A stretch of DNA of 35,040 nt, from NCBI GenBank assembly GCA_016218085.1, contig JACREY010000004.1, forward strand, positions 1-35,040, read 5' to 3'. Shown in pieces: positions 1 to 35,040 of this stretch. The notes below the pieces were generated by a model. It saw only the letters and a program-made list of their open reading frames with translations, was not told where the DNA came from and did no database searches. Position 1 is the stretch's first letter, and each line of letters begins with the position of its first letter. Source of the stretch: Ignavibacteriota bacterium (GTDB lineage Bacteria > Bacteroidota > Ignavibacteria > Tepidaquicellales > Tepidaquicellaceae). Both the position numbers and the translations under genes were made by a program.

Positions 1-25
1 CGTTTAAATTGGTGAGATACGTAAG

Positions 26-514
26 ATGATTGTAGAAAGCAAAGGGTGTGAAGCGATAGAAATCCGAGAAATACAAGATGACGATATAAATGATTTGTTC
101 AACTGGAGAAATCATCCTGATGTTAGAAAAAACTTTTTTAACTCTGACCTAATATCATGGGATGAACATGAAAAATGGTTTAAAGCAAAAATAAAAGACC
201 CATACACTTCAATTTATATCGCCTGTTTTGGAAAGGATAAAGTTGGCTCAATAAGATTTGAAGACAAAGGAGATGCTGTAAAAGTGAGCGTGATGCTTAA
301 TCCGGATTTTTTTGGAAAGGGGGTTGGATCTAGTGTTATTAGGCTTGGAACAGAAAGGTTTATAAAAGAAAAAAATCCTTACAAGCCTATACATGCTGAA
401 ATTAAAAGAGATAATATAGCCTCTCTCAAGGCGTTTCAAAAGGCAGGCTTTGAGGAGAGCCACTTAATCTTTGTATATAAAAGAGTGGTTAACTCTCAGG
501 AAAGAAGAAACTGA
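26..514 (+). CDS. pseH: GNAT N-acetyltransferase, PseH-like
   Basis: A 162-residue GNAT-fold acetyltransferase. The N-terminal part has the WRNHPDVRKNFFN stretch (about residues 27-39) typical of PseH, which acetylates the 4-amino group of the UDP-sugar intermediate in pseudaminic acid synthesis. The acetyl-CoA loop is seen as FGKGVGSS (about residues 95-102), and the C-terminal NIASLKAFQKAGF stretch is the usual GNAT end motif. The start at 26 gives a full-length domain; the bases before it are too few to show the upstream gene. Its stop overlaps the next ATG (TGATG). The pseI gene at 2808 supports a pseudaminic acid role, and the earlier pse genes would lie upstream of the window. It could instead be another amino-sugar acetyltransferase, so the symbol is tentative. 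Confidence 0.62.
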   Translation: MIVESKGCEAIEIREIQDDDINDLFNWRNHPDVRKNFFNSDLISWDEHEKWFKAKIKDPYTSIYIACFGKDKVGSIRFEDKGDAVKVSVMLNPDFFGKGVGSSVIRLGTERFIKEKNPYKPIHAEIKRDNIASLKAFQKAGFEESHLIFVYKRVVNSQERRN

Positions 515-1398
515 TGATAATTGACAGTATAATAATAGAAAAAATCACAAAAAGACTTGCAACACCACCTAGTACAATTATTACAGCGGCTATTTATGGC
601 TCATGGGCTAAGGGGACGCAAACACAGGATTCAGATTTAGATGTATTGATGATTTCGGATGAAATTAATCCCAAAAAGCACAAAAGGGGTAGAGAAATTG
701 CTCAAATAAAGGAATGTCTATCCATCGGTCTTCCTCTGGATATTTTACTCTTAACAACTAACGAATGTATTTCAAACTTCAGAAATCACAATCCATTATT
801 TCTGGACATCGCGTGGGAAGGAATAATTCTAATAGACAGAAATGATTTTTTAAAAGACCTCATAGAGGAGACAAGAGATTACATACTTCAGAAAAAACTT
901 GAGAAACTTACCGATGGATGGAAATTTCCAGTTTTATACAGGCAGGCAACTTTTCTCTCTGAAGTTAGTAACAAGGATTTTGCAGTTGCGATGCTTACTG
1001 ACGGAGAGCGTGATTTCAATATTGGTATAACCCTTATTAGGGAGGGCTTTTATGACAAAGCTGTATATCACTTTCAGCAATCAGTAGAAAAATCTGTAAA
1101 GGCAGTTTTGATATCTTTCGGTGAATTTAAGAAGACCCATTTTGTTGGCGAGGTTTTAATTGACAGGTTGAGGGGAATAGAACTCGAACATGATTGGAAA
1201 GAAAAGCTCTCCCGCATTGCTAATGTAAGTGAGGAGATAGAGCCTGAGGTAACATGGAGCCGCTATCCGGGAATAGACAGCGGGACATTATGGGTGCCAT
1301 ATCAAGAATATACCCCTGAAGATGCCTTGGAAATTAAAGAGAAAAGCGGAGAAGTTGTGAAGGTTGTAAAGGAATTTATTCGGTGGTGGTTTAAGTAA
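514..1398 (+). CDS. Fused MNT nucleotidyltransferase-HEPN protein
   Basis: A 294-residue protein joining a minimal nucleotidyltransferase to a HEPN domain. The N-terminal domain shows the pol-beta signature: G29-S30, then D41 and D43 in the DSDLDVLM stretch. The C-terminal part (about residues 165-290) looks like the PF05168-type HEPN domain, with the helical stretch YDKAVYHFQQSVEKSVKAVL and a following KKTHFV. Separate MNT and HEPN proteins form toxin-antitoxin pairs in which the MNT protein AMPylates the HEPN RNase; here both halves are one polypeptide, so the role could be self-regulated RNase or nucleotide sensing. I do not see a clear R-x4-6-H RNase motif in the HEPN part. It starts at the overlapping TGATG after the GNAT gene, so it is translationally coupled to it. 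Domain assignment is good; function is not known. Confidence 0.75.
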   Translation: MIIDSIIIEKITKRLATPPSTIITAAIYGSWAKGTQTQDSDLDVLMISDEINPKKHKRGREIAQIKECLSIGLPLDILLLTTNECISNFRNHNPLFLDIAWEGIILIDRNDFLKDLIEETRDYILQKKLEKLTDGWKFPVLYRQATFLSEVSNKDFAVAMLTDGERDFNIGITLIREGFYDKAVYHFQQSVEKSVKAVLISFGEFKKTHFVGEVLIDRLRGIELEHDWKEKLSRIANVSEEIEPEVTWSRYPGIDSGTLWVPYQEYTPEDALEIKEKSGEVVKVVKEFIRWWFK

Positions 1399-1423
1399 GA
1401 TTTGAGAAAATGGCGCATTGTTC

Positions 1424-1597
1424 ATGAAGGAAATAAACATTTCACACATAAAAATAGGGCATCAACATCCTCTCTTTATCATTGCTGAAATGTCAGGCAA
1501 TCACAACCAATTTTTGGAAAGGGCATTGGCGATTGTAGAAGCTGCGGCAAAGGCAGGCGTTCATGCCTTGAAGATTCAGACTTATACAGCTCTGTGA
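1424..1597 (+). pseudogene. 5' fragment of a pseI/neuB-like synthase gene
   Basis: A 57-codon open frame whose first 56 residues match the N-terminus of the intact PseI at 2808-3857, including [16 protein letters not shown] and AAAKAGVH. It then stops at TGA directly after the QTYTA motif. The match is clear but not identical (the first 16 residues differ at many positions), so this is a diverged copy rather than a fresh tandem duplication. The rest of the gene, about 290 codons, is missing. The fragment lies upstream of the MNT/HEPN pair at 1977-2787, while the intact gene lies just downstream of that pair. Confidence 0.85.
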
Positions 1598-1619
1598 TGT
1601 TTATAAATTTGCACTTAAC

Positions 1620-1645
1620 CCAAAAAATGCAGTTGCATTTTTTGG
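1620..1645. repeat. Perfect 12-bp inverted repeat with 2-nt centre
   Basis: The arms CCAAAAAATGCA (1620-1631) and TGCATTTTTTGG (1634-1645) are perfect reverse complements separated by GT. There is no T-run after the right arm outside the stem, so it is not a classical terminator. It belongs to a group of palindromes that fills the gene-free stretch 1598-1976. Confidence 0.85.
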
Positions 1646-1686
1646 CAAACGCAATCTTTGGCCAAATACTGCTCCGTGGCGCTTTT

Positions 1687-1762
1687 TGTAGCTTGCCCGA
1701 CCCAACCTTCTGTTGGGTGCCCATGGGCGTTTTTAAAAGCGCCGATAAATCGGCTGGCTACA
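1687..1762 (+). repeat. MITE-like palindromic element, copy A (core only)
   Basis: A 76-bp core starting TGTAG and ending CTACA. It contains three nested hairpins: CCCAACCTTCTGTTGGG, GCCCATGGGC and GCCGATAAATCGGC. It matches the cores at 5816-5893, 12425-12550 and 17743-17847, but the outer 26-bp arms seen in those copies are not recognisable here. The stretch 1598-1976 has no convincing gene; it holds this element and three other inverted repeats. Confidence 0.88.
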
Positions 1763-1808
1763 ATTACTTAAAACAGTATGCTCCGTTTTGTCCAGCCATC
1801 TTTTCCTT

Positions 1809-1891
1809 GCCCTTGACAAATTATGTATTTTGTTGAAGCAAAACACGAAACTCTTCTTTGTTAAAGGCAAAGGAGATAATTTGTCAAGGGC
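1809..1891. repeat. 16-bp perfect inverted repeat flanking a 51-bp loop
   Basis: GCCCTTGACAAATTAT at 1809-1824 is the exact reverse complement of ATAATTTGTCAAGGGC at 1876-1891. The spacer is AT-rich and codes for nothing recognisable. The size and symmetry fit a small non-autonomous element or remnant, or a strong hairpin ahead of the toxin-antitoxin pair at 1977. A TTGACA hexamer lies in the left arm, but I see no good -10 box at the right distance. Confidence 0.75.
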
Positions 1892-1919
1892 TTGTCTTTG
1901 GCTCAAATCTTGCGTTTGT

Positions 1920-1952
1920 CCCGAAAAATAAAAATCAAATGCATTTTTCGGG
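1920..1952. repeat. 10-bp inverted repeat upstream of the MNT gene
   Basis: CCCGAAAAAT (1920-1929) and ATTTTTCGGG (1943-1952) are perfect reverse complements with a 13-nt loop. The hairpin ends 24 bp before the ATG of the MNT gene at 1977. It could act as a transcript barrier or as an operator for the toxin-antitoxin pair; the sequence alone does not decide. Confidence 0.65.
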
Positions 1953-1976
1953 TTAATGATATAAAAACAGGATAAT

Positions 1977-2375
1977 ATGATAATTTCTAAAAAAGTAATT
2001 GAAGTTTTACAAAAAAGGATTCCAGATCTGATATCTGTTTATTGTTTTGGCAGTAGTGTACAGGGTCATGAAACCCTTGAAAGTGATTTGGATATGGCTT
2101 ATCTTTCAGAAGGGCGGATTACCAATATCAAAAGATGGACGATTCAGGAAGAGATAGCGTCTTTATTAAAAAGGGATGTGGATTTGATAGATTTAAAGAC
2201 TGCAACTGATGTAATGAAATTCCAAATTATTAATAAGGGAGTAAGAGTACTTGTAAAAGATGTGAGAAAAGCCGAACAGTTTGAAGATTTAGTCTATTGT
2301 CTTTATCTTGATTTAAATGAACAGAGAAAAGGCATATTAGAAGATGTTTATAAAAGAGGATATGTTTATGGATGA
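1977..2375 (+). CDS. mntA: MNT-domain antitoxin (MntA-like nucleotidyltransferase)
   Basis: A 132-residue minimal nucleotidyltransferase with the GS-x10-D-x-D signature: G25-S26 in CFGSSVQG, then D37 and D39 in ESDLDMAYL. Proteins of this type pair with DUF86 HEPN toxins; the studied MntA antitoxins AMPylate the tyrosine next to the HEPN catalytic histidine and so block its RNase activity. An AGGA sequence sits at 1969-1972 before the ATG. The HEPN gene starts inside its last codons (ATGGATGA overlap), so the two are translationally coupled. The pair lies between a pseI fragment and the intact pseI. The symbol reflects family, not proven orthology. Confidence 0.82.
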   Translation: MIISKKVIEVLQKRIPDLISVYCFGSSVQGHETLESDLDMAYLSEGRITNIKRWTIQEEIASLLKRDVDLIDLKTATDVMKFQIINKGVRVLVKDVRKAEQFEDLVYCLYLDLNEQRKGILEDVYKRGYVYG

Positions 2376-2787
2376 TATTGTCATGAATAAAGTTTCTATA
2401 ATTGAAAAATGTGTAAACAGGATTAAAGAAGAATATGTCGGCTATGAAGACATATTTGAAGAAAATTACACCAAACAGGATTCTGTTGTTTTGAATCTTG
2501 AAATGGCCTGTCAGGCGTGTATAGATTTAGGAATGCATATAGTAAGAATAAAAAATCTTGGAGTTCCTCAAAGCAACAGAGAGGTTTTTGTATTGTTGCA
2601 AAAGGCACGAATTATTAATCCGGGTTTAAGTAAACAGATGCAGGCTATGGTAGGTTTCAGAAATATTGCAGCGCATGATTATCAAAATCTGAATCTGGAT
2701 ATTGTTAGAGCTATTATTGAAAAACATCTGAAAGATTTTAAGGATTTCAAAAAGGTTATTTCGCAAAAATTCTGTTTCAAAAAGTAA
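2368..2787 (+). CDS. hepT: HEPN-domain toxin (HepT-like, DUF86)
   Basis: A 139-residue all-helical DUF86 protein. It carries the R-x4-H-x-Y RNase motif as RNIAAHDY (R98, H103, Y105 from this start). In studied HepT proteins R and H form the RNase site and Y is the residue modified by MntA. An upstream ATG at 2344 is in frame, but the purine-rich AAAAGAGGA at 2352-2360 is well placed for the ATG at 2368, which overlaps the MNT stop by 8 bp, so 2368 is preferred. The stop is 20 bp ahead of pseI, so read-through transcription into pseI is likely. Confidence 0.82.
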   Translation: MDDIVMNKVSIIEKCVNRIKEEYVGYEDIFEENYTKQDSVVLNLEMACQACIDLGMHIVRIKNLGVPQSNREVFVLLQKARIINPGLSKQMQAMVGFRNIAAHDYQNLNLDIVRAIIEKHLKDFKDFKKVISQKFCFKK

Positions 2788-2807
2788 GGGAATATTTTTA
2801 GGTATTT

Positions 2808-3857
2808 ATGGAAATTAGAATTGCAGATAGAAAAATAGGTTGTCAATGTCCGCCATTTATCATTGCCGAAATGTCAGGTAATCATAACCAGTCTTTGGAA
2901 AGGGCATTGGCGATTATTGAGGCGGCAGCAAAGGCAGGAGTTCATGCTATAAAACTCCAGACGTACACGGCAGATACTATGACTATTGATATAGAAGAGG
3001 GAGACTTTTATATTAATGACACGAATAGCCTATGGGAAGGTCAGTCCCTGTATAAGCTTTATCAGCAAGCTTACACTCCATGGGAATGGCATGAGCCTAT
3101 TTTTGATAAATGTAAAGAACTCGGCATTATATGTTTCAGCGCTCCTTTTGATGAAACAGCAGTGGATTTCCTTGAAAATCTTAACGTTCCCGCCTATAAA
3201 ATAGCGTCATTTGAAAACAATCATTTGCCTTTAATCCGAAAGGCAGCATCAACAGGAAAGCCTCTTATAATATCAACTGGTATGGCAAGCATAGCAGAAT
3301 TGGAAGAGGCTGTAAAAACCGCAAGAGAAGCGGGCTGCAAAGACATAGTTTTGCTTAAATGCACAAGCGCCTATCCTGCATCGCCGGAGGATACGAATTT
3401 ATTAACAATTCCTCATTTAAGGCAGCTTTTTAATGTTGAAGTCGGTCTATCAGACCATACTATGGGAATCGGTGTAGCTGTTGCAAGTGTAGCTTTAGGC
3501 GCAATTGTCATTGAAAAGCATTTCACTTTATCCCGTGCTGATGGAGGAGTGGACTCGGCATTTTCAATGGAACCATTGGAAATGAAACAGCTTGTGGATG
3601 AAACGCATAAGGCATGGCAGGCATTGGGAAAGGTTTCTTATAACCTGACTGAAAAAGAAAAGTCATCCATCAGGTTCAGGCGTTCAGTTTATGCAGTGCA
3701 GGACATAAATAAGGGTGAAAAGTTTACACCTGAAAATATCAGGATAATCCGTCCGGGGGGCGGTTTGCCTCCAAAATACTATGATATTCTTATCAGTAAA
3801 AAGGCATCATGTGATATTCAAAGAGGGACTCCCATGAGTTGGGAGTTTATAGCATAA
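2808..3857 (+). CDS. pseI: Pseudaminic acid synthase
   Basis: A 349-residue NeuB-family sialic-acid-type synthase that condenses phosphoenolpyruvate with a 6-carbon diamino sugar to give a nonulosonic acid. The N-terminal TIM barrel has AEMSGNHNQ (residues 20-28) and KLQTYTADTMT (about 49-59), a form more like PseI than NeuB or LegI. Further conserved stretches are CFSAPFD, SDHTMG and EKHFTLSR. The C-terminal antifreeze-like SAF domain covers about residues 290-347 (RSVYAVQDINKGE onward). Length is normal for the family. It is 20 bp after the HEPN toxin and 1 bp before the next MNT gene, so toxin-antitoxin genes flank it closely on both sides. A diverged 5' fragment of the same gene lies at 1424-1597. 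Confidence 0.9.
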   Translation: MEIRIADRKIGCQCPPFIIAEMSGNHNQSLERALAIIEAAAKAGVHAIKLQTYTADTMTIDIEEGDFYINDTNSLWEGQSLYKLYQQAYTPWEWHEPIFDKCKELGIICFSAPFDETAVDFLENLNVPAYKIASFENNHLPLIRKAASTGKPLIISTGMASIAELEEAVKTAREAGCKDIVLLKCTSAYPASPEDTNLLTIPHLRQLFNVEVGLSDHTMGIGVAVASVALGAIVIEKHFTLSRADGGVDSAFSMEPLEMKQLVDETHKAWQALGKVSYNLTEKEKSSIRFRRSVYAVQDINKGEKFTPENIRIIRPGGGLPPKYYDILISKKASCDIQRGTPMSWEFIA

Positions 3858-3858
3858 G

Positions 3859-4302
3859 ATGAGCAGAGACGACTTAATCAAAAAACTAAAAGATTTCTTT
3901 AACAAAAATGCCGATTTTTATGATATTGATATGGCGTTTCTTTATGGTTCATGGGCGAGGGGATTTCCAAAAGAGACATCTGATGTTGATATTGCTGTCT
4001 TTTTTTATCCAGAGAAGGATTCTGAAGATGAAGAATTCAATATAATTACGGATATTTCCCTTAAACTCTCAGAGATAATAAGAAAAGAAATAAATATTAT
4101 TTTAATCCGCACAGATTTCAGAAAACCGATGCTTTATTACAATGCAATTGTCTTAGGTCAGCCAATTTATATTAAAAATACTGAGAGATATATTTCATTA
4201 AAAAATGAGGTAATTTATCAGATGGAGGATTTCAGCATCTTCGGGATTGGATGGCAGCTTCTTATCGCCAAAGAGAATATAAGGAGGCTAATAAATGCCT
4301 GA
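3859..4302 (+). CDS. MNT-domain antitoxin, second pair
   Basis: A 147-residue minimal nucleotidyltransferase with G30-S31 in YGSWARGF and D42, D44 in SDVDIAVFF. It starts one base after the pseI stop and overlaps the following HEPN gene by 8 bp, so the pair sits within the glycan operon with no promoter gap. The likely role is an MntA-type antitoxin that modifies the partner HEPN toxin. It differs clearly from the MNT protein at 1977, so the two pairs are not recent duplicates. Confidence 0.8.
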   Translation: MSRDDLIKKLKDFFNKNADFYDIDMAFLYGSWARGFPKETSDVDIAVFFYPEKDSEDEEFNIITDISLKLSEIIRKEINIILIRTDFRKPMLYYNAIVLGQPIYIKNTERYISLKNEVIYQMEDFSIFGIGWQLLIAKENIRRLINA

Positions 4303-4741
4303 GTTTTCTTACGACAAGGGGCGGATTAGCGAGTCACTGCAGTACGTATTGAAAGAGATGGAAGAGTTTGAATCTGATTATTCAAAAAAGACTTGGAGCG
4401 ATTATCACTCTGATAAGAAGCTTCAAAAACTCATAGATAGAACTGTTGAGAATATCCTGACTGCTTTGATAGAAATTTGCGGAACTGTTCTAACACAGGA
4501 AGGAGTGAGCTGCGAGAGTTATAGTGATGTTTTAAAGAAAGCAGGACAACTTTTTGGATTCTCGGATGATGAGCAAGGAGCGCTGGCTAAATTAGCTATA
4601 CAAAGAAATAGGCTTGCTCACAGGTATCTGAATTTTCGCTGGCAGGCAATGAAATTTTACAGTGATAACAAGACGCTGATTCAAAAATTAGTATCTTTAA
4701 TACTTGAAATGGAAGTTAAAAAACAAGAAGGAAATTCATAA
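4295..4741 (+). CDS. HEPN-domain toxin (HepT-like), second pair
   Basis: A 148-residue DUF86-type HEPN protein with the motif RNRLAHRY (R104, H109, Y111), which fits R-x4-H-x-Y. It is the RNase toxin partner of the MNT protein it overlaps. The last 71 or so bases of its homologous part (4620-4690) occur again at 5558-5630, a sign of segmental duplication (see the direct repeat entry). The GNAT fragment follows immediately. Confidence 0.8.
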   Translation: MPEFSYDKGRISESLQYVLKEMEEFESDYSKKTWSDYHSDKKLQKLIDRTVENILTALIEICGTVLTQEGVSCESYSDVLKKAGQLFGFSDDEQGALAKLAIQRNRLAHRYLNFRWQAMKFYSDNKTLIQKLVSLILEMEVKKQEGNS

Positions 4742-4891
4742 TAACGCTCCCTTTTGCGAGTTTGTAAGATGAGAGCAGTATTTTTAGAGAGCAAAAATAT
4801 ATCTCTCAGTCCTTTATCAAAGGATGATAGTTTTGATAATTATGTAAACTGGTTAAATGATCAGGAGACAATGCTTTTTATGGGAAGTGGA
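4620..4891 (+). repeat. Direct repeat, copy 1 (HEPN 3' end plus GNAT 5' end)
   Basis: This 272-bp segment covers the 3' end of the HEPN gene and the first 41 codons of the GNAT gene. It recurs in two pieces, at 5558-5630 (3 mismatches in about 71 bases by eye) and 5907-6057 (4 mismatches in 151). In the second copy the stretch equal to 4691-4740 is missing, and two palindromic elements occupy its place. The near identity points to a fairly recent event. The antitoxin/PIN pair lies between the copies. Confidence 0.85.
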
Positions 4892-4945
4892 CAAAAGAGG
4901 GATGATAGTGGTATACCTTCAAGTCTTGGAGGTGATTTAAGATGA
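4769..4945 (+). pseudogene. Truncated 5' copy of the GNAT gene
   Basis: The first 41 codons are almost identical to the intact GNAT gene at 5935 (MRAVFLESKNISL and so on, through LFMGSG). After base 4891 the similarity stops abruptly and the frame runs through 17 unrelated codons to TGA. No acetyl-CoA-binding part remains, so it cannot be an active enzyme. Its last bases overlap the start of the antitoxin gene (ATGA at 4942-4945), so translation of the fragment may still feed into that gene. Confidence 0.88.
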
Positions 4946-5136
4946 TATTGATAAGACAAAAGGTAAAAGCAGAAGATGGGATTATCAACATCAGACTGCC
5001 TGATGACTTTAAAGGCAGTGTAGTTGATGTAGTTGTAAAGACAGAAGACGACCTCTCTGCAAGGCTTATGCTGGATACTGTGAAGATTGACACCATAAAA
5101 TGGAAATTTAACAGAGAAGAGATATATGGTGGATAG
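4942..5136 (+). CDS. Small antitoxin partner of the PIN toxin
   Basis: A 64-residue protein that starts behind a very strong ribosome-binding site, GGAGGTGAT at 4928-4936. It is predicted as an antitoxin because it overlaps the PIN-domain gene by 11 bp and has the size and charge pattern of VapB-type proteins. The N-terminal half looks like a short beta-rich DNA-binding module (VKAEDGIINIRLPDDFKGSV), and the C-terminal part (IKWKFNREEIYGG) would wrap the toxin. I do not recognise the exact antitoxin family. Confidence 0.65.
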   Translation: MILIRQKVKAEDGIINIRLPDDFKGSVVDVVVKTEDDLSARLMLDTVKIDTIKWKFNREEIYGG

Positions 5137-5533
5137 CATCTTTTTAGATTCCAATATTCTCATTTACGCCTATTCTGATACAGAAGCATGGAAAAGAGAG
5201 AAGGTTTTGTCCATTATTGAAAGTGGGAACATGACAATAAGCACACAGGTAGTGAATGAATTTATATGGATTATGAACAGAAAATACAGCATTTCCCTAA
5301 ATATCTTAAAAGCCATTGTAGGGAATATGTTTGAAATATTTAATGTCTCGTTAATTTCCAGAGGTGTTATTGATAATGCGATTGGTATATCAGAGAGGTG
5401 GGGATATACGTACTGGGACAGTTTAATATTATCGTCAGCATTAGAGACGGACTGCATGGCTATTTATACAGAGGACATGAGGCATGGACATATATTGGAT
5501 AATGGGTTAAAGATTACAAATCCATTTTTGTAA
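5126..5533 (+). CDS. PIN-domain toxin (VapC-like RNase)
   Basis: A 135-residue PIN-domain endoribonuclease. The four acidic residues that bind the metal are visible: D8 in FLDSNILIYAYS, E45 in VNEFIWI, D98 in YWDSLILSSA and D117 in YTEDM. VapC-type toxins cleave tRNA or rRNA when not bound by their antitoxin. The pair 4942-5533 lies in a 667-bp insert (4892-5558) between two near-identical copies of HEPN/GNAT sequence. It appears intact. Confidence 0.85.
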   Translation: MVDSIFLDSNILIYAYSDTEAWKREKVLSIIESGNMTISTQVVNEFIWIMNRKYSISLNILKAIVGNMFEIFNVSLISRGVIDNAIGISERWGYTYWDSLILSSALETDCMAIYTEDMRHGHILDNGLKITNPFL

Positions 5534-5557
5534 GAAAAAGTCCCCTTTTTCAATTAT

Positions 5558-5630
5558 ACAGGTATCTGAATCTTCGCTGGCAGGCAATGTATTTTTACAG
5601 TGATAACAAGACGCTGATTCAAAAATTATA
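5558..5630 (+). repeat. Direct repeat, copy 2a (HEPN 3' remnant)
   Basis: This repeats 4620-4690, the 3' part of the HEPN gene, with three mismatches by eye. It is not part of any intact gene here. Its homology ends exactly where the palindromic element at 5631 begins, and resumes as copy 2b (5907-6057) after the second element. Confidence 0.85.
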
Positions 5631-5788
5631 GAGACCTTTGAAAAATGCCTCTTTTTTGTCATTCCCACGAAAGTGGGAATCCAGAAGGTATTGAAAACAC
5701 TAGATTCCCATTCCCCTATTGAGACCTTCGAGGACAAGTTTCACGGGAATGACCATTAGGACCATTTAGGGTGAAATTCAAAGGTCTC
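5631..5788. mobile_element. MITE-like element with GAGACCTTTGAA inverted ends
   Basis: A 158-bp element bounded by perfect 12-bp inverted repeats: GAGACCTTTGAA at 5631-5642 and TTCAAAGGTCTC at 5777-5788. Inside the left end is the hairpin ATTCCCAC-GAAA-GTGGGAAT (5661-5680), a repeat type seen scattered in many bacterial genomes, and a matching CACGGGAATGAC lies near the right end. A minus-strand frame across it would give the peptide WIPTFVGMT often misannotated from such repeats. TA occurs beside each end, which may be a target duplication. It encodes no transposase. Confidence 0.75.
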
Positions 5789-5789
5789 T

Positions 5790-5909
5790 TATAGTGAACG
5801 ATAAAAATAAGTAGATGTAGTTTGCCCGACCCAACCTTCTGTTGGGTGCCCCATGGGCGTATTTTAAAATAGCCGATAAATCGGCAGACTACAAATTTAT
5901 GTCGCTATA
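5790..5909 (+). repeat. MITE-like palindromic element, copy B (full)
   Basis: A full-length copy with outer arms. The left arm runs from TATAGTGAACG, the core is 5816-5893 (hairpins CCCAACCTTCTGTTGGG, CCCATGGG and GCCGATAAATCGGC), and the right arm ends at ATGTCGCTATA. It abuts the previous element with one base between them, and its right end is 25 bp before the GNAT ATG at 5935. It has the same sequence orientation as copy A and the opposite orientation to copies C and D. Confidence 0.88.
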
Positions 5910-5934
5910 ACGCTCCCTTTTGCGAGTTTGTAAG

Positions 5935-6480
5935 ATGAGAGCAGTATTTTTAGAGAGCAAAAATATATCCCTCCGTCCTTTATCAAAGGATGATAGTTTT
6001 GATAATTATGTAAACTGGTTAAATGATCAGGATACAATGCTTTTTATGGGAAGCGGACGGTTTCCTTCAACCATAGAGGGATTGAAGGAACATATTGATT
6101 TCTATAATAAAAGTAAGGACGGTATGTTGTTAGGCATATTTTTAAAAAAATCGTCAAAACATATCGGCAATATAACCCTGCATCAGATTAGCTGGAGAGA
6201 TAGACATGCGGAGATCGGCATATTAATCGGCGATAAGAAATCACGGGGCAAAGGATATGCGACAGAAGCCATAAGGTTTGTCGCAGACCATGCATTCAAT
6301 AAACTCAATCTTTACAAGCTTTATACGGGCATGGTTAAGGGCAATGAGGCATCAAAGAGGGCTTTTGAGAAGGTTGGCTTTAAAGTAGAAGGAATATTAA
6401 GAGAACATTTTTATCTCAACGGCGAGTATCTTGACTGCTACAGGATGGGACTTCTAAAGAATGAATACATTAAAGGATAA
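5935..6480 (+). CDS. GNAT acetyltransferase, RimJ/RimL-like
   Basis: A 181-residue GNAT protein of the RimJ/RimL/SpeG-like type. It shows EIGILIGDKKSRGKGYATEA (about residues 101-120), where the RGKGYA loop binds acetyl-CoA, and NEASKRAFEKVGF near the C-terminus. In surface-glycan loci such proteins usually acetylate amino sugars; here the substrate may be a pseudaminic acid intermediate or a second amino sugar. A TTG start at 5920 is possible, but ATG 5935 gives the normal N-terminus. A repeat ends 25 bp upstream, so the native promoter or leader may have been replaced. A broken near-identical 5' copy lies at 4769. It overlaps the methyltransferase gene by 20 bp. Confidence 0.78.
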   Translation: MRAVFLESKNISLRPLSKDDSFDNYVNWLNDQDTMLFMGSGRFPSTIEGLKEHIDFYNKSKDGMLLGIFLKKSSKHIGNITLHQISWRDRHAEIGILIGDKKSRGKGYATEAIRFVADHAFNKLNLYKLYTGMVKGNEASKRAFEKVGFKVEGILREHFYLNGEYLDCYRMGLLKNEYIKG

Positions 6481-7264
6481 GATTTATTACTCTAAAAAAG
6501 TGAGGGATATGGCAGCTCCTATTTATAAAAAATTCTATACTACGGTATTTAGCAACAAAAAATCCAAATATATTTATCTCAAACTGGCAACTTTTCTATC
6601 AACACATGGATTCTCACCATTACTTGCGCCTTCTGCAACCTCTACAAAAGAGAGATGGCAAAGGCAAGGGACAGACGATTTGTTGACTACTCCTAAGACC
6701 TATATAAAAGAAGATAATTCAATTATTGAGCTTTTCAAAGAGGTTTTACCCTATTTAAATAAAAATAGCCCTATCTTAGAAATTGGCTGTAATGTTGGCA
6801 GGTCATTAAATTATTTGTATAAATTGGGATACAAAAATTTGACTGGCATTGAGATAGGACCAAGTGCAGTAGAACTGATGAAAGCGACATTTCCTGATAT
6901 GTATAGTAACAGCAATATCCTTATTGGAGATGCTCCAGGTCTAATTAAAGGGCTTAATACAGATGAATTCGACTTGGTTTTTTGCCACTCTGTTTTGGTT
7001 AACATTCATCCAAAATATAATTATATATTTGAAGAAATGGCGCGGATTAGCAAAAAATTTATTTTGATTTTGGAAAATGAGGGAAGCTATACAGCATATC
7101 CCAGGGATTTTAAAAAGATGTTTGAAAAGCAACGATATAAAATGGTCGTGAGCAAGGTGTTTTCAGGGGCTTGTTCCTCATTGACTGTGCCTTTTGAAGA
7201 AAAGCATATATATGAAAATAATACGATTCGTCTTTTTGCAAAGGACAAATCGTCTTTCAAATGA
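6461..7264 (+). CDS. Class I SAM-dependent methyltransferase
   Basis: A 267-residue protein with a Rossmann-type methyltransferase core in its second half. Motif I is ILEIGCNVGRSLNYL (about residues 106-120), followed by the acidic residue of LTGIEIGPSAV at the end of strand 2 and FDLVFCHSVLVNI as motif IV. The N-terminal 80 or so residues are a basic, helical extension. The start at 6461 overlaps the GNAT gene by 20 bp; ATG 6509 after GTGAGGG is an alternative. Its stop overlaps the next start (ATGA). In this context it probably methylates a sugar hydroxyl or a sugar intermediate, but the substrate cannot be read from the sequence. Confidence 0.75.
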   Translation: MNTLKDKIYYSKKVRDMAAPIYKKFYTTVFSNKKSKYIYLKLATFLSTHGFSPLLAPSATSTKERWQRQGTDDLLTTPKTYIKEDNSIIELFKEVLPYLNKNSPILEIGCNVGRSLNYLYKLGYKNLTGIEIGPSAVELMKATFPDMYSNSNILIGDAPGLIKGLNTDEFDLVFCHSVLVNIHPKYNYIFEEMARISKKFILILENEGSYTAYPRDFKKMFEKQRYKMVVSKVFSGACSSLTVPFEEKHIYENNTIRLFAKDKSSFK

Positions 7265-9306
7265 AGGTCAGATTTTTTAGTTATCTCACCGCTTTTCATG
7301 TAATATCAATATATCTTTCCCCAAGGTCATATAATGAAATCTACTATTTTAATATCTCTAAGATTGGCGATTTTTTGCTTGGTTTATTTAGGAGAAGGCA
7401 ACAGATTAAACTGTTTGAATTTAGCTTTTCTGAAATAAAAGATAACTCTGGAGAAAATTATTTCCCACGAATATACGGTAAAGATTTAATTTCTGTCTGT
7501 GATGTCATAGAGGAGGAAATATTTAAGAAGAACCCATTTATTAATACATTTGGCAAAATGTTTAATCTGGAAAAGGTTCGGCTTTATTTTAGAAAGATTG
7601 CCGGTAGAGAAGTAAATGATATCGTTGTGTTTATAAATATTATAGTCTGGTATCGACAGCAGTTTCTAGAAGGGAAGCCTGATGAAGTTGAATTTTCTAT
7701 TGAGAAGACTCCCTTCTTTGATATATTAAAAGAGTTTGCTTTAAAAGAGCATGATGTGGTTTTAAGCTCACATTTCTCCCTCAGAAAATTTTTCAAATAT
7801 TTTTACAGGTTTGGAGGAAATTTATATCTTTCAACCCTTGTGTGTATTAAAACAATTATAGATACCGTAAGGGTTTCTAACGGGGCAGTCACTCAAGGCA
7901 GAGATAATAGAATTCCATTAATATCAAGTCTGTATTCATTGAAGGGGTTTACATTTGATTTAATTCATCGCTGTGATTTTCCATGGCTGTTAATGTCTAA
8001 TACCCCTCATGAGCAGGTATTAATCTATTTTGAAAGAAAAGACGCACCCGCCACAGATGATATGGTGGATATATTAGAACAACAAAGAATAAACTTTATG
8101 GCGATGTCTAATGGCGCAGCCGCTTCAAAAAGGATGCCTGTATATAAACCGTCAATTAGAGCCGCAAAATTGTTGTTTGACTATACAGTTAAAATTCTTT
8201 TTCTTGCATATAAAGAAATTTTGAACCGCAGATTAGAATCATTGGTATATTTAAGTGAAGCGCTGCATTTTATAAGGGAATATTCAAAGGCATATGATTT
8301 TTATTATTCAAATGGCATCAAAATAAATATAGACTTTATTGACCATGATCCATATAGAATAGCCCGGCACCTTGCGCTTGAAGCAAATGGAGGTGTAAGC
8401 ATAAGCCATCAAGCGTCTAATTGGCCGATACCCAATGTAATTTTAGGGTCATGTGCCGATATTATGTTCCTATTTGGACCTTATTATTATCAAACATTTA
8501 TTAGAAGCGGAACCTGTAATCATAGCATTATTTTTTGCGGATATATAACGGACTACTCCTTTATTGCTGTCAAAGAACGTTCAGAAAAATTGAGAGAAAA
8601 ATTGGTGGACAATGGGGCAAAATTCGTTATCTGCTATTTTGATGAAAATTCGTCTGATGGCAGGATGAGTGTTATTCCAAACAGTAGAAGCGTATTGATT
8701 TATAAACATTTTCTAAATTGGGTGCTTCTTGACAAAACCATTGGTTTAATCTGCAGTCCAAAACGTCCTAAGACTTTACAAGTAAGACTGTCTGAAATAA
8801 CCGGGCTTATAAAAAAGGCAAAAGATACAGGCAGGTGTATATTCATGGAAGGCGAATATGCCGCAAAAAATTACCCTACCGAGGCAGCGCAGGCATCTGA
8901 TATTGTAATTTCTTTATTGTTAGGGGGAACCACTTCTTTAGAAAACTTTTTGTCAGGTGCAAGGGTAGTTTATCTGGATTTAGAAGGACTGTATTCATAT
9001 CCCGAATATAAATGGGGGCGAGATACGATTGTCTTTGATGATATTGATAATCTGATGTCAGCAATCAATAAATATCGTAGTGATAGTAAATCATTTGACG
9101 AGTTGGGCAACATTAATATGGTGGCTACCATAAAGCAAAAAGATCCATTCCATGATGGAAAGGCAGCAGAGAGGATGGGGCGGTATATAAATTGGCTCCT
9201 TGAGATGTTTAATCAGGGTAAGACAAGAGAAAAGGCTATAGAATATGCCAATGAGAAATATGCTAAAATATGGGGCAGTGAAAACATTACAAGGATTAAG
9301 GGATAA
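7261..9306 (+). CDS. Large glycosyltransferase-like protein 1 (unassigned)
   Basis: A 681-residue soluble-looking protein I cannot assign to a named family. The C-terminal half resembles a GT-B-type surface-glycan transferase: GGVSISHQASNW (about residue 380), then FGPYYYQTF and GYITDYSF, and near residue 550 DIVISLLLGGTTSLENFLSG followed by ARVVYLD. The order of a His-containing loop, a G-x-x-x-x-x-F segment, and a Ser/Thr-rich loop before a small-residue strand also occurs in the 12554 and 25580 proteins. The N-terminal 300 residues look unlike the other two. It overlaps the upstream methyltransferase by ATGA. A CMP-sugar or CDP-polyol donor would fit the neighbouring cytidylyltransferases, but that is inference. 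Confidence 0.5.
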   Translation: MKVRFFSYLTAFHVISIYLSPRSYNEIYYFNISKIGDFLLGLFRRRQQIKLFEFSFSEIKDNSGENYFPRIYGKDLISVCDVIEEEIFKKNPFINTFGKMFNLEKVRLYFRKIAGREVNDIVVFINIIVWYRQQFLEGKPDEVEFSIEKTPFFDILKEFALKEHDVVLSSHFSLRKFFKYFYRFGGNLYLSTLVCIKTIIDTVRVSNGAVTQGRDNRIPLISSLYSLKGFTFDLIHRCDFPWLLMSNTPHEQVLIYFERKDAPATDDMVDILEQQRINFMAMSNGAAASKRMPVYKPSIRAAKLLFDYTVKILFLAYKEILNRRLESLVYLSEALHFIREYSKAYDFYYSNGIKINIDFIDHDPYRIARHLALEANGGVSISHQASNWPIPNVILGSCADIMFLFGPYYYQTFIRSGTCNHSIIFCGYITDYSFIAVKERSEKLREKLVDNGAKFVICYFDENSSDGRMSVIPNSRSVLIYKHFLNWVLLDKTIGLICSPKRPKTLQVRLSEITGLIKKAKDTGRCIFMEGEYAAKNYPTEAAQASDIVISLLLGGTTSLENFLSGARVVYLDLEGLYSYPEYKWGRDTIVFDDIDNLMSAINKYRSDSKSFDELGNINMVATIKQKDPFHDGKAAERMGRYINWLLEMFNQGKTREKAIEYANEKYAKIWGSENITRIKG

Positions 9307-9343
9307 GGATTGATTAAATCACTCAAGTGATAATCCTTATCCC
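9300..9343. terminator. Strong hairpin after the large transferase gene
   Basis: GGGATAAGGATT (9300-9311) and AATCCTTATCCC (9332-9343) form a perfect 12-bp stem, and an inner stem ATCACT/AGTGAT (9318-9331) closes most of the loop. The left arm includes the stop codon of the upstream gene. No U-run follows, so it may be an attenuating or RNA-stabilising hairpin, or a small repeat, rather than a true intrinsic terminator. Confidence 0.45.
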
Positions 9344-9364
9344 ATAATCCATAATCCTAAAACA

Positions 9365-10840
9365 GTGGCATTAAGCGAAAAAAGCATAAGGAATATATTT
9401 ATTTATTCCTTTCCAAAATTTGCAGGCTACGGAATGACTTTAATTACACTTCCTGTTCTTACAAGGCTATTAACCCCCGAAGATTTTGGCATTATAATAT
9501 TGACAGCGGTTTTTCCGACTATAGCTGTAAATGTTTTAACTCTTGGTTTAGTGTCTGCTGCACAGAGATATTATTTTGAATATCGGGCAGACAGCGAAAA
9601 AATAGATGCGCTTATATTTTCATCTCAGATATTTTTATATTTATCGCTAGTTGTCTCTTTATTTGTAGTTTTCTTTTTAAAAGATTATATTTCACAATTG
9701 ATTCTTGGAAATACCAAATACGGAATGGCAGTTTTTGTAATGTTTATTGCTGCTTTTTTAGGACAAATTATAAATTTCTACTTATGCATATATCAGAATA
9801 TGGAGAAGGCAGCGACTCATTCAAAATTTACGATTATTAAAACAGTTTTTACCAGCATAATTAGCCTGCTGTTGGTATGGTATTTTGAAATGTCATATAT
9901 GGGCATGATTTATGGTTCCTTTATTGGAGCTTTTATTGTATGCGGCTTGATATTCTTTCAATTTAATAAGAATCACAAATTAAATTTTAGCAGTAAAATA
10001 CTTTTTGAAAACATAAAGTATGGACTTCAGATAATGCCAAAGTCATTGTCAGGTTTTATCGACAAGTTTTTTGACAAATATATGTTGAATAATATGGTAT
10101 CTCTATCCGCAGTTGGAGTTTATAATATAGGGCAGACTGTTGGGAATACAATGTTTTTCTTAATGAGCACAGTTTGGTCATCGTTTCAACCAGTCTATTA
10201 TAAAGAAATATTTGATAAAGGCAAAGACGGCTCAGTATCAGCGGGGAGAATTTTTACAATATTTGCTTATATTGCTTTAATGCCGGTGCTGCTGATTATC
10301 CTCTTTGCCCAGGAGATAATCCATATTATTGCCCCGGCTCCTTATCATGATGCGGTTGACATAATTATTATAATATCAGGTGGAGTTGCCACGCAGACAT
10401 TTGGAATGTATGTGGGAGTTCAATACGCATATACTAAGAAGGCTTACTGGATATTCCCTGTTGCTGTAGTTGGCACTATTTCAAATGTGGCAGCAAACAT
10501 AGTCTTGATTCCAAGATTTGGTTTGATTGGGGCAGGATTTTCCACAGTAATCAGCACTTGTATAGTTAATGGTATTCTGACTTTTATGGGACAGAAATTA
10601 TACAGGATTCAGTATGAGTGGCGAATAATAACTAAACTATACGCAATTATAACTTCAGCAATAGTTCTTATTTTATACCTTAGGGTCATAGAATTTAACG
10701 GTGTTTCAGCATACTTGTTTAAATTAACTTTTATTGCTTTTTTTATATTTGCAGGGATTAAAGCAAAGCTAATTACGAGGCAATCAATTGAAAAAGTTCA
10801 AAGCGCTTTGTTCAATTTTTCGAAAAGAGAAAGGGCATGA
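9365..10840 (+). CDS. wzx: Wzx-type polysaccharide flippase
   Basis: A 491-residue polytopic inner-membrane protein of the MOP/MATE-like exporter superfamily. The N-terminus IFIYSFPKFAGYGMTLITLP is a typical first helix, followed by VLTRLLTPEDFG, the conserved loop of Wzx/RfbX proteins. About 12-14 hydrophobic segments are visible along the chain. It would flip lipid-linked repeat units across the inner membrane. The start is GTG at 9365; no good ribosome-binding site is seen, and a hairpin lies just upstream. Its stop codon overlaps the ATG of a methyltransferase remnant (ATGA at 10837-10840). Confidence 0.85.
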   Translation: MALSEKSIRNIFIYSFPKFAGYGMTLITLPVLTRLLTPEDFGIIILTAVFPTIAVNVLTLGLVSAAQRYYFEYRADSEKIDALIFSSQIFLYLSLVVSLFVVFFLKDYISQLILGNTKYGMAVFVMFIAAFLGQIINFYLCIYQNMEKAATHSKFTIIKTVFTSIISLLLVWYFEMSYMGMIYGSFIGAFIVCGLIFFQFNKNHKLNFSSKILFENIKYGLQIMPKSLSGFIDKFFDKYMLNNMVSLSAVGVYNIGQTVGNTMFFLMSTVWSSFQPVYYKEIFDKGKDGSVSAGRIFTIFAYIALMPVLLIILFAQEIIHIIAPAPYHDAVDIIIIISGGVATQTFGMYVGVQYAYTKKAYWIFPVAVVGTISNVAANIVLIPRFGLIGAGFSTVISTCIVNGILTFMGQKLYRIQYEWRIITKLYAIITSAIVLILYLRVIEFNGVSAYLFKLTFIAFFIFAGIKAKLITRQSIEKVQSALFNFSKRERA

Positions 10841-10905
10841 ATACAGAGGATATTTGTGATATCTGCGGCTCGGAAAGGCTCGATATTGTTAGAGCAAAAA
10901 TATAA
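10837..10905 (+). pseudogene. N-terminal remnant of a zinc-ribbon sugar methyltransferase
   Basis: A 22-codon open frame, MNTEDICDICGSERLDIV and so on, ending in TAA. The CDICGS stretch is like the N-terminal zinc ribbon (C-x2-C) that opens many surface-glycan C-methyltransferases and related methyltransferases. The rest is missing, and the next gene's ribosome-binding site begins a few bases later. It overlaps the wzx stop by ATGA, as an intact downstream gene would, so the operon once probably continued with a full methyltransferase here. The family call rests on a short motif. Confidence 0.5.
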
Positions 10906-10923
10906 TAAACGGGAGCAATAAAT

Positions 10924-12417
10924 ATGTCTAAACTTAAAGTCTTATTTCTTTATCCTAACCTAATGTTGCAGACTGGTTTTCCGATGGCTACCTGTACCTT
11001 TTCAGCCATATTGAAACAAGAGGGGTTTGATGTTGAACTGTTCGATACTACTTTTTACAGAACAGAAGAAACTACATCTGATGAAGCGAGAGTGGCAAAT
11101 CTCCAGGTAAAACCATTTGATTTAGGCGAGAAATTCAGAGGTTTGAAGGACAAAGAACAAATATTTGAAGACCTTGTGGAAAAGGTTCGGCAATATAAAC
11201 CGCATCTGATAGCTATATCAATACTGGAGGATGTATTTCCGCTGGCAGTTGAACTGTTGAGGGCGATTGAACATTTCAACATTCCTGTAATTGCTGGAGG
11301 TGTTTTCCCGACATTTGCGCCTGAGATTGTAATTTCTGAGAAAGCTGTAACAATGGTGTGTATTGGCGAAGGAGAGGAAGTTCTTATTGAACTATGCAGG
11401 AAACTTTCAGATAATGAAGATATTTCAAGAGTGCATAATCTATGGGTAAAGCGGCATGAAGAAATAGTTAAGAACCCCATACGTCCTTTAAGAAATATTA
11501 ACCTGAATCCTCTGCCTGACTTTTCAATTTTTCATGGTGACAGGTTTCTGAAACCAATGAAAGGAAAATTGCGCAAGATGGCGCCTGTTGAAACACACAG
11601 AGGGTGCCCTTATTCATGCTCTTTCTGTAATTCAGGCTCGCAAAAGGAGTTGTACAAGAGCGGAACAGGAGAAAAATTTCTAAGGCTGAAGGAAGTAGGA
11701 CGGATACATGATGAGATAAAAATACTGATTGAGAAATATGGCGTTGAATATATATATTTTCCGGCGGACACCTTTCTTGCGATGAGCAGAGACTATTTGC
11801 ATGAGTTTACAAAAATGTATAAAAAATTTGCGCTCCCTTTTTACTGTCAGACAAGAGCTGAGACCATTAATGATGAAACAGTCAGATGTCTCGGAGAGAT
11901 GAATTGCCATAGCCTCTCAATAGGTATAGAACACGGGAATGAAGACTTCAGGTATAAACTTCTTAAAAGAAAGGTTTCAAACAAGATATATATTGACTCA
12001 ATCAAGCTGTTGGAGCAAAGCAATATAATGGTATCTGTTAATAACGTAATAGGGTTTCCCGACGAGACGCGAGAACTTGCTTTCGACACAATTAATCTAA
12101 ATAGAGAATTCAATGCCTATGCGCATAATGCATATTATTTTACCCCCTATCATGGAACCCCATTGCGTGAATATTGTGTGGAGAAAGGATATATTTCCGG
12201 GGATGCCCAGACTGTGAATATTACAAAAGGCACGGTTCTAAATATGCCGCAATTCCCGCAGGACGAGATAAAAGGTCTGGTAAGGACATTTACGCTCTAT
12301 GTGAAATTCCCTGAAGATAGGTATAAGGAAATTGGCATTGCGGAAAAATTCACCGCTGAAGGCAATATGATGTTCAAAAAGCTTCAGCAGGAGTTCTGGC
12401 AGAAATATTTCAAGTAA
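10924..12417 (+). CDS. B12-binding-domain radical SAM protein
   Basis: A 497-residue protein with an N-terminal cobalamin-binding-like domain and a radical SAM domain. The former shows the start KVLFLYPN, ILKQEGFDVELFDTTF, PHLIAIS, IPVIAGGVFPT and IGEGEE (about residues 5-152). The radical SAM cluster motif is RGCPYSCSFCN with C228, C232 and C235. The C-terminal part has SIGIEHGNEDFR and NVIGFPDET, usual in this group. No DxHxxG cobalamin lower-axial motif is obvious. Class members methylate unactivated carbons or rearrange substrates; in glycan loci the substrates are mostly unknown. GGGAG at 10911-10915 is the likely ribosome-binding site. A palindromic element follows the stop by 7 bp. Confidence 0.82.
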   Translation: MSKLKVLFLYPNLMLQTGFPMATCTFSAILKQEGFDVELFDTTFYRTEETTSDEARVANLQVKPFDLGEKFRGLKDKEQIFEDLVEKVRQYKPHLIAISILEDVFPLAVELLRAIEHFNIPVIAGGVFPTFAPEIVISEKAVTMVCIGEGEEVLIELCRKLSDNEDISRVHNLWVKRHEEIVKNPIRPLRNINLNPLPDFSIFHGDRFLKPMKGKLRKMAPVETHRGCPYSCSFCNSGSQKELYKSGTGEKFLRLKEVGRIHDEIKILIEKYGVEYIYFPADTFLAMSRDYLHEFTKMYKKFALPFYCQTRAETINDETVRCLGEMNCHSLSIGIEHGNEDFRYKLLKRKVSNKIYIDSIKLLEQSNIMVSVNNVIGFPDETRELAFDTINLNREFNAYAHNAYYFTPYHGTPLREYCVEKGYISGDAQTVNITKGTVLNMPQFPQDEIKGLVRTFTLYVKFPEDRYKEIGIAEKFTAEGNMMFKKLQQEFWQKYFK

Positions 12418-12424
12418 TGCCTGT

Positions 12425-12550
12425 CTATAGGCAGTGACATGAATTTGTAGCCTGCCGATTTATCGGCGATTCTAAAATACGCACATGGGGCGTCCAACAG
12501 AAGGTTGGGTCTGGCAAACTACAGCTACTTATTTTTGTAGTCCACTATAG
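12425..12550 (-). repeat. MITE-like palindromic element, copy C (full)
   Basis: A 126-bp full-length copy in reverse orientation, with CTATAG at both ends (12425-12430 and 12545-12550). The terminal arms form an imperfect inverted repeat of about 26 bp, roughly 17 of 26 positions pairing by eye. It contains the GCCGATTTATCGGC and CCAACAGAAGGTTGG hairpins. It ends only 3 bp before the ATG of the next gene at 12554, so it supplies the whole leader of that gene; no Shine-Dalgarno sequence is visible there. Confidence 0.9.
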
Positions 12551-12553
12551 TAT

Positions 12554-14485
12554 ATGAAAAGGATTGTTCTTTTAGAGTTCTACGAAGAGTTTGCAGAGTT
12601 TCAGGAATATATCAGGAGTAATGGATTAGATATAACTGAATTTTCACTTGTAGTTCTGCATCTAAAACTTCAGGCACAACTGAAAAAAGCGGGCATACAA
12701 TTCAGCAATACACTGCCTTATCTTAAAAATGATGTCTTTGAGCGGATACTGCTTAAGTTTGACGACATACGTAAATACATCGAAGATAATTTTGATTTTG
12801 AGGATGAAAAGAATGTAATGACTGCCTATAAAGCGGAATTGCTGCATTACCTTGAACTGGTTGTTAATTATATAGGCGGGATATCGGAGATCCTTCAGAA
12901 TATTTATGATGAAGACAAAGATATAGAGCTTTATGTATGCTCAAAAAATTATATTAGCAGTTCCGTTTTTATTTCTGAAGACAAGATAATGGGATTGTTA
13001 GTAGAAAAATTTGCAACCAAAAAAAATATAGGGTTTCATCAGTTTGTACCATCGGACCGGCAGGACATGAAAAGTCAGAGAAATTGTATAATCCCTAAAA
13101 AGCGGTCGCCGGTCTATCCATTCTTCTTTAATTTGCTTAAATATTATTTGAGATTATTTAATAAAGCCCATATAGTTATTCCAACAACAGATTATGGTTT
13201 TAAGAAATTGTTAGGCGAGATAAAGAGGAGGAACAGTGACTTATTGTTTGTAATACCTTATGATATAGAAGATGTAAAATGGTATAAAAAATATGGAGGG
13301 TTGATATCCGGCATATTTGGCGGGAAGGTTTTTATAGATATTAATGTGATCCCATATGATGAATGTACGAATGAGCAAAATGTCCTAAGAGAAAAAGTTG
13401 ACATGCTTTTAAAAGGAATGCCGGAAAATCTTTATGACTTCTGCGGGATTGACTGCATGGACATTATCAAAAGCAAGGTGAAAGCTGCCATTACTGAACA
13501 TCTCTGCATGATGGTTCAGCGATCACATCAGATGTTTAATCTTGTAAACCAATTTAATGTCAGGATATTTATGTCCCCATTCGGGAGGGGTAGCTGGTAC
13601 GTTACTGCTGAACTTTTAAAGAAAATGGGCAAGGTCTCCTTGTTTATTTCTCACGGAACACATCCTGTTCCGACAAACCAATATCATGAGATCTCGATAT
13701 TCAATATGTGCAGAGGCTTCATGCTTGGTGATTACAGCCATGTTGCAGTCAGCACGCCAGTTCAGGAGGCACATCTGCATTATTTCAAGGACAAATACAA
13801 GTGGATCAAAAATACGGAGGTTAAGTCAGGCCCGCTTATTTTCTCGAACTTAAACGGTGTGGACAGGTCTGAACAAAAAAAGAGGCTGGGGTTTTCTCCG
13901 GATGAGGTTGTCTTAACCCATGCAACCAGCACAAAAGTCAGGGGAGCGGAGAGGTACTATTTCCTTGAGACCCCTGACGAGCTTTTTGCAGGGCTTTCTG
14001 ATATCGTTGATGCTGTCAACAAGATGCAAAACACAAGACTGATAATCAGAATACATCCAGGTTTTTACCTTTCAGATGAAGAGATAAGAACCCTTCTGCC
14101 ACCTTCGGATAAATATATTATAAACCGGAGTGGACCTTTTATCGATGTGCTTGCCGCAACCGATATTATGATAAGCTATTCCTCAACTACCATTGACGAA
14201 GCTCTGCTTAACGGGATACCTGTATTGCTCTATGACAGATGGAACAGGTATAATCACTTCCAGACTGGAATCTTTGAAAATTCCGAGTCTGCGGACATTT
14301 TCCCTGTCTGCTATGTAAATAACGCAGAAAAACTTGAGCAAGCATTGAATTTTATGCTCGAAAAAAAAATGATGGCAAAACATGGAGATATGGATTTTCA
14401 CAGATATAAATACCCGGTTGACTACCGTGAGGATTTTTTCAGGTTCATCGGGGAAACATTGAATGTGGAAGGAGGAGGAAAATGA
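12554..14485 (+). CDS. Large glycosyltransferase-like protein 2 (unassigned)
   Basis: A 643-residue protein without membrane segments. The C-terminal half looks like a GT-B fold with SLFISHGTHPVPTNQ (about residue 365), RIHPGFY (HP motif, about residue 500) and MISYSSTTIDEALLNGIPVL (about 540-560). This pattern resembles the CDP-glycerol phosphotransferase and bacterial sialyl/Kdo-transferase-like groups, in which an HP motif and a Ser/Thr-rich loop bind the cytidine nucleotide. The N-terminal 300 residues are not recognised. It overlaps the first cytidylyltransferase gene by ATGA, which supports use of a CMP- or CDP-activated donor made next door. The leader is formed by the adjacent repeat, with no ribosome-binding site seen. 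Confidence 0.55.
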   Translation: MKRIVLLEFYEEFAEFQEYIRSNGLDITEFSLVVLHLKLQAQLKKAGIQFSNTLPYLKNDVFERILLKFDDIRKYIEDNFDFEDEKNVMTAYKAELLHYLELVVNYIGGISEILQNIYDEDKDIELYVCSKNYISSSVFISEDKIMGLLVEKFATKKNIGFHQFVPSDRQDMKSQRNCIIPKKRSPVYPFFFNLLKYYLRLFNKAHIVIPTTDYGFKKLLGEIKRRNSDLLFVIPYDIEDVKWYKKYGGLISGIFGGKVFIDINVIPYDECTNEQNVLREKVDMLLKGMPENLYDFCGIDCMDIIKSKVKAAITEHLCMMVQRSHQMFNLVNQFNVRIFMSPFGRGSWYVTAELLKKMGKVSLFISHGTHPVPTNQYHEISIFNMCRGFMLGDYSHVAVSTPVQEAHLHYFKDKYKWIKNTEVKSGPLIFSNLNGVDRSEQKKRLGFSPDEVVLTHATSTKVRGAERYYFLETPDELFAGLSDIVDAVNKMQNTRLIIRIHPGFYLSDEEIRTLLPPSDKYIINRSGPFIDVLAATDIMISYSSTTIDEALLNGIPVLLYDRWNRYNHFQTGIFENSESADIFPVCYVNNAEKLEQALNFMLEKKMMAKHGDMDFHRYKYPVDYREDFFRFIGETLNVEGGGK

Positions 14486-15147
14486 GAATAGTTGGGTTAA
14501 TTCCTGCAAGGCTTGGCACCGACAAGGTGCCTTTCCAGAACATAAAAGATATTGGCGGTATACCGCTTGTCAATTATACTGTAAGGACTATGAACAAGGT
14601 TAGACTGTTGGATGATATAGTAGTCTTCTCTTCAGAGCCCTCTATCTGTGATTATATCTATCAGGGTCTCAGATACAAGTATCTTGAAAGGCCCGCATAT
14701 CTGAATGCATCGGAAACCAAGGTCCATGATATCATTAAAGAATTTTTAAAGAATGACGATGCGGATATAATTGTCCTTTGGCATATTATATCGCCGTTTC
14801 TTACGCCATCTACCATAAATGAGTGCATTGAACAGGTCAGAGCAGGGAAATACAATTCGGCATTTACAGCTATTGAAATTAAAAAATTCTGCTGGTTCAA
14901 CGGCAAGCCTCTCAATTATTCCCTCTCACAGCCTACGCCGCGCACACAGGACATACTACCTCTTATAGTTGAACAGGGGCATCTGTATGTTTTCAGGAGA
15001 GAGGTTTTTGAGAAAACAAAACAGAGGCTCGACCAAAACCCTTATATTAAAATAATAGACCATTTTGAAGCCCATGAAATAAGCAGCCTTGAGGATTTCA
15101 GGATTGCAGAGCTGATTGTCAATACAGGTTTTTTTGATCTTGACTGA
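14482..15147 (+). CDS. NeuA-like cytidylyltransferase, tandem copy 1
   Basis: A 221-residue nucleotidyltransferase of the CMP-sialic acid/CMP-Kdo synthetase family. It opens with IPARLGTDKVPFQN, but the conserved lysine of the family's P-x-K-N ending is Q here. The LERPAYL stretch (about residues 69-75) is retained. The usual T-S-P-x-R segment is ISPFLTP, lacking the Thr and the Arg. The later P-x-P-R-x-Q substrate motif is kept as PTPRTQD. The strong ribosome-binding site GGAGGAGG precedes the ATG. It is about half identical by eye to the next gene. The loss of the lysine suggests reduced activity alone, or a different substrate or subunit role. Confidence 0.75.
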   Translation: MRIVGLIPARLGTDKVPFQNIKDIGGIPLVNYTVRTMNKVRLLDDIVVFSSEPSICDYIYQGLRYKYLERPAYLNASETKVHDIIKEFLKNDDADIIVLWHIISPFLTPSTINECIEQVRAGKYNSAFTAIEIKKFCWFNGKPLNYSLSQPTPRTQDILPLIVEQGHLYVFRREVFEKTKQRLDQNPYIKIIDHFEAHEISSLEDFRIAELIVNTGFFDLD

Positions 15148-15149
15148 AG

Positions 15150-15806
15150 ATGAAAATTGTTGCCTTCACACCTTCCAGACTGAATAGCCAGAGAGTTCCT
15201 CAAAAAAATATAAAAATGTTAGGGAGGATGCCGCTGGTAAATTATGCCCTTGAGACAATGAACAGAATAATGTCCATAGACGAAATAGTCATATTTGCTT
15301 CCGAGTCCTCGATCTGCAATTATATAAGGCCTGACCTTAAATACCGGTTAATAGAAAGACCTGCTTTCCTGGACACACAGGAGGCCAAGGTGCAGGATCT
15401 GATTAGGGAGTTTTTAAAGGCAAATGATGCAGATATAATACTGATGTTTCACCTTACCTCGCCTTTTTTGAGGCCTGAAACTGTTGATGAATGCATTGAG
15501 AAGGTCAGGGATGGGGAATATGACTCGGCCTTTACCGCCTTCAGTATAGACAGGAGGTGTTGGTTTAAAGGCAGGCCGTTGAATTTCTCCAGCATAAATG
15601 GAAATACAGGGAAACTAGAACCTGTGATAGTAGAACACAGTCTCTATATATTTAGAAGAAAGGTCTTTGAGACAACAGGACGGAGAATTTCCGTTAACCC
15701 GTATATAAAGATTGTCGACCAAATTGAAGGCCATGATATTGATACACCGGAAGATTTCAGGATTGCTGAACTAATCGTAAATACGGGATTGTTTGAGCTT
15801 AAATGA
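15150..15806 (+). CDS. NeuA-like cytidylyltransferase, tandem copy 2
   Basis: A 218-residue paralogue of the preceding protein. It keeps the nucleotide-binding start in the form PSRLNSQRVPQKN, including the lysine missing in copy 1, and LTSPFLRP with both the Thr and the Arg. In contrast the P-x-P-R-x-Q motif is absent (NGNTGKLEP occupies that region). Both proteins end with the EDFRIAELIVNTG stretch. The family transfers CMP from CTP to a 2-keto-3-deoxy sugar acid. It starts 2 bp after copy 1 and is followed closely by the cyclase gene. A heteromer with copy 1 is an inference from the complementary motif pattern. Confidence 0.78.
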   Translation: MKIVAFTPSRLNSQRVPQKNIKMLGRMPLVNYALETMNRIMSIDEIVIFASESSICNYIRPDLKYRLIERPAFLDTQEAKVQDLIREFLKANDADIILMFHLTSPFLRPETVDECIEKVRDGEYDSAFTAFSIDRRCWFKGRPLNFSSINGNTGKLEPVIVEHSLYIFRRKVFETTGRRISVNPYIKIVDQIEGHDIDTPEDFRIAELIVNTGLFELK

Positions 15807-15810
15807 AACT

Positions 15811-16944
15811 ATGCACAGCAGAATAATAAAAACATATCAGGTATCTCTTGATAAATCTGCCTATGAAATCATAATCGGCAAAGATATTGTATGCACTATC
15901 AGCCAATTCCTTGTTGAAAGAACACAAGACAAAAGGGTTTTGATCGTTATTGATAATTTTTTCAGGGCAAAAATATTAGACCCGCTGGTGCAGTCGCTGT
16001 CAGATGTCGGATTTTCAGTATATGTTCATAATTTTGAGGCAGGCAAGCAGCACAAGAATATAAACGAGGCAATGAAGATATACGAGGTCTTGGAGGGCAA
16101 TGATTTTGCGCGCGATTCGACTCTGATTGCAATAGGCGGCGGCGTTATAGGGGATATTGCCGGTTTTGTTGCAAGCACATATCTGCGGGGGATGAACCTT
16201 ATCAATGTGCCTACAACACTAACAGCTATGATAGACAGCAGCATCGGCGGAAAGGTGGCTATCAACTTCAGAAAGACTGTTAACTCAATTGGGAATTATT
16301 ACCATCCCATGCTGAATATAATAGACCTTCAGTTCACTGATACGTTGCCGGAGCGGGATTTTAAGGCCGGATTGGCAGAGATTATCAAATGCTCCATTAT
16401 CTGCGACAAGGAATTGTTCAATTATCTTAATGAGAATTATTCCGAAGTAATGAGTCGTGAAGATGCTGTTTTACTCGAGATATGCAGTAGGGCAATAGAG
16501 ATAAAACTTGACCATGTTAAGGATGATGTTAAGGAACAAAATAAAAGGCTCAAACTTAACTATGGTCACACGCTTGGTCATGCTATAGAAACATCCACTG
16601 GAATTTTTGAGGAAGTTTATCGTCATGGTGAAGGGGTCTCCCTTGGGATGGTCGGTGCGGCATATATCGCTATCGGGCATTTTAATCAGGGTGACGGGGT
16701 TATAAACAGGCATGAAGAAATCCTCCAAAGATACGGCCTCCCTGTTAGGGTTGAATCAGGCAGTATTGGTTTTGGAAGGGAAAAGCTCATCAGGGAATGC
16801 TTGAGGAATATTTTGAAGGATAAAAAAAGGAAGGGTAATAAGTTAAGATTCATTCTGCCCGTATCCATAGGAAAATGCGAGGTATTTAATAATATTGATG
16901 ATAAATTAATAGAAGGGGCATTTGATTATCTGATAAGACAATGA
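15811..16944 (+). CDS. 3-dehydroquinate-synthase-like sugar phosphate cyclase
   Basis: A 378-residue member of the DHQ synthase superfamily, NAD- and metal-dependent cyclases of sugar phosphates. It has GGGVIGD (about 109-115), PTTLTAMIDSSIGGK (K148), GLAEIIK (E190, K193), LNYGHTLGHAIE (H253, H257) and HGEGV (H272). The metal ligands E190, H253 and H272 are kept, as is R246. The G-K-N motif of true DHQ synthases reads TVN here, so its lysine is V157. ATG 15811 is preferred; an in-frame TTG at 15793 would overlap the previous gene. Placement between cytidylyltransferases and an SDR argues for a glycan cyclitol rather than the shikimate pathway, but an ordinary aroB role cannot be excluded. Confidence 0.75.
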   Translation: MHSRIIKTYQVSLDKSAYEIIIGKDIVCTISQFLVERTQDKRVLIVIDNFFRAKILDPLVQSLSDVGFSVYVHNFEAGKQHKNINEAMKIYEVLEGNDFARDSTLIAIGGGVIGDIAGFVASTYLRGMNLINVPTTLTAMIDSSIGGKVAINFRKTVNSIGNYYHPMLNIIDLQFTDTLPERDFKAGLAEIIKCSIICDKELFNYLNENYSEVMSREDAVLLEICSRAIEIKLDHVKDDVKEQNKRLKLNYGHTLGHAIETSTGIFEEVYRHGEGVSLGMVGAAYIAIGHFNQGDGVINRHEEILQRYGLPVRVESGSIGFGREKLIRECLRNILKDKKRKGNKLRFILPVSIGKCEVFNNIDDKLIEGAFDYLIRQ

Positions 16945-17705
16945 TGAGCAAACAATTTTCGGTAAAAGAAAAAGTTTGCATAATAACCGGTGCAGGCAAG
17001 GGCATAGGGAGAGAGGCAGCGCAGCTCTTTTACAGTGAAGGCGCTGCTGTAGCGCTTATTACGAGAAATATGGACGACCTTAGATCTCTGAAAAAAGAAT
17101 TGATGTTTGATGACAGCAGGGTATTACTATACAGCGGAGATGTTTCAGATGAAGAAACCGTAAAGAACTTTGTGAAAGAATCCATGAATAAATTTCAAAG
17201 GATTGATGTCCTCATAAACAATGCAGGAATGAGGTTCAGAAAACAATTCCTTGATACAACGACTGAAGAATGGGATAAGGTCATAAATACAAATCTCAAC
17301 AGTGCGTACTTCTTTTGCAGGGAAGCGGGACGACATATGGTCGAACAAAAAAGTGGAAAGATTATAAATATTGCTTCTATTGTTGGAACCCTTGGACTCC
17401 CTGAGCTCACAGCGTATGGGGCCTCTAAAGGAGGGATGATTACTCTCACAAAATGCCTTGCGCTTGAATGGGCGGAATATAACATTAATGTTAATGCTAT
17501 TGCGCCTGGTTTTTGTGAAACATCGTATGCTGAAGATTTTAAAAAGAAAGCAGAATTGTATAAATTTACCATTGAGAGAATTCCACAGAAAAACTGGGGC
17601 GCTTCTATTGATATTGCTAATGCCTGCCTGTTTCTTGCTTCTGATGCAGCAAAATATATCACCGGAGAGGTGTTAAATGTTGACGGTGGCTGGAGCGCAT
17701 GGTAA
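16941..17705 (+). CDS. Short-chain dehydrogenase/reductase (SDR)
   Basis: A 254-residue classical SDR, about the usual length. It has TGAGKGIG (16-23) for NAD(P), NNAG (93-96), the catalytic S146, Y159 and K163 in YGASK, and the C-terminal YITGEVLNVDGGWSAW ending common to FabG-like oxidoreductases. It overlaps the cyclase gene by 4 bp, so it probably reduces or oxidises the cyclase product. A diverged copy of just its last 20 codons is found at 18674-18736, beyond the MNT/HEPN pair. Confidence 0.88.
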   Translation: MMSKQFSVKEKVCIITGAGKGIGREAAQLFYSEGAAVALITRNMDDLRSLKKELMFDDSRVLLYSGDVSDEETVKNFVKESMNKFQRIDVLINNAGMRFRKQFLDTTTEEWDKVINTNLNSAYFFCREAGRHMVEQKSGKIINIASIVGTLGLPELTAYGASKGGMITLTKCLALEWAEYNINVNAIAPGFCETSYAEDFKKKAELYKFTIERIPQKNWGASIDIANACLFLASDAAKYITGEVLNVDGGWSAW

Positions 17706-17742
17706 AAAGTAAAAGTTCTAATGCCAGCTGTTGCGGGATATT

Positions 17743-17847
17743 CTATAGGCAGCGACATAAATTTGTAGTCTGCCGATTTATCGGCGGTTTTAAAATACGC
17801 CCATAAATGGGCAAACTACAGCTACTTATTTTTGTCGTCCACTATAG
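17743..17847 (-). repeat. MITE-like palindromic element, copy D (internally deleted)
   Basis: A 105-bp copy in the same orientation as copy C, with CTATAG at both outer ends. Compared with copy C it lacks about 21 bp, including the CCAACAGAAGGTTGG hairpin; a compact CCCATAAATGGG hairpin takes its place. It sits between the SDR gene and the MNT/HEPN pair and ends 54 bp before the MNT start codon. Confidence 0.9.
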
Positions 17848-17901
17848 TGAAATTTTTTTATATACTATTGATATAAGAATATAAGAGAGGGAAAGAATGA
17901 G

Positions 17902-18198
17902 ATGAACTATACAGCGACCCCAATATTAGCTTTTTTACGGGCACAGAAAGATTTTTTCAAGAAAGAGTACAAAGTAAAAAAAATAGGGGTTTTTGGTTCC
18001 TGGGCCAGAGGCGATGCCAATGAGGAAAGTGATATTGATATTGTAGTAGACCTTGAAAACCCCGACCTTTTCTATCTGATCGGCGTAAAACAGGCTATTG
18101 AAGAGACTTTCGGCAAACGTGTAGATATAGTTCGGATGCGAGCAAAGATGAACAAGACCCTTAGAAAAAGAATTGAGCATGATGTAATTTATGCATGA
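17902..18198 (+). CDS. MNT-domain antitoxin, third pair
   Basis: A 98-residue minimal nucleotidyltransferase with G32-S33 in FGSWARGD and D44, D46 in SDIDIVVDL. It has the compact size typical of MntA proteins encoded beside DUF86 toxins. GAGAGGG at 17885-17891 lies ahead of the ATG. AT-rich DNA between the repeat and the gene may hold its promoter, but no clear -35/-10 pair can be claimed. It overlaps the HEPN gene by 8 bp. Confidence 0.82.
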   Translation: MNYTATPILAFLRAQKDFFKKEYKVKKIGVFGSWARGDANEESDIDIVVDLENPDLFYLIGVKQAIEETFGKRVDIVRMRAKMNKTLRKRIEHDVIYA

Positions 18199-18568
18199 TA
18201 AAGAATTGATAATAGAGATTTTTACTAACATCGCCTGGTCGCTGGAACAGATTAGTAAGAGATTCCAAACTATAAAGACAAGTGATGATTTTCTCAAAGA
18301 TGATGAAGGTATAGAGAAGCTGGACAGCATATGCATGCAGTTGATTAACATAGGCGAGGCATTAAAACAGATTGATAAGCTGACAGATGCGAGGCTCCTT
18401 TTGAACTATTCTGAGATTGACTGGAAGAAGGCGAAAGGTATGAGGGATATTATTGCTCATCACTATTTTGATGTTGATGCTGAAGCTGTTTTTGTTGTAT
18501 GCTCGGAACACATTCCGGAAATGGCAAGAGTAATAGGAATAATTATGGATGATTTAAAATGTTCATAG
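18191..18568 (+). CDS. HEPN-domain toxin (HepT-like), third pair
   Basis: A 125-residue DUF86 HEPN protein with the RNase motif RDIIAHHY (R85, H90, Y92), fitting R-x4-H-x-Y with the tyrosine that MntA-type partners modify. It starts within the last codons of the MNT gene. It is followed after about 100 bp by an SDR gene fragment, so this pair too is bracketed by an intact and a partial copy of a glycan gene. Confidence 0.83.
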   Translation: MHDKELIIEIFTNIAWSLEQISKRFQTIKTSDDFLKDDEGIEKLDSICMQLINIGEALKQIDKLTDARLLLNYSEIDWKKAKGMRDIIAHHYFDVDAEAVFVVCSEHIPEMARVIGIIMDDLKCS

Positions 18569-18634
18569 CGGTTTTTGATCAAGTTCAAAATAGAGATTAA
18601 GGATAAAAGCAGTGAAATTAGCAATCAGAAAGGC

Positions 18635-18666
18635 GGGGAAAATGCCTAAAATATGAACCCGTCCCC
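18635..18666. repeat. REP-like GGGG...CCCC sequence
   Basis: The stretch starts GGGGAAAATGCC and ends TGAACCCGTCCCC. Its reverse complement, GGGGACGGGTTCA, resembles sequences found near REP-associated transposases and scattered in many genomes. Only one copy is seen here and no transposase is present. It separates the HEPN gene from the SDR fragment. Confidence 0.35.
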
Positions 18667-18673
18667 GATTTCG

Positions 18674-18736
18674 TATTCAGCAAAATACATCACTGGAGAG
18701 ATTTTAAATGTGGATGGTGGGTGGAGTACATGGTAA
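18674..18736 (+). pseudogene. 3' fragment of an SDR gene
   Basis: Twenty codons plus a stop, reading YSAKYITGEILNVDGGWSTW, match the C-terminus of the SDR at 16941-17705 (AAKYITGEVLNVDGGWSAW) with several codon and residue differences. No upstream part remains. It is the tail of a related but diverged SDR gene, probably the former neighbour of the radical SAM gene that starts 33 bp later. Confidence 0.85.
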
Positions 18737-18769
18737 TGTTTTTAAACAGAAAAATAGAGGGATATCGCA

Positions 18770-20195
18770 ATGAAAATTTTGTTTATACTCCCTGATGTAG
18801 GTTCTTTTCATAAGCTTTATATCCACTTTGGAATAGCTTATATTTCCGGATTTTTAAGGGCAAATGGTTATGATAATATTAGATTCCTTACGGTAACAAG
18901 CGTTGATGATTATAATCACATCGTAGATGAGGCAGCAGCGTTCAAGCCGGATATTATAGGATTTACATCTGTTGAGACTCAGTTTAGCAATGTTATAAAC
19001 CTGTCAAAGTTAATAAAAGAAGTATGGAAGTGTAATAGTCTGCGGGGGCGCATTTACAACACTCTATCCTGATTGCATAAAGGATGCACCGGATATTGAC
19101 GGCATCTTTATAGGAGAAAGCGAGCTTGCTTTCTTGAAATTTGTTAAGACAGTAGAACTGGGCAAAGATTATCATGCTGTTGAAAATTTCTGTTTTTATG
19201 CTAAAGAAGAAGGCCGTCTTGTTAAGAATAATCTAATGCCAAAGGAAACTGACCTTGACCGTTTAGGGTTCCCGGACCGCAGTATCTTCAATTTTCAGAA
19301 AGTTATTGATAGCTACGGAGGAGCAGCTCCATTTATGCTGAACAGGGGATGCCCATATAATTGCTCCTTTTGTTCAAACCATGCCTTGGCTTATACTTAT
19401 GGGAGCCTCAGTAATTTGACAAGGATGAGGAGTGTTGATTCGTGTATTGCAGAAATCAAAGATGTTGACGCAAAATATAAATTTGATGCTATCCATGTGT
19501 GGGATGATCTTTTTATAACGAACAGAAAATGGCTGTATGAATTTCTTGAGAAATATAAAAAGACAATTAAAAAACCGTTCATGTGCACTACACGTTCTAA
19601 CCTTTGTGATGATGAGTTGTTTAAGCAATTAAAAGAAGGGGGTTGCTATAGGGTTCACATGAGTCTTGAGTCAGGAAATGACTTTATTAGAAACACGGTT
19701 ATGAAAAGGAATATTCCACGCAATGTCGTTATTAAATCATTTGAATTGGCTCATAAATATGGGATAGAGGTGAGTGCTTCTTCTATTATTGGCCTTCCTT
19801 TTGAGACAGAAGATATGATAAAGGAAACAATAAATCTTTTGGGCTCCCTCAAAATTGATAGTCCTGGTGTGAACATTTTTTATCCTTATAGAGGCACCCA
19901 TCTTAGGGATGTGTGTATAGAATATGGAATGAGTGAACAAAGAGTAAACTACGGGTTAAGAGAGAGAAGGGAAAGCGCATTGAAATTGCCGCACATTAAC
20001 AAAAAAAGGCTTCAATATTACCATGACAATTTTGAGGTTTTGGTGCGCCGGGAAGAAGGTATTTTACCCTATATGAAAGCAAGAATTAAAAAGATTGCAA
20101 AAAGTGTTTTGCCTCAGGACATTCAACGGATGTTAAGAAAGGCCATGGCAAAAAGGATTGCAGGTGATAGATTCCCGTCCAATCTACAAGATTAG
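18770..20195 (+). pseudogene. B12-binding radical SAM gene with a frameshift
   Basis: The first frame (18770-19072, from ATG) gives the start of a cobalamin-binding-like domain: KILFILPDVG, GIAYISGFLRANGYDNI and PDIIGFTSVE. Between about 19019 and 19037 the homology moves to another frame, which continues with SVIVCGGAFTTLYPD, IFIGESE and then the radical SAM motif RGCPYNCSFCSNH and SLESGNDFIRN, up to 20195. One extra base (or two missing) explains the shift. Without it the product would be about 475 residues, similar to the protein at 10924. An assembly error is possible; otherwise the gene is broken. AGAGGGA before the ATG is a good ribosome-binding site. Confidence 0.85.
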
Positions 20196-20314
20196 GTTGT
20201 AAGGCTTCAGTTGCACGCATGCTTTCTCTATTTTTTTCTACAATCATTTGATACCATGAGTTAGGTATATGAAAATATTATTAAAAAGCTGTAACTTTAA
20301 TTTGAGGTGAGAAA

Positions 20315-20493
20315 ATGAAAATGCTACTTGTTAATCCAGCCCGCTACATGAAAGATTCATATATCCTGTTTTTTTATTAAGATTCCTGAGTAGGTTATGG
20401 AAGAGACATTTTTTTAATGAGACTGAGAGAGTAGACTTGGTTGCCTATTTTAATAGCTACTTCATGAGAAGTAGTAATGAGACAGAAAAATAG
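20315..20493 (+). pseudogene. Remnants of another radical SAM or glycan gene
   Basis: Behind the ribosome-binding site GAGGTGAG is an ATG at 20315 with 21 codons, MKMLLVNPARYMKDSY and so on, then TAA at 20378. The MLLVNPARY start is the usual first strand of B12-binding radical SAM proteins. A second frame overlaps its end and runs to TAG at 20491-20493 (RFLSRLWKRHFFNETERVDL and so on), with the look of an unrelated C-terminal tail. The two pieces together suggest a deletion that joined the start of one gene to the end of another. The rest of the gap 20196-20561 contains nothing else I can identify except a weak hairpin. Confidence 0.5.
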
Positions 20494-20518
20494 GCATTAT
20501 AATACATAGAAAATGCCT
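20492..20518 (+). terminator. Weak hairpin, possible terminator
   Basis: AGGCATT (20492-20498) and AATGCCT (20512-20518) pair as a 7-bp stem followed by TTT. It begins at the stop codon of the remnant above and lies upstream of the ribosome-binding site of the next gene, so it could separate transcription units. The stem is short and AT-rich. Confidence 0.3.
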
Positions 20519-20561
20519 TTTAGTCGCATGACTATGACTAAAACAGGAGGTCAAAACGATA

Positions 20562-21485
20562 ATGATTACCGGAAATGAAATAAAACACTATTTATTATCA
20601 CATTTAAATGATAATCAGCAAGGCAAGTCATCTCATTGGGCAAAATATCTTAAAGATTTCAGTTTTTCCGATAAAGATGGGTTTCAAAATATTATGGGAT
20701 TCGGTGGTATTAGAAAAAGAAACATAAATAATTATCTATTCCATACTATTATGCAAATCCTGTTTAAATTAAATGTCAAATCGCATTTTGACATTTCAAG
20801 TGATATTGAAAATGCTAAATATATTGCAAAAAAGCAGAACCGCATATTGGACATAGACATGCTAAGACAAGTATTCACAATGTCATTATGCAAAAAAATG
20901 ATACCGGATTTTCCACAACTCGGGAATCATTTAGTGATTGGCGATGGCTTTGGTGTTCTAAGTAGTTTGATTATATTGGGGGGGGGGAAAGTAATTAGTA
21001 TTAATTTAAACGAAGTTCTTTTAGTAGACTATATATATACTAGGAAGGTTTTATCTGATAATAATATAGTATTAGTTGAAAATTCATCTGATCTAAATAC
21101 TGCATTAGGCAAGAATAAAATTAATCTAATCTATATTCAAGCAGATAAACATTCCATACTCCGAGAAATAGGAATTAATACAGCTTTTAATGTGGCATCT
21201 ATGCAAGAAATGAATCCAGAGATTATTAGACAGTATTTTGATGATTTAAGAAATTGCAAAAGCCCACTCGTTGTATTTTATTGTTGTAATAGAATTAAAA
21301 AGATTCTTCCAGATGGTGTAGAAACTAGGTTTTTTGATTACCCATGGTGTGCGAGTGATGAGATTTTAGTGGATGAACTATGTCCTTGGCATCAAAAAAC
21401 CTATTCAAGGGAACCACCATTTTTTCATAATTATGATGGACCTATCCAACATCGTTTAGTAAAAATGAACAATGGAAAGAAGTGA
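20562..21485 (+). CDS. Putative sugar O-methyltransferase with G10 tract
   Basis: A 307-residue protein like the putative sugar O-methyltransferases of surface-glycan loci. A SAM-binding-like glycine loop is seen in HLVIGDGFGVLSS (about residues 126-138), followed by a strand GGGKVISINLNEVL with an acidic residue, and PWCASDEILVDELCPWHQK near the C-terminus. A strong ribosome-binding site AGGAGGT lies at 20545-20551. The gene contains ten consecutive G at 20978-20987 (codons 139-142), currently in the frame that gives the full protein. A change of one G would truncate it, so the gene may be phase variable. The family call rests on general resemblance. Confidence 0.6.
   Translation: MITGNEIKHYLLSHLNDNQQGKSSHWAKYLKDFSFSDKDGFQNIMGFGGIRKRNINNYLFHTIMQILFKLNVKSHFDISSDIENAKYIAKKQNRILDIDMLRQVFTMSLCKKMIPDFPQLGNHLVIGDGFGVLSSLIILGGGKVISINLNEVLLVDYIYTRKVLSDNNIVLVENSSDLNTALGKNKINLIYIQADKHSILREIGINTAFNVASMQEMNPEIIRQYFDDLRNCKSPLVVFYCCNRIKKILPDGVETRFFDYPWCASDEILVDELCPWHQKTYSREPPFFHNYDGPIQHRLVKMNNGKK
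20978..20987 (+). repeat. G10 homopolymer, possible phase-variation tract
   Basis: Ten consecutive G bases encode the GGG of ILGGGKV within the methyltransferase gene. Long poly-G tracts inside surface-glycan genes are known hot spots for slipped-strand mispairing. It is the only G-run of this length in the window, in an otherwise AT-rich region. Confidence 0.8.
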
Positions 21486-21590
21486 TGTATGTTGAAAAAA
21501 GCGTACATCGAAGTTATGTATAATACTGACTTTCCACAGTAAATTATTGGATCAAAGTAAGTCAGGTGAAATAAGAATACTGGAGGCAAG

Positions 21591-22520
21591 ATGATTCCTG
21601 AGAGTAATGAAATAAGAATAGAGGTTTCGACCAAGTGCAACTATGATTGCATAATCTGTCCTCGGGAGAAACTTACCCGAAATGTAGAGATTATGAGCTT
21701 TGAGTTGTTTAAATATATCTTAGATAAGGTCAATTCAGAAGTTTCTCAATATAATACCCTTACATTTCCAGGGATGGGAGAACCATTGCTTGATGAGGGT
21801 ATTGAGGATAAAATCTTATATGCAAAAAAACAGGGCTTTACTGTTCTTATGCTTACAAATGGCTCGCTCCTGACGGTAGATAAGTTCAAAAGGCTTGATG
21901 ATATGGGTGTCAGATCTATAAGGGTAAGCATGTATGGTGACTCGCCTGAATCGTATAATGCAGTACATGGAATAAGAAATGAAAATATATTCAAGACGAT
22001 AAAGAAAAATCTTACTGAAATATCAGAGATTAAAAAACATACGAAGCTTCTGCTTACTTATAATATTGTCGACGGTTATAACGATTCGGATGTCGGACCA
22101 TGGACTGAATATTGGAGCAAAAAAGTTGATTTACTGGAAGTTTGGCGCCCTCATAACTGGGTTGACGGCAAGAACTACAGGACTGTAGAACAAAAAAAAA
22201 TGAAAACCTGCGGCAGGCCATTCAAAACGCCGCTACAGGTACAAGTTGACGGAACGGTTAATATGTGTTGTTTTGATTTTGACGGGAAACTATTATTGGG
22301 CGACCTCAGGACACAGACACTTAAGGAGATATTTGAATCATCCATGTTTAATAGGATAGCGGATTGCCATACGAGCGGAAACTATGAAGGAAGCGGTCTG
22401 ATCTGTGAGAATTGTGACCAGAGAAATGAAGACAAGTCGGGGGTTATGATTTATAATTCAAGATTTGATATTAATGAAAGATTGCACAAGGTGTCAACAA
22501 CATACACGGATATTGTATGA
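21591..22520 (+). CDS. SPASM/Twitch-type radical SAM enzyme 1
   Basis: A 309-residue radical SAM protein. The cluster motif is KCNYDCIICP with C16, C20 and C23, followed by LTFPGMGEPLLDEG (the GGEP-like SAM-binding strand) and TNGSLL. In the C-terminal part, cysteines at KTCGRPF, VNMCCFDFDG, and LICENCDQ match a SPASM-type domain holding one or more auxiliary iron-sulfur clusters. GGAGG at 21581-21585 is the ribosome-binding site. Family members oxidise alcohols (BtrN-like), modify peptides or act on sugars; the glycan locus favours a sugar or cyclitol substrate. Its stop overlaps the next gene (ATGA). There is an A9 run at 22192-22200 within the gene. Confidence 0.82.
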   Translation: MIPESNEIRIEVSTKCNYDCIICPREKLTRNVEIMSFELFKYILDKVNSEVSQYNTLTFPGMGEPLLDEGIEDKILYAKKQGFTVLMLTNGSLLTVDKFKRLDDMGVRSIRVSMYGDSPESYNAVHGIRNENIFKTIKKNLTEISEIKKHTKLLLTYNIVDGYNDSDVGPWTEYWSKKVDLLEVWRPHNWVDGKNYRTVEQKKMKTCGRPFKTPLQVQVDGTVNMCCFDFDGKLLLGDLRTQTLKEIFESSMFNRIADCHTSGNYEGSGLICENCDQRNEDKSGVMIYNSRFDINERLHKVSTTYTDIV

Positions 22521-23494
22521 ACGCTGATATAGATATACTGTCTGAAATAATTAAGGTCATAGATATTGAGATAAGAGGTATTCAAAACCTGAAAAACCAG
22601 GTGAATGTCTCATTTGAAAAAGCGGTTAAAGAAATTTATCACTGTCGCGGCAAGGTTGTTCTGTCCGGCATGGGTAAATCAGGCATCATCGCAAAAAAAA
22701 TCGCATCTACAATGTCAAGCATCGGGACACCTGCAACGTTTATGCATCCGGCAGAAGGCATGCATGGTGATATCGGCATGATGACAGCAGACGATATATT
22801 TATCGCTATTGGAAAAAGCGGCGAAAGTTCCGAACTTAACAGCATTCTTCCAGTCATAAGAAAAATTGGCATTAAAATAATTGCAATAACCTGCAACAGT
22901 AAATCGACCCTTGCAAGACTTTCCGATATTGTTCTTGACATAGGTGATAGCAATGAGGCGTGTCCATTTAACATGGCGCCGACTACAAGTTCAACGGCAA
23001 CCCTCGTAATCGGAGATGCTATAGCAGTTGTTTTGATGCGTATGCGAGGATTTGAACTCGATGATTATGCGATTCTGCACCCCGGCGGCCGCCTTGGCAG
23101 GAGGCTAACAATGAAGGTTAAAGATATTATGCTGAAGGAATATGATAATCCTGTAATTAATATTTCAGATAGTATAAAAAATTGCATTATGAAGATTTCT
23201 GAAAAACAGGCAGGCGCCGTTTCAGTAATAGCTGACAATGGCAAGCTTATTGGGCTTGTTACAGATTATGATATTCGGAAGCATCTTGAAAAAGAAGAAA
23301 ATATATTTACCATGACAGTCTCACAGATTATGAACTCGAATCCGATTTATGTTTACGAAGATGATAAGGCATTTGAATCTCTGGAATTTATGCAGAAAAG
23401 GGAGAGGCCAATAACTGTCATGCCGGTCATAGACAGCAACAATAGTGTTGTTGGAATGCTGAGATTGCAGGATCTTGTGAGAGCCGGATTGTGA
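22517..23494 (+). CDS. kdsD: KdsD-like SIS-CBS sugar phosphate isomerase
   Basis: A 325-residue protein with an N-terminal SIS domain (about residues 35-165) and two CBS repeats (about 200-320), the layout of D-arabinose 5-phosphate isomerase. It shows SGMGKSGIIAKKIASTMSS, HPAEGMHGDIGMM, IAIGKSGESSEL and HPGGRLGRRL, all typical of KdsD/GutQ/KpsF. The enzyme makes arabinose 5-phosphate for Kdo. In a capsule or O-antigen locus it can be a dedicated paralogue (KpsF type) or serve a related ketose. It overlaps the upstream radical SAM gene by 4 bp. The 122 bp after the stop contain a 28-codon open frame with no recognisable function. Confidence 0.88.
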   Translation: MNADIDILSEIIKVIDIEIRGIQNLKNQVNVSFEKAVKEIYHCRGKVVLSGMGKSGIIAKKIASTMSSIGTPATFMHPAEGMHGDIGMMTADDIFIAIGKSGESSELNSILPVIRKIGIKIIAITCNSKSTLARLSDIVLDIGDSNEACPFNMAPTTSSTATLVIGDAIAVVLMRMRGFELDDYAILHPGGRLGRRLTMKVKDIMLKEYDNPVINISDSIKNCIMKISEKQAGAVSVIADNGKLIGLVTDYDIRKHLEKEENIFTMTVSQIMNSNPIYVYEDDKAFESLEFMQKRERPITVMPVIDSNNSVVGMLRLQDLVRAGL

Positions 23495-23616
23495 TATCCT
23501 GTTGAAAATTCTGAGGCTGCGCATCCTGTAATGATTAGAATCAATAATATAATCAACTTCCTTAAAGTCCATTTCGGAAAAGCTTTGAGCCTCTTGCAGG
23601 AGCCGATTATCCTTTA

Positions 23617-24627
23617 ATGCTAAATTTTGTTTTTATCGGTTGTGGAAATGTTGCAAAATTTCATGCTGACGTTATTTATGGCATGGGACATCAAATTTCT
23701 GCGATATGCGCAAGAAAACAATCTCCAAGAATTATTCCTTTTGCGGAAACATATAAAATCAAAAGAATTTATGATAACTGGCAGGAGATGTTGAACAAAG
23801 AGAGCCCCGATGCAATTGTTGTTGCCGTAAACTGGAATCAAACCGAACTTATAGTTGAAAACATTATCAAATCAGGAATACCGTGCTTGATAGAAAAACC
23901 AGTTGCTCTTAGTTCTAAAAAGCTTATTGAGATAATATCTGCCACAGAGAAGTTCAATCAAAATGTACTGGTTGGCTATAATAGGCGTTTCTATGATTTT
24001 GTCCCGCAACTGAAAAGAGTAATTGAATCCGGAGAGTTAATATCTATAGAACTGAATATGCCGGAAGCAGTAGATTTTATGGCTAAGACACACTCATCAA
24101 ACATTATTGACCACGTACTGCTTTATATGTCATCACACTGGCTTGATTTGCTCATGTATCTTATAGGCGACGTCAGAATTGATTACATGCATCGCAGCGG
24201 AGGCGAAGGTAAGTTGAATTCATATAATGGTATTCTTTATTCTTTAAGATATAACGTTCCTGTACATCTTCAGGCTAACTTTAATGCTCCAAGTCAGATA
24301 TCAATGTCATTTAATTTTAAGGATACCATCTATAAACTATGCCCAATTGAAATGATGACAGTTTATAGGGGTATGGAGCGCCTTGAACCTGACGATAGAG
24401 TCAAATTCAGGCGTTATATGCCAAGGGTGATTGAAACCTATGAGGTGAGCGCTGATTATAAGCCGGGATTTTATAATCAGATGGAGAATTTTATTAAGAC
24501 TTGCATAGAGCATAGTTGGGCAAATGAAACGGGTTGCGCCTTAAACGATGCTTTGAAAGTGACAGAATTATGTGAAAAGATAAAGAGTGGGGATTCTATT
24601 TTAGAGAAGTATCGGAGAAATAATTAA
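23617..24627 (+). CDS. Gfo/Idh/MocA-family oxidoreductase
   Basis: A 336-residue NAD(P)-dependent oxidoreductase. The Rossmann motif is FIGCGNVAKFHA (residues 6-17), the family signature EKPVALS lies near residue 92, and VGYNRRF follows. The conserved His/Asp region shows as SSHWLDLLMYLIGD. Members oxidise or reduce sugars, inositols and nucleotide sugars. Here it may act on a keto sugar or a cyclitol made by neighbouring enzymes. Its start overlaps a small upstream frame (TAATG), and its stop overlaps the next start in the same way, so it is part of a coupled operon. Confidence 0.85.
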   Translation: MLNFVFIGCGNVAKFHADVIYGMGHQISAICARKQSPRIIPFAETYKIKRIYDNWQEMLNKESPDAIVVAVNWNQTELIVENIIKSGIPCLIEKPVALSSKKLIEIISATEKFNQNVLVGYNRRFYDFVPQLKRVIESGELISIELNMPEAVDFMAKTHSSNIIDHVLLYMSSHWLDLLMYLIGDVRIDYMHRSGGEGKLNSYNGILYSLRYNVPVHLQANFNAPSQISMSFNFKDTIYKLCPIEMMTVYRGMERLEPDDRVKFRRYMPRVIETYEVSADYKPGFYNQMENFIKTCIEHSWANETGCALNDALKVTELCEKIKSGDSILEKYRRNN

Positions 24628-25535
24628 TGTGGATTGATCCAAATGTCAAACGGAAAGGCTCTATCGTAAAGGAACATATATTGGCAGAACAGCATAAAAG
24701 CGATGCCTTCCCTTTATTTTCACTGTTTGAGATAAATATTACAGGTATGTGCAATAGATTTTGTGAATTCTGTCCACGCAGCGACAAGAATGTGTTCCCT
24801 AATAAAAGTGAATACATGTCGCTGAAGTTGTATGAAAAGGTAATTAAAGAATTAAATGAGTTGGCGTATGATGGGATAATTGCATTTTCAGGATTTTCAG
24901 AGCCGCTTTTTCATAAAGACATCTATGAGATCATATCCCTTGCCCGCAAATCGTGTGCGAAATCACGAATAGAGCTATATACTAATGGAGATTTGTTGAA
25001 TGTTAAGAAACTGGCTGAATTATTTAATTCCGGGTGTACATCAATACACATCAGCCTGTACGATGGACCAGAGCAGATAGAAAAATTTCTATCTATGAGG
25101 GATATGGCTGGAATAAAGGATGAACAGTTTATTATTAGAGAAAGGTTTTTGCCTAAGAAAGATGGATACGGCTTAACAATATCAAACAGGGCTGGGCTGG
25201 TTAATTTTCAGAAACTTGGCATGAAACGATTAAACATGCCATTTAAAAGCAAATGTTATTATCCTTTTTATATGATGTTCGTCGATTATACGGGAGAGGT
25301 TATCATATGTTCGCATGACTGGGGAAAGAAGCTCATAGCAGGCAACCTGAGAGAAGAGTCCATCGTGGAAGTGTGGACTAGTAAAACAATGCGCTCTGTA
25401 AGGGATAGGCTTGATAAGGAAGACCGTAATTTTAGCCCCTGTAATGAATGTGATGTAAAAGGCACATTTATGGGCGGAGAACATTTTAAAAAATGGCAGG
25501 AATATTATAAAAACATGGACAGTAAAAGCTCATAA
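24627..25535 (+). CDS. SPASM/Twitch-type radical SAM enzyme 2
   Basis: A 302-residue radical SAM protein with cluster motif MCNRFCEFCP (C42, C46, C49), then IAFSGFSEPLFHKD (SAM-binding strand) and LYTNGDLL. The C-terminal part has KCYYPFY, VIICSHDWGKK and FSPCNECDVKG, the cysteine pattern of a SPASM-type auxiliary cluster. It overlaps the MocA-like gene by one base (TAATG). Its closest look-alikes in the window are the radical SAM proteins at 21591 and 27446, with similar size and layout, suggesting one enzyme group expanded in this locus. Substrate unknown; oxidation or epimerisation of a sugar or a glycan precursor is a guess. Confidence 0.82.
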   Translation: MWIDPNVKRKGSIVKEHILAEQHKSDAFPLFSLFEINITGMCNRFCEFCPRSDKNVFPNKSEYMSLKLYEKVIKELNELAYDGIIAFSGFSEPLFHKDIYEIISLARKSCAKSRIELYTNGDLLNVKKLAELFNSGCTSIHISLYDGPEQIEKFLSMRDMAGIKDEQFIIRERFLPKKDGYGLTISNRAGLVNFQKLGMKRLNMPFKSKCYYPFYMMFVDYTGEVIICSHDWGKKLIAGNLREESIVEVWTSKTMRSVRDRLDKEDRNFSPCNECDVKGTFMGGEHFKKWQEYYKNMDSKSS

Positions 25536-25579
25536 AAATAGAATTACAAATATGAATATTCTATAGTTGCGAATTGCCG

Positions 25580-27433
25580 ATGAAAAAAAAGCTTATACTG
25601 TTGCACACCAGTCAAACTGCTTCTTCAATTAAAAATTTCCTCAAAGATAACGATAAGGCTATCTGGATGTATATGGGAAAGGATTATGATGATATGCTTG
25701 CATGGGACAATCTATTATCCAAAATAGCAAAGCAGGTGGGATATGGAAAAGATTTGCAGTCAAAGGCTCTAGAACTTAGACGGCCATTTCTTGATTTTAT
25801 TGCTGAAACAGCCCATCAAAATGAAGTATTTGTACGTTGGTCATCAAGTGTTTTTGAAAAGAATAGCGTTGGGAGCCCGCTCTTTCTCTATCTCTGTTAT
25901 TTGGACATGTTCAAGGATTGTATTCATAAACATGATGCGGATACATTAATCGTAATTTCTGAAAGTTGGTCTCTCATCAGTGTTATCAAAGATAATTATA
26001 GTTCTGGTGATTGTAAGGTTATTGCTTTGAGTAATATTAATATGCCTCTGTCAATGGTAAAAAGTTTTATTAATATAGCAGCGAGGCCATTTCTTTTTAT
26101 TTATAGAAGTTTACTTGAATATTTTGTATCGATTTCTACCCGCAAAAAATCATTGCAAATAGATGATGTAGTTACAAAATCAAACAATGGGAAAAACATT
26201 ATTATTAGAACTTGGGTGAGTGACAAGTTTTTTGATAAAAACGGCAATTTTAAGGACGCGTATTTTGATGGCCTATCAAGCTGGCTTACTGAACAAGGGT
26301 ATAACGTCAGAATATTGCCTGTTTTAGTGGATACGCGGATACCGATTAAAAAAGTTGTGCGTCTTCTAAGAGGGAGGCAGGACAGTTTTTTGATACCGTG
26401 GGATTATCTTAAGCCAATAGATATTTTTAGAAGTCTTGTTAAAGGGGTAGGGCAGATTAGAATCAAGTTCAGTAAAAAAGATTTTAAAGGATGGAATATT
26501 GAAAAACTTCTTGACGCGGAACGTCTTAATTTTGCGCTTTCGGGTAGAGGCCTAAATTGTATTCTTCAATATTATTTATTTGAAAGATTATCTCAAAAAT
26601 CTGTAAAAATCGACAGAATTATTTACACATTTGAAAATATGTTGTCAGAAAAACTTCTGATCATTGCTGTGAGAACGTTTTATCCTGATTCGGTCATCGT
26701 AGGATTTCAGCATAGTGTTTTATATCCGTTACATCTTACGCTTTACGTATCGGCAAATGAAGTTGGAAGCGCACCACTTCCTGACAGAATTGTTTGTAGC
26801 GGCAAGTTATTTAAGGATGTCTTGGCCGAGGAATTTTATCCGGAGGGCATCCTGCAAGTTGGTCCGGCCATGAGATTTGGCTACCTTTTTGAGAAGAAGC
26901 ACGAAAACAAGTCTTACGGGGATAAAGTTATGATGGTTTTGCCGGGATACAAAAATGAAGCCTTGTATTTGCTTGTGAAAACGTTATCAGCCCTTAAGGA
27001 TGACGAATTTACAATACATATAAAGCCGCATCCATTAACAGATTTGAACGATGTTTATAAAGCTGTTGAAAAGGTAAGCTTCCCAAAAAATAGAATAATT
27101 ATTGAAAAGAAGATGCTGCAGGAGTTGATGAGTCAAAGCGCTGCAATGATTACAGTTTCATCGAGTGTAATATATGACGCTATAGCTTGGGGTGTGCCCG
27201 TAATTCGTGTGAAGAAAGAAATAGACCTCGATCTTGATCCAGCTGACTGGCTGGGATATGATCCTGCCCGTGATTTTATTGCATATACCTCTGACGATAT
27301 AAGGAGCGAGGTCAATAGGGCATTAGCCTTAAATGGACAGGAGCGGGAAAGGCTTATAAGTTATGGGAGTAAATTTGTTGAATCCAGCTTCTCACCTGTA
27401 AACAATAAAATGCTGAATATGTTTTTGAATTAA
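25580..27433 (+). CDS. Large glycosyltransferase-like protein 3 (unassigned)
   Basis: A 617-residue protein that looks like a GT-B-type transferase in its C-terminal half: GFQHSVLYPLH (about residue 375), GPAMRFGYL, IHIKPHPLTD (KPHP motif, about residues 481-484) and TVSSSVIYDAIAWGVPVI (about 527-544). HP and serine-rich loop motifs of this kind bind the CMP moiety in several bacterial sialyl- and Kdo-transferase families. The first 350 residues are not recognised. ATG 25580 is preferred to TTG 25574; the ATG is followed by eight A bases. No good ribosome-binding site is visible. It lies between two SPASM radical SAM genes. Confidence 0.55.
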   Translation: MKKKLILLHTSQTASSIKNFLKDNDKAIWMYMGKDYDDMLAWDNLLSKIAKQVGYGKDLQSKALELRRPFLDFIAETAHQNEVFVRWSSSVFEKNSVGSPLFLYLCYLDMFKDCIHKHDADTLIVISESWSLISVIKDNYSSGDCKVIALSNINMPLSMVKSFINIAARPFLFIYRSLLEYFVSISTRKKSLQIDDVVTKSNNGKNIIIRTWVSDKFFDKNGNFKDAYFDGLSSWLTEQGYNVRILPVLVDTRIPIKKVVRLLRGRQDSFLIPWDYLKPIDIFRSLVKGVGQIRIKFSKKDFKGWNIEKLLDAERLNFALSGRGLNCILQYYLFERLSQKSVKIDRIIYTFENMLSEKLLIIAVRTFYPDSVIVGFQHSVLYPLHLTLYVSANEVGSAPLPDRIVCSGKLFKDVLAEEFYPEGILQVGPAMRFGYLFEKKHENKSYGDKVMMVLPGYKNEALYLLVKTLSALKDDEFTIHIKPHPLTDLNDVYKAVEKVSFPKNRIIIEKKMLQELMSQSAAMITVSSSVIYDAIAWGVPVIRVKKEIDLDLDPADWLGYDPARDFIAYTSDDIRSEVNRALALNGQERERLISYGSKFVESSFSPVNNKMLNMFLN

Positions 27434-27445
27434 GAGCTAATTTTT

Positions 27446-28318
27446 ATGAAAATAATTAGAGAACAGATGAAACGTCACATGGCTAATAGTCTACTATACA
27501 ATCTGTCAAGCAGAACAAAAGCGCTCAAAAATATCTCCAAGAAATTTATTGTAACAACGACTATTGGAAGGTCCATCTGCCAATATTATGAGAAAAGTAG
27601 AACCCATCTGTTTAAATCAGTCGAAATAGAGACAACCTCCATTTGTAATAGGAAATGTTCATATTGCCCGAACTATTATATTAAAAGGCCTGTCGGATAC
27701 ATGGAAGAGGGATTGTTTTATAAAGTTATTGATGAACTTTCTGAAATAAATTATTCGGGAAGACTTTCACCGCATTTCTACGGGGAACCCCTTCTGGACA
27801 AAAGAATTCCCAATCTTATTTCATATGCGAGGAAGAAACTCCCAAATGCGTTTATTAAGCTTTTCACAAATGGCGATTTGCTCACCTACGATATTTTTAT
27901 GGAACTTCTTGACGCTGGAGTTGATATTTTCAGAATTGCTCAGCATGATGAAGAGACTTCCGCTGCGATACGGGAAACGCTCGGTAAGATAGGAAACAAG
28001 CTTAATGTGGAGCGGATAGAGTATGAGAAGTTTTATAATAATGACAACTACCTTATGAATAGGGGTGGTCTGATTGAAGTAAAGCATGATGTAGAAATGA
28101 AATTCTGTGACTATGTGGCCGGGGTAACTATAGACTACAAAGGCAACGTGCTATTATGCTGCCAAGACTATAAGGCTGAATACAGCTTTGGTAATATTAA
28201 GGATGAGAATATCTTGGAAATATGGAATAAGAAGAATTATAAGTCTCTAAGGGACAAGATAAAGTGCGGAATTTGGACTCTTCCCATATGTAGGGTGTGT
28301 AATGGCATTGACAAGTAG
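27446..28318 (+). CDS. SPASM/Twitch-type radical SAM enzyme 3
   Basis: A 290-residue radical SAM protein with cluster motif ICNRKCSYCP (C67, C71, C74), LSPHFYGEPLLDKR, and FTNGDLL. The C-terminal cysteines occur in MKFCDYV, VLLCCQDYK and LPICRVCNG, a SPASM-like arrangement. Compared with the other two it has a basic, amphipathic N-terminal extension of about 55 residues that could contact a membrane or partner. It starts 10 bp after the large transferase gene and overlaps the heparinase-like gene by 17 bp. Confidence 0.82.
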   Translation: MKIIREQMKRHMANSLLYNLSSRTKALKNISKKFIVTTTIGRSICQYYEKSRTHLFKSVEIETTSICNRKCSYCPNYYIKRPVGYMEEGLFYKVIDELSEINYSGRLSPHFYGEPLLDKRIPNLISYARKKLPNAFIKLFTNGDLLTYDIFMELLDAGVDIFRIAQHDEETSAAIRETLGKIGNKLNVERIEYEKFYNNDNYLMNRGGLIEVKHDVEMKFCDYVAGVTIDYKGNVLLCCQDYKAEYSFGNIKDENILEIWNKKNYKSLRDKIKCGIWTLPICRVCNGIDK

Positions 28319-30242
28319 CAGCATGTTTTCAAGAGAAACAGTTAACCTCTTAAAGTATTTACTGGCGCCCCAACCTCTATTCCACAGCTTAGTCTACTTG
28401 GTTCAAATATTATTTGAACTTATTTTAAAAAAGGTAGATGCTATTTTTAAAACAGGAATATATCAATTCAAGCAGTATCCCGAATACTTGCGTGAGGTAA
28501 ATAAGAAAAATAATTTATACGGCTATAGAAATGGATATTTGAGGGGGTTTGAGCGGATATATAACACAAAGGCAACAGAAAATATTGCTGAAAAGCAGCG
28601 TAAAAATATAAAGTTTTGGGACATGGAAATAATTTGCGATGATGTCCCCGACTGGTTTCAGATATTTGAAGAAAAAGAACAGATGTTTTCCCTGCATAGA
28701 TGGGGCTGGCTTCTTATTTTTGCCGTTGAGAACCCATCGGCAGAGACAAAAAGCTGGGGTATAAAAGTAATGCTTGACTGGACTCAAAAGATGAACCATC
28801 AAAAAGACCACCCCGCATGGGAGAGTTATTCTGTGTCCGAGAGAATTGTTAACGCCCTGCTTTTCTTCTACGTTCTCAGAGATTATGCCTATGGTGACGA
28901 GGTTGCCATATGTTCTGTGGAAAAAGCGATTAATGATATGGCTATATTTCTTAAGAAACACCTTGAATTTCATGGCGAGCTTACCAACAATCACGTTCTT
29001 AATAATGCAAGAGCTCTTTATATGCTTGGGAGGTTGTCCTCGTGTGAGGCTCTTGCAGACATAGGCAGACGTATATTTCTCAATGAAACACCGAGGATGA
29101 TGACACCATCAGGTTTTCTTAGAGAAGATTCTTCAAGTTACCACATACTTTTACTGCGAACATATCTGGAGGCATTATGGGTTGCAGAATACACTGGTGA
29201 TGATGCTTTTTATAATACAATCAGGGAGGCTGCAACCGCGATGCTCAAAGCCGCATGGATGCTCAATATTTATGACACTATTGAGAAAAAGTGGAGAGTC
29301 CCATTGGTTGGCGATGTATCCCCTGATTTCCATCGAGAATGGTTGAACAATATCTGCAGGTCAAGGCGAGCTCTCGAGTTGTACTGCCCTATTGAGGTTG
29401 AACCAGATGAGCATTCTGGCTGGAACAGGATATGGAAATCCGAAAAATTATCAAAAGAATTGTTGTCACCAAGGAAAGAAGAGAATAAGAGATGTTTAAT
29501 GAGTGGGGATAGCGGATGGTATCGCGTAGATCACAAGAATATTATCATTCTTTGGCATATGAATCCTACAGGTTGTATTCCACTATTTTCTCATGGGCAT
29601 AATGACATCTTCTCCTTTGTTTTATACTGGAAGGGACACCCTGTTATAATAGACCCTGGCCGTTTTAGTTATATGCCTGATAAGTTTTCTAATTATGGTA
29701 AAACGGGACATGCGCACAACACATTTACCGTGGACGGTTTGGAGCCTTATCCGTTAAACCGGCGCGTATATCCGCCGCAATATAGAAGAGGTAATCCCGG
29801 TGTAGAATGGGAAGAAAATGAAGAAGGATTAAGTTTGAAAATATCGCATGACGGTTTTCAGAGGATAAACAAGAAGATTAGCGCGTACAGAGAATTTCAT
29901 GTTACGCATAATGCTCTTAGGATAACAGATTTTGTGCAAGGGATAGGGGCGCATGTCATGAAAACTTTTTTTCACTTCGACAGAGACGTAAATAACATAG
30001 AGCAAGATATGAACAATCCGGGAGTATTACATTTAAGTTTTAACGGCGAATCGATTACGATAAAATGCTTGGTCGAAGGCAGAGAACCTTCTATAAAAAT
30101 AGCTGAAGGGATAAGAGAGCCTGAACCCTCGGGCTGGTATTTCCCCGAATATGGCAGTGCATTGCCAATTAGGACCTTGACTATCGAGACGCATAAAGAA
30201 CTCCCTTACAGGGCAGAGCACATTATAGAATTTCCAGGATAA
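28302..30242 (+). CDS. Heparinase II/III-family protein
   Basis: A 646-residue protein with the two-part layout of heparinase II/III-like lyases. A helical toroid covers about residues 100-370 (HRWGWLLIF, HPAWESYSVSERIVN, ELTNNHVLNNARAL, REDSSSYH) and a beta-sandwich follows (SHGHNDIFSFVLYWKG, IIDPGRFSYM, GHAHNTFTVDG). These match the conserved parts of the family, which cleaves uronic-acid-containing polysaccharides by beta-elimination. No clear signal peptide is seen; the N-terminus has an amphipathic stretch only. Such genes are frequent in O-antigen loci next to AsnB-like genes, where their role is not settled. ATG 28302 overlaps the upstream gene; ATG 28323 is an alternative. Confidence 0.82.
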   Translation: MALTSSSMFSRETVNLLKYLLAPQPLFHSLVYLVQILFELILKKVDAIFKTGIYQFKQYPEYLREVNKKNNLYGYRNGYLRGFERIYNTKATENIAEKQRKNIKFWDMEIICDDVPDWFQIFEEKEQMFSLHRWGWLLIFAVENPSAETKSWGIKVMLDWTQKMNHQKDHPAWESYSVSERIVNALLFFYVLRDYAYGDEVAICSVEKAINDMAIFLKKHLEFHGELTNNHVLNNARALYMLGRLSSCEALADIGRRIFLNETPRMMTPSGFLREDSSSYHILLLRTYLEALWVAEYTGDDAFYNTIREAATAMLKAAWMLNIYDTIEKKWRVPLVGDVSPDFHREWLNNICRSRRALELYCPIEVEPDEHSGWNRIWKSEKLSKELLSPRKEENKRCLMSGDSGWYRVDHKNIIILWHMNPTGCIPLFSHGHNDIFSFVLYWKGHPVIIDPGRFSYMPDKFSNYGKTGHAHNTFTVDGLEPYPLNRRVYPPQYRRGNPGVEWEENEEGLSLKISHDGFQRINKKISAYREFHVTHNALRITDFVQGIGAHVMKTFFHFDRDVNNIEQDMNNPGVLHLSFNGESITIKCLVEGREPSIKIAEGIREPEPSGWYFPEYGSALPIRTLTIETHKELPYRAEHIIEFPG

Positions 30243-30246
30243 ACTC

Positions 30247-32109
30247 ATGTGTGGAATAAATGGAATATTGAGATTTGATGGTCAATCTGTTGATAAGGAT
30301 CAGTTATTCAGGATGAACAATAAAATGGTTCATCGGGGGCCTGATGACGAGGGATATTTTCAAGACAAGACAGTTGGGTTTTCTATGAGGAGATTATCTA
30401 TAATTGATATTAAAGGGGGTCATCAGCCAATATCAAATGAAGATGGGAGATACTCAATTGTGCTTAATGGCGAAATATACAATTACCTTGAACTTAGGCA
30501 GGAACTTGAAGCAGGCGGCCATAGATTCAAAACAAAGACAGATACAGAGGTTTTGGTGCACCTGTATGAAGAAATGGGTGAGAAATCTCTCGAGAGGTTA
30601 AATGGAATGTTTGCCTTTGCAATATGGGATAGTTTCAAGAGAGAGATTTTTATTGCAAATGACAGGTTAGGGATTAAGCCGCTTTTTTATTATCAAAATA
30701 GTTCTTTTTTCTGCTTCTCCTCCGAATTGAAGTCTATATTGACCCTGAATTTTGACAAAAATATAGACTTCAATAGTCTTCTTTTATATCTCTTTCTCCT
30801 TTATGTACCCTATCCCAAATCTATAGTTGAAGGGGTATCTAAACTTGAGCCTGCAACATATATTAAGATAAATGAATCAGGCCGTGTCATAAAACAGGAT
30901 TACTGGAGAAATGAAAGATTTAATACAATTGAAAAGATAAATATTAATGAGTTCAAAGACAAATTCCTTTCGATATTATCAGATGCGGTAAAACTTCAGT
31001 TGAGAAGCGATGTTCCTGTGGGAACATTCTTAAGCGGAGGAATAGATAGTAGTAGCGTTGTAGCAATGCTATCCAGATTAGGGAATGGAAATCCGATTAA
31101 GACATTCTCAATCGGATACGAAGGACATCTTTATGATGAAAGGCCATATGCCCAACAGGTTGCAAAGATGTATGGAACTGATCACCATGAAATTTTCCTT
31201 ACAAAAGGTGATGTTAAAAATAATTTCAGGAGGATTATATGGTTTATGGATGAGCCGGTTGGGGACTCAGCAGCATTGCCAACCTTTATGCTTTCCGAGT
31301 TGGCAAGGGAATCTGGGGTGAAAGTGATCCTCAACGGAACAGGGGGAGACGAGATATTTGGAGGATATAGACGTTACCTAAGAAATGGGTTCGGTAGAAA
31401 TCTGCATAACAGATTAAATATGTTTACTAACATTTTTCTTTCTATGCGTAAAAGTCCATTTTCTTTTAGCAATCTTTCGAAATTGAATAATTATTTATTA
31501 GATTATTGCAGTAATATAGGCGGGAGTTATGTAGGGATTAGGACTTTTCTTAAAAACGATTATTGGTTTGTCAGATTCATGGATATATTCAAAGGTTTTC
31601 AGGCCGAAAAATTCAATACCTTGAATAATCTTTCTGAGGCAGATAATCTCATGTATTTTGATCTCAAGACTTACCTGGTTGGCGATCTGCTTTTTCTGCT
31701 GGATAAGATGACTATGGGGGCTTCTATTGAAGGCAGGGTGCCGCTTATAGACCATAGAATGGCAGAATTTATGTTTACGGTTCCGGCAAGATTAAAGATG
31801 GAAGATGGCAATCTAAAGTCGTTAGTCAAAAAGGCATTAAAAGATATCCTGCCGGATGAAATTCTTGATAGAAAAAAGATGGGATTTGGGGGGCCAGTAT
31901 CTTATTGGTTGTCTAACGATATCCTTAACGATATTAATGTCTTTGCGGAAGATGCTTCGCCTGTAACAAAGGAATTATTTGATATGAATAAGATTGGAAG
32001 AACGATTAGAAATAAAAAATATAATAGATGGAATGCCCAGTTTATTTATAATCTTGCTATCTTTGATTTGTGGTATAAGGATGTTTTTGCGGTCGCCAAA
32101 AGTAGTTGA
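30247..32109 (+). CDS. asnB: AsnB-type glutamine-hydrolysing amidotransferase
   Basis: A 620-residue asparagine synthase (glutamine-hydrolysing) family protein. The N-terminal class II glutaminase starts MCGI, giving the catalytic Cys after Met removal, with LNGEIYNY and LNGMFAFAIWD. The ATP-binding synthetase domain has LSGGIDSSSV (about residues 262-271), GTGGDEIFGGYRRY and GRVPLIDHRMAE. The length is normal. In polysaccharide loci these enzymes are thought to amidate uronic acids, which fits the uronate-type heparinase-like neighbour, but a role in ordinary asparagine synthesis cannot be excluded. It starts 4 bp after the heparinase-like gene. Confidence 0.85.
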   Translation: MCGINGILRFDGQSVDKDQLFRMNNKMVHRGPDDEGYFQDKTVGFSMRRLSIIDIKGGHQPISNEDGRYSIVLNGEIYNYLELRQELEAGGHRFKTKTDTEVLVHLYEEMGEKSLERLNGMFAFAIWDSFKREIFIANDRLGIKPLFYYQNSSFFCFSSELKSILTLNFDKNIDFNSLLLYLFLLYVPYPKSIVEGVSKLEPATYIKINESGRVIKQDYWRNERFNTIEKININEFKDKFLSILSDAVKLQLRSDVPVGTFLSGGIDSSSVVAMLSRLGNGNPIKTFSIGYEGHLYDERPYAQQVAKMYGTDHHEIFLTKGDVKNNFRRIIWFMDEPVGDSAALPTFMLSELARESGVKVILNGTGGDEIFGGYRRYLRNGFGRNLHNRLNMFTNIFLSMRKSPFSFSNLSKLNNYLLDYCSNIGGSYVGIRTFLKNDYWFVRFMDIFKGFQAEKFNTLNNLSEADNLMYFDLKTYLVGDLLFLLDKMTMGASIEGRVPLIDHRMAEFMFTVPARLKMEDGNLKSLVKKALKDILPDEILDRKKMGFGGPVSYWLSNDILNDINVFAEDASPVTKELFDMNKIGRTIRNKKYNRWNAQFIYNLAIFDLWYKDVFAVAKSS

Positions 32110-32111
32110 AG

Positions 32112-33065
32112 ATGATTAGTTCTTCTATAAACACAGAGCAACCTCTTGTCTCTGTTATTATTCCTACAAGAAACAGGTATTCTCTCTTAGCGAGGGCGAT
32201 AGAAAGTGTGATAAACCAGCGATACAATAACCTTGAGATTATTATTATAAATGATGCATCTGATGATGACACATCAAGAGTAGTAGAGGAATATCGTAAT
32301 CGATTTAAGAGATTTATATACATTTGTAATGAAAAGAGATATGGAGGCGCTGAAACCAGAAATATTGGGATGAGAAATGCTTCTGGCAAATACATAGCCT
32401 TTCTTGATGACGATGATGAGTGGCTTCCTGATAAGGTTTTGAAGCAGGTAACGATACTTGAAGATAATCCAACTGTTGGGGCTGTCTCTTGTTGGTTTAA
32501 TAAAATATCAAGTAGAAAGAGTCAAAGAGTTCGGCTGATTTCTGATATCAACTTTAGTCTCATGTTGTGGGAGAATTTTATGGGAAGTTTCTCCTTTTGT
32601 ATGGTTAGGAGCGAAGTTGTAAAAAAGATAGAATTAGATTCGAGATTAGTATCATCACAGGATTGGCAGTTCTGGATTTTATTATCCCAGATTACAAAGA
32701 TATATGTGGTAGAGCAGTACTTGGTTAACTATTATGAACATACGGGAACAAGAATAAGTAATTCTTCCAGTAGTAAATTATCTGGTTTGAGACGGATGTA
32801 TTTTAAATATCGCAGTGATATGAATGGAGATTGCAGGAAATACAGGCTTACATATCTTATTTTATATAAGATGTTCAATTCTAATTATTTTCATGGAAAC
32901 CTTGTAACTTACGCTATTTTGATAATAAAGAAATCAATCTTATTGCTTAATAATAAAATTTCACGATTTGTAATCAGAAAGATATTATTATTAAATTTAA
33001 GCAGGATACTGTTGATAAAATATGATGCATTCCTGGCAACATATAGATTTGCAAAACATCTATAA
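32112..33065 (+). CDS. Family 2 glycosyltransferase
   Basis: A 317-residue GT-A-fold transferase. It starts with VSVIIPTRNRYSLLARAIES, has IINDASDDD as the nucleotide-binding part, GAETRNIGM, and FLDDDDEWLP containing the DxD metal motif. The C-terminal 100 residues are basic and hydrophobic and probably associate with the inner membrane. It would add one sugar of the repeat unit on the cytoplasmic side. ATG 32112 is preferred to the in-frame TTG at 32106. It is the only unmistakable standard glycosyltransferase in the window. Confidence 0.9.
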   Translation: MISSSINTEQPLVSVIIPTRNRYSLLARAIESVINQRYNNLEIIIINDASDDDTSRVVEEYRNRFKRFIYICNEKRYGGAETRNIGMRNASGKYIAFLDDDDEWLPDKVLKQVTILEDNPTVGAVSCWFNKISSRKSQRVRLISDINFSLMLWENFMGSFSFCMVRSEVVKKIELDSRLVSSQDWQFWILLSQITKIYVVEQYLVNYYEHTGTRISNSSSSKLSGLRRMYFKYRSDMNGDCRKYRLTYLILYKMFNSNYFHGNLVTYAILIIKKSILLLNNKISRFVIRKILLLNLSRILLIKYDAFLATYRFAKHL

Positions 33066-33169
33066 CTTATATCTTTATTAGCTATATGTGGATTATTCCA
33101 CATGGGAGCCACTTTTTAAATTTTCAACTAAATATAGTATATCCTCTTATTAAACAGAATAACAAAATT

Positions 33170-34558
33170 ATGGTTCAAGAAATTTTTATTTTAATACTTC
33201 TTATCATTACTATAGTTAGTTTAAAGAATATAAAATACGGTATATTGTTTATTATTATCGCTGTACCATTTAATTTATTATTAAGACTATTGTTGGGAAT
33301 TGGTCTTTTTTCACAGGTTTGGCATAATTCATTCATTATACTTTTAAGTTTTATTACATTGACAAGGCATATAATTGACCATAAATATTATATAAAGATA
33401 AATAAATTGGATGTAATGCTTATGATTGCATTTAGTTATGGTGTTTTCAGTGTATTATATAATTACATAATTTCAGATAGTCTTTATGTTTCCTTGCAAG
33501 GATTTCGAACATACTACTTAGGAATATCATTATACTTTATTGTACGTTTTTATATTAAAAAAATAGAAGATATAAGAATGTTAACCAGAGCGATTATGTT
33601 TGTTGTTTTCATTTCGAGTATAGCAATTATTATTGAATTTACTTTAAGTAATCTAAGAATTATTACTCCGCAGGACATTGCAAAGATACAGGTGGTTTCA
33701 AGTATTTATGATGATGAATTATCTGATTTCGTAACATTCTCAGAAAGTTCTATCGTGAGACCTATGGGAATTTTTTTTTCAATTCAGTTTTCAGCAGCTT
33801 TTATTCTGATAGGGGCATTATTGGGATTACCATCATGTGGTACTAAAATTTACAGTAATATATATTTTTTCAGGTTCTCAGTTTTCCTAACTATTCTAGT
33901 TGCATTATTTTTATCTACTTCGAGAACAGTTATATATTCATTCTTTCTCACGTTGTTGCTTATGATTAGCAAATTTAGAATATCTTTAAAAAAGCCTATG
34001 ATTGCTTTTGGGGTTTTATTTTTTATACTTACCATTATAAATTTTGAATCTTTCTATACTTCATATTTAGAGAACCAATTGAAAGGAGAGGATACACACA
34101 TTCATGATGTTAAATCATTTATTAGTATAATCCCTAATTTGGTTTCTAAAATTCCAGTCTTTTCAATCTTTTGGGGAATTGGGTTCAATGCAGATCCGTA
34201 TGCTAAATATGTTTTAGGAGTGCAAACTTTATATGACACTACATTTCAGGATTTTGATATAGGGGCTGAAGGTATATTTAAATATTTTATTAATGTAGGA
34301 TTAATCGGATTAATTATATTTATACTTCAGAATTTTATAGCCTTTAAGCGAGGGATATATCTTGCTCAAAAGATTGCACCTTCATTCTTTAGAAATATTT
34401 TGATTGGTTTTTCTTTTGTTATTATTGGATTGTGTTTTTCTTCAATACATGAAATGCCTATTGCAGCGCCTGGTATCCAATATATTTATTATATTATCTT
34501 AGCCATAATTGGTTCATTTGATACTACATGGGTCAAAATAAATAAACCGTTGATATGA
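33170..34558 (+). CDS. O-antigen polymerase/ligase-like membrane protein
   Basis: A 462-residue polytopic membrane protein with about ten to twelve hydrophobic helices and a large periplasmic loop in the last third (roughly the FESFYTSYLENQLKGEDT to DFDIGAEGIF region). That is the topology of Wzy polymerases and WaaL ligases (Wzy_C/O-antigen ligase type). SSIIRP- and STSRT-like stretches (SSIVRPMG, LSTSRTVIY) match typical positions. An in-frame ATG at 33086 would add 28 polar, irregular residues; 33170, giving MVQEIFILILL, is the more likely start. The gene is markedly AT-rich, as wzy genes usually are. Polymerase and ligase roles cannot be told apart here. Confidence 0.75.
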   Translation: MVQEIFILILLIITIVSLKNIKYGILFIIIAVPFNLLLRLLLGIGLFSQVWHNSFIILLSFITLTRHIIDHKYYIKINKLDVMLMIAFSYGVFSVLYNYIISDSLYVSLQGFRTYYLGISLYFIVRFYIKKIEDIRMLTRAIMFVVFISSIAIIIEFTLSNLRIITPQDIAKIQVVSSIYDDELSDFVTFSESSIVRPMGIFFSIQFSAAFILIGALLGLPSCGTKIYSNIYFFRFSVFLTILVALFLSTSRTVIYSFFLTLLLMISKFRISLKKPMIAFGVLFFILTIINFESFYTSYLENQLKGEDTHIHDVKSFISIIPNLVSKIPVFSIFWGIGFNADPYAKYVLGVQTLYDTTFQDFDIGAEGIFKYFINVGLIGLIIFILQNFIAFKRGIYLAQKIAPSFFRNILIGFSFVIIGLCFSSIHEMPIAAPGIQYIYYIILAIIGSFDTTWVKINKPLI

Positions 34559-34566
34559 GAGTAAAG

Positions 34567-35040
34567 ATGAAAATTCTGTTAATTGAGCCGCCAGCCGTAT
34601 CCAAATTCGGCAATCAGAGGATATTTGGTGGGAATGGGAGCAATAAGAGCGATTTCAGGAAACCCCCTCTGGACCTGATGATGATTTCAGGGTATATAAG
34701 GAAAGAGGGATATGATAATACCCTCATTGATGCAAACTCTTCAAGAAAAACAATAGATGATGTAAAAGAAATAATCAAGAAAGATATTCCTGACATCCTT
34801 TTCTTTTCTACCTCTACATGCACAATTTACAAAGATTTACTGGTAGCAAAAGTTGCAAAGGAGATAAATCCGTCAGTAGTAACGGTTGCTTTGGGTACGC
34901 ATGTGATGGCGTTACCGGAAGATACTTTTAGAGAGTCTAAATATCTGGACGTAATTATTTATTCTAATGAGTGGGAACAAGTGGCATTGAATATAGTAAG
35001 AAATCTGTCAAGTCTTGAAGATGCAAAGGGAATTTTTTTC
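34567..35040 (+). CDS. B12-binding radical SAM protein, N-terminal part
   Basis: An open frame of 158 codons from ATG 34567 to the window edge. It begins KILLIEPPAV and shows KPPLDLMMISGYIRKEGYDN, DIPDILFFSTST and TVALGTHVMALPE, the order of strands and glycine turns of the cobalamin-binding-like domain found in front of radical SAM domains. The cluster motif would lie beyond the edge. AAAG before the ATG is a weak ribosome-binding site. It is the third such gene in the window besides the one at 10924 and the frameshifted one at 18770. Confidence 0.75.
   Translation, partial: MKILLIEPPAVSKFGNQRIFGGNGSNKSDFRKPPLDLMMISGYIRKEGYDNTLIDANSSRKTIDDVKEIIKKDIPDILFFSTSTCTIYKDLLVAKVAKEINPSVVTVALGTHVMALPEDTFRESKYLDVIIYSNEWEQVALNIVRNLSSLEDAKGIFF

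Follow-up and report, generated by a model that had tools for sequence, protein, structure and literature searches.

On balance, a block of five genes in the window, the whole 35,040-nucleotide stretch of an Ignavibacteriota contig analysed here, appears to supply a surface polysaccharide with a carbocyclic sugar acid activated by CMP. The block encodes a homologue of DHQ synthase (DHQS) that is not a housekeeping AroB, and related cyclases accompanied by a reductase and a cytidylyltransferase occur in other genomes and on a viral contig. The broader proposition concerns an as yet undescribed class of glycan unit: a natural carbocyclic counterpart of ulosonic (Kdo/sialic-type) acids, which bacteria, and perhaps viruses, would build from DAHP with a repurposed AroB, activate as the CMP derivative and polymerise, the cassette having spread between phyla. 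In our estimate this proposition is evenly balanced.

The five genes (Table 1), described as tightly coupled in the initial annotation, are real, ordered and closely spaced, with open reading frames that overlap or lie 2–4 bases apart, and Pfam matches identify two cytidylyltransferases (CTs), a DHQ-synthase-like cyclase (DHQ_synthase and DHQS_C) and an SDR. CT1 and CT2 are paralogues (55% identity) that score 55.0 and 54.8 bits against CTP_transf_3 (PF02348; Pfam gathering cut-off, 22.6), match CMP-Neu5Ac synthetases (NeuA/CMAS) in the PDB and are placed in the NeuA/PseF/KdsB group. The known products of this group are CMP-ulosonates, formed from unphosphorylated hydroxyls, and CMP, not CDP, is therefore expected as the activating nucleotide. 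Of the CMP- or CDP-activated carbocycle proposed in the initial annotation, the supported part is a dedicated, non-housekeeping cyclase pathway joined with cytidylyl activation, within a locus for surface polysaccharide. Neither CT reaches the PseF threshold (TIGR03584, cut-off 205.7 bits; 65.4 and 55.6 bits). A PseI is encoded within the window at 2808 and a proper PseF (293 bits) accompanies PseI elsewhere in the genome, so CT1 and CT2 are not required for pseudaminate; as PseF partners of the PseI in the window they are ruled out by their low PseF scores and this separate PseF.

Table 1. Genes of the block and conserved features nearby, in window coordinates.
Feature	Coordinates	Strand	Description
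GT681	7261..9306	+	big transferase-like protein without a Pfam family; conserved with the block
Flippase-like multi-pass protein	9365..10840	+	called a flippase by sequence appearance
B12-binding/radical SAM enzyme	10924..12417	+	ranks with the block's best-conserved genes
GT643	12554-14485	+	643 aa; transferase-like; probable GT-B fold (weak); candidate CMP-donor transferase
CT1	14482-15147	+	221 aa; NeuA/PseF-like cytidylyltransferase (PF02348)
CT2	15150-15806	+	218 aa; CT1 paralogue
Cyclase	15793-16944	+	383 aa from TTG 15793, alternatively ATG 15811; DHQ-synthase homologue
SDR reductase	16941-17705	+	254 aa; adh_short_C2
Radical SAM protein	21591..22520	+	SPASM-like, by eye; common to L048 (71%)
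KpsF/GutQ-type sugar-phosphate isomerase	22517..23494	+	common to L048 (68%)

Block cyclases were found in five genomes and one viral contig. A search for the same block elsewhere recovered it in an Alphaproteobacteria MAG (L048), an Omnitrophota MAG (L049) and a third locus (L060), while a variant from the Omnitrophota (L061) consists of the cyclase, the SDR, a Kdo transferase homologue and KdsB (CMP-Kdo synthetase). An SDR and a CT lie near the cyclase in all six block loci versus none of the 44 ordinary AroB loci, and the SDR is immediately 3' of the cyclase in the window and in four of the remaining five loci; the exception is L048, where the two are separated by an FkbM methyltransferase. 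Several neighbours are also conserved, including GT681 (50% identity in L048, 38% in L049 and 27% in L060), the B12-binding/radical SAM enzyme (73% in L048 and 83% in L049; closest solved structure AprD4, 51 bits) and the flippase-like protein, which adjoins the block in L049 (59%) and L048 (31%). On the viral contig (L075), detected by an alignment-based viral scan where a single-protein viral scan gave nothing, the cyclase and SDR are followed by a 498-aa fusion of CTP_transf_3 (31.8 bits; cut-off 22.6) and a DAHP synthase that scores 361 bits against TIGR01361 (cut-off 267.75) and 103.5 bits against the Kdo8P synthase model (cut-off 314).

Beyond these loci, a search of 395 genomes from the phylum of the window returned nothing above about 39% identity (best E, 1e-68), the class of genome G442 (385 genomes), itself the source of a block cyclase, held no additional member, and further viral scans yielded no second clear member (for the SDR scan, among the stronger of the matches listed). 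In plasmid and phage collections, the nearest plasmid CTs were 34% identical, with no cyclase in the two loci inspected, and the cyclase matches (about 35% identity) were rejected as block members since they resemble ordinary AroBs. A Lactococcus plasmid aroB adjoins a shikimate dehydrogenase.

The conserved association bears on whether one or two sugars are made. In the two-sugar case, the substrate of CT1 and CT2 would be an ordinary ulosonic or nonulosonic acid, and the cyclase and SDR would provide an unrelated cyclitol or quinate as a decoration of the glycan; the NeuA/PseF-like character of the CTs, the PseI in the window and the presence in both the window and L048 of KpsF, a Kdo-precursor enzyme, would fit this arrangement. 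We consider it unlikely, as the CT, cyclase and SDR remain together in L048, L060 and L049 although the 20 kb that surrounds L048 or L060, like the L049 block itself, contains no ulosonate synthase, the L075 fusion links a CMP-transferase-like domain to the substrate line of the cyclase, and a dedicated PseF is present elsewhere in the window genome.

The cyclases of the block form one clade (n = 6; 100/99) apart from AroB and share about 29–39% identity with the AroBs compared. Against the aroB equivalog TIGR01357 (cut-off 305 bits) the window cyclase scores 321.8 bits and the other members 304.1–323.6, such that five of the six pass and the scores by themselves would name these cyclases AroB; true AroBs from genomes that also carry a block cyclase score 353.0 and 369.1 bits. 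The window cyclase misses the cut-off of TIGR04425 (400 bits) at 221 bits, and true AroBs reach 238–241. Its genome (G000) has neither a second DHQ synthase nor a chorismate synthase, and the latter is also missing in 26 of 28 genomes from the same family and all 15 from the same order. Two genomes (G442 and G443) possess a block cyclase together with a separate canonical AroB and a chorismate synthase. The initial annotation would have been overturned by a cyclase that clustered with true AroB and was the sole aroB of a shikimate-making genome; the outcome goes against refutation, as this cyclase belongs to a separate clade, occurs as a second copy in two AroB-bearing genomes and has no chorismate synthase in its own. 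A plain shikimate-pathway AroB located by chance in a polysaccharide locus, to which the TIGR01357 score and the complete DHQS active site might point, is therefore largely refuted and very improbable, given the lack of chorismate synthase in the genome and nearly all relatives, the extra copies beside a real AroB, the distinct clade and the constant SDR and CT neighbours.

The change from G-K-N to T-V-N, taken in the initial annotation as support for a shifted substrate, is present in the window cyclase, and each of the six block cyclases has V or I in place of the lysine. Canonical AroBs have K (44 of 46) or R (2 of 46) at this position, and V/I is absent from the AroBs, ValA, DDGS and BtrC compared. 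We take the replaced lysine to be an NAD+ contact (K161 in A. nidulans and K151 in E. coli DHQS, from UniProt/structure annotation). The DHQS substrate, zinc and catalytic residues, which we take to be R130, D146, K152, N162, E194, K197, K250, E260, R264, N268, H271, H275, H287 and K356 in A. nidulans numbering, are kept in the block cyclases (14 of 14). Because the altered position contacts NAD+, every DHQS substrate contact checked is retained and the valiolone and scyllo-inosose synthase signatures are missing, T-V-N does not argue for a different sugar substrate. The replacement could instead mark the loss of NAD-dependent chemistry, with the cyclase now carrying out part of the reaction, for example elimination of phosphate or a simple aldol closure, on a keto sugar acid that is supplied preformed. 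The uniform K to V/I change, absent from the references compared, is consistent with such a loss, but the NAD loop keeps its glycine-rich sequence (GGGVIGD or GGGVVGD), the remaining catalytic residues are preserved and a single contact is rarely essential, leaving this a slight chance at most.

The retained residues also bear on the neutral cyclitol put forward in the initial annotation, which would derive either from sedoheptulose 7-phosphate, as in valiolone synthesis, or from glucose 6-phosphate, as in scyllo-inosose synthesis, and carry CMP or CDP. ValA and the A. variabilis DDGS, one reference each, differ from DHQS at K250M, N268D/A and H275P, and BtrC, the only 2-deoxy-scyllo-inosose synthase reference, at R264G and N268E. 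The block cyclases lack both the sedoheptulose 7-phosphate cyclase (EEVS/DDGS) signature (M250, D/A268 and P275), having K, N and H, and the 2-deoxy-scyllo-inosose synthase signature (G264 and E268), having R and N. They do not group with ValA or DDGS in the tree, and L075 encodes a DAHP synthase together with its cyclase. A neutral product is accordingly rather improbable, even with no DAHP synthase detected in the window genome, the two alternative substrates being general metabolites, and a known clade of 2-epi-valiolone synthases with DHQS-like sequences (PMC5133447). The product with the best support is a carbocyclic sugar acid.

For this acid we infer a scheme that covers the substrate and product, the sequence of steps, the position of the CMP and the roles of the transferases. 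The repurposed DHQ synthase would release phosphate from a DAHP-type 3-deoxy-heptulosonate 7-phosphate and close it to a carbocyclic alpha-hydroxy acid, either 3-dehydroquinate or a near isomer, with CH2 where an ulosonic acid has its ring oxygen. The SDR would reduce the ring ketone to yield a quinate-like acid, and CT1 and/or CT2 would place CMP onto the tertiary hydroxyl beside the carboxylate, the predicted carbocyclic counterpart of the anomeric hydroxyl used by NeuA/KdsB enzymes. Transfer of the activated unit would fall to GT643 and/or GT681, and the unit is probably also modified by the B12 radical SAM enzyme. Such a transfer would be out of the ordinary, as the carbon bearing the CMP ester has no neighbouring ring oxygen and no oxocarbenium ion could form. 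Kdo8P, prompted as a cyclase substrate by KpsF/KdsB, was set aside by reasoning, its phosphate being one carbon too far and leading to a seven-membered ring.

The chief weakness of the DAHP-based pathway is the lack of a DAHP synthase in the window's own assembly, where the sole PF00793 match is a Kdo8P synthase and PF01474 has zero matches. The assembly is 98% complete and its contig (C13) terminates at both window edges, within the locus, so the gene may be missing from the assembly or DAHP may arise otherwise.

The candidate transferase GT643 has no Pfam match, no match in a PDB sequence search, and in its C-terminal half only weak NCBIfam matches to surface-carbohydrate/glycosyltransferase models (29.6 and 19.8 bits, far under the cut-offs). 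Its AlphaFold model is poor (pLDDT, 54.7; pTM, 0.52). The earlier GT-B-like label agrees with the best Foldseek matches, which are GT-B-type folds (UDP-GlcNAc 2-epimerase, VldE and LpxB), but at TM <0.3 it is weakly supported, and these scores do not allow assignment to a GT family.

A search of the open-licence literature turned up no study that describes AroB-like enzymes alongside CMP activation in polysaccharide loci, and no published precedent was found for a CMP-tagged sugar-acid building block with an all-carbon ring. If the proposed pathway is true, a type of enzyme usually tied to aromatic amino acids enters surface glycan synthesis and a carbocyclic acid joins the known bacterial sugars. 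CMP-activated carbocycles would provide hydrolysis-resistant glycan units, with relevance to phage receptors, immune recognition and carba-sugar chemistry. The block cyclases also exemplify genes that an automatic pipeline would label AroB in a genome seemingly unable to make chorismate.

Among known systems, AroB (TIGR01357) shares with the block cyclases its fold family and all substrate, zinc and catalytic residues, whereas the latter reside in polysaccharide loci with an SDR and a CMP-transferase, form a separate clade, replace Lys with Val/Ile and have no tie to chorismate. TIGR04425 (AroB-related putative sugar phosphate phospholyase) comprises hypothetical AroB paralogues for which cyclisation of a sugar phosphate is likewise predicted, but the window cyclase falls far under the family cut-off and does not outscore true AroBs. 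Valiolone and scyllo-inosose synthases are DHQS homologues taken into dedicated pathways, though with different substrate-site residues, neutral cyclitol products and a position outside the clade of the block cyclases. The CMP-ulosonate synthetases NeuA, PseF and KdsB have PF02348 in common with CT1 and CT2, which are far under the PseF and KdsB cut-offs and are partnered by a cyclase and an SDR, not NeuB or KdsA. In the C7-cyclitol pathways of validamycin and acarbose, an AroB-type cyclase is followed by reduction and by NDP activation (GDP or other) of a phosphorylated neutral cyclitol; the block resembles these in joining an AroB-type cyclase to reduction and nucleotide activation of a carbocycle, but is predicted to use an unphosphorylated acid and CMP, in loci for cell-surface glycans.

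The five ORFs described in the initial annotation are all present on the + strand, with neighbours overlapping or almost abutting: a large transferase-like gene (GT643), two PF02348 cytidylyltransferases (CT1 and CT2, 55% identical to each other), a DHQ synthase (DHQS) homologue and an SDR. GT643 matched no Pfam family and is a likely, though weakly supported, GT-B-type glycosyltransferase. The window is the entire contig C13, and the locus is truncated by the contig at both ends. When one genome from each of 84,980 species was scanned with CT1/CT2, orthologous blocks turned up in two MAGs, one from the Alphaproteobacteria (L048) and one from the Omnitrophota (L049). The order GT681, flippase, B12/radical SAM, GT643, CT, cyclase and SDR is common to the window and L049, with the B12/radical SAM gene the most conserved of all genes between them (83%); among solved structures it is closest to AprD4, whose substrate is a cyclitol-containing antibiotic intermediate. 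L048 has two CTs, as in the window, an FkbM methyltransferase inserted ahead of the SDR, and radical SAM and KpsF genes past it. The cyclase also occurred in two further genomes among 384 sampled from the Omnitrophota (60% identity in L060, 52% in L061). L060 retains CT, cyclase, SDR and a GT681 homologue. L061 retains cyclase and SDR, after which come a homologue of Kdo transferase (PF04413, 97.9 bits) and a CMP-Kdo synthetase (TIGR00466, 171.6 bits; cut-off, 155.2).

Positions of features in the window, elsewhere in the same genome and in related loci
Locus	Position (nt)	Feature	Remark
Window	26-514	GNAT-acetyltransferase-like ORF	by eye
Window	514-5533	nucleotidyltransferase/HEPN-like pairs (several, e.g. 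1977/2344, 3859/4295); PIN-like ORF (5126)	by eye; within polysaccharide locus, similar to toxin-antitoxin modules
Window	2808-3857	PseI-type synthase	near cut left contig end, about 2 kb from GNAT-like ORF
Window	7261-9306	GT681	
Window	10924-12417	B12/radical SAM gene	
Window	12554-17705	GT643, CT1, CT2, cyclase, SDR	
Window	18191	further HEPN-like ORF	by eye
Window	21.6-23.5 kb	counterparts of L048 radical SAM and KpsF genes	
Window	21591-28318	repeated radical SAM/SPASM-like ORFs (21591, 24627, 27446)	weak mutual matches; alternating with other locus ORFs
C3 (L069)	near 421613	second PseI-type synthase of the genome	with its own PseF
L060 (G690)	201-3008	HAD-like ORF, HpcH/HpaI aldolase, fructose-6-phosphate aldolase/transaldolase, GmhA-like SIS protein	consecutive; possibly another sugar-acid pathway or supply route
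L076	7887-10402	ValA-like cyclase, SDR, nucleotidyltransferase	IMGVR_UViG_3300047994_000374, 394 kb
L077	5627-8813	CMP-transferase/cupin fusion, SDR, divergent AroB-like protein	IMGVR_UViG_3300035034_002799, 85 kb; consecutive

The window cyclase is not a housekeeping AroB. In its genome (3.3 Mb, 22 contigs, rated 98% complete) it was the single DHQ synthase match, and chorismate synthase had no match. Chorismate synthase matches were likewise absent from 26 of the 28 genomes belonging to the same genus and family and from each of 15 in the same order, so this lineage generally lacks the pathway; yet one relative, G017, retains an ordinary aro cluster (DAHP synthase-aroB-aroD-like; L011) and another, G024, has chorismate synthase, and the pathway has therefore been lost or gained within the family. 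The genomes of L048 and L049 possess the block cyclase as a second copy beside canonical AroB and chorismate synthase, with the true AroB following shikimate kinase in one of them, G442, and no CT or SDR homologue occurred in the flanks (mostly about 1.5 kb) of 44 ordinary AroB loci. Phylogenetically, the block cyclases, including that of a viral contig (L075, see below), group in a single clade (100/99), separate from the 46 canonical AroBs and from a reference set of ValA (taken from an alignment with PDB 4p53), DDGS and BtrC (sequences confirmed against 5tpr and 2d2x, respectively). Among sedoheptulose-phosphate cyclases, EVS stands near DHQS, and a paper on the ebo operon cautions that the two resemble each other in sequence (PMC5133447).

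The block cyclases keep the DHQS substrate, zinc and catalytic residues (14 of 14; A. nidulans numbering), including those altered in sedoheptulose-phosphate cyclases (250, 268 and 275) and in BtrC (264 and 268). In DHQS structures, residues 250, 264, 268 and 275 hold DAHP, and of these K250 and R264 lie at the DAHP carboxylate. Position 161 is V or I, from which a shifted substrate had initially been argued; that argument fails because we take this site, following its UniProt annotation, to be an NAD+ contact (K151 in E. coli).

DHQS turns DAHP, a 3-deoxy-ulosonate, into a ring with CH2 in place of the ring oxygen, and its product, 3-dehydroquinate, is a carbocyclic ulosonic acid counterpart in which a single carbon bears both hydroxyl and carboxylate, like C2 of Kdo or sialic acid. 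NeuA/KdsB-type enzymes act with CTP on a free hydroxyl adjacent to a carboxylate. In the pathway that we infer, a DAHP-type acid would be cyclised with loss of phosphate to a carbocyclic acid, the SDR would reduce the ketone, and a NeuA/KdsB-type CT would then activate the hydroxyl beside the carboxylate for transfer; because phosphate is lost in cyclisation, this activation is a better fit than a CDP-forming enzyme. The cyclase-SDR pair is adjoined by a CMP-sugar transferase homologue in L061, where it is the Kdo-transferase homologue, and perhaps also in L075.

L075 belongs to a 35-kb contig that IMG/VR lists as viral. Its cyclase and SDR are 51% and 62% identical to their window counterparts and are followed by a small protein whose MptE-like similarity is borderline (33.9 versus 34.6 bits) and whose match to a sialyltransferase PHROG is weak, then by a 498-aa protein joining a CMP-transferase-like domain (PF02348, 31.8 bits) to a DAHP synthase well above DAHP cut-offs and far under Kdo8P cut-offs. 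This fusion is the strongest pointer to the substrate line: in this single case, DAHP synthesis is encoded together with the cyclisation, the reduction and the CMP transfer. Two other viral contigs were observed: in L076, a sedoheptulose-phosphate cyclase with 42% identity to ValA (M at position 250, D at 268, P at 275) stands immediately before an SDR and a weak nucleotidyltransferase match, possibly a virus-encoded activated C7-cyclitol pathway, and L077, with a His aligned at the K197 position of its AroB-like protein, is apparently an independent CT-SDR-cyclase trio.

The assignment of a DAHP-type substrate has moderate confidence, because the genome yielded no DAHP synthase and the transfer chemistry would be unusual. 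The sole PF00793 protein is a Kdo8P synthase (390.6 bits; cut-off, 314), and no class II DAHP synthase was found; either the gene is situated past the ends of the contig, or DAHP has another source (a 2-keto-3-deoxy aldolase, for example; the L060 cluster contains an HpcH/HpaI aldolase), or the cyclase uses a different substrate. Although there are known pseudo-glycosyltransferases, VldE among them, it is chemically unusual for a CMP ester to serve as donor when no oxocarbenium route is available. The initial proposal of a CMP- or CDP-activated cyclitol was right in kind and needs an acid instead of a neutral cyclitol, CMP instead of CDP, and another argument for specificity. The block is a new combination of enzyme kinds that are already known.
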